41,857 nucleotides of DNA from positions 1 through 41,857 of the IMG/VR virus record IMGVR_UViG_3300025645_000153. One strand, written 5' to 3'. A model generated the notes under the pieces. It ran no database searches. It was not told where the DNA came from and was given only the letters and a program-made list of their open reading frames with translations. The position numbers and the translations under genes are program-made. Positions 1-41,857 of the stretch are shown in pieces; positions within the stretch are counted from its first letter, which is position 1, and the number at the start of each line of letters is the position of its first letter. This DNA is from a virus.

Positions 1-390
1 TATTCCTTTTTCTCGTATCTTGCATACCCGCATTGATTGCAAATGTGGCTTCTCGATACTTAGGCAGACAGTTTGGGTTAGAGGCAACCTTAACTTAGTC
101 CGTCTTTTACTCTTACTAATGTAGGCTCTACCCCTATCTCTTACTCTTTATCAGCAATTTTCATCTTTACCTACTTCACCTGTGGGTGTAAGTACTCCCT
201 TCATATTTCGTGGCACATAATTACTTATACTGGTCTTTGCCAGTGATGCACCATTAAGTTCAATTGATCCAAAGGTGCGACACTTATCATACCCCCCAGT
301 TATTAATCAGTATACACGCTATATTTATTATTGGTGTACTTTGGCTGGAATCGAACCTTATGTCATTATACTAAGGTTATCCAAAACACT
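1..390. other. Left-edge region with no intact gene; broken coding-like and tRNA-like traces
   Basis: No gene with a start codon and ribosome site can be supported here. On the minus strand several frames read like protein in pieces: about 45 codons ending near 155 that lack a usable start, and a Cys-x2-Cys segment close to base 1 that runs off the window. At 333-365 the minus strand has a tRNA-like T-loop (GGTTCGATTCC) followed by a CCA-like end, but the T-stem and acceptor do not pair well. The stretch may be decayed genes or tRNAs, or noncoding RNA; nothing decides between these. Confidence 0.3.
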
Positions 391-573
391 TTAAGATATC
401 TCATGTATTTCATACTCTCCATCTATACTGTCTTGGATTCTCTTAATTACAAGATTAATTAAGCCTGTCCCCTCCCCGCAAGACTCAAACTCTAAATCAA
501 ACGAAAAACCCTCTAACACTAAATTACCGTTTTGATCTTCTGATATAATGCCGAACTTAGTTATTTTTGCCAT
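391..573 (-). CDS. Hypothetical protein, 60 aa
   Basis: Small acidic protein of unknown function, not recognised. The ATG at 573 lies within the last codons of the upstream gene (17 bp overlap in another frame), with GAGGGC as a weak ribosome site. The alternation of Gly/Asn turns and hydrophobic residues in the first half suggests beta structure. It is the last intact gene of the leftward run before the broken region at the window edge. Confidence 0.6.
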   Translation of the reverse strand: MAKITKFGIISEDQNGNLVLEGFSFDLEFESCGEGTGLINLVIKRIQDSIDGEYEIHEIS

Positions 574-784
574 AACCCTGCCCTCTAGTATTTATTGTGT
601 TATTTATACCTTTAATCGCACTGGTTACTTCAGCTCTCAACTTTCCGCATCTATCATCAAGACCACGAGGCAATTTATCTTTACCTTTTATACTAATGCA
701 GTATTCAAGCATTGGGCTTTGATCTACACCACACAACCTTGCCCACTTTGGCAGAAATCTATTTGGTATTGGTTCTAATTCCAT
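557..784 (-). CDS. Hypothetical protein, 75 aa
   Basis: Unknown function. An AGGAG ribosome site sits just before the ATG at 784, which supports this frame over the antisense reading of the same DNA. The protein is rich in Arg/Lys and ends in a Gly/Asn-rich basic tail. No domain or membrane segment is visible. It overlaps the next leftward gene by 17 bp, so the two are probably co-translated. Confidence 0.6.
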   Translation of the reverse strand: MELEPIPNRFLPKWARLCGVDQSPMLEYCISIKGKDKLPRGLDDRCGKLRAEVTSAIKGINNTINTRGQGYGKNN

Positions 785-810
785 ATTTTTCTCCTAATTA
801 GTTAACTTGT

Positions 811-1125
811 CTACTTTTTATCAACCTTCTTCTTAAATATCGTATTCCCCACCACCTTCTTACCACCAGTTATTACTGAGAGTACTACAGGCTGAGTCTT
901 AGGCTTCTTATCTAGAGCATACCAATCAAGTAGTTCCGATGTAGGTACTAGCTCTGAGTACACACTACCATCCTTCTCCACTAGCACACAGTCACAGACC
1001 TCACTGCCCATGTAGAACTCACTAAGCTCATCTCGTAAGTCTAAACCCATGAACTCAAAGAATGAGGATTGGTTATCGAAGACTGTTTCCTCGATATCTA
1101 TTAGGTGTTGTATAAAGTCACTCAT
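811..1125 (-). CDS. Hypothetical protein, 104 aa
   Basis: Not recognised. The N-terminal half is acidic (many Asp/Glu), and the C-terminal 20 residues are strongly basic (FKKKVDKK end). It starts with an ATGA overlap with the stop of the 57-aa gene upstream, a typical translational coupling in this phage. No membrane segment or catalytic motif is seen. Confidence 0.65.
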   Translation of the reverse strand: MSDFIQHLIDIEETVFDNQSSFFEFMGLDLRDELSEFYMGSEVCDCVLVEKDGSVYSELVPTSELLDWYALDKKPKTQPVVLSVITGGKKVVGNTIFKKKVDKK

Positions 1126-1295
1126 ATTAATTCAATCCTACATTCAGGTAATACTTCTTTTCCTAGTAAGTCGGATTGCTTATGTAAGACCACTTCTACG
1201 CAACACTCGCTTGCATACATCTCTGCTCCATAACTAGATAGCAACCTGTTCAAGTCTTTCTTAAATTGTTCTTCTCTTTCTTGTACAGTAATCAT
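1122..1295 (-). CDS. Hypothetical protein, 57 aa, short coupled gene
   Basis: A 57-codon frame starting at ATG 1295 with GGAGGG seven bases upstream. Its TGA stop overlaps the ATG of the following gene (ATGA) and its start lies one base past the stop of the preceding gene, which fits a tightly packed operon. The first 20 residues are highly charged (EREEQFKKD) and probably helical. Cys-Cys occurs at 31-32. Function unknown. Confidence 0.6.
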   Translation of the reverse strand: MITVQEREEQFKKDLNRLLSSYGAEMYASECCVEVVLHKQSDLLGKEVLPECRIELI

Positions 1296-1296
1296 A

Positions 1297-1698
1297 CTAA
1301 CCCTCCATTTGTGAACACATACTTCTAGCCATAATATTAAAAGATCCTAATTGTGGTCTTAACTCCACACCCTTACTTAGTAAATAATCTTTTTGTATAT
1401 TGTATGCCAACCTTTCTGATTGCCTGAAGCAAGCATAGGACTCCATTAAATTATGTAACTCTTGGTAGTGGTGAATTAGCTCGTGTACTAATACAGACTT
1501 ACCCCACTCCGTAGTTATATCTACACTCTCATGTAAGTAGATAGTACGCCTCTCAGCAGAGTATATAGCAAATACTGGTCTATTGTACATTTGTATAAGC
1601 TCTATCTCTGACTTGAATAGTACAGTGGGAGGCTCGTATACGTCAATACCTTTAGTAGATAAGAGCCAAGAAATTAATACTGAAATAATTAAATCCAT
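1297..1698 (-). CDS. HExxH metalloprotein with signal-like N-terminus (DUF6647-like)
   Basis: Predicted zinc-dependent hydrolase fold of 133 aa. The motif HELIHHYQ at residues 72-79 gives the HExxH zinc-binding signature, and the following helix (residues 84-103) carries Glu residues that could supply the third ligand (SYACFRQSERLAY). The layout resembles small phage proteins of the DUF6647 type. The first 15 residues are hydrophobic (MDLIISVLISWLLS) and could be a signal peptide or anchor, placing the domain outside the membrane. A strong promoter lies directly upstream (1731-1759). Whether it is an active peptidase, and on what substrate, cannot be told from the sequence. Confidence 0.65.
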   Translation of the reverse strand: MDLIISVLISWLLSTKGIDVYEPPTVLFKSEIELIQMYNRPVFAIYSAERRTIYLHESVDITTEWGKSVLVHELIHHYQELHNLMESYACFRQSERLAYNIQKDYLLSKGVELRPQLGSFNIMARSMCSQMEG

Positions 1699-1730
1699 CG
1701 TTACATCCTCTAATTAATTATTGAGAGCTT

Positions 1731-1759
1731 ACTATACACTAATTACCTATATTTGTCAA
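1731..1759 (-). promoter_or_regulatory. Sigma70-type promoter for the HExxH gene
   Basis: On the minus strand, consensus -35 TTGACA (1754-1759), a 17-base spacer and -10 TATAGT (1731-1736). It overlaps the end of the gene at 1743-1988 and points at the metalloprotein gene starting at 1698. The same TTGnnn-17-TATAGT form recurs at 4839-4867 and 7309-7337. Confidence 0.75.
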
Positions 1760-1988
1760 ACACTTGTCCTGTTATGGGGAATACTTCTTTCTCATAAGTG
1801 ATATTTTGTATTATCTGTTTCAACTCTTTTACTTCCTCTTGGTGCCGTTCAAATATCTCCAGCAGAAAATAAGTTAAATCTCTTTCAAGATTTAAAGTCC
1901 TAGTCTCAGATAAAAATTGACCTACTGTACTTCTTGTGTGGCGAAGTTGCATATCCTGCATAGCTGCTATTGATGTTGCCGTTGTCAT
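1743..1988 (-). CDS. Hypothetical protein, 81 aa, helical
   Basis: Unknown function. Residues 33-65 form a long charged helix with heptad-like leucines (ERDLTYFLLEIFERHQEEV), which suggests a coiled coil or small dimer. The ATG overlaps the stop of the ABC/GNAT gene (ATGA at 1985-1988), so the two are translationally coupled. It could be a partner of that protein, but only by position. Confidence 0.6.
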   Translation of the reverse strand: MTTATSIAAMQDMQLRHTRSTVGQFLSETRTLNLERDLTYFLLEIFERHQEEVKELKQIIQNITYEKEVFPITGQVFDKYR

Positions 1989-3001
1989 ACTACCTCCTCA
2001 TTAGTTAGTGTCACACCACCTACATACTCATGGCTATAGCATGATCTATGAGCGTGTGTACGTTTATAACTATCTTCCTTCGTCTTCCTATCTGACATAT
2101 AATCTTTCCTTACAACCTTATTCTTACTTGTAGCTTTCCAATTATCTGATTTTTCACGGTGCTCTCCTAATGCTGGGTGAGCCGTCTTTGAGAAGAATCT
2201 GCCACCACTATCTACAATCATCTTTGCCACTTCATCTGAGATCCTACTTCCAATCCCCATACCTTGAAACTCTGGCAATACTACTGTCCTATGTCCCCTC
2301 CAACCATTCTTCCAATTACCATTAGGGAATGCAATCACACTTGTCATTGCCACTAACTTATCATTGTAGAATACACCCCAACAGTTAGCAGACTTATTTA
2401 TTTTACCAGAGAGATAGTGATGCTTTTTGAAAATCCCCCAAACCTCTTCTGGCTCACAAGGTTTGATTTCAAGTTTGATGTCAGATCTTCGCCTAACCAA
2501 CCCCCTATCAAGCCACTTTCTCTTGTCAGTGTCATACGCGAAATCAAAGTCTAGCCACTCAAGAACATCTCTATGGCACGTAGCAAGGACTAGGCTTTCT
2601 TGCTTTGAGCTGTTAATACTAGCACACAAAGCTCTAGCAGTATCTCTATCAACAACACTAGTGAACTCATCTATTACTGCGTCACCTTTACTTAAGGATA
2701 TGGCAATCTCTGCTCTATGCCTCTCACCATTAGATACAGATTCTAGAGTTCTCTTCCAGCAAGGTATAGAACGAAGCCCTGCTAATATTAAATACTTCTC
2801 AGCTTCTTCGTCAGAATTAAAGAGAGATACAATTGACTTATTCAGCTCAACATCTACACTCTCAGCACCCCACTCTTTTAGGATAGTGGACTTTCCAGAG
2901 CCACTGGAGCCAACTAATACAACCAAACCAGTCTTAGGTTTCTCTGGTATCTCAAATGATTCATCTACATCTACTAAGTCATACTTATCAAATATGTTCA
3001 T
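1985..3001 (-). CDS. ABC-type ATPase fused to a GNAT acetyltransferase domain
   Basis: Two-domain protein of 338 aa. Residues 20-165 form an ABC-family ATPase: Walker A GSSGSGKST (31-39), ABC signature SNGER (90-94), Walker B ending AVIDE (108-112) with a D-loop-like SVVDRD after it, and a switch histidine in ATCHRDV (143). Residues 175-300 look like a GNAT N-acetyltransferase, with the acetyl-CoA loop QGMGIG (246-251) after a beta strand. There is no transmembrane part, so it is a soluble ATPase rather than a transporter. The C-terminal 40 residues are basic with several His. ABC ATPases of this kind dimerise head to tail; a nucleic-acid or translation-linked role is conceivable. The substrate is unknown. 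It is followed by the coupled 81-aa gene and preceded by the cassette array. Confidence 0.8.
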   Translation of the reverse strand: MNIFDKYDLVDVDESFEIPEKPKTGLVVLVGSSGSGKSTILKEWGAESVDVELNKSIVSLFNSDEEAEKYLILAGLRSIPCWKRTLESVSNGERHRAEIAISLSKGDAVIDEFTSVVDRDTARALCASINSSKQESLVLATCHRDVLEWLDFDFAYDTDKRKWLDRGLVRRRSDIKLEIKPCEPEEVWGIFKKHHYLSGKINKSANCWGVFYNDKLVAMTSVIAFPNGNWKNGWRGHRTVVLPEFQGMGIGSRISDEVAKMIVDSGGRFFSKTAHPALGEHREKSDNWKATSKNKVVRKDYMSDRKTKEDSYKRTHAHRSCYSHEYVGGVTLTNEEVV

Positions 3002-3005
3002 CTAG

Positions 3006-3056
3006 TGATTACTCGCGTTAATTCGTGAATGTTTCCCGTGTTTCGTAGTGTTATGT
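3006..3056 (+). repeat. Degenerate attC-like site (array left boundary)
   Basis: The GTTATGT core at 3050-3056 is intact, and inner arms GATTACTCG and CGTAGTG can pair with a bulge. The outer core on the other side reads TGATTAC instead of an AAC-ending core. This is what a junction with a non-integron target, or a decayed site, would look like. It lies between the cassette gene ending at 3051 and the ABC/GNAT gene. Confidence 0.4.
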
Positions 3057-3338
3057 GTCTATCTTTGAAAATATACCGTCAAATATAATAGGCTCGTCAG
3101 ATCCACCCATCATATCGATCTTGGCAAGCCCGTCGAAATTATAAAGCCCACTCTCTAGCGGAATACTTGCTCCATTATGGAAAAGGTCATCTACATACCC
3201 AGCGTATTCATCCAGACTCTCTTTTATGCCATGTCCTGTATCACCTTCATAACTAACAACACATCCTATCCTTTTACATGTATCCCCTATAGACATTGCA
3301 ACCACCATCTTGCAGGGAACTTTCATTGTCTCGTACAC
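3051..3338 (-). CDS. Cassette gene: hypothetical protein, 95 aa
   Basis: Function unknown. It starts with GTG at 3338 after AGAGGA, and its TAA stop lies inside the core sequence ACATAAC of the boundary attC-like site. The composition is that of a soluble globular protein (Gly, Asp and Met rich, three Cys in the first 30 residues). It is the only gene of the cassette unit 3051-3422, and it is read leftward like the phage operon around it. Confidence 0.6.
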   Translation of the reverse strand: MYETMKVPCKMVVAMSIGDTCKRIGCVVSYEGDTGHGIKESLDEYAGYVDDLFHNGASIPLESGLYNFDGLAKIDMMGGSDEPIIFDGIFSKIDT

Positions 3339-3366
3339 AATCTATCCTCTTTATTTAATTAATCAC

Positions 3367-3428
3367 ACATAACAATGCGCTATATTTGATGCTTGCTGCG
3401 CGGCGCACAACTAAGCTTTGGGTTATGA
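3367..3428 (+). repeat. attC-like recombination site
   Basis: A 62-bp imperfect inverted repeat with cores ACATAAC (3367-3373) and GTTATGA (3422-3428). Inside them CAATGC pairs with GCTTTG (one mismatch), and the centre is a GC-rich stem (GCTGCGCGGCGC). It separates the 95-aa and 68-aa cassette genes; the stop codon of the 68-aa gene is inside the right core. Confidence 0.6.
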
Positions 3429-3629
3429 ATAACTTCTACCATAAGCCGCCTGCTCTGCCATACAGCAAGAATGGTCAACTGCTGGATCAGAAAAAACAGA
3501 CTCCCACACATAGCTATTTAACTCTACCGACCAAAACACAAAAACATCTTCCCTTTTTTGTATTTTCCGTTTTCTCTTGGCGCTTACCATTCTTATTTCT
3601 TTGTTTCTTAATCTCTCAAGGTCACTCAT
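3423..3629 (-). CDS. Cassette gene: hypothetical basic protein, 68 aa
   Basis: Unknown function. The N-terminal third is strongly basic (SAKRKRKIQKRED), and the rest contains aromatic residues and a Cys-Cys pair. Start and stop coincide exactly with the flanking attC cores: ATG lies in GTTATGA of the site at 3626-3697 and TAA in TCATAAC of the site at 3367-3428. No clear ribosome site is seen before this ATG. The opposite strand is also open between the same cores (3425-3631), but it reads like an antisense shadow rich in Leu, Pro and Phe. Confidence 0.5.
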   Translation of the reverse strand: MSDLERLRNKEIRMVSAKRKRKIQKREDVFVFWSVELNSYVWESVFSDPAVDHSCCMAEQAAYGRSYS

Positions 3630-3697
3630 AACAACGTACTCAATTTGATTGTCGTTCCGCTGGCGCTACACGCCAACAACTTAGTAATAGGTTATGC
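3626..3697 (+). repeat. attC-like recombination site
   Basis: A 72-bp site with cores TCATAAC (3626-3632) and GTTATGC (3691-3697). The inner arms ACTCAA and TTAGT pair if one C on the left arm is extruded, matching the extrahelical base of integron attC sites and giving a rightward polarity. The centre has a short stem-loop (CTGGCG, CGCCAA). Confidence 0.7.
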
Positions 3698-3700
3698 GTC

Positions 3701-3862
3701 CTAGTCTTTCTTTGGCTCCTCTTCAAACATAGCCTCGTACAACCCCGTAATGTCCCCAAAGTCATCAAGATCATGCGCTATATCACCTTCATGCCTAGCC
3801 AAATAATCGGCCATGCTTTTGAAATCTTTCACGCTCAACTCTATTGTTACTTTTGCCGCCAT
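3701..3862 (-). CDS. Cassette gene: hypothetical acidic protein, 53 aa
   Basis: A 53-codon gene, ATG at 3862 after AGGGGATTGAA, stop TAG four bases inside the cassette boundary. A basic and hydrophobic start (MAAKVTIELSVKDF) leads into a very acidic second half (HDLDDFGD, FEEEP). The size and charge resemble antitoxin-like cassette proteins, but no toxin partner is visible in the same cassette, so this is only a resemblance. Confidence 0.55.
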   Translation of the reverse strand: MAAKVTIELSVKDFKSMADYLARHEGDIAHDLDDFGDITGLYEAMFEEEPKKD

Positions 3863-3887
3863 TTCAATCCCCTAGTGTTTGTTTGAC

Positions 3888-3968
3888 GCATAACAACGTA
3901 ATCTAGTCACTACGCTGCGCTTCGTTCGGACTGGCAAAAAGCGCCAGCCGCTAATTAATAGGTTATGT
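3888..3968 (+). repeat. attC-like recombination site, best-formed of the array
   Basis: An 81-bp site with cores GCATAAC (3888-3894) and GTTATGT (3962-3968). Inner arms TAATCTAG and CTAATTA pair with one extra C on the left. The apical part has the stem CTGGC-AAAAAGC-GCCAG. Its right half, GCGCCAGCCGCTAATTA, is also present at 6163-6223, so the two cassette loci carry related sites. The TAA stop of the gene at 3963 is inside the right core. Confidence 0.75.
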
Positions 3969-4205
3969 GTTGCCTTTCCTTGTTGCATAAACCTCAAGGT
4001 GACTTACGTCCTTCCTAGCGCAAGATGGATCAACCTCTTCAAATTTTCGCACTATCCAACAATGGTAGTCATCTGAGTCACTTGCAGCAAATTCATCTGC
4101 CTTTCTCTTTGCTTTATCAATGTCAGAACCTATCCAAAAAACACCATGCAAATAAACCCCTTCTTTTTCTACAATGTACATAACAACCTCATTAATCTGA
4201 CTCAT
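3963..4205 (-). CDS. Cassette gene: hypothetical protein, 72-80 aa
   Basis: Unknown soluble protein with a beta-strand N-terminus (YIVEKEGVYLHGVFWIG) followed by a charged helix (DKAKRKADEF), and the stop TAA in the attC core ACATAAC. Start choice is uncertain: ATG 4205 has GGAG nine bases upstream but lies inside the attC site at 4178-4244, while ATG 4181 is within the GTTATGT core, which would be the start of the cassette itself. The frame is open further upstream through the site (to TTG 4226). Confidence 0.6.
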   Translation of the reverse strand: MSQINEVVMYIVEKEGVYLHGVFWIGSDIDKAKRKADEFAASDSDDYHCWIVRKFEEVDPSCARKDVSHLEVYATRKGNT

Positions 4206-4244
4206 TCCACTTCGCTCCATTCTCAATTTGTGTATAGGTTAGTG
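4178..4244 (+). repeat. attC-like site (array right boundary)
   Basis: A 67-bp site with cores ACATAAC (4178-4184) and GTTAGTG (4238-4244). The inner part is less symmetric than in the others, and it has a duplicated CATTC element (TCATTCCAC, CCATTCTC). It separates the cassette array from the beta-solenoid gene, whose stop is at 4249. Confidence 0.5.
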
Positions 4245-4248
4245 TGAC

Positions 4249-4581
4249 TTAAATAATATCCCCATTCACGGTAGTAACCTTACCTAGTATCTTTCGGGCA
4301 TTAACATCTCCATTAGTCGTTTTAACATCCCCTGCCACATCATCACAAGTTACTTTCCCGTTAGTGGTTTTTACACTACCTACATTGTTAGCTTTAACAC
4401 TACCATTTGTGTTCTCTAGTACGTCAACGTCACCGTGAACAGTCACAGCAATATCACCTACAAGCTCACCACTCTGAGTAACTCCATCTACTACAACTTT
4501 GTTTCCACATATTTGAATGTTACTTCCTGAAAAAGACTTTCCGTCAATTATGCACTTTCCGTTTTTCATTGTTAGATTCAT
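4249..4581 (-). CDS. Beta-solenoid repeat protein, 110 aa
   Basis: Likely a small right-handed beta-solenoid of the adhesin/DUF4097 type: from about residue 35 on, an approximately 8-12-residue repeat of the form G-D-V-x-x-x-N-G recurs (VKTTNGKV, VKTTNGDV, VTTVNGD). Such repeats are known from surface and scaffold-like proteins; its role in the phage is unknown. ATG 4581 is preferred because AAGGGG lies nine bases upstream; a GTG at 4587 overlaps the stop of the preceding gene. It ends just before the attC-like site at 4178-4244. Confidence 0.65.
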   Translation of the reverse strand: MNLTMKNGKCIIDGKSFSGSNIQICGNKVVVDGVTQSGELVGDIAVTVHGDVDVLENTNGSVKANNVGSVKTTNGKVTCDDVAGDVKTTNGDVNARKILGKVTTVNGDII

Positions 4582-4583
4582 AA

Positions 4584-4805
4584 TCACTTACCCCTTATCT
4601 GTGCTGCTAGTCCTACCTGATTTAAACCACCTTGTGCAGAATTAGCACATGTTCGTAAGCAAGCCGTTAAATCAATAATTGTATTCTGTAGATCAGCCAC
4701 AACTTGCTCTGTTATCTTTTCATCATAGGCAATAATATAGCCATCACTGCCATCATTACTTTTATACTGCCTTGATGCAGGTATTAATACATCTCTTGTT
4801 TTCAT
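4584..4805 (-). CDS. Hypothetical protein, 73 aa
   Basis: Not recognised. First gene after the promoter at 4839-4867, with GGGGGAC just before its ATG. Residues 32-65 look helical with several small residues and two Cys (TACLRTCANSAQGGLN). It is coupled to the beta-solenoid gene, whose start follows immediately. Confidence 0.6.
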   Translation of the reverse strand: MKTRDVLIPASRQYKSNDGSDGYIIAYDEKITEQVVADLQNTIIDLTACLRTCANSAQGGLNQVGLAAQIRGK

Positions 4806-4838
4806 ACGTCCCCCTATTTGTGTAAGTTAATTTACAAC

Positions 4839-4867
4839 ACTATATCACGTACAAGATCTATAAGCAA
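4839..4867 (-). promoter_or_regulatory. Sigma70-type promoter
   Basis: Minus strand -35 TTGCTT (4862-4867), 17-base spacer, -10 TATAGT (4839-4844). It sits over the 3' end of the gene at 4845-5237 and would transcribe the 73-aa gene, the beta-solenoid gene and possibly the cassette genes beyond. Confidence 0.65.
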
Positions 4868-5237
4868 GCTCTGATTTAAAAACATTCTCTACCTTACCTT
4901 CACTGGCAAACTTCCCATTTAGGATAGATATAATATGTTCTGTGCTCATATCCTTTAATCTAATTCTACATGGCTTCTCTAATAGATTACCATCTTCATC
5001 ATAGTTATTACCCCACGTAAACTCTTCTCGTATAAGGTAGTGGCTATCTTTAGTGGTGACACTTAACTCAGTATATGGAAACTCTTTATTCAGACTCCTA
5101 CGAGCATACGATAAGCCACCATCAACCATATACTTAAAACCATTAGCATCTAAGTGAGTTACATAATGATGAGTGTATAAGCTCTCCAATATAGTGCCAT
5201 CTGGAGTTTTTATCTTATTTGTTAGTAAGTCTGACAT
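4845..5237 (-). CDS. Hypothetical protein, 130 aa
   Basis: Conserved-looking phage protein of unknown function. Mixed alpha/beta composition with many Tyr and His in the first 60 residues and an acidic middle (NYDEDGNLLE). No catalytic motif was recognised. The ATG at 5237 is preceded by AGAGGAGA. It is part of the leftward run with the 81-aa gene and the M15 peptidase gene upstream. Confidence 0.65.
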   Translation of the reverse strand: MSDLLTNKIKTPDGTILESLYTHHYVTHLDANGFKYMVDGGLSYARRSLNKEFPYTELSVTTKDSHYLIREEFTWGNNYDEDGNLLEKPCRIRLKDMSTEHIISILNGKFASEGKVENVFKSELAYRSCT

Positions 5238-5258
5238 AGTGTATCTCCTCTATAACCT

Positions 5259-5504
5259 TTATTCGTCTAATTCTTCATGCTCATAGATAATCAACTCTTG
5301 TTTGAATTGGTCTACCATTAAGTTTACGAAAGCTAGGCTACCCACATTACTTGAGCAGATAATCTCGCCTTCTTCTCCTTTACTATATCCAAAAACTACT
5401 ACACTCTCATACTTATCTTTAGAATTCTCAAGGATATCATCTGCACTAACTTGAGTATTATTTAATGTTGGTAACACTCTAATATTATCTCTGTCATCTG
5501 TCAT
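5259..5504 (-). CDS. Hypothetical acidic protein, 81 aa
   Basis: Unknown. Strongly acidic at both ends (MTDDRD start, YEHEELDE end). The central segment VVVFGYSKGEEGEIICSS reads like two beta strands with a turn, followed by a helix (LAFVNLMVDQFKQEL). Translation signals are GAGGTG before the ATG at 5504. Confidence 0.6.
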   Translation of the reverse strand: MTDDRDNIRVLPTLNNTQVSADDILENSKDKYESVVVFGYSKGEEGEIICSSNVGSLAFVNLMVDQFKQELIIYEHEELDE

Positions 5505-5535
5505 AGTATTTACACCTCAATGTCAATTTAAAACT

Positions 5536-5973
5536 TTATGGATGGAAAGAGTTAAAACCTTCTCCACTATTCCTCAAGTCAATATGTAGCCAGCTTACAC
5601 CTTCTTCTACTGTAAATCCATAGATATTAAACTTCTTACAGATAAATTTAGCGTTATCTTTAAGCCATTGCCTTACAACTTCAGATGGTACACCACTAAA
5701 CTTCATATCTAAAGCTCTACCTAATGAATGTTGGCTATAAGGACGATAATGCTTCTGTCCATATATGCGTAGGCCACTCTGATTAAATATCTTTTGCCCT
5801 TGTTTAGCATAGTGCCAATTATTTATAACTACGGAGGTATCAAACTGCTCACGTAGATAGTCTGCTAGTCGTAGTAATCTATCATCAATTAGCTGTAGTG
5901 ATCTCTCACCACGTATAGAGTAAGTCTCTTCTGATACAAATTCTTGGGTTTTGAAATATAGTGGTTTATACAT
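5536..5973 (-). CDS. M15-type peptidase, probable cell-wall lysin
   Basis: Peptidase_M15-like zinc enzyme of 145 aa, expected to cut the peptide part of peptidoglycan. The ligand pattern is visible: SQHSLGRALDM (His82, Asp89) and WLHIDLR (His130, Asp132), the H-x6-D and HxD motifs of D,D/L,D-carboxypeptidase-like endolysins. There is no signal peptide, so export would depend on a holin. The length is normal for the single-domain form. It starts two bases after the stop of a 49-aa gene and is far from the holin block at 40.5-41.7 kb, so an early or accessory role is also possible. Confidence 0.75.
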   Translation of the reverse strand: MYKPLYFKTQEFVSEETYSIRGERSLQLIDDRLLRLADYLREQFDTSVVINNWHYAKQGQKIFNQSGLRIYGQKHYRPYSQHSLGRALDMKFSGVPSEVVRQWLKDNAKFICKKFNIYGFTVEEGVSWLHIDLRNSGEGFNSFHP

Positions 5974-5975
5974 TG

Positions 5976-6125
5976 TTAAGTGGCTCCAGATTCATTAAGT
6001 AAGTCACTTAAAAAAGTTTCAGGCCATTCTTGATCTTGTAATAAGGACAAGTAAGTTGCCAGTTCAGCAAACTCCTCGACTTCTTTAATACCATTTACTT
6101 CTTGCGTTCTTTTATACTTAATCAT
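5976..6125 (-). CDS. Hypothetical protein, 49 aa
   Basis: Short acidic protein with a mostly helical composition (EVEEFAELATYLSLL). ATG at 6125 follows a weak AGGTGAG-type site. It is the first leftward gene after the inserted cassette at 6218-6691, and it abuts the M15 peptidase gene, with which it is probably co-translated. Confidence 0.5.
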   Translation of the reverse strand: MIKYKRTQEVNGIKEVEEFAELATYLSLLQDQEWPETFLSDLLNESGAT

Positions 6126-6162
6126 GCTAACTCACCTTTTATTTAATTAATTTAACTACTAT

Positions 6163-6223
6163 TTATAACAAGGTAATATAGTCGGACTGCTAAAAGCGCC
6201 AGCCGCTAATTACGACGTTAGGT
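6163..6223 (+). repeat. attC-like site, left copy flanking the inserted cassette
   Basis: A 61-bp site with cores TTATAAC (6163-6169) and GTTAGGT (6217-6223, a perfect GTTRRRY). Inner arms GTAATATAG and CTAATTAC pair with an extruded A, and further in CGG pairs with CCG past an extruded T. From TAAC onward it is nearly identical to 6639-6697, differing in a two-base loop shortening and one base of the right core. Confidence 0.8.
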
Positions 6224-6691
6224 GTCTCTGAACTCCACCTTCCTACTAAGAAGCAGAAAAGGAAAAGCAATAATGAACAAGGAAAATAATAAGATGGCAC
6301 CACTAAAAATGGCCAGCTCTGTAATAGTATTCTTCACCCTTGTTCTTGGTTCTGTATGTCTCAAATCCCAAGTAGGTATCTCTGAGGCATCTTTTGATTT
6401 CTTCATCATTGCGTCTCTATTTGTAAGTATATTTATCTGCTACTCAAATCGTATTCATACATTGGAAATTGCTAAATGTAAGTTAATCCTTAAAGAGACT
6501 AAGCAAACAGAACAGTCCGTCAAAGAATTAGCCTTAGCAGTTGTAGAATTTTCTGAGGCATCCAGTGGTGGTTTAATGCTAGAAAGTCACGATGCTCCTA
6601 GAAAAGAAAGAGCAATACAGCGTATTAAAGAGTTAACCACCTAACAAGGTAATATAGTCGGACTGCTAAGGCGCAGCCGCTAATTACGACG
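6218..6691 (+). mobile_element. Single-gene integron-type cassette inserted against the operon
   Basis: A 474-bp unit defined by the G/TT cut points of two nearly identical attC-like sites. It holds one rightward gene, whereas every neighbouring gene from 391 to 17,436 is leftward. The gene's stop codon is inside the ACCTAAC core of its own attC, the standard end of an integron cassette. Removing the unit would rejoin the leftward genes at 6731 and 6125 with one attC left between them. Confidence 0.8.
6273..6644 (+). CDS. Cassette gene: membrane protein with two helices, 123 aa
   Basis: Predicted inner-membrane protein of unknown function. Two hydrophobic segments, about residues 13-30 (SSVIVFFTLVLGSVCL) and 40-57 (FFIIASLFVSIFICY), are followed by a cytoplasmic charged helix (residues 60-123). 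ATG 6273 is chosen because GGAAAAG precedes it; a GTG at 6222 in the same frame lies inside the attC core. The stop TAA is part of the attC core at 6639-6645. It is the only rightward gene in the left half, so it must use its own or a read-through promoter. Confidence 0.7.
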   Translation: MNKENNKMAPLKMASSVIVFFTLVLGSVCLKSQVGISEASFDFFIIASLFVSIFICYSNRIHTLEIAKCKLILKETKQTEQSVKELALAVVEFSEASSGGLMLESHDAPRKERAIQRIKELTT

Positions 6692-6697
6692 TTATGT
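6639..6697 (+). repeat. attC-like site, right copy (59 bp)
   Basis: Cores ACCTAAC (6639-6645, a perfect RYYYAAC) and GTTATGT (6691-6697). The arms are as in the left copy, with a shorter apical loop (CTAAGGCGCAG). The 59-bp length and the two-bulge stem match the classical 59-base element. Confidence 0.8.
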
Positions 6698-6730
6698 GTA
6701 TAGTACCACAATTAGACTTTGATTGCAACA

Positions 6731-6892
6731 CTAATTCTCCAATTCTTTATCAATATTAAACTCTTTCCTAAACCTTTTATTCATTTTCCTCTTGATCTTC
6801 TTCCAGAAGCCAGCCTTCTTTAGTATGATACCATGCTTACGCCAAAAGGATACACAGTCATACTCATCACCGTTCTTTAGTTTCTGCTTCAT
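6731..6892 (-). CDS. Hypothetical basic protein, 53 aa
   Basis: Very basic small protein: residues 19-44 contain 15 Lys/Arg (FWKKIKRKMNKRFRK). Such basic tails are common in small phage proteins that bind nucleic acid, but no fold is recognised. ATG 6892 lies 26 bp inside the end of the preceding gene, in another frame. It is immediately upstream, in leftward transcription, of the inserted cassette. Confidence 0.55.
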   Translation of the reverse strand: MKQKLKNGDEYDCVSFWRKHGIILKKAGFWKKIKRKMNKRFRKEFNIDKELEN

Positions 6893-7082
6893 TTATGATC
6901 CTTGTTCTATAATGCGAGTCATCTTCTTCCCAATGATACTTACCAGATAGGTCTTGCTCCCATTTGCAATGGTCATTAGGCTTCTTACTAGCTTTCCTAC
7001 CGTAGGACTCTCTGTCAATGGATTGAGAAGCACCTAGTTTATCTAAGTAGCATCCTGATATATTACCTATGTTGTCATTCAT
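6867..7082 (-). CDS. Hypothetical hydrophilic protein, 71 aa
   Basis: Unknown and highly hydrophilic, likely poorly ordered (many Ser, Asp, Lys, Gly; YGRKASKKPNDH in the middle). The ATG at 7082 overlaps the stop of the 52-aa gene upstream by translational coupling (TGA and ATG share bases). AGGATAG serves as ribosome site. Confidence 0.5.
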   Translation of the reverse strand: MNDNIGNISGCYLDKLGASQSIDRESYGRKASKKPNDHCKWEQDLSGKYHWEEDDSHYRTRIINEAETKER

Positions 7083-7237
7083 TGGCCTATCCTATTGTAG
7101 AACTCTATTACTTTAATAAGAGCATCCTGAAGTTCTAAAGTCTCATATTCAATGGCGCTCTCTAGCTGGACTTCTAAGTCTTTTAACACTAACTCATCAA
7201 TTGCCTTATCTTCTAGTTGAACCTCTATCTTGTACAT
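7079..7237 (-). CDS. Hypothetical acidic helical protein, 52 aa
   Basis: Small acidic protein with leucine-rich helical sequence (DELVLKDLEVQLESAIEYE) suggesting a coiled coil. The second of two ATGs (7237) is chosen because GGAG lies six bases upstream and the first hits a stop. It is the first substantial gene after the promoter at 7309-7337. Confidence 0.55.
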   Translation of the reverse strand: MYKIEVQLEDKAIDELVLKDLEVQLESAIEYETLELQDALIKVIEFYNRIGQ

Positions 7238-7246
7238 ATCATTCTC

Positions 7247-7279
7247 CTAGTCATTGTAGCCTATCATCAAACTTAACAT
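7247..7279 (-). CDS. Possible 10-aa leader peptide
   Basis: ATG 7279 has GGGGG seven bases upstream and reads MLSLMIGYND before TAG, between the promoter at 7309-7337 and the 52-aa gene. It could be a leader peptide or a chance frame; there is no regulatory residue run to support attenuation. Confidence 0.2.
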   Translation of the reverse strand: MLSLMIGYND

Positions 7280-7280
7280 C

Positions 7281-7337
7281 TTGCAACCCCCATTAATTTA
7301 TTTACGCTACTATACCACTTATTAGTGGAGGTTGCAA
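7281..7337 (-). promoter_or_regulatory. Promoter with built-in palindromes (probable operator)
   Basis: Minus strand -35 TTGCAA (7332-7337), 17-base spacer, -10 TATAGT (7309-7314). Two symmetries overlap it: TTGCAACC at 7281-7288 is the inverted copy of GGTTGCAA at 7330-7337, so they flank the promoter, and CCACT-TATT-AGTGG fills the spacer. This is the arrangement expected of a repressor-controlled or hairpin-regulated leader. It drives the small genes at 6731-7237. Confidence 0.65.
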
Positions 7338-7389
7338 GCTATTCCTCTATTAAGATAGTCTTATACTCATTACTGTTATACCTCATCTT

Positions 7390-8577
7390 CTAACCTTTAA
7401 TGCACATTACTTGCTTAATCTCATGTACAATCTCTACAAGGTCTTTCTGAGCCTCCATTACATCATCAATAGGTTTATACGCAGACGGTGTTTCATCTAA
7501 CGTACTATCTGAGTTATTACACTCAATACCAGACAATGCCACCTCGTGTTCTTTAATAGATACTAACTTCTTAGCTTGAGTCCTAGACATAGTACGTCCA
7601 GCTCCGTGGCTGCAACTATTAAAAGACTCTTCATTTCCTAAACCCCTTACAATAAATGAACGCTCTCCCATACTACTAGGGATAATACCGTATTGACCTT
7701 TCCTAGCAGATACAGCACCTTTACGTGTAACCCACACATTCTTGTTATAGTGGTTCTCTTTCTGTACATAATTGTGATGACAATCTACTGACATTATTTC
7801 AGCATCTAATGTTTTAGTATGTTTCTCTAATACGTCAAGAGTTTTTTGCATCATAATATCCCTATTCATCTTAGCGAACTCTTGCGCCCAATTAACAGAC
7901 TCTACATACTGGTCAAAGTAAGTTGAATTTTCTGGTAAATAGGCCAAGTCAGAGTCAGGCAGGGTTACGAAATACTTCTCCATCTCTTCTTTGGCCTTCT
8001 CAATGAAATATTTACCAATAACATTGCCAACTCCTCTGCTACCAGAGTGTAACATTACCCATACTGAGTCATCATCCTTCTCTATACATACCTCGATGAA
8101 GTGGTTGCCACCTCCTAGTGAGCCTAAGTGGACAATATTATTACTACTATCCACTGGGCAATATTCAGATATCTTCTTAAAACCAGACGCTAGTCTGTTA
8201 TTCCAGACCTTGACTATACCTTCTGGTAATTGTTGTTTATTGTGCTTACCAAAACCTACAGGGATAATAGACTCTATTTCTAATCGCATATCCCGTAGAT
8301 TATCTGGAAGGTCACTCGCTTTTAAGGATGTCTTAACTGCTTGCATACCACACCCTAAGTCTACTCCTACAGCAGCAGGTATAATTGCTTTGCTTGTGGC
8401 AATAACACTACCAATAGCTGCACCTTTACCTAGATGTGCATCTGGCATGGATGCTACCCACTTATGGATGAAGGGTAGATCTGCTAAATTCAATAACTGT
8501 TCTTGCACATTATCAGCAAACTCTACCCCATCTACCCATGCTTTAACAATATTTCTGCTGCCTTCTAATACTTTCAT
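7390..8577 (-). CDS. rtcB: RNA-splicing/repair ligase RtcB
   Basis: GTP- and Mn-dependent RNA ligase joining 2',3'-cyclic phosphate (or 3'-phosphate) ends to 5'-OH ends, the ends left by tRNA-cutting nucleases. Motifs in order: MPDAHLGKG (44-52), GVDLGCGM (71-78, metal-binding Asp73 and Cys76), GGGNHF (155-160), LHSGSRG (176-182, metal His) and CSHGAGR (322-328, with His324 as the residue that becomes guanylylated). At 395 aa it is the length of the E. coli type. Its own promoter is at 8605-8633 and GGAGGTG precedes the ATG. With phage tRNAs nearby, a likely role is repair of tRNAs cleaved during host defence; this is inference. No archease partner is seen. Confidence 0.95.
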   Translation of the reverse strand: MKVLEGSRNIVKAWVDGVEFADNVQEQLLNLADLPFIHKWVASMPDAHLGKGAAIGSVIATSKAIIPAAVGVDLGCGMQAVKTSLKASDLPDNLRDMRLEIESIIPVGFGKHNKQQLPEGIVKVWNNRLASGFKKISEYCPVDSSNNIVHLGSLGGGNHFIEVCIEKDDDSVWVMLHSGSRGVGNVIGKYFIEKAKEEMEKYFVTLPDSDLAYLPENSTYFDQYVESVNWAQEFAKMNRDIMMQKTLDVLEKHTKTLDAEIMSVDCHHNYVQKENHYNKNVWVTRKGAVSARKGQYGIIPSSMGERSFIVRGLGNEESFNSCSHGAGRTMSRTQAKKLVSIKEHEVALSGIECNNSDSTLDETPSAYKPIDDVMEAQKDLVEIVHEIKQVMCIKG

Positions 8578-8604
8578 AGTAACACCTCCAGTTTAATTTA
8601 ACCT

Positions 8605-8633
8605 ATGATACTACGATTGTATTTAGAAGTCAA
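8605..8633 (-). promoter_or_regulatory. Sigma70-type promoter for rtcB
   Basis: Minus strand -35 TTGACT (8628-8633), 17-base spacer, -10 TATCAT (8605-8610), overlapping the 3' end of nrdB. It gives rtcB transcription independent of the nrd genes. Confidence 0.65.
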
Positions 8634-9726
8634 CTAAAAAAGTCTTATTTTCGTCCGTCCTTTTTATCATCCCTACTTTGTATGCTGCTACATCTTCTTC
8701 TTGAGGTGCTGGTTGAGTCTTAGAGATGTCTAGCCAATGTTCCATAAACTTTAATGGATTCTTGGCTGGCATAGTATATTTAGACTTAATACCTAACGAC
8801 CTGTAAACAGCTTTAGCGTTAAATAAAGTCCACTTGCCACATATCTCCTCATTAACACCTACTAACTCTTTACCATCTGCGAACATACCTTCCTTCAGCC
8901 ATACATGTTCAGAGTCTACTATCTCATCTAATACAATTTCTATCTCATCCTTGCATTGCTCTAAGGCTATCTTACCTCTTTCAGTTTTAATTTCTTGTTT
9001 AATAAGATCCTTCCAGAACTCTTTATGGACTTCATATTCATCTTGTGCAATCTTTTGTACAGCCTTTCCAATAGGAGGGAACATACCAGCTTCACATATA
9101 GCAAATGTAATTGCAAAGCTGCTCATAAACTGGATAGCCTCTAGTGCATACATAGTAGCACAGAATTTAAACACTGTATTGTATAACTCTTGAGTATTCT
9201 CTAGCTCTCCCAGTGCATATCTAAGACCTTTAATACGAGTCTCCTCAAACACCTTACCCACTGTCTCAAGACGTTGCAGAGATTCATTAATACTTAGTAT
9301 ATCCTGCAACACTTCTTCTGGCTTATCAAAAGACATCCTAACTATCTCAGAGTAAGTAGCAGCATGAACCACTTCATTCTCACAAACACGTAGTAGGTAA
9401 GCTGTCATCTCATCTGATGTGACAAATGGTGCTAAGATAGCAAACAACTGCCTACTGGCTACTGTATCTGCTTCCCATTGCCATGCGAGGGTTTTTATCA
9501 TCTTATCTCTTATATCATCTGGACACTGCTTAAACATAAGATTACAGGATGAGAAATCAAACTCATCTTCACTCCAATCTAGGCTACGGATCTCTTTATA
9601 GAAACCCCATATATTAGGGTGGTTCTTATGTATAGTATCAAATAATCCTTGGTCTTGTTCTCCTAAGAAGACAGGATTACTCTCGTAATCCGTCTTGGTT
9701 ATATTTAATATTTTACTAGGTATCAT
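8623..9726 (-). CDS. nrdB: Ribonucleotide reductase class Ia, beta subunit
   Basis: Small (R2) subunit carrying the di-iron centre and tyrosyl radical that starts ribonucleotide reduction by NrdA. 367 aa. Visible ligands: Asp87 region (WEADTVAS), Glu118 and His121 with radical Tyr125 (NEVVHAATY), Glu196 (YALEAIQ) and the C-terminal DEYEVH (229-234). The last motif has an extra residue between Asp-Glu and His compared with the usual DExxH. The C-terminus FLVDF is the expected peptide that docks into NrdA. The ATG overlaps the nrdA stop (ATGA), so the subunits are co-translated. Phage copies raise dNTP supply for replication. Confidence 0.93.
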   Translation of the reverse strand: MIPSKILNITKTDYESNPVFLGEQDQGLFDTIHKNHPNIWGFYKEIRSLDWSEDEFDFSSCNLMFKQCPDDIRDKMIKTLAWQWEADTVASRQLFAILAPFVTSDEMTAYLLRVCENEVVHAATYSEIVRMSFDKPEEVLQDILSINESLQRLETVGKVFEETRIKGLRYALGELENTQELYNTVFKFCATMYALEAIQFMSSFAITFAICEAGMFPPIGKAVQKIAQDEYEVHKEFWKDLIKQEIKTERGKIALEQCKDEIEIVLDEIVDSEHVWLKEGMFADGKELVGVNEEICGKWTLFNAKAVYRSLGIKSKYTMPAKNPLKFMEHWLDISKTQPAPQEEDVAAYKVGMIKRTDENKTFLVDF

Positions 9727-11993
9727 AGCTTACACACACCATCTTCACATTCTCCTGAATCATCGTCTAATACATCTTCTGTTTCATCATATTTAACTTT
9801 CTTACTTGTCATACTATTATAATAGTAGCGAGTCTTCATACCCATTTTAACCATATATAGATACTCCTGAATAAGTTCATCAGATGGAATCTTACTTAGC
9901 TCCACCTTCTTATAGAAGTCAGCAGAGATAGATTGATCACACCATTTCTGTAAGATAGAGTAAATATCAATCATATCTTTAACAGGGATATCCCAAGCAA
10001 ACTCATATTTATCTTTTAACTTCTCACCATCTGGAGCAGCCCAGTTAGTACTAGAACCATTATCAGATTTCTTTAGAGTTAACTCTCTAATAGGGTAGAT
10101 AGCATTAGTAGTCCCAGATGCCTTAGAAGAAGTCTCTGCTGGCATGAAGTTAATACAGATACTAAACCGTACACCCTTATTATCAATGATCTGTTGACGT
10201 AGCCCTTCCCAATCTCTTTTATTATCTACTGTAATAACACTATCAACGTTCTTGTTATAAGTATCTAAAGGCAACCAACCATCAGGCCACATAGTTTTAT
10301 TCATCCAAGGCGCGTTGCCATATTTCTTACCTAACGCAAGGGAGGCATTATATAAGTGCCAAGCATGTGTTTCAGCTAGTTCATGTACAAAGTCTTTACC
10401 TTCTTGAGAGGAATACTTCTTATCTTCTTTAGCCATTAAGTGAGCTAATCCCACCATACCTACACCAGCATTTAATCTAGCCAATGCAGTTACGCCTAGG
10501 TGTGGTAAACTCCACTCATTTTTATGTATGCAAATATCAATCATTAATAGTGCTAGGTAAGCTACTTTCTTATACTCTGCATCATTTTTGATATTAGCTA
10601 CATTGATAGCTGCAAGAGAGCATAAACCAATCTCACCTCTGCCATGATCTTCTGTAGAGTATAAGTCTCGCATATCATCGTATCCCTTAGTAGGACTGAT
10701 ATACTCTAGACATAAGTTACTACTGTGTACACTCTCCTTAAAAGGATTGTGACGATTAGCTTCATCTATCTGGAATAAGTAATGGCGACCTGTTTCAAAT
10801 GCCTCATCAAACGCTTGTAGTAATAAACTACGTGCATTGATAAATTTCTTTACTTTAACATGATTACTTACATACTCTTCGTACATACGCTCAAATACTA
10901 AAGGATCTTTACCATACATCGCTTCAAATAGTTCTGGTTCAGAATAGCAATCAAATACAGCAATATCTTCATTCATTGCAGCCTTACGTGCGAATAACTT
11001 ATTCTGAGAGAAGGCATAATCTAATCCTCTAATCTTCTTGGAGTCAGTAGAGCGTTGATTCTTCAAACGCATAATAGTTTCTACTTGAGGATCAAAAGCA
11101 TTATAATAAGTAGTACATGCTCCCCCACGTCCAGCTTGCTTATTAGCATTAATAGCTCCTACTAAGGCTCTATAATATGGCAACTTCCCGCTATGTTTAA
11201 CTGCTCCGTTACGGACAGGAGAGCCTTCTGAACGGGTTTTTACCATACCACCCATACCAGCACTCATGCAAGTCATAGTGTATGCTATGTGATCACCTAT
11301 AGCTAAAGACTTAGCACTATCATTTGTAGTGTAAATTGCACAACTTGCATAACCATTAAGATTAGTTCCTAGGTTAATGAAGTTAGGTGTAGGTGCATTT
11401 AATAGGTTATTGCTAAATACATCATACCAATCTTTAGCATGCTTAACTTTCTCTTCATCTTTAAATCTACTCTCAGCTAAGGCCATTGCCATACGCATAT
11501 ATGTAAATTGCTGAGTCTCAAACACTTGCCCTGTTACAGAATCTCGTAGAGCATACTTATCTCTGGTCTGTGTAATCTCAAAGTAAGCCGCTTGTTGATC
11601 TTTAGTGTGGTCAATGTGTTTATTTAATTCTTCGTACTCTAGTGTTGTGTAGTTAAGCTCACACATCAACCCTTTCTCTAGTAGTCTTTTGTGTACTGTT
11701 TCTAGATGTGGATGTTCTGAGCTGCCAAATACTTCTTTAACCATTATTACAGATAGCAACCTGCCTGCCATCTTGTTGTACTCCCACGAGTCTTGGTCTA
11801 GGCAAGCTCTAATTAAGTTGGCTTGTAGTTTAGTAGATCCACACTCTGATGGAGATATTGACACTGCATCCATTACTACTGTAGGCCAGTCTACCCGTTT
11901 TAACTTCTGTGAAGCCCACTCTCCCCATTTATTTAGTTTAGTTGCATCAAACTCTTCTTTCGTACCATCTCGTTTAACTACTACTTTTATCAT
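9723..11993 (-). CDS. nrdA: Ribonucleotide reductase class Ia, alpha subunit
   Basis: Catalytic (R1) subunit reducing ribonucleoside diphosphates. 756 aa, a normal length with no intein. An N-terminal ATP-cone-like segment occupies about residues 1-95. Redox Cys218 (YASCAIYTT) pairs with Cys458 (IGLCSLAA). Active-site Asn426, Cys428 and Glu430 are in SSNLCLEY. The radical-transfer tyrosine pair is in TRYYYNS (723-725). The C-terminal CEDGVCKL supplies the cysteines reduced by a thioredoxin or glutaredoxin, which is not encoded in this window. It is followed by nrdB in a coupled pair. Confidence 0.95.
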   Translation of the reverse strand: MIKVVVKRDGTKEEFDATKLNKWGEWASQKLKRVDWPTVVMDAVSISPSECGSTKLQANLIRACLDQDSWEYNKMAGRLLSVIMVKEVFGSSEHPHLETVHKRLLEKGLMCELNYTTLEYEELNKHIDHTKDQQAAYFEITQTRDKYALRDSVTGQVFETQQFTYMRMAMALAESRFKDEEKVKHAKDWYDVFSNNLLNAPTPNFINLGTNLNGYASCAIYTTNDSAKSLAIGDHIAYTMTCMSAGMGGMVKTRSEGSPVRNGAVKHSGKLPYYRALVGAINANKQAGRGGACTTYYNAFDPQVETIMRLKNQRSTDSKKIRGLDYAFSQNKLFARKAAMNEDIAVFDCYSEPELFEAMYGKDPLVFERMYEEYVSNHVKVKKFINARSLLLQAFDEAFETGRHYLFQIDEANRHNPFKESVHSSNLCLEYISPTKGYDDMRDLYSTEDHGRGEIGLCSLAAINVANIKNDAEYKKVAYLALLMIDICIHKNEWSLPHLGVTALARLNAGVGMVGLAHLMAKEDKKYSSQEGKDFVHELAETHAWHLYNASLALGKKYGNAPWMNKTMWPDGWLPLDTYNKNVDSVITVDNKRDWEGLRQQIIDNKGVRFSICINFMPAETSSKASGTTNAIYPIRELTLKKSDNGSSTNWAAPDGEKLKDKYEFAWDIPVKDMIDIYSILQKWCDQSISADFYKKVELSKIPSDELIQEYLYMVKMGMKTRYYYNSMTSKKVKYDETEDVLDDDSGECEDGVCKL

Positions 11994-12036
11994 GTACCTT
12001 CCTTATTGTTTAATTCTTGTTCTGTGACACACTGCT

Positions 12037-12570
12037 TCACACCTTTTTACCCCCAACCTTAGCCCTATTCTCTGGCTTATGGTCAGCCCTAGTTTTATTA
12101 TATTCCAACTTCTCGTACATGGCTGCTACAACATCATACTTTTTCATTTTAGATGTGTAGAGTATTTGCTCAATAAACCCAGAGTATTCTTCCTCAATGG
12201 GAGTCTTACTGCGGGTACGTGTGAGATCCCATAGATAGTCGTACATGCCTAGGACATACCCACATAAGTCTAAATGTATGTGAAATATGTCCTCTGAATT
12301 ATTTGTGATATAGCTAATAGGCCAATGTCTTAGCTTCAACCTACCTCCAATATCCAACATCCTAATCAAAGCATCTGCCAGCTCTACCTCACCAGCCTTT
12401 CTAGAAGGTAAGTGATCATCCATTAAGTCCTTTCTCTCTCCTTCTGTAGCTTCAGATATCTCAGAAATAACTAGCATAAGCTTAGTTTCAATCTCAGTGC
12501 CATCAGGCCACCATCCAGCCTCTACGACATCTTTATGTATCTGTTTAGATAGAGTGTTGAAGTCTGTCAT
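12037..12570 (-). CDS. MazG-like nucleotide pyrophosphohydrolase
   Basis: All-alpha NTP-PPase fold of the MazG/dUTPase group. The magnesium-binding pattern is present: helix with E-I-S-E-A-TEGERKD (about 36-48) and a second helix EVELADALIRMLDIGG (about 61-76), the ExxE...ExxD arrangement. 177 aa, longer than minimal MazG domains, with a helical C-terminus of unknown role. It would hydrolyse an NTP or dNTP to the monophosphate, fitting the neighbouring nrdAB; some phage MazG enzymes also act on alarmones, but specificity is not readable here. Confidence 0.8.
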   Translation of the reverse strand: MTDFNTLSKQIHKDVVEAGWWPDGTEIETKLMLVISEISEATEGERKDLMDDHLPSRKAGEVELADALIRMLDIGGRLKLRHWPISYITNNSEDIFHIHLDLCGYVLGMYDYLWDLTRTRSKTPIEEEYSGFIEQILYTSKMKKYDVVAAMYEKLEYNKTRADHKPENRAKVGGKKV

Positions 12571-12574
12571 ACAC

Positions 12575-13678
12575 CTAACTCCACACTGTCACTACTTTTG
12601 TTGATGACTCTACAAATTCTAATGTACCTAATATGTAATCAAACTCATGTCCATTATGAGAATAGTAAGCGTAGTTACAACTGTAATTCTTATCTCCAAC
12701 AGTAAACACTGCCTCACAAAACTCTGCTTCACCTTCACCGCCACCCTCTTGCATTCTATGCTTGTATCCCTTATCTTCCAACCAAGCAAGCTTTACTCCG
12801 TGGAAGTTATCTTCTGCCAATTCAAATATGAAGCCCTCTACATTGTCGTAATAGTTTCCTTCAGGAAATGCTACCATAAATTCTTCATATAAGTCAGTGA
12901 TATTCTCTTGTGCTAGTTTGTTCATAATATAATCCCCTGTTTTTAGTGTTTTTAATATGTGTTTAAAGTATCTGTAATCTGGAATAGTAAAACTTTCTAG
13001 ATTATGTATTATAAAGTCTGATGCCCAATTCTTAGTTAGACTAGTTATAACCTTCTTTAGTGCAAGGTTATGTGCCTTATACCAAGAGATGTTTGTATCA
13101 AATACCACCCACCTCTCGAAAGCTATCACTGTAACCTCTTCCCTGAATAGCCTTACTTTATCTTCTTGTGTAAACTTCTCGAATTCACCCCTATCCAGAG
13201 CTACTGTGTCACCCTTCAGCAAACTTAAGTACAGTGGCTTGGCAGGGTAGCTCACAAGTTCATGTAAGTAGTCGTGGTCGTATTTATACTTGACATGATC
13301 GTCAAAGAACTCATCCTTATTCTTGCTTAAGCTTAGGTAGCTTTTATCTCCATGCTCCACCTTCCAATGTTCGACCAACATGAAATACAAGCTAGGAATT
13401 AGCTTACAACCTTGACTGTGCATATATAGAATATCTAGCTTAGTTTTATCCCACTTTATGTCCCACTGTAGGTGAGAGCATTTAATTGTGTACAGTGCAT
13501 CTTGAGTAGCCTTGCCATACTTTTGAGGTACAGCCTCCAAGATGTGTAGTGGTAGCACAGCTTTATCAGCTTTAGTAGTGAAGTTCTCATGCTCACTAAC
13601 CCATATATCTAGGTCAAGTGGCTCCTTCTTCCTATTAACTCCCCAGCATTTAGCTGCTGTGCTTCCAACTATAATCAC
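12575..13678 (-). CDS. Nucleotidyltransferase-like protein (DUF7275-like)
   Basis: The N-terminus has the nucleotidyltransferase fold signature: GSTAAKCWG (residues 5-13) followed by PLDLDIW (21-27), the GS...DxD pattern that binds NTP and metal. The rest (about 60-367) is unassigned, with many aromatic and charged residues. 367 aa. A GTG start overlaps the stop of the upstream gene by one base (TAGTG). It may be a phage-encoded nucleotide transferase acting on RNA or protein; the partner and activity are unknown. The third catalytic carboxylate was not located with confidence. Confidence 0.6.
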   Translation of the reverse strand: MIIVGSTAAKCWGVNRKKEPLDLDIWVSEHENFTTKADKAVLPLHILEAVPQKYGKATQDALYTIKCSHLQWDIKWDKTKLDILYMHSQGCKLIPSLYFMLVEHWKVEHGDKSYLSLSKNKDEFFDDHVKYKYDHDYLHELVSYPAKPLYLSLLKGDTVALDRGEFEKFTQEDKVRLFREEVTVIAFERWVVFDTNISWYKAHNLALKKVITSLTKNWASDFIIHNLESFTIPDYRYFKHILKTLKTGDYIMNKLAQENITDLYEEFMVAFPEGNYYDNVEGFIFELAEDNFHGVKLAWLEDKGYKHRMQEGGGEGEAEFCEAVFTVGDKNYSCNYAYYSHNGHEFDYILGTLEFVESSTKVVTVWS

Positions 13679-13944
13679 TATTTATATCCCTCCATCCTAC
13701 TCAAGAAATCTTCCCAACTCTCACTATCAAACTCAGCAGCTTCATTAATTACACCTGCCTCTAATAACTCCACAACTTCCATAGCCTCTTTAGCCATACT
13801 ACACATTCCAGCATGAAATCCCCAATGATAATCTTTAGCATCTACATTACCTTTACGAATATCGTGAATGGGGTCTTCTGCCCACAACTTCATGCGCTTC
13901 TTCCACTTATCTAGCTTAATTTGCTCTTCTGTAGTATTGCTCAT
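13678..13944 (-). CDS. Hypothetical protein, 88 aa
   Basis: Unknown. Charged, helical and acidic toward the C-terminus (AAEFDSESWEDF), with a His/Trp-rich middle (DYHWGFHAGMCS). It is coupled to the nucleotidyltransferase-like gene by the one-base TAGTG overlap and has GGAGG upstream of its ATG. A joint function is possible from the coupling alone. Confidence 0.6.
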   Translation of the reverse strand: MSNTTEEQIKLDKWKKRMKLWAEDPIHDIRKGNVDAKDYHWGFHAGMCSMAKEAMEVVELLEAGVINEAAEFDSESWEDFLSRMEGYK

Positions 13945-13966
13945 TTATCCTGTGACCTCCTCTTAA

Positions 13967-14167
13967 TTAACTCCAATGCTCTCTATCAGCTACTTGCTCC
14001 GTTACACATACTAGCATACATCTAGTCTCTAAGTCAAGTGTATCCCATAATTCCCTTATCTCATACGGGATATATGTGCGCCAATCATATACATGTTTCC
14101 ACTCTTTGTCAAACTCTTCCCACACAGGATTCTCTGCAGGATATGCGTATATCTCTATTAGATCCAT
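13967..14167 (-). CDS. Hypothetical acidic protein, 66 aa
   Basis: Small Trp- and Glu-rich protein of unknown function (six Trp, eleven Glu). GGAGG immediately upstream supports the ATG at 14167. No domain recognised. Confidence 0.6.
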   Translation of the reverse strand: MDLIEIYAYPAENPVWEEFDKEWKHVYDWRTYIPYEIRELWDTLDLETRCMLVCVTEQVADREHWS

Positions 14168-14175
14168 GTTACCTC

Positions 14176-14391
14176 CTAATATCTAGTATTTAACATCTCA
14201 GAAGACATGTTACCATGATAGTCTTTCCGAGTTAACCATAGGCCACCCTTTTTCACCAAACATCTCCTCTTATAATCTCTCATAGGTTCTGTGTACAGGC
14301 TCCTATAATGTTTGCAATCTCCCACATTCAATAGTGGTGTATAATTTGTAGGTATAGCTGCAACCAGTAGTAATAATAACATGACTCTCAT
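14176..14391 (-). CDS. Hypothetical exported or membrane-anchored protein, 71 aa
   Basis: Residues 1-14 (MRVMLLLLLVAAIP) look like a signal peptide or short anchor, followed by a basic domain with two Cys. A small secreted or periplasmic protein is suggested. GAGGAGA precedes the ATG. No family recognised. It lies in the block of small genes between the GIY-YIG nuclease and the metabolic genes. Confidence 0.55.
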   Translation of the reverse strand: MRVMLLLLLVAAIPTNYTPLLNVGDCKHYRSLYTEPMRDYKRRCLVKKGGLWLTRKDYHGNMSSEMLNTRY

Positions 14392-14425
14392 AGACTGTAA
14401 TATCTCCTCTAAGCTCGTTTTAGAT

Positions 14426-14447
14426 AACCCTATGTAGCAGTAGGGTT
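14426..14447. other. Intergenic hairpin
   Basis: AACCCTA (14426-14432) and TAGGGTT (14441-14447) form a 7-bp stem with an 8-base loop in the gap between two small genes. There is no run of T after it on either strand, so it is not a standard terminator; it may be an RNA processing or mRNA stability element. Confidence 0.45.
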
Positions 14448-14462
14448 GTGTTAGAAACGCTC

Positions 14463-14684
14463 TTACAAGCCATTAGGGAGACTCTGAGGGGATGTTGTAT
14501 CCACTACCCTCTTACACTCTTCTCCGTAAGCTTCCCAATGATAACTCCAAGTATCTCCACTGGTATCTCCCACATACTTAACCCTGCCACTGCTTCCATA
14601 ATTCTCTACAACTTCGTGTTGCTCTCCACAATACTCTATTACCTCACCTATTGCAAAGGGTTTATCTTTGTTTGTAGTACTCAT
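14463..14684 (-). CDS. Hypothetical protein, 73 aa, small beta-barrel-like
   Basis: Unknown. The pattern of short strands with Gly turns (EVIEYCGEQHEVVENYG, then GRVKYVGD) resembles an SH3/KOW-like small barrel, but no family is certain. The C-terminal 15 residues are Ser/Pro rich. It is separated from the next leftward gene by the hairpin at 14426-14447. Confidence 0.5.
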   Translation of the reverse strand: MSTTNKDKPFAIGEVIEYCGEQHEVVENYGSSGRVKYVGDTSGDTWSYHWEAYGEECKRVVDTTSPQSLPNGL

Positions 14685-14687
14685 GCC

Positions 14688-14870
14688 CTAATCTTCTATC
14701 ATATCTTCAATAACACTTGTAGCCAATCCTGTAACCTCACTAATAGCATAAATAGATAAACCTGCATCTACTAACCTAGCTATCTGGTTGTTGGTAGGTA
14801 GTTCGCCATCTAATAAGCCAGTACCTATATCTAGTGTGTTCTCTACTGCATCTGTGAAAAAGTTAAACAT
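14688..14870 (-). CDS. Hypothetical protein, 60 aa, helix-turn-helix-like C-terminus
   Basis: The second half (NQIARLVDAGLSIYAISEVTG, then two short helices) resembles a helix-turn-helix or UBA-like three-helix unit, so DNA or protein binding is conceivable. The N-terminus is acidic and amphipathic. ATG 14870 is preferred over 14876 because GGAG lies eight bases before it. Confidence 0.5.
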   Translation of the reverse strand: MFNFFTDAVENTLDIGTGLLDGELPTNNQIARLVDAGLSIYAISEVTGLATSVIEDMIED

Positions 14871-14935
14871 AATCATTACTCCTTTTGTGTGTTTGTAAAT
14901 ACTTCATTATCAATCTCCTCTCGTTGTCGTGTATG

Positions 14936-15139
14936 CTATGTACTTAGATCATCCACATCCCAAGCCCCACAACAACATTCATTAGCACTGTGAGCAGCAC
15001 ATAGGCATACACGTCTAAGCTCTCCAGTGTCCTTGTTAAGGCTGTACCCAACACTATAATCATCACCTTGTATTACTAAGGTGGGGTATCTAGGATCTCC
15101 TGCGCTTAGGTAATATGTTATTCCGTAGTCTTCTGCCAT
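14936..15139 (-). CDS. Hypothetical Cys-rich protein, 67 aa
   Basis: The C-terminal third holds a dense cysteine cluster, CLCAAHSANECCCGAW (five Cys and one His), which could bind zinc or another metal. The N-terminal part looks like beta strands. AAGGAAG precedes the ATG at 15139 by ten bases. Not recognised. Confidence 0.55.
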   Translation of the reverse strand: MAEDYGITYYLSAGDPRYPTLVIQGDDYSVGYSLNKDTGELRRVCLCAAHSANECCCGAWDVDDLST

Positions 15140-15144
15140 GATTG

Positions 15145-15378
15145 CTAATCTTCCTTAAATCTGTATTCCATAATAACACAATCATTAGGAGTAAGCATGA
15201 TTTGTAAAGTCTCTATCTCTTGTTTGTAGATTATAGGGGGATTGGCGAATACTTTCTCTGCCATCTCACTATGTACATGGAATTTAGCAAACCTTGAGTC
15301 AGCAACACTTTTAACTAAAGTGCCTGATATAGAGTTAAATGTTAATTTATTATATGAGCTACTACTGCTGTCTAACAT
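15145..15378 (-). CDS. Hypothetical protein, 77 aa
   Basis: Unknown. Ser-rich N-terminus (MLDSSSSSYNK) and a mixed C-terminal domain. GAGG precedes the ATG at 15378. It lies directly downstream of the GIY-YIG nuclease gene in the same transcript. Confidence 0.55.
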   Translation of the reverse strand: MLDSSSSSYNKLTFNSISGTLVKSVADSRFAKFHVHSEMAEKVFANPPIIYKQEIETLQIMLTPNDCVIMEYRFKED

Positions 15379-15389
15379 ATTTTAACCTC

Positions 15390-15977
15390 CTAAATATCCA
15401 ATAATAAAAACTTCCTACCTTTAGATGAGAAACAGCTATCATAATCATCTACTATCTTTGTTCCTGATCTGCTGATTGCGCCTACTAGGACTCTATTGCC
15501 TCCCTTCTTAGAACTACTTGTTAAAGCATATAGGCAAATAGGTGCTGACTCAAAATCCTCATAATCAGATACATCTATTCCGTACTGAGTGGCACCTAGC
15601 TCTTTAGTCTTAAGTAAGAAGTCTTTTAGATCATCAGGTTTTACTCTTTCTCTTAGTAATTCAGTATATAATTTTCTATGAGATTCTACATAAAGGCTGT
15701 GCTTATCTTTAACCTTATGGATCTTCCTGATAAAAGTGTCTGCAGTTATTTGCTTAAACCACTCACCCTTAACTCTATACTTATTGTAAACCCTATGAAC
15801 TTCTTTCTCTACTGCATAAGCTTGCATTACAGAATTCATTTCTACATAACCACAAATACTTAACTTAGAAGCATTAGAAGTCTGTAAGGCTTTTAGTCTC
15901 TTCTCTACATTCTGAGAAACCCCTATCTTAGTAAACTTACCATCTGTTATAACGTAAACACTGTGTATTTTATTCAT
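15390..15977 (-). CDS. GIY-YIG family nuclease (T5orf172/MUG113 type)
   Basis: Residues 5-78 match the compact GIY-YIG fold of the T5orf172 group: YVI (8-10) and KIG (17-19) replace the canonical GIY and YIG, Arg27 follows in EKRLKALQTSN, and Glu/His in EKEVHRVY (57-64) supply the metal-site region. Residues 80-195 are unassigned and may recognise a target. Such proteins occur as stand-alone genes in phages and are thought to nick DNA. It is the first protein gene after the long noncoding tRNA region, with GGAGG upstream of the ATG. Confidence 0.75.
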   Translation of the reverse strand: MNKIHSVYVITDGKFTKIGVSQNVEKRLKALQTSNASKLSICGYVEMNSVMQAYAVEKEVHRVYNKYRVKGEWFKQITADTFIRKIHKVKDKHSLYVESHRKLYTELLRERVKPDDLKDFLLKTKELGATQYGIDVSDYEDFESAPICLYALTSSSKKGGNRVLVGAISRSGTKIVDDYDSCFSSKGRKFLLLDI

Positions 15978-16752
15978 TTATCAACCTCCAGATACAATTA
16001 CCCCACTATAGAGAGGAGTATAATCATTAACTTATATTAACAATTAATACTACTGAAGCACTTCTCAGGCTCTCTATAGCTAAACTATTGATGTAAACAT
16101 CGCTTTACTTGTACTAAGTAATGTAATTATATTAACATACACTTAGCAACAATTCAAGTAAAAGTTACAGTTTGGCATAATTATTACTTAATAAGATAAC
16201 TGTTATCTAATAATAATCCTGTAACGAGTGTCGAGTTGATTCCGAAGAACCCTCCTCTCACCATGTTGTCAGGGTTGGACATTGCATGGATTTGGACATA
16301 TACTGTACTACATAGATTAGACTCAATCTCAGAGTTGGTCAAGTTTGTTTATATAGCGATTGCTTACTGCATTTAAAACCGCTTATTTATTATTTAAAAT
16401 ATACATAGAACAGGTGCTTGTCTTTCCAAGCTGTCAAGCTACCTACACTGGCAGGATAATAACGGGAGTCGCACCCTCTCACCTTAGTCACCAAGACTTC
16501 GCTACATAGTAGAATCGAACTACCTCCTCTATGTGTATTTTAAATAATCCTAGTTACCAAACGTCTAGGTACACTCTTTAATATACTCGTTTCCACCGCA
16601 CTCCTACCTATGTAGACGCAAATATCGTTGAGTGGTGCAGGGTTGCCCAGTTACTAGCACTCTGGGGATGCTCTATAGTGGCATCAGGATTACGTTTTGA
16701 TGTAAGGACTCTAAGGTCATTGCACTATACTCTCCATCAAGGAGTATTTAGA
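15978..16752. other. Long noncoding leader and tRNA-like debris
   Basis: No protein gene is supported. Near the GIY-YIG start an inverted repeat CTATAGAGAG (16006-16015) and CTCTCTATAG (16070-16079) could fold in the 5' leader, and a TATAAT-like element lies near 16130. Farther right, the minus strand has tRNA-type pieces: a good T-arm GTAGTTCGATTCTAC (16508-16522), a T-arm-like GGGTGCGACTCCC (16464-16476), and 6-7-bp stems closing loops of about 45 bases (TATAGTG/CACTATA at 16674-16731; CGTCTA/TAGACG at 16562-16618). None forms a full standard cloverleaf. It may be eroded tRNA genes or one or more structured noncoding RNAs. Confidence 0.4.
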
Positions 16753-16830
16753 TAATCTTGATGAGGATTTGAACCTCATATCTACTACCCCAGCAGGAGT
16801 AGGTGTTTTATCCACTTAAACTACAAGACT
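16753..16830 (-). tRNA. Atypical tRNA, anticodon uncertain
   Basis: tRNA-like on the minus strand: acceptor AGTCTTG pairs with CAAGATT, D-arm GTTT/AAAC with GG in the loop, and T-arm TGAGG-TTCAAAT-CCTCA. The anticodon arm is odd: CTACT and GGTAG close an eight-base loop (CCTGCTGG), or six bases if a further pair forms, and one extra base separates the T-stem from the acceptor. No anticodon can be assigned safely (GCT or TGC fit poorly). CCA is not encoded. Confidence 0.5.
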
Positions 16831-16834
16831 AATA

Positions 16835-16911
16835 TGGCACACTCAGCAGAACTCGAATCTGCAACCTATAGATTAGAAATCTATTGCTCTATCCAATTGA
16901 GCTATAAGTGT
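16835..16911 (-). tRNA. tRNA-Arg (TCT)
   Basis: Complete cloverleaf: acceptor ACACTTA/TGAGTGT, D-arm AGCTC...GAGC, anticodon arm ATAGA-TTTCTAA-TCTAT with anticodon TCT, T-loop GATTCGAGTTC and an encoded CCA end (16835-16837). It reads AGA and AGG, which the virion genes use for most arginines, so it fits the usual role of phage tRNAs in matching codon use. Confidence 0.93.
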
Positions 16912-16920
16912 ATTATTAGG

Positions 16921-16994
16921 TGAGCCAAGAGGGTTACGATCCCCCTTCTTCTCTTTATCAGATAAGACGCATTATCAATATATGCTATTGGCTC
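16921..16994 (-). tRNA. Atypical tRNA, possibly Gln (CTG), enlarged anticodon loop
   Basis: Acceptor GAGCCAA/TTGGCTC pairs perfectly, as does the D-stem GCAT/ATGC. The T-stem GGGGG/CCCTC is acceptable but the T-loop is ATCGTAA instead of TTCGANN. The anticodon arm has only four clear pairs (TCTT/AAGA) around an eight-base loop ATCTGATA, where CTG after T33 would give Gln. It may be a decaying or frame-altering tRNA. CCA is only partly encoded. Confidence 0.55.
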
Positions 16995-16998
16995 TTAT

Positions 16999-17074
16999 TG
17001 GAGCGGATAATCAGGATCGAACTGATGACCTAAAGGTTGGAAACCTTTCGCTCTACCGACTGATCTATATCCGC
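16999..17074 (-). tRNA. tRNA-Gly (TCC)
   Basis: Canonical cloverleaf: acceptor GCGGATA/TATCCGC, D-loop with CAGTCGG, anticodon arm AAAGG-TTTCCAA-CCTTT (anticodon TCC), T-arm ATCAG-TTCGATC-CTGAT, discriminator T and an encoded CCA (16999-17001). It reads GGA and GGG, both common in the phage genes. Confidence 0.95.
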
Positions 17075-17133
17075 TTTAAACTTACTTACTTCTATACTCT
17101 ATTATATACATATTTATCTACTCTTGTCAAGCC

Positions 17134-17436
17134 TTAATCATCATATATGTCAAAAGACTCCAAACCCCTTACTAAGTAATCTCGAAGCTCCCTAGTATAG
17201 TACTCCTTCCACCCAAAACCTTGAGGCTTTGTATCTCCTCCACCAAAGAATAGTCTAGTATTAGTTAGAGTCTCCTGCATTACATCTGCCCTAGCGCCTA
17301 TTTCATCTTTATAGTCCATAAGCGGCATAGACCCCTCCCCTGTTTTAGTAAGACTACCATAGAACTCTACCCGAAGTTGGTATTCTTGTACAGTAGTGAC
17401 ACCCTCTTCCCACAACAACTCTCTAATATTTCCCAC
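17134..17436 (-). CDS. Hypothetical protein, 100 aa
   Basis: Not recognised. GTG start at 17436 with AAAGGAG upstream, first gene after the leftward promoter at 17471-17498 and before the tRNAs, so it is probably early. It is acidic at the C-terminus (ESFDIYDD), with a Gly-rich middle (FFGGGDTKPQGFG). No motif. Confidence 0.65.
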   Translation of the reverse strand: MGNIRELLWEEGVTTVQEYQLRVEFYGSLTKTGEGSMPLMDYKDEIGARADVMQETLTNTRLFFGGGDTKPQGFGWKEYYTRELRDYLVRGLESFDIYDD

Positions 17437-17470
17437 AAGTACTCCTTTTGTTTTATTAATTCTTAGGTGA

Positions 17471-17498
17471 ATTATACATCTTACCCCCTAAAAGTCAA
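17471..17498 (-). promoter_or_regulatory. Leftward promoter of the divergent control region
   Basis: Minus strand -35 TTGACT (17493-17498), 16-base spacer, -10 TATAAT (17471-17476). It is about 35 bases from the GTG of the 100-aa gene, and it transcribes that gene and the tRNA cluster. Confidence 0.75.
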
Positions 17499-17556
17499 CC
17501 TTTTTGATAAAAAATACCTTATTTAGTGCTTTTTATAACTTTTTGTAATAAAACAC

Positions 17557-17586
17557 TTGACTTTTTATGAAAAATGTGTATATAAT
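17557..17586 (+). promoter_or_regulatory. Rightward promoter of the divergent control region
   Basis: -35 TTGACT (17557-17562), 18-base spacer, -10 TATAAT (17581-17586), in an AT-rich stretch. It is the only strong rightward promoter seen before the packaging and head genes. It leaves a leader of about 110 bases before the zinc-ribbon gene at 17706. Confidence 0.75.
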
Positions 17587-17705
17587 AAAGTATAGAAGGT
17601 AAGAAAAGAAGTATATCTCATCTACCTCACCAAGTCAACAGAAACCTTCCCCGCCTTCAGAAGAGAGGCACACAAGAGAAGACTCAAATTCTCAGGAACC
17701 CACAC

Positions 17706-17840
17706 ATGAACGAATATGATGATTGCATTGAATGCGGCTTATCCGTTGCTGCCTATAAACAGACAGAGCAGGTAGATGTGAGGGTATGTGAGTCATGCCA
17801 GATAGCCGCAGAAGCCGCAGAAGGAATTGAAGAAGATTAG
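17706..17840 (+). CDS. Zinc-ribbon mini-protein, 44 aa
   Basis: A 44-codon gene with AGGAA upstream of ATG 17706. Two CxxC knuckles, CIEC (7-10) and CESC (28-31), separated by 17 residues predict a single zinc ribbon, followed by an Ala/Glu-rich helix. The arrangement resembles the zinc finger of small DksA/TraR-like proteins that bind RNA polymerase, but the acidic coiled coil is missing, so that role is a guess. It is first in the rightward transcript, immediately before the terminase small subunit. Confidence 0.6.
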   Translation: MNEYDDCIECGLSVAAYKQTEQVDVRVCESCQIAAEAAEGIEED

Positions 17841-17885
17841 CGTAATAGAAGAGTGGATGTACAGCTAACCTATAGGAGAAATTAC

Positions 17886-18248
17886 ATGACAGAAAAGAAA
17901 AGTACTAAGTTTGCTAAGGGTGTCTCTGGCAACCCTGCAGGTAGGCCACCAAATGCTAAAGGTAAGGCACTTACAGACAAACAAGTGATGAATTACTTAG
18001 GTAAGAGGACAGAGGATTACCTGAAGAAGATAGAGGAATTAGCAAACGCTAAAGACACCCCTGACCAACTCAAGTTTAAATGCCTTAATGGTTTACTAAA
18101 CTTCGACTTCCAACTCAGGGCTTCTGAGTATAAGAAGTGGTTAGATAAAGAGAAGTTGAAAGGTGAGGGAGGCAGTAAAGGGAATGAATCAGGTGCAGAT
18201 AACGATGCCTATACCCCAGTAATTAGCCTCACATCAGTTAAGAAGTAA
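17886..18248 (+). CDS. terS: Terminase small subunit-like protein (DUF5681)
   Basis: DNA-recognition component of the packaging motor, inferred. The N-terminus carries the DUF5681 signature FAKGVSGNPAGRPPNAKGK (residues 9-27), found in small terminase-like proteins; the middle is helical and the C-terminus hydrophilic. ATG 17886 is chosen for AGGAGAAAT just upstream; the frame is open 33 bases earlier without a ribosome site. It is followed by a 231-bp gap and then the large terminase, a normal order for packaging genes. Confidence 0.7.
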   Translation: MTEKKSTKFAKGVSGNPAGRPPNAKGKALTDKQVMNYLGKRTEDYLKKIEELANAKDTPDQLKFKCLNGLLNFDFQLRASEYKKWLDKEKLKGEGGSKGNESGADNDAYTPVISLTSVKK

Positions 18249-18479
18249 GTAAAGAATTAGCCTCACGGTGTACAAGTGACACCCTCTAAGGCTTACGGAG
18301 AGGACATCAAGGCAGCTTAGGTTGCACACTACTCCCTGTAGGCACTCCCTGCATTAACTTGTAAAGTGTTCATAGTAGTAAGAGGTGTCGGGACTGCCAG
18401 CATGGTTCGGTGGCTAGGCAGTCATTTATTAATTTTCCTATTGGTGTATTTGAGCCAGTAGTTATTAAAGGAAAGATGT
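18249..18479 (+). other. 231-bp gap between terminase genes with a strong hairpin
   Basis: No reading frame is supported. It contains a direct repeat AATTAGCCTCAC (18221-18232 and 18255-18266) bracketing the end of the small terminase gene, and a long stem in which GACTGCCAGC pairs with GCTAGGCAGTC (one bulged A) around an 11-base loop, at about 18393-18424. The hairpin is followed by AT-rich sequence but not by a clean T run. It may be a packaging (pac/cos) element, a small RNA or a partial terminator. Confidence 0.4.
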
Positions 18480-20021
18480 ATGTCTTCACAGAGGAAAGTA
18501 CTTGCACCTCAAGAGGGCAAACAGGAATTAGCCTTAAACATAGATGCTGATGTAATCTTCATTGGAGGAGCCGCAGGCTCTGCTAAGAGTTACACATTGC
18601 TTCTAAGATTGATGAGGTATCTACACGATCCAAACTTCAGCGCTATCTACTTCAGACGTACATCAGTACAGCTAGCAGGTGCAGGTGGTTTGTGGGAAGA
18701 AGCTAAAGACATGTACAGAGGTTTCAACCCTAGGGTTAGAGAGCAGTCTATGAATATGGACTTCCCTACTGGGTGCTCTGCTAAGTTCATGCACATGGAG
18801 CATGAGAAGAATAGAATTGATCACCAAGGGCTTCAGTACTCAGCTATCTTTTGGGATGAGCTTACACATTTTAGTGAGCAGCAATTCACTTACCTACTAT
18901 CAAGACTACGTTCAGCAGCAGAGTCATCAAGCTTCACTATGGCAGCAATGAACCCCAGCGCAGATACATGGGTGCTTAGATGGGTTGAACGCTACCTAGA
19001 TGAGACAGGGCTATTTAATGAGGACATGTTAGGTGTAATTACCTATTTCGTCACTATAAATGGGGTTCCTGTATTTGGGGATACAAGAGAAGAATTAATT
19101 GAGAAGTACCCAGAGAGTTGTTTTGTATATAACCCAAACACTAAAAAGAATGTACTAGTTCCACCAAAGAGTTTTACTTTTATAGGTTCAACAATCTTTG
19201 ACAACCCCTTGCTTATAGAGAGAAACCCAAACTACTTAGCAGAACTACAAGCCCTACCAAACATAGAACGGGCTAGGCTGCTAGATGGTAACTGGTATGC
19301 TAGAGAGGAAGGTTCTAACTACTTCAACAGAGAGTGGCTATCTAAAGCAGATAAAGTACCACTAGGTTGTACTCAAGCAAGGGCATGGGATAAAGCATCT
19401 CAAGAGCCTAGTGACAAGAATAGATACCCAGATTATACAGCAGGAAGTCCATTAATGTCTAAGGACAGACATGGCAACTTCTACTTATCATGGAGTTTTG
19501 ATAAGGATATGCACGATATAGGAACTACTATTACTGGAAGATTTAGAAAGCGTCCAGGAGAAAGAGACAACCTAATACAGCAACAAGCTAGGTTAGATGG
19601 CACAGATTGCACAGTCATCTTCGCAGTAGATCCAGGACAGTCTGGTAAGGTGGAGTTCTTAGAAGCATCCAAGAAGCTAGTCTCAGAGGGTTTCTCTTGT
19701 AGGCCAGATCCAATGCCATCTAATAAGTCTAAGCTCAAGAGGTTTGAACCTTTCAGCGTATCTTGTCAGAATGGTTTAGTATCTATAGTGGAAAGCACTT
19801 TTCCCAATAAGGAGACTTTAGATGCCTTCTACTCAGAAATGGAAGCTTTTGATGGAGAGAGGTCATCAGCTAATAGGAAGGATGATTGGCCTGATGCTTC
19901 AGCGTCTGCTTTCAACTTCTTATGTCAGGCTAGGAAGGCAAAGATAGTCTCGACAAACCAAATACATGCACCAACATTAGCATCCTCACTCTTATTAGAG
20001 AGAGATGACTACCAATATTAA
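18480..20021 (+). CDS. terL: Terminase large subunit
   Basis: ATP-driven DNA packaging motor and nuclease, 513 aa. The ATPase half has the deviant Walker A GGAAGSAKS (29-37) and Walker B IFWDE (123-127). The RNase H-like nuclease half has RAWDKA (Asp304), FAVDPGQSG (Asp384) and KDDWPDASASAF (Asp468, 469, 472), the acidic cluster of terminase_6-type enzymes. The ATG has AAGGAAAG upstream. It is followed directly by a small head gene and the portal. Confidence 0.95.
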   Translation: MSSQRKVLAPQEGKQELALNIDADVIFIGGAAGSAKSYTLLLRLMRYLHDPNFSAIYFRRTSVQLAGAGGLWEEAKDMYRGFNPRVREQSMNMDFPTGCSAKFMHMEHEKNRIDHQGLQYSAIFWDELTHFSEQQFTYLLSRLRSAAESSSFTMAAMNPSADTWVLRWVERYLDETGLFNEDMLGVITYFVTINGVPVFGDTREELIEKYPESCFVYNPNTKKNVLVPPKSFTFIGSTIFDNPLLIERNPNYLAELQALPNIERARLLDGNWYAREEGSNYFNREWLSKADKVPLGCTQARAWDKASQEPSDKNRYPDYTAGSPLMSKDRHGNFYLSWSFDKDMHDIGTTITGRFRKRPGERDNLIQQQARLDGTDCTVIFAVDPGQSGKVEFLEASKKLVSEGFSCRPDPMPSNKSKLKRFEPFSVSCQNGLVSIVESTFPNKETLDAFYSEMEAFDGERSSANRKDDWPDASASAFNFLCQARKAKIVSTNQIHAPTLASSLLLERDDYQY

Positions 20022-20039
20022 ATAGAAGGAATATTACAA

Positions 20040-20345
20040 ATGGCTTATCAACCAATCAGCAAGCAAGTAGATGGAGATCGTCTAGTTATATTACAACGAG
20101 GTAGTGGAGTTATTTGGGAGGCTGAATTCTTCTATGAGATTGAAAAGGCTATCTTAGATGGTTATACATTCCCTCTAGAAACTCTTAATAAAGATAAGAG
20201 TAGAGTTAGATTTGCAGGCAATCAGGCTAAGGCTGTGATGTTCAAGAAGAAGCCAAAAGTGGAAGTTAAAGCTCCTGTAGTTGAACCAAAGAAAGTAGAA
20301 ACTCCTGTAGCTAAGAAGCCTACAAAAACAAAGACTAGCAAGTAA
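20040..20345 (+). CDS. Hypothetical head-module protein, 101 aa
   Basis: The N-terminal 65 residues look like a small globular domain (ILQRGSGVIWEAEFFYEIE). Residues 68-101 are a Lys/Pro/Val tail (KPKVEVKAP, VAKKPTKTKTSK), probably disordered and DNA- or capsid-binding. Its position between terminase and portal suggests a role in packaging or head assembly. Family not recognised. Confidence 0.7.
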   Translation: MAYQPISKQVDGDRLVILQRGSGVIWEAEFFYEIEKAILDGYTFPLETLNKDKSRVRFAGNQAKAVMFKKKPKVEVKAPVVEPKKVETPVAKKPTKTKTSK

Positions 20346-20358
20346 ATAGGAGACTTAA

Positions 20359-21873
20359 ATGTCTGATGAAATTAAGTTAGACAAAGCTGAGTCTCTTTCC
20401 CCAAAGCTGGCAGTAGGTAGTGCCTCTGTAGAGGTGGGACAGCCTCACATCATTACAAGCAGTAGGTACATACAGGATCAACGTAAAGCTGAACTTGCTA
20501 TGCCTCGAAGGTTCTGCACATTTGATGCAATGATGTTAGATGACGCAGTTTATAACTCTGTTGATGTAACTAACGCCTTAGTGCTAGAGTCCTTAGACAA
20601 GGGTAAATTTGTTGCTCCTAAAGGCTCTGTGAAAGGTAAGATAGCAGCAGACTTCCTAAACTACAGTATTCGGAATATGACCTTCGGCACTTGGAGAGAT
20701 GCAATAAGCTCTTCTTGTTCTGACTTAAAACATGGGTTCTCCCTTCTAAACTTAGTTACAGAGAAGAGGAAGTACGGGAAGTATAAAGGTAATTGGGTAA
20801 TTAAGAAGCTTGCCCCTCGCACACAGTCCTCAGTCTATGGTTGGGTGTTCGACAAGAACAACAGAGATTTGAAAGGTTTTGTTCAGAAGCCTATGCTAGT
20901 TAAGGACAGAGAGCCTAAAACTAAAGACTTCGCAGGTAATATACCTTTCAATAACATCTCTAATGGAGTCTTGAAGACTAATAACTACCCCTTCATTGAC
21001 TCAAAGAATTTATTACACTTTAGATACAACCCAGTAGATGATAATCCTCAAGGCGACTCCCCCCTCCTTCATTGCTACGATGCTTGGAAAGAGAAGAAGT
21101 TAATTGAGCAGTATGAAGTTATTGGTGTATCAAAGGATATGTCAGGTGTTGTTGTAGTTGATGCTCCACCTGAACTTATAGAGAAGTCAGCAGATCCAAG
21201 TAATTATCCAGCAGAGTATGCAGCTTACCAAGAGCTACAGAAGAATGCAGCAGCGTTACAAGCAGGTACAAGTGCTCTTATAGTCTTATCTAGTGCTATT
21301 GACCCCACCACTAAAGGTAGGGACTACGACATAAGCTTTAAAGGTATTGATGGAGGAGGTAAGCAGTATAAGACCTCTGAGATCATTGACCAGAAACGTA
21401 AGAGTATCTACAACGTATTTGGAGCTGGGTTTCTTCTGTTAGGTCAATCAGGGCATGGCAGTAACGCCCTATCATCTAATCAGATGACTACTCATGACTA
21501 CTATGTTGAGAGAAATGTTGGTTGGAAGGTTGATGCTATTAATAGCCAGCTAGTTCCTCGCCTGCTAGCTATTAACAATATAGAGTTGGATTGGGAAGAT
21601 TTACCAAAGTTTGAAACGATTGATCCTTCTAAACCTGATATTGAAGCTATATCAAAAGCTATCCAAAGGTTAAAAGCTACAGGAGCTATGACCCCAGCAG
21701 CATTAACTAAGTGGTACGAAGACATGGGCTTGCCCATAGAAGGTATCGAGGACTTAGTGTTTGATGATGGAGATACAAGTGACGTAGGTAGAGCTTCTGA
21801 CGGTACATCAGGAAACGGGACATCCCAATCTGGAGGTGCAAGTAGTGACTCCAACTCAGATAATGCAGCATAA
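20359..21873 (+). CDS. Portal protein (Mu gp29/DUF935-like)
   Basis: Dodecameric ring at the capsid vertex through which DNA is packaged and the tail attaches. 504 aa. The central region has the portal-type segments NLLHFRYNPVDDNPQGDSPLLHCY (split here only for position, about residues 214-237) and an Ala-rich helix region (about 278-310), and the C-terminus is Ser/Gly/Asp rich and probably flexible. Position after the terminase and length fit the DUF935/phage portal group. AGGAGA precedes the ATG. Confidence 0.85.
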   Translation: MSDEIKLDKAESLSPKLAVGSASVEVGQPHIITSSRYIQDQRKAELAMPRRFCTFDAMMLDDAVYNSVDVTNALVLESLDKGKFVAPKGSVKGKIAADFLNYSIRNMTFGTWRDAISSSCSDLKHGFSLLNLVTEKRKYGKYKGNWVIKKLAPRTQSSVYGWVFDKNNRDLKGFVQKPMLVKDREPKTKDFAGNIPFNNISNGVLKTNNYPFIDSKNLLHFRYNPVDDNPQGDSPLLHCYDAWKEKKLIEQYEVIGVSKDMSGVVVVDAPPELIEKSADPSNYPAEYAAYQELQKNAAALQAGTSALIVLSSAIDPTTKGRDYDISFKGIDGGGKQYKTSEIIDQKRKSIYNVFGAGFLLLGQSGHGSNALSSNQMTTHDYYVERNVGWKVDAINSQLVPRLLAINNIELDWEDLPKFETIDPSKPDIEAISKAIQRLKATGAMTPAALTKWYEDMGLPIEGIEDLVFDDGDTSDVGRASDGTSGNGTSQSGGASSDSNSDNAA

Positions 21874-21888
21874 CAGAGGAGGTCTATA

Positions 21889-22650
21889 GTGACCCTATTG
21901 AAAGATCTACTGGCTTCCCAAAAGGAAAGCTTAATTAGTAAGAGCACGATGGAGAATAAGAAGTCTATTCTGAGTGCTGCACTAGGCAATACATTTGTTG
22001 ATTGTTGTGAGGATGCTTACACATACCTTTATGACTTTGATGAAGATTTTGCCTACTTTGAGATTTATGATTACGAGTTTGGATTAGAGACTTACTGGAA
22101 AGTAGCCTATGCCACAAACGGTACAGATGTCTCTTTCTCTGAAACTGCTGAGAGAGTTGTTAGGCGTATAGAGTGGGTTGATTTTGTTCCTCTAGAAGAA
22201 ACCTCTACAGAGAAATCAGTCCTTAGAGTACTTACTAAGTTCTTCGGACATTCTCAGGATAACACTCAGCAAGTTATCAAGCAGTTCAATGAAGAGCAAA
22301 TGATAGCCATTGAGCCTCTGTATATTTGTGCTGGTGACGTTGATGGTCACGGAGCTACGATCTCTCTTGATGAGATGAGAGGTATGGTGGGTAGCCTTAA
22401 TAAAGCTATTGATGATGGCACACTCCAATCGTGTTTCTTCCACACACATCAAACTGAAACTTTCACTATTGAGAAAGCTTGGATTAACGAAGCTGAATGC
22501 CTAATTGGTGATTCCCTAGTTAAAGAAGGTCAACCCATTGTTAAAGTACAGTTTAATGACAAAGATGCTTGGGAGCTACGAAAGAATGGAGAGCTACAAG
22601 GATTAAGTATAGGAGCCAAAGGCGTAGTGGAGGCCATAGAGAATGACTAA
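21889..22650 (+). CDS. XkdF-like prohead serine protease
   Basis: Maturation protease expected to cut the scaffold and head proteins during capsid assembly. 253 aa, GTG start after GAGGTC. The N-terminal 110 residues are a separate acidic aromatic domain (DFDEDFAYFEIYDYEFG). The protease part holds the His-bearing FFHTHQTETF (183-192), then IGDSLVKEGQPIVKV, and the candidate nucleophile Ser240 in LQGLSIGAKG, matching XkdF-type proteases. It overlaps the scaffold gene by 8 bp. Confidence 0.8.
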   Translation: MTLLKDLLASQKESLISKSTMENKKSILSAALGNTFVDCCEDAYTYLYDFDEDFAYFEIYDYEFGLETYWKVAYATNGTDVSFSETAERVVRRIEWVDFVPLEETSTEKSVLRVLTKFFGHSQDNTQQVIKQFNEEQMIAIEPLYICAGDVDGHGATISLDEMRGMVGSLNKAIDDGTLQSCFFHTHQTETFTIEKAWINEAECLIGDSLVKEGQPIVKVQFNDKDAWELRKNGELQGLSIGAKGVVEAIEND

Positions 22651-23332
22651 GTTGAAAGATATACAATCAGAACCTAGAGCTACAAGCACCTTAAAAGGTA
22701 TTAACTTCCAGTTTGATGGGGCACATGTAGCATATACATCTGCTGATCAAGGTGGTGCTGCAAGCTTACTAAATGAGCCTTTCTTACTAAAGGCCAAGAA
22801 TATTGACAAACCTTCAGAAGAGCAGCTAGCTATTCTAAGTAAGGTTAATGAAGAATTTACTCCTCTGCACAAGCAGTTGAGTGATACCCAACCCCCCTCC
22901 TCTGTCAAGAGCGATACAGGGGAAACTAAAATGACTAAAGGAAATAAAGATCTTATGTCAGTCGAAAAATTAGAAAAAGCGTTAGCTAAAATTGAGGCAC
23001 TTGAAAAGAACCTCTCTATTGAGAAGGCATCTAATCAGATCGCTTCATACGAATTCACTGAATCTGAAGAAGTGGCTAAAGCTCTAGCTGATCTTAGTGA
23101 TGAAGCTAAAGACGTAGTGCTTAAATCTTACGCAGAGCTTGTCTCAGCTAAAGAAGAAGCTGTGACTAAAGCTGTTGAAGCTGCCAAGGTTGAAGCGCCA
23201 GAAACTGAGTTACAGAAATCATTAAGTGAAGAAGCTGGTGATAGTGGTGAAGCTGAAGTTCAAGCAGAGTTATCTTTTGTAGATAAAGCAAATGCAGCTT
23301 ACGAAAAACTAAATAAAAAAGGAGATAAATAA
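22643..23332 (+). CDS. Head scaffolding protein
   Basis: 229 aa and strongly acidic. Residues 105-185 are predicted coiled coil rich in Glu, Lys and Ala (EKLEKALAKIEALEKNL), as expected of internal scaffold. The C-terminus ends in a short basic helix (AAYEKLNKKGDK) that may bind capsid. An internal ATG with a plausible ribosome site near codon 97 (MTKGNKDLMSVEK) could give a shorter core scaffold. It overlaps the protease at its start and the decoration gene at its end (TAATG). Confidence 0.75.
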   Translation: MTKLKDIQSEPRATSTLKGINFQFDGAHVAYTSADQGGAASLLNEPFLLKAKNIDKPSEEQLAILSKVNEEFTPLHKQLSDTQPPSSVKSDTGETKMTKGNKDLMSVEKLEKALAKIEALEKNLSIEKASNQIASYEFTESEEVAKALADLSDEAKDVVLKSYAELVSAKEEAVTKAVEAAKVEAPETELQKSLSEEAGDSGEAEVQAELSFVDKANAAYEKLNKKGDK

Positions 23333-23817
23333 TGCCTGTAAACTCAACTGGTCGTCCAATTCTATCCGACTTGGTAAAAGGCTACGCAAACTTTGGTAAT
23401 GAGAATGCTGTCCGTTTCAACTTTGATACTGTAGCTGTAGAAGGTGCAGGAACTACTGACAACATTGGTATTCCACTAATCTGGGACAATGCTTCTGGTA
23501 AGTTTGAAGTATATGTTGCACAAGTAATCGCTACAGTAATTTCTACAGGTGGTTCTCCACTTAAAGATGGTTCTGTATTAGGTTTATCTGTTGGTGACAA
23601 GCTTGGCTTGGGCATGAACAAAGAAGATACTAACTTAGCTGACGCTGCTGCACAAATGACTATCTTATATCGTGGTGATGCTGCTATCTCTGAGACTGGT
23701 TTGGTTTGGGGTAGTGCAGATGCTGGTGCTCAAACAGCATTCCTAGCACAGCTTGAACTACAACGTATCACTACTGTTGATAACGCAACTGTTGTAAGCC
23801 CAACTTACACTTCTTAA
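23332..23817 (+). CDS. Head decoration protein
   Basis: 161 aa, small and Gly/Ala/Thr rich with alternating strands, located between the scaffold and the major capsid gene. This position and composition fit trimeric decoration proteins of the lambda gpD/SHP type that stabilise the mature capsid. Recognition rests on context more than on motifs. The ATG overlaps the scaffold stop. Confidence 0.7.
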   Translation: MPVNSTGRPILSDLVKGYANFGNENAVRFNFDTVAVEGAGTTDNIGIPLIWDNASGKFEVYVAQVIATVISTGGSPLKDGSVLGLSVGDKLGLGMNKEDTNLADAAAQMTILYRGDAAISETGLVWGSADAGAQTAFLAQLELQRITTVDNATVVSPTYTS

Positions 23818-23837
23818 TCAAAGGATAATAGACTACA

Positions 23838-24926
23838 ATGAAGATTGAAGCAAATGTAGAAAGTGTTGATAAAGCACTAAGCCACTCAAACGGTAACTCC
23901 TTTGAGATGGAAAATGTAACTGGCGCAGTACAGCGTCAAGAAGTAGCTCCAGGACTTTTAACTGCCTTGTTTAGTGGTGAAGCTAATACCTTCAACCTAA
24001 ATACAACTACTGTTAAGTATGATGATATCACTGAGACTGCTCAATTGCCTGCTGGTAAAGCTTTTGATGCTAAAGGCCCAGATGTTCAGAAAGACAAACC
24101 TCGTCAGTTGATTTATGAAGGTGGTTCTTTTGGTATTCGTGGTAACATGACTCCACAAGATTTATCAGGTAAGCGCAAGTTTGGTACTGATGAGTTTATG
24201 ACTGCTGAAGATTCTGTTGCGACTATGACTCGTAAGATGCAGAAAGGTTGGCAGATGTTTGAGGAGTTAGCTTTCGCTCAACTTCTTACTCTAGATACTA
24301 ACATTACTCTAGGTGGCCCACAAACTGAATATAACTTCTACACAGATATTACAGGTGGTGCTCGTCCCGCTAAAGTAGATATCTTGTTAGGTACTAACAC
24401 TGACGTATGGCAAACCATGCAAGGTCAAGATGAATTACTTCAAACAGAAGTAGAGAAGTCTATGAACTCTTCTAGCATGACTATCTGTTTGTGTGGTAAA
24501 GACTTCTTCAACGGTCGTCTAGTTCTTGAACGTCAAGAAGGTTTAGCTCGTGATATTCGTGGTGCATTAGATCTACAATCTATGCAAGTACCTACTGACA
24601 GCTTCGGCTCTGGTGATGGTAAGTTTAACTATCAGTATTTTGATTCTTTTGATGGTGTTCGTTACATCCGTTATGGTGCATCTATCAATGGTTCTAAGCT
24701 TATTGCTGATGCTGATGCTTACTTGGTTCCTGTTGGCGCTGACAACTTTATGGCTCGTGCATACACTCCTGCACAGACTATGGAATTTGTTAACACTGAA
24801 GCTCAAGCTAAGTATGGCTGGATGAAGCGAGATGACAGCAAGGGTATTACTTTGTGGGAAGAGACTAACGTCCTTTACATGAACCGTAACCCACGTTTGA
24901 TTAGAGCTTTAACCTCTTCTAACTAA
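23838..24926 (+). CDS. Major capsid protein (lambda gpE-like, HK97 fold)
   Basis: Forms the icosahedral shell. 362 aa. The sequence has the pattern of the Phage_cap_E family: an N-terminal arm, a Gly-rich loop segment (YEGGSFGIRGNMTP, about 94-107), the long helix region (VATMTRKMQKGWQMFEELAF) and the A-domain (CLCGKDFFNGRLV; YIRYGASINGSKL). Codon use is more biased here (GGT, GCT, CGT, CGC) than in its neighbours, as expected of the most abundant virion protein. It is followed by the strong terminator at 24945-24970. Confidence 0.9.
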   Translation: MKIEANVESVDKALSHSNGNSFEMENVTGAVQRQEVAPGLLTALFSGEANTFNLNTTTVKYDDITETAQLPAGKAFDAKGPDVQKDKPRQLIYEGGSFGIRGNMTPQDLSGKRKFGTDEFMTAEDSVATMTRKMQKGWQMFEELAFAQLLTLDTNITLGGPQTEYNFYTDITGGARPAKVDILLGTNTDVWQTMQGQDELLQTEVEKSMNSSSMTICLCGKDFFNGRLVLERQEGLARDIRGALDLQSMQVPTDSFGSGDGKFNYQYFDSFDGVRYIRYGASINGSKLIADADAYLVPVGADNFMARAYTPAQTMEFVNTEAQAKYGWMKRDDSKGITLWEETNVLYMNRNPRLIRALTSSN

Positions 24927-24944
24927 TAGAAGTAATAAAGCATT

Positions 24945-24970
24945 GGAGGGTCTGTAAAGACCCTCCCTTT
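24945..24970 (+). terminator. Intrinsic terminator after the major capsid gene
   Basis: Nine-base-pair stem GGAGGGTCT/AGACCCTCC with loop GTAA, followed by CTTTATC. It would reduce transcription of the connector genes relative to the capsid genes. Confidence 0.8.
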
Positions 24971-25033
24971 ATCAATAATCATTATAACTAGTGCTTATTG
25001 ATAAAGTTCATTGCATTACACAGGACAAACTTG

Positions 25034-25465
25034 ATGGCAGCTATTAACATTCCAACCCTTGTGACAGATACAAAGAGTTATCTACCTGCTTCAAATGTCT
25101 TAACAGATACAGAGCTTACTAGAATAGCAACATCTGTAGTCACATACCAGATACCAGAAGACGATGACATCTACTACTCTGAAGCTCTATGTAAGACTCT
25201 GAAGGCAGCAGCTTTCCTTAATAAGTCTAAGTATGTAGTAGATAAAGCAGCTATTAAAGAAGAGAGAGTAGGCGGCATCTCAGTAGAGAGGTTCCAAGGC
25301 ACAGGAAGTAAGGTATGGGATGAGTATATAAAAACTCTTCCTGATGTATGTCCTTATCTTCCTGGAGGTGGCTACTCTCCATCTATAGCTATCGGCATAT
25401 TTATTAATCCAGGAGATCCTGTAGTAGTAGATGACTGCCCAGATGAATCAGAATTAACACTATAA
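25034..25465 (+). CDS. Head-tail adaptor protein (DUF4054-like)
   Basis: 143 aa from ATG 25034, chosen because AGGACA precedes it; a TTG at 24998 extends the frame without a ribosome site. It is a mostly helical N-terminal bundle (LTDTELTRIATSVVTYQI, AAFLNKSKYVV) with a Pro/Gly-rich C-terminus, as in connector proteins that sit on the portal. Context after the capsid gene supports this. Confidence 0.65.
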   Translation: MAAINIPTLVTDTKSYLPASNVLTDTELTRIATSVVTYQIPEDDDIYYSEALCKTLKAAAFLNKSKYVVDKAAIKEERVGGISVERFQGTGSKVWDEYIKTLPDVCPYLPGGGYSPSIAIGIFINPGDPVVVDDCPDESELTL

Positions 25466-25477
25466 CAGGAATAGATA

Positions 25478-25732
25478 ATGGCTACAACCTCAACACCTTT
25501 TGACGATACAGCTTATGTATTAATATCAAGTGCTACAGATGTACTTGCACAGAATTCAAGTAACTCCCCTATCAGAGTCGTATTAGCTGCTTCACTTCCA
25601 GCAGCAGGAACAACTGACTATGGTGTCCTCCCTCCTTTCGATGGAATCACTAAGACAGGTGGAGTGCCAGCAGGAAACATATACATGAGAGCAGAAGAAA
25701 GTAAGAAAGGCAAAGGTACTGCATTCGTATAG
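25478..25732 (+). CDS. Hypothetical virion-module protein, 84 aa
   Basis: Small Ala/Ser/Thr-rich beta protein (AYVLISSATDVLAQNSSNSP) of unknown role, placed between the adaptor and the head-fibre gene. It may be a capsid or fibre accessory protein; the evidence is only position and composition. Confidence 0.6.
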   Translation: MATTSTPFDDTAYVLISSATDVLAQNSSNSPIRVVLAASLPAAGTTDYGVLPPFDGITKTGGVPAGNIYMRAEESKKGKGTAFV

Positions 25733-25753
25733 AGTAAGATAAAGGAGATTGGA

Positions 25754-25903
25754 ATGGATACAATCAATACATCACTGCTAGATTGGGTGCTTAATAAGTT
25801 TCCTCTGGCTACTACTCAAGACATATTCCTACTTCAAGAGGATGGGTTTTTCCTTCTGCAGGAAGATGGGTTTAAGATAATCATAGGGACAGAGGGAGTT
25901 TAG
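25754..25903 (+). CDS. Short protein with tandem LLQEDGF repeat, 49 aa
   Basis: ATG 25754 follows AAAGGAGAT. Residues 26-40 contain the tandem repeat FLLQEDGF-FLLQEDGF. The stop TAG is adjacent to the ATG of the fibre gene (TAGATG), so the two are co-translated. Such short repeats occur in small phage fibre or cement proteins, but no family is certain. Confidence 0.55.
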   Translation: MDTINTSLLDWVLNKFPLATTQDIFLLQEDGFFLLQEDGFKIIIGTEGV

Positions 25904-27220
25904 ATGGCAGACTCAACAATATTAAATTTACCAGCATCAGGTGTCTTGGATGGCACAGAGACAGTCCCAATAGTTCAAGGTGGCACTACTAAGAGGACAA
26001 CTATTAATAGTCTACTTGGTGTGGGTATAGAGAGTCTTGTAGTAGTTAAGGCAGCAAGTGACCTTTCAGGAGTGCTAGACTCGACTAAAGAATACTTCCT
26101 TGATGGCCTAATAGATATGGGAACAACATCTGTAGAAGTTCCAGCAGGCGGCTTGCACATGTCTAGCTACAACTTTGAGATTGCTGGGCTATATTCTACA
26201 GAGAATAACTATAGTATGTTTACCTCTCCTGTAGGTGGATCTGGTAATGTCCTCTTTCAAGACATGCTCTTTGAAGTGACAGGTTCAAATTCCCAAGTAT
26301 ATGACTTAGTTGGAGATACAGGTTTTGAGGCTATAGAAGTTGACAGAATTAATTATAACAACTGTACATCACTAGGAACCATACTGAACTATAGGCAAGG
26401 TCTTGAGGAAGGTACAGGACGTTTTGGAGGTACACCTACTTTAACTCTAGATGGAGTATGGGTAGGGGGTTTCAGGATAACTACTTCAATAGTAAGAAAC
26501 CTATCAGCAGGAATGACTGAACCCTTGTTTAAGGCTGGAGCGACCTTCCAGATGTCTAGCAGGTTCCTTACAGATATTAACTGTGACCTACCAGCTTCAG
26601 CAGCGTTACTAGATTTTAGCCAAGCAAACTTCCCTAATCCATCAACCTTACAATTGAATGGTGCTATCATAACAAGGGATGGTGTAACTAACCCTCTTGA
26701 CAGTAATATATCACCTAATATATCTAAAGCAGATCTAGCATCTTCATGGACTAATAATGTTGGAGCAGAGAATACATTTGTAGGGGGTATGGCTAACGTA
26801 TCTTCTGAAGTAACTACAAGTATAGCCACTCAAGGAGTCTTTTATGATCTTGCAGGGACATACACTACCTCAGACTTACAACATTTCGACAGCCCTGCTA
26901 ATGGACAACTCAGGCACACAGGCTTAGATCCAAGGTCTTATAAGATTACTTCAGACTTAGTTATTAGGAACACAGCAGGTGAGGTGCTTCTGATTAAAGT
27001 AGTTAAGTGGGATAACAGTGCATCAATGTTTGTAGATGTAGCCACTCAAGAAAGATTGGTAAACAGTTTGTCTGGGCCAAGAGATGTAGCTTTCTTTAAC
27101 ATGATAACAACAGTAGATTTAGATCAGAATGATTATGTAAAGTTACAAGTAGCTAACGCATCAGGAAATGCAGATGTGATAGCAGAGGTAGATAGCTTTT
27201 TCCTAGTAGAGCAGAGGTAA
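25904..27220 (+). CDS. Fibre-like virion protein, probable head fibre
   Basis: 438 aa. The N-terminus (LPASGVLDGTETVPIVQGG, residues 7-25) is the short motif that begins many phage fibre and spike proteins. The middle has beta-helix-like repeats with Asn/Ser turns. The last 130 residues (from about GVFYDLAGTYTTSDLQ) resemble a C1q/TNF-like jelly roll. Its place among head-completion genes, not tail fibre genes, argues for a fibre on the capsid. A receptor-binding function is possible. Confidence 0.65.
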   Translation: MADSTILNLPASGVLDGTETVPIVQGGTTKRTTINSLLGVGIESLVVVKAASDLSGVLDSTKEYFLDGLIDMGTTSVEVPAGGLHMSSYNFEIAGLYSTENNYSMFTSPVGGSGNVLFQDMLFEVTGSNSQVYDLVGDTGFEAIEVDRINYNNCTSLGTILNYRQGLEEGTGRFGGTPTLTLDGVWVGGFRITTSIVRNLSAGMTEPLFKAGATFQMSSRFLTDINCDLPASAALLDFSQANFPNPSTLQLNGAIITRDGVTNPLDSNISPNISKADLASSWTNNVGAENTFVGGMANVSSEVTTSIATQGVFYDLAGTYTTSDLQHFDSPANGQLRHTGLDPRSYKITSDLVIRNTAGEVLLIKVVKWDNSASMFVDVATQERLVNSLSGPRDVAFFNMITTVDLDQNDYVKLQVANASGNADVIAEVDSFFLVEQR

Positions 27221-27222
27221 TT

Positions 27223-27384
27223 ATGACAGCAAGACGAATAATCAAAGATAAAGAAGGCAACATCATAGAGGATGTTGAAGTGGATGTATCCTCAAAGGTG
27301 AAACCTAATGTTGAAAGCAAAAGTAATAAAAAAGAAAAACGGAGCCACATCAAAGCTTCTAAAGAGCCTACAGAGCTTACATAA
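27223..27384 (+). CDS. Hypothetical basic protein, 53 aa, overlapping
   Basis: Small Lys/Glu-rich protein (ARRIIKDKEGNIIEDVEV start). It starts two bases after the fibre stop and overlaps the next gene by 77 bp in another frame, which is unusually long for this genome. It may be a minor connector protein or a shadow; the good charge pattern and position favour a real gene only weakly. Confidence 0.4.
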   Translation: MTARRIIKDKEGNIIEDVEVDVSSKVKPNVESKSNKKEKRSHIKASKEPTELT

Positions 27385-27811
27385 CAGTAGTGTAGAGGTA
27401 GGGCATTTCAAGTCTAGTGGCCTACATGGTGACTCAGATCTAACCTATCCAGAACTACTTAAGATATGGTCTTTAGGTGCTGCTAAAGGTAATGAGGGAG
27501 TTGTTAGAAATCCCCTCTTATCTTTCTCTTTCTCTGAGATACAGTCTCATAAGATACATAGACACCCAGACATCAAAGCAGCATACCGTAGGTGGTCTAA
27601 GAACGTCCTTAATAGCTCCTCTACGGCCTCTTTGCTTGATGACATAGGGATAGTACTACGAAGGGATTACGCCTCTGTATTTGGCCGTATAGGGCCTTAT
27701 ATGCCACCTACGAAGAACACCAATACCCCAATGTTTGATTCTGGTGAGTTAGCAGCTAATGCAGCTTATCGTACATCAAAGGGTAACACAGTGAAGGAGT
27801 TAAGTAAATAG
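27308..27811 (+). CDS. Head-tail joining/virion morphogenesis protein
   Basis: 167 aa, ATG 27308 with AAGGTG upstream. Basic N-terminus (MLKAKVIKKKNG). The C-terminal segment with PYMPPTKNTNTPMFDSGEL (about 132-150) resembles the pattern of virion-morphogenesis and HK97 gp10-like tail completion proteins, where a Pro-rich loop precedes a Thr/Asp/Gly-Leu turn. The gene order (adaptor, this, stopper, terminator, sheath) agrees. Confidence 0.6.
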   Translation: MLKAKVIKKKNGATSKLLKSLQSLHNSSVEVGHFKSSGLHGDSDLTYPELLKIWSLGAAKGNEGVVRNPLLSFSFSEIQSHKIHRHPDIKAAYRRWSKNVLNSSSTASLLDDIGIVLRRDYASVFGRIGPYMPPTKNTNTPMFDSGELAANAAYRTSKGNTVKELSK

Positions 27812-28182
27812 TGTTGTCATTATTAAGAATACCCATGACTATCTCTAGAGCGCAAGGGGGGGAATATGATGCTAATAGAAACTATGTAGATAATCCTCCT
27901 GAGCTATTCGATACAATGTCTAGCATCCAACCTTACAAGAAAGGTAAAGATCAAGTAGTACTTCCAGAGGGTATCAGATCTGAGGATGCACTAGTTGTGT
28001 GGACTAAGGATGAGCTTAGAGTAGCAGACCAGTTTAATAACCTAAAAGCTGATGAGACAACTATTGATGGCAGGGAGTATGTAGTCTTCTTTGTTAGTAA
28101 TTGGAATAGGCATGGCCTCAGCATAGATCACTATGAAGCTATCATTATCAGAAAAGATAAAGCACCTAATGGGAGTTTGTAA
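27811..28182 (+). CDS. Head closure (stopper) protein
   Basis: 123 aa with GTG start overlapping the previous stop. A beta-rich sequence with SIQPYKKGKDQVVLPEG and a central strand pair VVWTKDELRVAD resembles head-closure connector proteins (SPP1 gp16-like) of myoviruses. The assignment rests on fold-like pattern and on position between the joining protein and the tail terminator. Confidence 0.6.
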   Translation: MLSLLRIPMTISRAQGGEYDANRNYVDNPPELFDTMSSIQPYKKGKDQVVLPEGIRSEDALVVWTKDELRVADQFNNLKADETTIDGREYVVFFVSNWNRHGLSIDHYEAIIIRKDKAPNGSL

Positions 28183-28766
28183 TGGCACTAGACTATGAGG
28201 TAATAGTAAACGAATTCATAAGGGTTGCAGAGGAAGGAGTGGGGACTGACCTATCAACTATTAATGTAGGAGGTGTTCAAACCCCCTCTGTTATTAAGTC
28301 AAGAGATCCAGCCACCACACCTAGCTATCCTTATATAGTTGTTGACATACTAAGTACTGTTAAGACTAATGGGTGGCTTCTAGATGAAGGTATTGATGAG
28401 CTAGACCAACCTTACTTCGAGACTAACTACAAACTCCTTTTACAATATACAGTGTACGGCGGCAATGCTAATAGTATTGCTCATAAACTAGAATCCTTCT
28501 TTAGAATAGGCAGGGTGCTAGACACTATATACACTAACACTACAGGCAAGCTTGAGCAGACATTTGATGTCAATAGCCTTCCTGAAAGTCTGGCAACAGA
28601 CAACTTAGAAGTTGCAGCATTTAATCTTACATTTAACATAACTGATCGTGTTACAGATATACAACAAGGTGTGTTTGATACTATCAATCTTGATGGTGAA
28701 TTAGCTAAGAATGTAGATGACCCATCACCACTTCCATTAGACGTATTTGTTACGTCAGTACCTTAA
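28182..28766 (+). CDS. Tail terminator/neck protein (gp12-like, LIC_12616 family)
   Basis: 194 aa. The pattern SYPYIVVDILSTVKTNGW (about 48-65), followed by strands and an AAFNLTFNITDRV element, is typical of neck terminators that cap the tail tube. It starts within the stop of the previous gene (TAATG) and precedes the tail sheath gene. Confidence 0.65.
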   Translation: MALDYEVIVNEFIRVAEEGVGTDLSTINVGGVQTPSVIKSRDPATTPSYPYIVVDILSTVKTNGWLLDEGIDELDQPYFETNYKLLLQYTVYGGNANSIAHKLESFFRIGRVLDTIYTNTTGKLEQTFDVNSLPESLATDNLEVAAFNLTFNITDRVTDIQQGVFDTINLDGELAKNVDDPSPLPLDVFVTSVP

Positions 28767-28796
28767 AACTAAAAACTCTCAAAAGGGGATAAAATC

Positions 28797-30149
28797 TTGG
28801 CTTATCAAGAAATAGTAACCGTTCAAATTTCATTAGACGTGGCTGGGGTTAGTAGAGCCAGCTTTGGGATTCCAATCTTTGTTGCAGACCATGTGTGGTT
28901 TAAAGAGCTTACTCGCTCTTATACTTCATTTGAGAATGCTCAAGTTGATTTCCCTACAGATTCAGATGTGTATGCAGCACTACAAGCAGCATTCTCACAA
29001 GACATTGACCCCACTATCGTTAAAGTAGGTAGACGTGAAGTAGATGATATTACATTTACTCCTGTAGCAGCAACCACTGCTGGTCAGATCTACACTGTAG
29101 AAGTCTTAGACACTGCTGATGTAACTACTACCGCAACATTCACTACCACCACTGGATCAGAGACAGCAACTACTATCGCTACTGCCCTTGTGACAGCTCT
29201 AGGCTCTCCTACAGGCGTTACCGTAGTAGATAACACTGGTAGCTTAACTTTATCTAAAACTGGCACAGTGGCTTACGCAGTGACTGATGTAGCACGTTTA
29301 ACGTATGTAACAACTACTACTCAAACTGCTGCTGATATGATGGTCGCTATTACAGAAGCCGATGATGACTTCTATTTTGTAGCTTGTAACGACCATACAC
29401 AAGCCTTTGTATTGGCACTAGCTACTGACATTGAAGCTCGTACTAAGCAATATTGGTTAACTGTACAAGAACAAGATAACTTAGGTGTCTACTCTGAAGT
29501 AGCTGCTGATACGTTGTCTAAACTGAAGCAAGGTGCTTACTTCCGTACTTCTGGCTGGTTCCATGATGAAGCAGATACTAAGTTTCACGAGATGGAATAT
29601 ATCTCTATCCTAGCACCTTCAGATCCAGGAAAGAAGATTGTAGCAAATAACCGTACTAGTTCAAGTGCTGCTAAGAACCCTTTAACTGGATACTTACTAA
29701 CAACTACTCAGAAGGGCAACCTAACTGATAAGAATGCAAGCTTCACAGAAGTTGTAGGTGGACTTACTATTACACGTAGAGGTAATGTTGCAGGTGGAGC
29801 TACTTTCTTTGTAGACCTCATCCGTAATAGAGATTTCCTAGAAGCAAGGATTACAGAGAATTATCAGAACTTCTTGATTAACACTCCTGTAGTACCTTAC
29901 ACAGATTCAGGTATTGGACGTGTTCAGAATGTATTAGAGTCTACCTTAGATCGCTATGTAGAGACAGAGACACAGCCTAATATCTTACAGATGGAGCAGC
30001 CTTATGTAATTAGCTTCCCACGCAGGGCAGATGTTAGCTTTGGTGATGTAGCAGCTCAAGACTTCTCAGGCAGTTTCGTAGCGTACCTTAGTGGAGCTAT
30101 GCAAACGATCCGTATTACTGGTAGCCTAACTTATCAAGCACAATCTTAA
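28797..30149 (+). CDS. Tail sheath protein (DUF3383)
   Basis: Contractile sheath subunit, 450 aa; its presence defines the phage as a myovirus. A TTG start is used, with AAGGGG ten bases upstream. The N-terminal domain (residues 1-70) contains the sheath start pattern with FGIPIFVADH. A Thr-rich inserted domain spans about 82-175 (TTTATFTTTTGSETATT), and the conserved C-terminal domain includes RNRDFLEARITENYQNFL and GRVQNVLESTLDRYVE. The Thr-rich insert looks like a surface decoration of the sheath. Confidence 0.9.
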   Translation: MAYQEIVTVQISLDVAGVSRASFGIPIFVADHVWFKELTRSYTSFENAQVDFPTDSDVYAALQAAFSQDIDPTIVKVGRREVDDITFTPVAATTAGQIYTVEVLDTADVTTTATFTTTTGSETATTIATALVTALGSPTGVTVVDNTGSLTLSKTGTVAYAVTDVARLTYVTTTTQTAADMMVAITEADDDFYFVACNDHTQAFVLALATDIEARTKQYWLTVQEQDNLGVYSEVAADTLSKLKQGAYFRTSGWFHDEADTKFHEMEYISILAPSDPGKKIVANNRTSSSAAKNPLTGYLLTTTQKGNLTDKNASFTEVVGGLTITRRGNVAGGATFFVDLIRNRDFLEARITENYQNFLINTPVVPYTDSGIGRVQNVLESTLDRYVETETQPNILQMEQPYVISFPRRADVSFGDVAAQDFSGSFVAYLSGAMQTIRITGSLTYQAQS

Positions 30150-30164
30150 TAGGAGATTAAATAA

Positions 30165-30671
30165 ATGGCAAATTTGCCCGTATATTCATCACGCGAAGTA
30201 AAGATCTCGTATTTAAACCAAAGCTTATCAGGTTTAGCTCCAGACAGCTTCGTAGAGTTTAGTTTGAACTCAGATTTAACTGACGAAGAAGTAGGTGCAG
30301 ATGGTTCTGTCTCTATCTCTATTAGCCCAGACCAGACAGGTACTTGCACTATTAGTTTAGAGCAACAATCTCCTGGAAACATCTTCTTATCAAGTGTCCT
30401 ACAGTTACAACGTAGCTCTGGTAAGTTAGCAATTGGTAGCTTCACTATTACAGATCCTTCTGGCTCTATTATAGCTAAGTTGTCAGATGCCCATATTAAG
30501 ATTGCACCTACTATTGGTCTTGGCTCTAGTGCCACTGGATCAACTCGTGATTGGGTTATCTTCTGTAGCACTATGCACTTCTTATCTGTACCTGAAGGTA
30601 TTGGTTCAGCAGCTTCTGAACTAACTGATGCAGTAGCTACTATCGAGAGTATTGGCAGTTTCTTAAACTAG
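30165..30671 (+). CDS. Tail tube protein (DUF3277-like)
   Basis: 168 aa, directly after the sheath with AGGAG upstream. A Gly/Ser/Thr-rich beta protein with DGSVSISISPDQTGTCTISL (about 45-64), characteristic of the structural family found beside DUF3383 sheaths. It forms the inner tube through which DNA is ejected. The C-terminal 35 residues are helical and Ala/Ser rich. Confidence 0.85.
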   Translation: MANLPVYSSREVKISYLNQSLSGLAPDSFVEFSLNSDLTDEEVGADGSVSISISPDQTGTCTISLEQQSPGNIFLSSVLQLQRSSGKLAIGSFTITDPSGSIIAKLSDAHIKIAPTIGLGSSATGSTRDWVIFCSTMHFLSVPEGIGSAASELTDAVATIESIGSFLN

Positions 30672-30688
30672 TAGGTTTTAAATAAGTA

Positions 30689-30716
30689 GGGGGTCGTAAA
30701 AAGCCCCCGTTTTATC
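30689..30716 (+). terminator. Intrinsic terminator after the tail tube gene
   Basis: GGGGG (30689-30693) pairs with CCCCC (30704-30708) around a loop containing TCGTAAAAAG, followed by GTTTTAT. Partial termination here would keep the sheath and tube more abundant than the chaperone and baseplate proteins. Confidence 0.7.
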
Positions 30717-30730
30717 TGGAGGGATAAAAT

Positions 30731-31219
30731 ATGAATATCGCACAAGAAGCCGCACAAATGTCTGGCTATAAGAAAAAAGAGATTAATGGGAAGAGCTATC
30801 AACTAAGGCTTTTGCCAGCAACACACGGACTAATTTTAGGTAATAAGTTAGCCAAGCTATTTGGTACATCTATTGGAGTTATGGTAGATGGAGATACATT
30901 TGATGGCACTGGTATGTGTACTAACATAGCTATCGCATTAACTGGTGCATTAGATAAGATTGACATTGTAGAGATCATCAAGCAATTAACAGATGGCATC
31001 TACTGCAATGACCACAAGATTGAATTTGACACTCACTTTGCAGGGAACTATGGAGAACTTGTTGCTGTAGTTGAGTTTGCATTGAGGGAGAACTTTGGTG
31101 ACTTTTTTTTAGGATATCTAAAGTCCAAGGGAATGGACGAGGGTTCCATAACCCGTATCTGGAAAGAGGCAATGTCTCCGAAGAAGGAAGAAACATCAGA
31201 GACATTAGTAGAAGAATAG
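30731..31219 (+). CDS. Tail assembly chaperone, zero-frame product
   Basis: 162 aa. It sits exactly where phages with long tails encode the chaperone that coats the tape measure protein, between the tube and the tape measure. Near its end the slippery heptamer T-TTT-TTA (31105-31111, inside a run of eight T) allows a -1 shift. GGAGGG precedes the ATG. The C-terminus without shift is acidic (KKEETSETLVEE). The domain is largely helical and has no enzymatic motif. Confidence 0.8.
   Translation: MNIAQEAAQMSGYKKKEINGKSYQLRLLPATHGLILGNKLAKLFGTSIGVMVDGDTFDGTGMCTNIAIALTGALDKIDIVEIIKQLTDGIYCNDHKIEFDTHFAGNYGELVAVVEFALRENFGDFFLGYLKSKGMDEGSITRIWKEAMSPKKEETSETLVEE
31105..31111 (+). other. Programmed -1 frameshift site
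   Basis: The zero frame reads GAC TTT TTT TTA GGA, so T TTT TTA is in the correct phase for an X XXY YYZ slip, like the T-rich site of the P2-type E/E' tail genes. The -1 frame after it is open for 107 codons to 31434. Confidence 0.8.
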
Positions 31220-31434
31220 AGAAGGAATGTTTCATCCCAGATGAGGATAGATTCTTCTTGAATATGGCTAGTAGCCCTCACTGTCCTGCTGCTGACAGAG
31301 ACTTTAATAAGTTACGTTACGAATACACACTTCCTGACATACTAAGGCTTAAAGAGCACATAGAAATAGGGAGTGCGTTAGAAACCGCAGTCAACCTAGA
31401 TGCTGAGATTGCAGCTAAAAAACCTACAAAATAA
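31111..31434 (+). CDS. Tail assembly chaperone, -1 frame extension
   Basis: Reached by the shift at 31105-31111, adding 107 residues to the first 127 of the chaperone for a 234-aa fusion. The frame contains protein-like sequence (CFIPDEDRFFLNMASSPHCP; DFNKLRYEYTLPDILRL) and ends 14 bases before the tape measure gene. No good independent start with a ribosome site is present (the first ATG, 31263, has none at proper spacing), which supports the fusion model. This matches the G/GT and E/E' chaperone pairs known from lambda and P2. Confidence 0.75.
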   Translation, partial: RISKVQGNGRGFHNPYLERGNVSEEGRNIRDISRRIEKECFIPDEDRFFLNMASSPHCPAADRDFNKLRYEYTLPDILRLKEHIEIGSALETAVNLDAEIAAKKPTK

Positions 31435-31448
31435 AGGTGACACAGTAG

Positions 31449-33212
31449 ATGTTGACATTAGATGATTATACAGTACAGCTTCAGTTTGATGACAGCAAAG
31501 TTACTAAAGGGATTAATGCTTTAGAGAAGAAGTTTGCTAAGTTAGGTAAGAGCTTTAAAATGCAATCTTCCGTTGGGGGAGGCTCCAGAAGGGGTGCTAA
31601 AGCCTCTACAGGGGGTTTTAGTGCTGGCTCTAGGTTACAGCAAGAGTTCAGCATAGATAAGTCTAGAAGGCAAGCAGAGGCTGCTAAGACACGCTCTTCA
31701 GGATTAGGGGGTGACGCAGCAGCAGTTAATGCAAGGAACCTCACTAAGCAAATAGAGAGATTATCTAAAGCAGAAGCTAAATTAGCAACAATCACTGATA
31801 AGAACTCTAAAGAGTTTATTGAATTTTCAAGAGACTTAAGAAGGACTAAGCTAGAAGTTCAAGCACTAGATACAGTATCTAAAAGACTTACAAGAGACTT
31901 GACAGCACAACAGTTTGCAGTTAATAGGTTGTCAATGTCTTTGAAGAACATGGCTAGCAGTTGGGTATCTGTATTTGCTCTATTGGCTGGAGCCAACGCA
32001 GTCAAGAGAATGGCTACAGAGTTCCAGAATATTGGAATTGCAGCAATGAGTGCAAGTGGTAGTGGGAAGCAAGCAGCAGAGGATTTAGCCTTTGTATCTG
32101 TAGTAGCTGAAGATTTAGGGTTACGTCTTAAAGATACATCCTCTTCTTTCGCACAGTTTAACTCCGCAGCATTATCTGGTGGAGTGAGTGCAGCAGATTC
32201 TAGAAGTGTTTTCACAAACCTATCCACATCTATTGCTTCATCGGGTTTAAGTGCTGATGCAGCTAGGTTGTCATTCTTAGGTTTCAGACAGATGATGTCT
32301 GGTTCTGTTATCCAAGCACAGGACATGAACCAAGTTGTAGATCAGATGCCTCAATTCTCCGGAGCGGCTGTTAAAGCCCTTAAGGAGATGGGCTTTGAGA
32401 CTGACAGTTGGAGGAAGACTATTGCTACAGGCACAGTGTCTGCACAAGAGTTTGTAAAGATTACTTCTAGACTTCTAAGGAAACAAGCAGAAGATTCAGG
32501 AGCAGCCGCAGCAGCTAGGCAGTCTATCACAGCAGAAGAGAACAGGGCTTTAGCCTCCTTCGAGAAAGCTGTAAATAATATGACAAAGGCAGGGTTAGGT
32601 GAGTTTTTAGCTGAGACATTCTCAGGTATTAGGCTTGTTATTGAAGCTTTATCTCCTGCTCTGGTGGCACTAGGTTACGCATTTAAGGTGCTAGGAGATG
32701 CAGTTGCACTTCCATTTAGAGTACTAGATGAGTTAGCACAGCTTATAGGGTTTGGAGAGGGGCAAGGAATTGTTTGGGGAATTAGGTTGCTATCAGCAGC
32801 TATTCTAACTAGGTTAGTCCCATCTTTACTAGCTCTACTTCCAAAGATGATCTCTATAGGAACTGCATTCTTGTTCGGAAGTAAAGGTCTGCTGTCTTAC
32901 GCAGTTGGAGCCTCAACTGCAGCTAAAGCTAACTTCACATTGGCTGCATCTATGAGGGCATTACTCAGAGCTGCAGGTGTAGGTCTTGCAATCGAAGCTG
33001 CATCTATAGGGTTAGACTTTTTAACAGATCAAGGTATGTTCGCAGATGCTAAAAGTAATAGCACTCCTAAAGGTAAGGCCAGCTCAGATAACAGTACTAA
33101 TATAGCAAGCTTAACTATCCAAGCTGGTGAAGGTGCTGATGGCACAGAAATAGCCAGAACCTTTATGGAAGAGATGGGTGCAGTTAATAGAAGTCAAATG
33201 CTTGTATCATAA
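31449..33212 (+). CDS. Tail tape measure protein
   Basis: 587 aa. It sets tail length during assembly and passes into the host during infection. The N-terminal 190 residues are Lys/Ala/Ser-rich and coiled coil-like. The tape-measure N-terminal domain pattern follows, with AEDLAFVSVVAEDLGLRL and FRQMMSGSVIQAQDMNQVVDQ (positions about 216-305). Hydrophobic segments at about 395-425 and 455-500 could insert into membrane. The short length predicts a tail of roughly 85-90 nm if about 1.5 angstrom per residue holds. Confidence 0.88.
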   Translation: MLTLDDYTVQLQFDDSKVTKGINALEKKFAKLGKSFKMQSSVGGGSRRGAKASTGGFSAGSRLQQEFSIDKSRRQAEAAKTRSSGLGGDAAAVNARNLTKQIERLSKAEAKLATITDKNSKEFIEFSRDLRRTKLEVQALDTVSKRLTRDLTAQQFAVNRLSMSLKNMASSWVSVFALLAGANAVKRMATEFQNIGIAAMSASGSGKQAAEDLAFVSVVAEDLGLRLKDTSSSFAQFNSAALSGGVSAADSRSVFTNLSTSIASSGLSADAARLSFLGFRQMMSGSVIQAQDMNQVVDQMPQFSGAAVKALKEMGFETDSWRKTIATGTVSAQEFVKITSRLLRKQAEDSGAAAAARQSITAEENRALASFEKAVNNMTKAGLGEFLAETFSGIRLVIEALSPALVALGYAFKVLGDAVALPFRVLDELAQLIGFGEGQGIVWGIRLLSAAILTRLVPSLLALLPKMISIGTAFLFGSKGLLSYAVGASTAAKANFTLAASMRALLRAAGVGLAIEAASIGLDFLTDQGMFADAKSNSTPKGKASSDNSTNIASLTIQAGEGADGTEIARTFMEEMGAVNRSQMLVS

Positions 33213-33221
33213 GGAGGTATT

Positions 33222-33821
33222 ATGGCAATATCCAATTTTTCCATTATCACTTCAAGTGATATATTCAACTTAGATGCTACGGTATCAGTAAGTAGGACTC
33301 TTAGTTCTAAAGTCAGTGAGTTTCCTGTTGAGGATGGCTCCAGTGTTGTAGATAACGTAGTTAACTCTGGGCAAACAATCTCTATGAGAGGAGTCATCTC
33401 AGATGTTAAAGCTGCAAGAAGTGACAACATTTCTACAACATCTTTCATTAAAGAGCTTGAGGGTATACGAGGCAGGAAAGAAAGAGTTACTGTTAACACT
33501 GGGCTTCAAAGTGGTGGTGTGAATAGTGTAGGAAACTGCATCATAACTTCTATGGTGTTCTCTCAAGACAAGGTAAATGGAGTTACCACAACAGGTAGAG
33601 CCTCTTACAAAGTGGCTTTATCTTTTAAACAGATAAGAGTTGTCTCCTCAGCTACAGAGGTAACTAGAGAAGTTGCAGTAGATCTGATAGATGTTACAGA
33701 GGTGGCAGAAGAGACTCCCAAAGCCGCTAACACTGTGGTCGTAGGTAATTTAGGAACTTCAAACCTAGATACTGGAGAATTCATTAGGTTTGTGTACCCA
33801 GAAGGTGCTAATTTTAATTAA
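33222..33821 (+). CDS. Dit-like baseplate protein
   Basis: 199 aa. Residues 1-130 fit the Dit-like N-terminal domain of Mu/P2-type baseplates: FPVEDGSSVVDNVVNSGQTI followed by strands and KAARSDNISTTSF. It probably forms the ring linking the tail tube with the hub. AAGGAGG precedes the ATG, and the gene follows the tape measure directly, as expected. Confidence 0.75.
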   Translation: MAISNFSIITSSDIFNLDATVSVSRTLSSKVSEFPVEDGSSVVDNVVNSGQTISMRGVISDVKAARSDNISTTSFIKELEGIRGRKERVTVNTGLQSGGVNSVGNCIITSMVFSQDKVNGVTTTGRASYKVALSFKQIRVVSSATEVTREVAVDLIDVTEVAEETPKAANTVVVGNLGTSNLDTGEFIRFVYPEGANFN

Positions 33822-33832
33822 GGAGTGAGGTT

Positions 33833-34162
33833 GTGGCAGTTAGCTTAGAAGTTCCTGTATCCTCTGTTGACACACAGAAAGTGTCCCTTGGAGGTATTGT
33901 CTATAACATCAAGTACACGTTCAATACTAGAGATAATAGGTGGAGATTAGATATATCTACAAATGCTGCTGGATTAATTAAAGCAGGTGTGAAAGTCATG
34001 GAGAATCAATCCCTACTAAGAAGGTATCAACTGGATAATTTCTCTGGAGATATTTACTGTGTAAGATCCAAGGAAGATGGTTTAGATGTTGGGAGGGATA
34101 ACCTTGGCATAGGTAAGGCTTACGAGCTAATCTATTTTAGTGAAAGCGAGATTAATCAATAA
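33833..34162 (+). CDS. Baseplate protein, DUF6983-like
   Basis: 109 aa with GTG start. A conserved-looking all-beta protein (SLGGIVYNIKYTFNTRDNRW; LLRRYQLDNFSGDIYCV) of the kind found between the Dit-like and hub genes in related myoviruses. Likely a minor tail or baseplate component; exact role unknown. It overlaps the hub gene start by one base. Confidence 0.65.
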   Translation: MAVSLEVPVSSVDTQKVSLGGIVYNIKYTFNTRDNRWRLDISTNAAGLIKAGVKVMENQSLLRRYQLDNFSGDIYCVRSKEDGLDVGRDNLGIGKAYELIYFSESEINQ

Positions 34163-35211
34163 TGGCACAAGATCAGAACTTCCTACACAAGTACGAGTTA
34201 GTAGTTGCTAGGCAAGATTCCCTAGTAGATAGTGATGAGATATTAAATAGAATATCTAATCCTAGTGCTGCTGGCGTTACTCCCGACTTCATAACAGAAA
34301 CTCAAAACGCAATAAAGATCACAAACTTACACATCACAGCAGATATAGATAAGACAAGAGTTTCTAAGAGTGGCATATCTGGCCCAGCAGTAATAAAGGT
34401 TTACGGGTTATCTAAAAGCACACTGGAAAGGATAAGACAAGATGACACAATATTCCTAAAAGCTGGATATGAGGGATCAACTAAATTCCCATTAGTTTTT
34501 GTAGGTCAGATAGCTAGTGTCAAGACTAGAAGGGAAAAGGATAATGGTATTACTACTATTATAGCCAGTGATTCCCAATTTGCAGTTAAGAACTTGAGAG
34601 TATCTGGTAGAGCTGAATCTGGAGATACTTATTCAGATACTATAAAATCTCTACTGAAGATTTACGCCGACAACGGTGTACCCACAGGGGACTTTGATGA
34701 GTACTCTGATCAGGACTTATTCAATGTAGATACATCCCTCTTCTCTACTCCCAATATCTCTCCAGACCTATTTACAGTGAATCCCACATACAGGTCTCCA
34801 GATACGGGATTAGAGAATGGGAGGAACTATGAGGGGACTATACACGAAGTATTGAAAGATATCGCAGAGGAGATAGGATATATAGTCTTCTATTCAATGG
34901 GGAGTATTTATGTCAGACCAAAGACAATATTTGGAACACCTATTCTCTATGATTATGTGACAATAACTTCAGAGCTACTTAAACAACCTGTACGTCCAGA
35001 GAAAGATTCTATTGGTGTAAGCTACCTACAAGGAGGTAAGTCTGGAGTAATTATTGAGACTTTCCTTAATGGAGCTATAACCACAGATAAAAGGGTCATC
35101 CTAGATACAGGAGGATCTTCTGACGGAGACTACATAGTGCAAGCTGTAAAACATAGAATGAGTTATGAAGGTAGTCAGTGGAATACTACTGCCACTTTGA
35201 GGAGTATATAA
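34162..35211 (+). CDS. Baseplate hub protein (gp27/gpD-like)
   Basis: 349 aa, trimeric hub between tail tube and spike. The first third has beta-barrel patterns (AVIKVYGLSKSTLERIRQDD; LVFVGQIASVKTRREKDNG) characteristic of hub barrels, and the C-terminal part has YIVQAVKHRMSYEGSQWNT, a signature of gpD-like hubs. The following gene encodes the spike, which confirms the context. Confidence 0.75.
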   Translation: MAQDQNFLHKYELVVARQDSLVDSDEILNRISNPSAAGVTPDFITETQNAIKITNLHITADIDKTRVSKSGISGPAVIKVYGLSKSTLERIRQDDTIFLKAGYEGSTKFPLVFVGQIASVKTRREKDNGITTIIASDSQFAVKNLRVSGRAESGDTYSDTIKSLLKIYADNGVPTGDFDEYSDQDLFNVDTSLFSTPNISPDLFTVNPTYRSPDTGLENGRNYEGTIHEVLKDIAEEIGYIVFYSMGSIYVRPKTIFGTPILYDYVTITSELLKQPVRPEKDSIGVSYLQGGKSGVIIETFLNGAITTDKRVILDTGGSSDGDYIVQAVKHRMSYEGSQWNTTATLRSI

Positions 35212-35212
35212 G

Positions 35213-35794
35213 ATGGCAGGTGAATCAGAATTAGATTTTATACAATCTGTTGTTGAAGCTAGGATTAGGTCTGGTGTGTACACAATGCTCCCCGCAAAGA
35301 TAACTAAGATCACTAGCTTTGAGAATACACAGACAGTCGATGTGCAGCCCCTCATAGGTAGGTTATGGCAAGATGGCTTCTACCAAGTACCTCAAGAGAT
35401 AGAGAATGTACCTGTTGTATTCCCTTCAGCAGGAGGTGGCATGTTGTCCTTCCCAGTAGCTGTAGGAGATGGAGTGAGTTTGCTATTCTCTATGAGGGAT
35501 ATTGATAATTGGTCTAACAGTGATGGCTCTAAACAGCAATCCCCTAAGACGGCTAGGTATCATGCCCTTACAGATGCAATAGCTATAGCAGGACTCTACA
35601 CTAAAAGCTCTAACCTATCTCCTAACCCTACAGATGTAGAACTTAAGTTTGCAGGCAGTTCAATTAAGATGAAGCCTAATGGTGATGTCACTGCCACTGT
35701 AGCAGGAGCTGCGACATGGAACACCACAGGTGATATGAATATTAATGCTGGTGGAGATATTAACATGACAGCTACCAATATAAACCTCAACTAA
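35213..35794 (+). CDS. Baseplate spike (Gp138/gpV-like)
   Basis: 193 aa. The OB-fold N-terminal domain (VYTMLPAKITKITSFENTQTV through VVFPSAGGG and VAVGDGVSLLFSMRD) is that of Gp138-type central spikes. The C-terminal 50 residues are a triple-stranded beta-helix with short repeats (WNTTGDMNINAGGDINMTA). It pierces the outer membrane on contraction, with the PAAR protein as tip. Confidence 0.82.
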   Translation: MAGESELDFIQSVVEARIRSGVYTMLPAKITKITSFENTQTVDVQPLIGRLWQDGFYQVPQEIENVPVVFPSAGGGMLSFPVAVGDGVSLLFSMRDIDNWSNSDGSKQQSPKTARYHALTDAIAIAGLYTKSSNLSPNPTDVELKFAGSSIKMKPNGDVTATVAGAATWNTTGDMNINAGGDINMTATNINLN

Positions 35795-35804
35795 GGAGTT
35801 GCAC

Positions 35805-36071
35805 ATGCCTGCATTAGGTAGAGTAGGTGTTGATTCAGCAGGGGGATCTATTACAGGCCCAGGAGCTACTTCTGTAGCAGTTAATGGAGTCCCTGTATCC
35901 CTCATAGGAGATGCAGTAGCTTCTCATGGCTTACCTCCACATACGTCAGCAGTGATGGTGGGAGGAAGCTCTACAGTGTTTGCAGAAGGCATAGGAGTTT
36001 GTAGGTTTGGTGATGCTGCGAGTTGTGGACACACTTTATCTCCAGGATCTAGTAACGTAAGCGCAGGATAG
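35805..36071 (+). CDS. PAAR-type spike tip protein
   Basis: 88 aa from ATG 35805 (AAGGAG seven bases upstream; an in-frame TTG lies two codons before). Gly/Pro-rich beta sequence of the PAAR fold, with candidate zinc ligands in SHGLPPHTS and VCRFGDAASCGH. It caps the spike encoded just before and makes first contact with the cell envelope. Confidence 0.85.
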   Translation: MPALGRVGVDSAGGSITGPGATSVAVNGVPVSLIGDAVASHGLPPHTSAVMVGGSSTVFAEGIGVCRFGDAASCGHTLSPGSSNVSAG

Positions 36072-36091
36072 ATAACACAGGCATTAAAACA

Positions 36092-36484
36092 ATGGCAATT
36101 GATTTCTTATTAGACACCAACTCAGGTGATATATCTTTATCTAATAACTCAATGCAGCTTACCTCTACTATAGAGCAATCTAGTAGGCAACAAGTACTTA
36201 TCTCATTGAGTACTTACAGAGGTGAGTGGGCATTTAATGTAGAGGCAGGAGTTCCCTACTTAGCTAATGACTATAACAATATACAATTACTAGGCAAATC
36301 TAGCAAGCGACTCATGGATGCAGCATTGCAAGAAGACATTCTAGGTAGAGAGAATATAACTAGGTTGATTTCCTTTGACTCAGTTTTAGACTTAGCTACA
36401 CAAGACTTATCAGTGTCATTTGAAGCTGAGACTAACTCTGGAGAGAGGGTTGTAGTAGACAACCTCCCAGTAGTATTTATCTAA
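36092..36484 (+). CDS. Baseplate wedge protein (gp25/Mu gp46-like)
   Basis: 130 aa. Contains the family pattern YRGEWAFNVEAGVPYLAN (about 46-63) and a helix with EDILGRENITRL. It links baseplate wedges to the sheath and helps trigger contraction. It precedes the baseplate J gene, the standard order. Confidence 0.82.
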   Translation: MAIDFLLDTNSGDISLSNNSMQLTSTIEQSSRQQVLISLSTYRGEWAFNVEAGVPYLANDYNNIQLLGKSSKRLMDAALQEDILGRENITRLISFDSVLDLATQDLSVSFEAETNSGERVVVDNLPVVFI

Positions 36485-36496
36485 TTTGGAGGAATT

Positions 36497-37951
36497 ATGG
36501 CTGGATTGACTGAAGCTGGGTTGGTGATTAAAAGACAACCAGAAGTATTAGCTGACATAGTGTTAGCAGAACAAACGAATATAGACCCAGACATAAGCAC
36601 AAGAGATGATGAGTTACTGGGACAACTTAATAACATTATCTCTTTAGCAGAAGCAGATCAGTGGGCTTTAGCACAAGCGGTTAATGATAACTTCAACCCA
36701 CTTAAAGCAGAGGGGAGCAACCTAGATGACGTTGGTGTTCTTATTAGTGTACCTAGGCAGGCTGGAGCTAAGTCAACTACCACTGGGCAACTCTTTGTAG
36801 GGGAGAATGGCTCCACAGTACCTTCTGGGACTATCCTAAGCAACCCTATTACATTAGATAGATTTGATGTAGTTAATAGTATTGCTATCAGTGTCAACTC
36901 TTGTGTATCTGCTAAGTACTCTGTAGCTACGCTGTTAGATACTACAGTATATACATTAAGTGTTAATGCAACTGAGTACACATATACAAGTGATGGATCA
37001 GCTACAGCTTTAGAGATACTTAACGGTATTAAAGCTGACATAGATTTAGATGTAGATGCTACGTGGACAGCTACAGTAGATACCCCCAATGAGCAATTGG
37101 AGATAGCTACAAGCGACACTAGTAATATCTCCATTATCACTATTACATACCTAATAGCAGATGAAGTTACTGTTAAGGGTTCTGTAGAGTCTCAAGAAGT
37201 GGGTGCTATCAATGCCCCACCTAATTCAGTTACAGGGATTGTAACTGGTGCGTCAGGGTTAACCTCCTCCACTAACCCCGCCGCATACATAGCAGGGAGG
37301 CTCAGAGAGAGTGATGAGCTGTATAGGGCTAGGATACTAATAAGTCAGCAAACTGGCGGTAAGGCCACTGTAGAGGCCATTACAGACGATGTTTCAGTGG
37401 TTGCAGGAGTAACTACAGTAGTTGTCACAGAGAATGATCAGATTACAGTAGATGGAGATGGTAGGCCACCTAAAAGCTTTGAGACTGTAGTACAGGGTGG
37501 GTTAGCTGCTGATGTAGCTCTAGCTATTTGGATCTCTAAGCCAGCAGGCATTGAGACTTATGGCAACACGTCTACTAACATAGATGACAAGTACGGTAAT
37601 GAGCACACCATTAATTACACTAGACCTGTGGCTATTAACTTAGCTTTCTTAGTTGAATACACTAAGTATAGTGAAGAGATATTCCCTGTAGATGGAGAGG
37701 CCACTATAGCTGGCACAGTACAGACAATTACAGATGCGTTAGGGCTAGATGAGGATGTGATACCTTCTAGGTACTTTGGCCCAATATATTCTGCTGTAGC
37801 TGGCATAGATAGTTTAGTAGTTAGTGTACAACAAATTACAACTCCAGGAGATGCACCACTTCCAGGAAGTTGGCAAACAACTAAATTAGCTATAGGCGCT
37901 GCGGAGTTTGGAAGTACTACTAGTCCAGATATAACAGTAGACGAGGTTTAA
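36497..37951 (+). CDS. Baseplate J-like wedge protein
   Basis: 484 aa. The N-terminal part has the J-type signature GSNLDDVGVLISVPRQAGAK (about 75-94) and the central part ESDELYRARILISQQTGGKA (about 272-291). A Val/Ala/Thr-rich domain (about 105-235) is inserted between them, larger than in the shortest J proteins. Wedges of this protein surround the hub and connect to the tail fibres. Confidence 0.88.
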   Translation: MAGLTEAGLVIKRQPEVLADIVLAEQTNIDPDISTRDDELLGQLNNIISLAEADQWALAQAVNDNFNPLKAEGSNLDDVGVLISVPRQAGAKSTTTGQLFVGENGSTVPSGTILSNPITLDRFDVVNSIAISVNSCVSAKYSVATLLDTTVYTLSVNATEYTYTSDGSATALEILNGIKADIDLDVDATWTATVDTPNEQLEIATSDTSNISIITITYLIADEVTVKGSVESQEVGAINAPPNSVTGIVTGASGLTSSTNPAAYIAGRLRESDELYRARILISQQTGGKATVEAITDDVSVVAGVTTVVVTENDQITVDGDGRPPKSFETVVQGGLAADVALAIWISKPAGIETYGNTSTNIDDKYGNEHTINYTRPVAINLAFLVEYTKYSEEIFPVDGEATIAGTVQTITDALGLDEDVIPSRYFGPIYSAVAGIDSLVVSVQQITTPGDAPLPGSWQTTKLAIGAAEFGSTTSPDITVDEV

Positions 37952-37952
37952 T

Positions 37953-38735
37953 ATGGCACTTCCTGTAATAAAGAATCAGGTAGAAGAGGGATTAGCCTAC
38001 TTAATAACACAATGGGATAACAAGCCTGTTGTACAAGGTTTACTACAATCATATCTAGAGAGCATTCAAGAGTTAGAAGTGACGTACTTTCAACTCTTAG
38101 AGGAGAGGGGTATCTACTCAGCTATAGGTGCTCAGTTAGATGTCTTAGGATTGATTGTAGGTGAACCTAGAGATGCCAAGGAAGATCCTAAGTACAGGGA
38201 GGCGATACTAGCACGTACTTCAGTCAATAACTCTGATGGTACTCCAGAGAAGATACTGGATGTTTTAGCTAGTATAACTCAATCCCCAGTTCCCAAACTG
38301 TGGGAGCATTACCCAGCATCTATACACGCCTATGTAGACAGGAACGTAGTTAATCAGACGGCAGTGACATTAGAGCAAGTTACAGCAGCAGGTGTTAGTG
38401 CTAGGTTGATGTTTGATGACAGAGGAAACTCTTTTAGAGGAGCCTACTTAATTGCAGGTAGTAGTGACTTAGTATTAGAGAATACTGACAACTTAGAGGT
38501 TGATGACGGAGTTGAGGTTGCTAATCTGGGAGTTGAGGCTACTGCATCAGTGGGTTTTGATAACAACTCTTACTTCCCACATTTAGGCAGCTTAAAGCTT
38601 ATAAACCCCATGTGTGCAGTCATAGATGCCACTGGTGTATCTATAGCGGCTGGAGATTTAGTTCTAGAGAACAATGACTTCATCGGACTAGATGATGGTA
38701 GTACCTTAGCATATCAAATTAAAGGAGAGGTTTAA
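37953..38735 (+). CDS. Baseplate/tail protein DUF2612 (gpI-like)
   Basis: 260 aa. The first 100 residues show the family pattern: a helix ending in VVQGLLQSYLESIQELEV, then IYSAIGAQLDVLGLIVGEPR, then KYREAILARTSVNNSDGT, which places it with DUF2612/gpI-like proteins at the edge of the wedge. The C-terminal 100 residues have two similar segments (DLVLENTDNLEVDDG and DLVLENNDFIGLDDG), an internal duplication. Confidence 0.82.
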   Translation: MALPVIKNQVEEGLAYLITQWDNKPVVQGLLQSYLESIQELEVTYFQLLEERGIYSAIGAQLDVLGLIVGEPRDAKEDPKYREAILARTSVNNSDGTPEKILDVLASITQSPVPKLWEHYPASIHAYVDRNVVNQTAVTLEQVTAAGVSARLMFDDRGNSFRGAYLIAGSSDLVLENTDNLEVDDGVEVANLGVEATASVGFDNNSYFPHLGSLKLINPMCAVIDATGVSIAAGDLVLENNDFIGLDDGSTLAYQIKGEV

Positions 38736-39098
38736 GTGGCAACACGACCAACTATATACGCAGAATGGGCTACTAGCCTTATTACTGAAGTAAAAGATAC
38801 AGAAGGTGATGGCAATTTAGTTGCTGTTGATAATAAGGTAGAACCTACTGCTGAGTGGAAGAATTCAGGACAATTGTTCCAAGAGAACATGCCCTACCCG
38901 TATATCAACTGGGATTTAGACTTACTAGATCAGTGGGTTAAACACCTTGACCAAAGATATAGCGTAGGTGATGTACATCTCACTGCTTCGGGAGAGAACG
39001 CGGCAACTATTAGTATTAGATTAGGTGGTACATGGGTAGATAGGGGTTCTGACACATTGGCAGGGCAAACTTATGAAGTATTCGAGAAAACAGTTTAA
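38736..39098 (+). CDS. Tail fibre adaptor-like protein, 120 aa
   Basis: GTG start two bases after the previous stop. Aromatic-rich middle (PYPYINWDLDLLDQWVKHL) and a beta C-terminus (VGDVHLTASGENAAT, then WVDRGSDTL) typical of proteins that attach fibres to the baseplate. Its exact role is inferred from position between the gpI-like and fibre genes. Confidence 0.6.
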   Translation: MATRPTIYAEWATSLITEVKDTEGDGNLVAVDNKVEPTAEWKNSGQLFQENMPYPYINWDLDLLDQWVKHLDQRYSVGDVHLTASGENAATISIRLGGTWVDRGSDTLAGQTYEVFEKTV

Positions 39099-39115
39099 TA
39101 TTATAGGAAATACAC

Positions 39116-40084
39116 ATGGCAACTAGACAGCTACCAGCACTTCCAGTAAGCACTGGACTATTAGATACAGATTTATTACATACAAGACAAGGGGCTACTG
39201 ATAAGAGCCTTACAGGGGAGAAGTCTAAACAAGCTCATGGGGGTATAATTCCTTGGACTATAGGCTTCCCATTTTTAATTGGTGGGTACACAGACAGGAA
39301 TGGGCTTCTTTATAAAGCCGTTCAAGCTAATGTAGGGCAAGACCCAGAGTTAGATGTAACTAATACTTACTGGGAGCCAGCATCCCTAGCTGGTAACGTA
39401 AACCTAAAATCTAACACGGCGCTATCTGATGCAGCGGCAACACTTACGGCGGCTCAATTAATTGGTGGTGAATTTACTATCACACCTACCGTGGCACGAA
39501 TACAGACTACAGACACGGCAGCAAATATTATCGCAGCATTCGCGGGCAGTGTAGATAATAGCAATTTTGAAACTACCATAATTAATCTAGCTGCCTTTGA
39601 CGTGACTATTGCGGCGGGTACAGGTGTTACTTTAGTTGGCAATATGGTTGTTAACGATGGCAGCGCTACATTTAGAGTAAGACGTTTAACCTCCTCAACT
39701 GTTAGTGTTACGCGCCTTGAAACGGGTTCAGGTTCAGCATCCAACATTTACACTAGCCCAGATCAAACTATTACTTCTGGAGGTGGACTCACACTGACTC
39801 ATGGATTGGCGGCCAGACCAACGAACATACGAGTGCAATTAGTTTGTCAAAGCAACAATCTCGGCTATCTAGCGGGTTATGTGCGTAATATGTCGGGAGA
39901 CTTTTGCAGCGATGTGACCTCTGATTCTAGGGGGCTTAGCCTGTGGACAGAAAACGACACGGAGATAAAGGCGCGCTTCGGGAATTCTGCGGAGGCTTTT
40001 ATTATATCCAATGCGACTACTGGTGCTAGAGCACCGATCACAAACGCGAACTGGAAAGTACGCATAATAGCTAAGGAGTTCTAG
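39116..40084 (+). CDS. Tail fibre protein with a foreign-looking distal part
   Basis: 322 aa. Residues 1-95 look phage-typical (LLDTDLLHTRQGATDKSLTG, then FPFLIGGYTDRNGLLYKA). From about residue 100 (base 39,410) on, the DNA changes to GC-richer codons (GCG, GGC, CGC, ACG), which are rare in the rest of the window, to the end of the gene. The C-terminal 120 residues have a Gly-Ser hinge (ETGSGSASNIYT) then a compact tip. This distal domain probably binds the receptor and was likely swapped in by recombination. Confidence 0.75.
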   Translation: MATRQLPALPVSTGLLDTDLLHTRQGATDKSLTGEKSKQAHGGIIPWTIGFPFLIGGYTDRNGLLYKAVQANVGQDPELDVTNTYWEPASLAGNVNLKSNTALSDAAATLTAAQLIGGEFTITPTVARIQTTDTAANIIAAFAGSVDNSNFETTIINLAAFDVTIAAGTGVTLVGNMVVNDGSATFRVRRLTSSTVSVTRLETGSGSASNIYTSPDQTITSGGGLTLTHGLAARPTNIRVQLVCQSNNLGYLAGYVRNMSGDFCSDVTSDSRGLSLWTENDTEIKARFGNSAEAFIISNATTGARAPITNANWKVRIIAKEF

Positions 40085-40086
40085 AA

Positions 40087-40515
40087 ATGTACGAAACAGA
40101 ATACTACGTTGATGTTGACGGTAATTATTTGGGCGGATATGCGGGTACAGTGCCTAGTGGCGGAATTAAAGTGCCGACAGCACCGCATGATGCACGTCAG
40201 AAATGGAATGGATTAGAATGGGGTGGGGTTGCAATAAACCCTCTTGAAGTGTTAAACGCAGCATGGCTTGCTCAAACCTTCGAGACATCAGGTGGACACA
40301 TTATAACAGTAAGACCACCTCAAGTCAATAAGTTTGACGAATCTGTATACGAGAGTATGATTAAGCAGATTGATTTAGGCAATATAACTGAAGGTGTTGT
40401 TACAGATGTCAACTACATTCAAAGATCACTATCTAAGCAAGACTTAGAAGATGCCTTAACTAGCGGTTTTGCTCAGACATCAGCTAACTACCAAACCTAC
40501 ATAGATAGTTTATAA
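40087..40515 (+). CDS. Tail fibre assembly-like protein, 142 aa
   Basis: The N-terminal 45 residues (YYVDVDGNYLGGYAGTVPSG, then PHDARQKWNGLEW) match the start of phage fibre-assembly or fibre-associated proteins, and the GC-richer codon use of the fibre tip continues through about base 40,220. From about residue 50 on the sequence returns to the AT-rich phage style. It is probably a chaperone or accessory of the fibre encoded just before. Confidence 0.6.
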   Translation: MYETEYYVDVDGNYLGGYAGTVPSGGIKVPTAPHDARQKWNGLEWGGVAINPLEVLNAAWLAQTFETSGGHIITVRPPQVNKFDESVYESMIKQIDLGNITEGVVTDVNYIQRSLSKQDLEDALTSGFAQTSANYQTYIDSL

Positions 40516-40524
40516 GGAGTTTGT

Positions 40525-40851
40525 ATGAGGGGTTTTCTATTATTTCTCCTAGCTATGTTCTCATTGATATTGTTTGGTATTCCTGTCTTTCTAAGGCAGG
40601 TTGTATATGCAGGGAAAGAGGAGCTAGGTTTATTTCTATATGAATTAGCCTACGCTCTTGACCTCTTAGGAGGTACTCTGTTATATAGAACTAGAGCTAA
40701 GACTATTAGTGCAGCAACTGGAAGGAAAGCGTATTACAACAAAGATGACTTCTGGATAAAGAACTTTGAGAAGTGGATTAACTGGCTATTCCAAGACCAT
40801 AGCCATTGTCTCAATGCTTTTAGAGCAGAGTTCCCAGAAGAATATAAATAA
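40525..40851 (+). CDS. Small membrane protein, lysis-module associated, 108 aa
   Basis: One N-terminal hydrophobic helix (GFLLFLLAMFSLILFGIPVF, residues 3-22) followed by a soluble part with aromatic and basic residues. Similar one-helix proteins sit beside holins in many phages, but function is unassigned. AAGGAG precedes the ATG. The opposite strand is open in part but has no start signals. Confidence 0.6.
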   Translation: MRGFLLFLLAMFSLILFGIPVFLRQVVYAGKEELGLFLYELAYALDLLGGTLLYRTRAKTISAATGRKAYYNKDDFWIKNFEKWINWLFQDHSHCLNAFRAEFPEEYK

Positions 40852-40863
40852 ATAGGTGAGATT

Positions 40864-41385
40864 ATGAGTTGGAAGAGTATAGTTGGAAAGATAGCCCCCA
40901 TCCTAGGCACTGCATTAGGTGGCCCTATGGCAGGAACAGCAGTTAAATTTATTGCTGATAACCTCTTAGGAAACCCTGAAGCTACAGTTGAAGAGATTGA
41001 GGCAGGCATCCTAAGTGCTTCTCCTGAACAGTTAACAAAGCTTAAAGAATTAGACATACAATTTAAACTAGCCATGAAGAATCTAGAGATTGATGTGTAC
41101 GAACTAGAGTATAAGGATAGGGATAGCGCAAGGAAGCTATTTAATACTAACATATGGCCTCAGATTACATTGTCAGCGCTGTTTGTATCAGGCTACTTCA
41201 CTATACTATGGTTACTCTTAAGTGGCTCTACGGAGCTTCCAGAGGGCAATACGGCGCTGTTTGGAATGATAGGAACTATTATAGGTGTACTTACAGCAGC
41301 TATACCTCAGATACTAAACTTCTGGTTCGGATCTAGTTTAGGCTCTAAAGAGAAGACACAGAAGATGTTAGGAGGTGGTAAGTGA
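40864..41385 (+). CDS. Three-helix holin (GTA-release type)
   Basis: 173 aa. A Gly/Ala N-terminal segment (residues 9-33), a charged cytoplasmic helical region (39-92), and hydrophobic helices at about 97-118 (ITLSALFVSGYFTILWLLL) and 128-156. This matches the 3TM holin family named for gene-transfer release. It would permeabilise the inner membrane at the end of infection. GGTGAG precedes the ATG. Confidence 0.78.
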   Translation: MSWKSIVGKIAPILGTALGGPMAGTAVKFIADNLLGNPEATVEEIEAGILSASPEQLTKLKELDIQFKLAMKNLEIDVYELEYKDRDSARKLFNTNIWPQITLSALFVSGYFTILWLLLSGSTELPEGNTALFGMIGTIIGVLTAAIPQILNFWFGSSLGSKEKTQKMLGGGK

Positions 41386-41657
41386 GCTTACTAGATAAGA
41401 TACCAACATCCCTCATCGTACTTTGTAATCTAATATTAAGCGCTGTCTTCTTGAAGTGCTTTGATATAGTATTTGAGCTACACACACTAGATAGTGTTAG
41501 TAAAGCTGTAACTATGACTTTATTCTTAATACTATTCTTTGGAGGTATTATTTATAACGGAGGGCACTTAGGGGAGTCACTTAGAAGTATGGCTATCACT
41601 AGGTTTATTAATACATCATTGTTTACGGCGATAGGTATTATATGCTTGATGTTTTAA
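41382..41657 (+). CDS. Membrane protein, possible second holin or antiholin, 91 aa
   Basis: GTG start overlaps the stop of the holin gene (GTGA), so the two are coupled. Three hydrophobic segments (about 9-29, 42-60, 73-90) with short loops. This topology and coupling fit a holin partner or antiholin, but no family is recognised. Confidence 0.6.
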   Translation: MSLLDKIPTSLIVLCNLILSAVFLKCFDIVFELHTLDSVSKAVTMTLFLILFFGGIIYNGGHLGESLRSMAITRFINTSLFTAIGIICLMF

Positions 41658-41836
41658 ATGATGAGACTTTAGTAAGGTCAGTTGCTATACTCCCAGCTTC
41701 TCACCCATTCTGGCATACATTTAAGAGGTGTCTTAGGCATGTAGAGAAGGGAATAAATGCTGGACAAAATGATGAACAAATACTAAAATCCTTCAGACCT
41801 TTGGTAAGGAAGAACGAAGATGTCAGACGAACATGA
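41642..41836 (+). CDS. Hypothetical protein, 64 aa
   Basis: Starts inside the end of the preceding gene (16-bp overlap). Soluble and basic, with FWHTFKRCLRHVEKG and a C-terminal basic stretch. Unknown function; by position part of the lysis or late accessory block. Confidence 0.55.
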   Translation: MLDVLNDETLVRSVAILPASHPFWHTFKRCLRHVEKGINAGQNDEQILKSFRPLVRKNEDVRRT

Positions 41837-41857
41837 CTGTGCAGGGGAGCAGACAGG
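41820..41857 (+). CDS. Partial gene, start only
   Basis: ATG 41820 with AAGGAAG upstream opens a frame (MSDEHDCAGEQT) that continues past the right edge. It overlaps the previous gene by 17 bp. Too little is present for a product call. Confidence 0.45.
   Translation, partial: MSDEHDCAGEQT

Follow-up and report, generated by a model that had tools for sequence, protein, structure and literature searches.

Integrons are usually regarded as bacterial devices. Their attC sites are polar, a single extra base that bulges from one arm marking the strand used by the integrase, and insertion into a non-attC site (attG) leaves a bare GTT-type box without a full attC. Secondary-site insertion at attG by integron integrases is named in PMC12901181. 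Integrase-less clusters of integron cassettes (CALINs) in virulent phages have already been published by Qi et al. 2023 (PMC9892861); that article covers Pseudoalteromonas phage PH101, Tetrasphaera phage TJE1 and Polaribacter phage P12002L, and states that the attC sites of these phages were recombined by IntI1 in the laboratory, with a preference for the bottom strand. In Vibrio cholerae, attC bottom strands that lie on the lagging-strand template, as in an inverted integron, strongly raise excision (PMC11023631). Since CALINs in virulent phages were published in the 2023 article, the basic phenomenon described here is a further case and not a new one. In the available literature we found no description of a polarity rule for phage attC sites, of cassette exchange between relatives at one locus or of the sharing of attC sites without their genes.

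The DNA analysed here (the window, i.e. the whole stretch) is a linear virus record of 41,857 nt with a tailed-phage terminase, the left part of which (~1–16 kb) is made up almost entirely of minus-strand genes. Judged from its sequence, the window holds two CALINs, which lie among the early minus-strand genes of a tailed phage. We infer that they consist of host-integrase-dependent cassettes in a phage-adapted orientation, in which the recombinogenic strand is the coding strand, and we consider this reading likely to be correct.

Methods

The attC sites were identified with a covariance model trained on 13 sites unrelated to this phage (five from the integron of Vibrio anguillarum, five from a Shewanella integron and three from a class 1 integron), which was run without filters on both strands of the whole window; a hand-written hairpin scan was too noisy and was superseded by this model. 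Coding strands in the window were assigned with a model that was correct for 99.7% of held-out 207-nt gene fragments. Two related contigs, L022 and L023, were found by a search with the polymerase-like protein encoded at positions 9723–11993 of the window.

Additional phages were collected with an attC pattern that is blind to gene direction, which gave PH101 and seven further contigs. To compare polarity among the phages, attC sites were located with the covariance model, and genes were assigned by a coding model made for each contig. Most of the contigs found in this way are phage by gene content, with DnaB and a DNA transfer protein in L054, PhoH in L055, ribonucleotide reductase and an exonuclease in L056, and a terminase and RecE in L059; L058 resembles part of an integron of Vibrio and was excluded when phages were counted. 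The tally of cassette orientations took cassettes with a best ORF score above 5, and its bacterial set comprised Vibrio and Shewanella arrays.

Results and discussion

attC sites and the two arrays

The covariance model matched five sites, all on the plus strand (15.6–40.3 bits; Table 1), and scored the rest of the window at 10.4 bits or less on both strands. This search of both strands had been proposed in the initial annotation, and its reading of the locus as integron cassettes is supported, the sites scoring as attC under a model built from unrelated integrons. A separate scan for attC grammar (TAACAA...GTTA with paired arms) gave five sites on the plus strand and none on the minus strand, and the scan of 200 shuffles of both strands gave a mean of 0.45 sites and a maximum of three; a chance origin of the sites is ruled out by the model and the shuffles together.

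Five attC-like sites had been claimed in the initial annotation. Three of these (3367–3428, 3626–3697 and 3888–3968) were recovered by the model, a fourth (4178–4244) is weak, and the one placed at 3006–3056 was rejected, having no left half, no model match and no attC fold; it marks the array border. Among the six sites now proposed, the one at 4178 is the exception that does not rise above noise in the model, and it is kept as probably a degenerate attC because its counterpart in the phage contig L006 (positions 4790–4853; 90.6% identity over 64 nt) scores 18.0 bits. A second array at 5975–6697, with two sites and two cassettes, was absent from the earlier list and has the highest scores in the window.

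Table 1. Positions of the attC sites, cassette genes and array borders in the window
Feature	Positions	Strand	Remarks
R'-like box GTTATGT	3050–3056	+	Left edge of array 1; holds the c1 stop codon
Gene c1	3051–3326	-	91 aa, inverted; coding score 0.37 per codon over the best other frame
attC site 1	3367–3428	+	24.0 bits, E = 7e-4
Gene c2	3423–3629	-	68 aa, inverted; ATG in R'' box, TAA in R' box
attC site 2	3626–3697	+	19.0 bits, E = 0.014
Gene c3	3701–3862	-	53 aa, inverted; from coding models
attC site 3	3888–3968	+	15.6 bits, E = 0.1
Gene c4	3963–4181	-	72 aa, inverted; from coding models
attC site 4 (probably degenerate)	4178–4244	+	Right end of array 1; model score below 7.9 bits
R'-like box GTTAAGT	5975–5981	+	Left edge of array 2; holds the 2a stop codon
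Gene 2a	5976–6125	-	49 aa, inverted; coding model 0.52 per codon
attC site 5	6163–6223	+	Array 2; 35.4 bits, E = 9e-7
Gene 2b	6273–6644	+	123 aa, canonical orientation amid an otherwise minus-strand region
attC site 6	6639–6697	+	Array 2; 40.3 bits, E = 5e-8; strongest in the window
Right flank of array 2 from R' box on	6691–6738	+	Alignment: conserved beside the last attC of L022 and L023

In anatomy the sites are attCs: they have R''/R' cores and L''/L' arms, the left arm carrying a single extrahelical base. The extra C that had been noticed in the left arm of two sites was seen again, as ACT[C]AATTTG in the 3626 site and AAT[C]TAG in the 3888 site, and an extrahelical base lies in the left arm of all five window sites that were scored, left and right being equal in shuffled sequences. 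It is also present in the left arm of sites in L006 (four), L007 (nine), PH101 (four), L022 (three) and L023 (two). In known sites the top strand carries the extra base in its left arm (GTT[C]AAG in aadA1), and its position at every scored site indicates that the top strand of all attC sites in the window is the plus strand. Folding of the bottom strands as free DNA, another check proposed at the outset, gave a graded result: z-scores were -2.9 (6639), -1.8 (3626), -1.5 (3888), -1.2 (6163) and about 0 (3367) for five sites and +1.7 for the 4178 site, which is no better than shuffles.

Alternatively, the hairpins might be unrelated to integrons and have a fixed regulatory role, for instance as terminators or in RNA processing. 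Their regular spacing between co-directional genes would suit such a role, and attC sites are thought to hold weak terminators according to PMC9892861. This explanation is highly improbable in the face of E-values down to 5e-8 from a model trained on integrons, an extrahelical base that is always on the left, the modest stability of the folds and a second array in which one gene runs against the operon, and it was discarded on the strength of the cassette exchange between relatives described below.

Cassette genes

According to the coding model, 2b is a plus-strand gene, and c1–c4 and 2a are read from the minus strand. With attC sites on the plus strand, five of the six window cassettes are inverted relative to their attC, i.e. 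the gene does not read along the attC polarity as it does in a canonical cassette; the initial annotation makes no mention of this inversion in array 1. The coding score of c2 was weak under a retrained model. As the initial annotation had stated, start and stop codons lie in the cores: c2 and c4 start at the ATG of GTTATG (R'' box), and the stop codon TAA overlaps a core box in c1, c2 and c4 and also in 2a and 2b. In the inverted genes the stop codon is often in the R' box (CATAAC in the sense of the gene).

The c4 protein has relatives in Vibrio breoganii phages (36% identity), c1 had no match in Pfam or PHROG and no phage relative was found for it, and 2b is predicted from its sequence to have membrane segments. 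PADLOC gave no defence match for eight cassette proteins, six of the window and two of L022, and single-sequence structure prediction was of low confidence (mean pLDDT 48 for c1 and 46 for c4). DNA methyltransferases occur in cassettes of related phages.

Genomic setting of the arrays

Twice in the 41.9 kb record at least two attC sites lie close together with no intI nearby, as in a CALIN. The assertion that the array stands without an integrase was supported, in that neither the integron integrase model TIGR02249 nor the tyrosine recombinase family PF00589 matched the contig, a linear record that may be incomplete, so that an integrase might be encoded elsewhere in the genome. A complete integron comprises intI, attI and Pc, and the contig is without intI or any other tyrosine recombinase; no integron integrase was present in any of the other viral contigs tested.

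Array 1 is bordered directly on the left by a gene (1985–3001; phrog_11143, function unknown), one half of which is P-loop ATPase-like and the other a GNAT acetyltransferase, and directly on the right by a gene (4249–4581; phrog_3163, function unknown) whose product repeats a TTNGDV-like motif. Endolysin genes adjoin attC arrays in the window (5536–5973), L022 (14615–15040), L023 (14337–14765) and L006 (10097–10507), and the endolysin gene of PH101 (L020 24802–25416) is two small genes away from its attC array. The array-adjoining endolysins of the several phages belong to different families, and their neighbourhood is possibly a favoured insertion place for attC arrays.

Four minus-strand tRNA genes (Arg-CCT, Arg-TCT, Ile-GAT and Gly-TCC) at 16753–17074 sit at the boundary between the minus-strand and plus-strand gene blocks. 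Positions 1–4285 of L017, a 4.3 kb contig from another metagenome, are 99.7% identical to positions 16651–20936 of the window, which indicates that this phage has been sampled twice.

attC sites in common with other phages

The attC sites of the window recur in L007, a lambdoid replication region with a DnaB-like helicase and NinB, and in L006, which carries ribonucleotide reductase genes and an endolysin. Site 1 is 98% identical over 60 nt to an L007 attC, site 2 is 94% identical over 70 nt to L007 1253–1322, site 3 has an identity of 93% with L007 over 76 nt and of 87% with L006 over 79 nt, and site 5 is 91% identical over 56 nt to an L006 attC. For array 1 the similarity to L006 and L007 ends at the core boxes, and no cassette protein is in common.

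No host integron with these attC sites was found; a scan of GTDB with an attC pattern gave a single match, in Pedobacter, which was judged to be due to chance and was rejected as a clue to the host. Searches with the second array in plasmids and with the L007 array in phages and plasmids gave nothing informative.

Cassette exchange at a single locus

L022 and L023 are both 95% identical to the window over the polymerase-like protein and 93% identical to each other across 3.4 kb of backbone, and at one locus both contain a pair of attC sites that encloses a cassette. The two are 88% identical in the left flank through the left attC, fall to 52% in the gene body (the value of shuffled sequence) and to 45% in the core of the right attC, and return to 90% from the R' box onward. 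Judged by this alignment, gene and attC have changed together. The sequence to the right of the last attC, TATAGTACCACAA...ATTGCAACACT, is common to L022, L023 and array 2 of the window, so that three phages have three contents at this place. Variation of a gene and its attC as a unit at a fixed locus, as expected of a mobile cassette, is shown for the array-2 locus.

The search for occupied and empty versions of the locus that the initial annotation had suggested succeeded in the form of alternative occupants at the array-2 locus; for array 1 no empty site was found. Three Vibrio phages that resemble part of 1985–3001 have no comparable locus, L003 has only the gene at 1985–3001 in common with the window, and no relative that spans the array-1 locus was found. 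An empty array-1 locus would show the junction ...TTTCGTAGTG joined to TTAGTGTGACTT....

Inside the exchanged cassettes of L022 and L023, the ends are alike, with a leader of ~35 nt (84%) and a short tail motif (77%), and because of this likeness homologous recombination could have made the swap. More generally, the sites might be true attCs by descent whose cassettes now move by homologous recombination of the phages at attCs, leaders and tails, with no integrase acting today. Mosaicism of this kind is known of phages, and attC sites common to several phages would offer short homologies. The core of the attC, however, differs together with the gene, as a unit of gene plus attC predicts, the similarity of array 1 to L006 and L007 is limited to the attC sites (60–79 nt), and attC pairing and extrahelical bases have been retained. 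We regard recombination of this kind as an unlikely account of the arrays, and integrase-dependent movement as the preferred one.

Further differences were observed around these loci. L022 contains near-identical attC sites at 8423–8489 and 13884–13950, 5.4 kb from each other. The cassette genes that accompany them are related (140 and 133 aa), and the first of the two places has no attC at its left edge. Two small adjacent genes at 14463–14876 of the window are in swapped order at 8243–9359 of L022, where a cassette lies between them. A gene of ~345 bp at 13371–13716 of L022, just past the right flank of the array and without an attC of its own, is missing from L023.

Polarity of attC sites relative to transcription

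The attC sites are directed against local transcription in both arrays of the window, at two places each in L006, L007 and L022, in L023, in PH101, at three places in L054, and in L055, L056 and L059. In L054 the direction of the attC sites flips between divergent operons, so that they oppose their own genes in each. P12002L (14.7 bits) and MW202573 (18.1 and 13.2 bits), both chosen by Qi et al., show the same direction, on weak model scores, L057 is ambiguous, and TJE1 is the exception, with attC sites parallel to transcription. With one vote for each phage, 11 of the 12 have attC sites opposed to transcription (two-sided binomial p = 0.006), a value that stems from few independent phages. 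Inverted and canonical cassettes number 28 and 6 in the phages against 2 and 14 in bacterial-type arrays (Fisher p = 3.5e-6). This test treats the cassettes as if they were independent of each other, although they are not, and a single interval of L054 contains several genes.

Cassettes that read the other way (2b in the window and those of L022, L023 and L056) run against the operon. L022 and L023 have a leader after the R' box in common, and PH101 has an identical leader in two cassettes; such common leaders may supply a promoter for cassettes that oppose the operon. In the PH101 array (L020 25919–27987), cassettes contain convergent gene pairs, two have near-identical tails, and the plus-strand cassette genes lack annotation in the record.

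The phage cassettes could also be a random sample of the cassettes of host chromosomal integrons, their inversion being due to chance or to a peculiarity of the integron of one host. Inverted cassettes do occur in bacterial arrays, as the two of 16 in the tally illustrate, and attC types common to the phages are what a single host pool would predict. The polarity rule nevertheless recurs in lambdoid and in large virulent phages that have different attC types, it is found in published phages that were picked by others, and the absolute polarity in L054 flips with the operon, all of which make random sampling unlikely.

Proposed mechanism

On the reading preferred here, the phage would infect or reside in an integron-bearing host, the IntI of which would fold and recombine the bottom strands of the attC sites, and cassettes would thereby be added, removed or swapped. 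As the contig has no recombinase and IntI1 is able to recombine phage attC sites, a host integrase acting in trans is the likely agent. The phage would then have acquired its cassettes in this way and may pass them on to host integrons, as the initial annotation had suggested. With the attC top strand directed against transcription and the genes reading with the operon, most cassette genes are inverted. Given polarity against the operon, the bottom strand, which is the recombinogenic one, coincides with the coding strand. Where replication and transcription are co-directional, the coding strand would be the lagging-strand template. We hypothesize that there is selection for high cassette turnover during a short infection, since a phage that meets an integrase only in this period might gain from sites that are prone to recombination. 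Canonically reading cassettes, which run against the operon, appear to bring their own leader.

A wider proposal is that phages keep a cassette pool of their own, distinct from that of bacteria and marked by attC sites opposing the operon, with the recombinogenic strand exposed as the coding strand, mostly inverted genes, codon-bearing cores and, in some cases, leaders and tails, and that unrelated phages exchange these cassettes through an integrase supplied by the host; this we offer tentatively, leaning slightly against it. If virulent and temperate phages do keep exchangeable cassettes with a systematically reversed polarity, cassettes would have in phages both a further home and a means of transport that follows rules of its own, and a fast turnover of small phage genes, including the DNA methyltransferases in cassettes, would be explained.

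Comparison with known systems

The phages of Qi et al. resemble the window in having attC-delimited cassettes with small unknown genes and no integrase in a phage genome, and the sites of PH101 score 28–41 bits under the same model, like those of array 2. The available part of that article (PMC9892861) stresses cassettes in one direction and does not report attC sites that oppose transcription, nor does it show a comparison of one locus between relatives or the sharing of attC sites between phages.

The sedentary integrons of Vibrio and Shewanella (MK672802 and MZ568829) have the attC anatomy, the polarity marks and the short cassettes with one gene each that are seen in the window, but they contain intI, and their genes read along the attC polarity in 14 of the 16 cassettes scored. 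The attC sites of the Vibrio array are ~100–130 nt in length, whereas those here are 57–81 nt. The left edges of both window arrays, being bare GTT-type boxes without a full attC, are like the product of insertion at attG; the window differs in containing arrays and not lone cassettes, and no empty site was found. In the inverted integron of V. cholerae, the more exposed strand is the one that carries the attC bottom strands, which is the state proposed here for the phages. In V. cholerae, however, the inversion of the entire array was made in the laboratory and is counter-selected (PMC11023631), whereas the polarity in phages is natural and recurrent.
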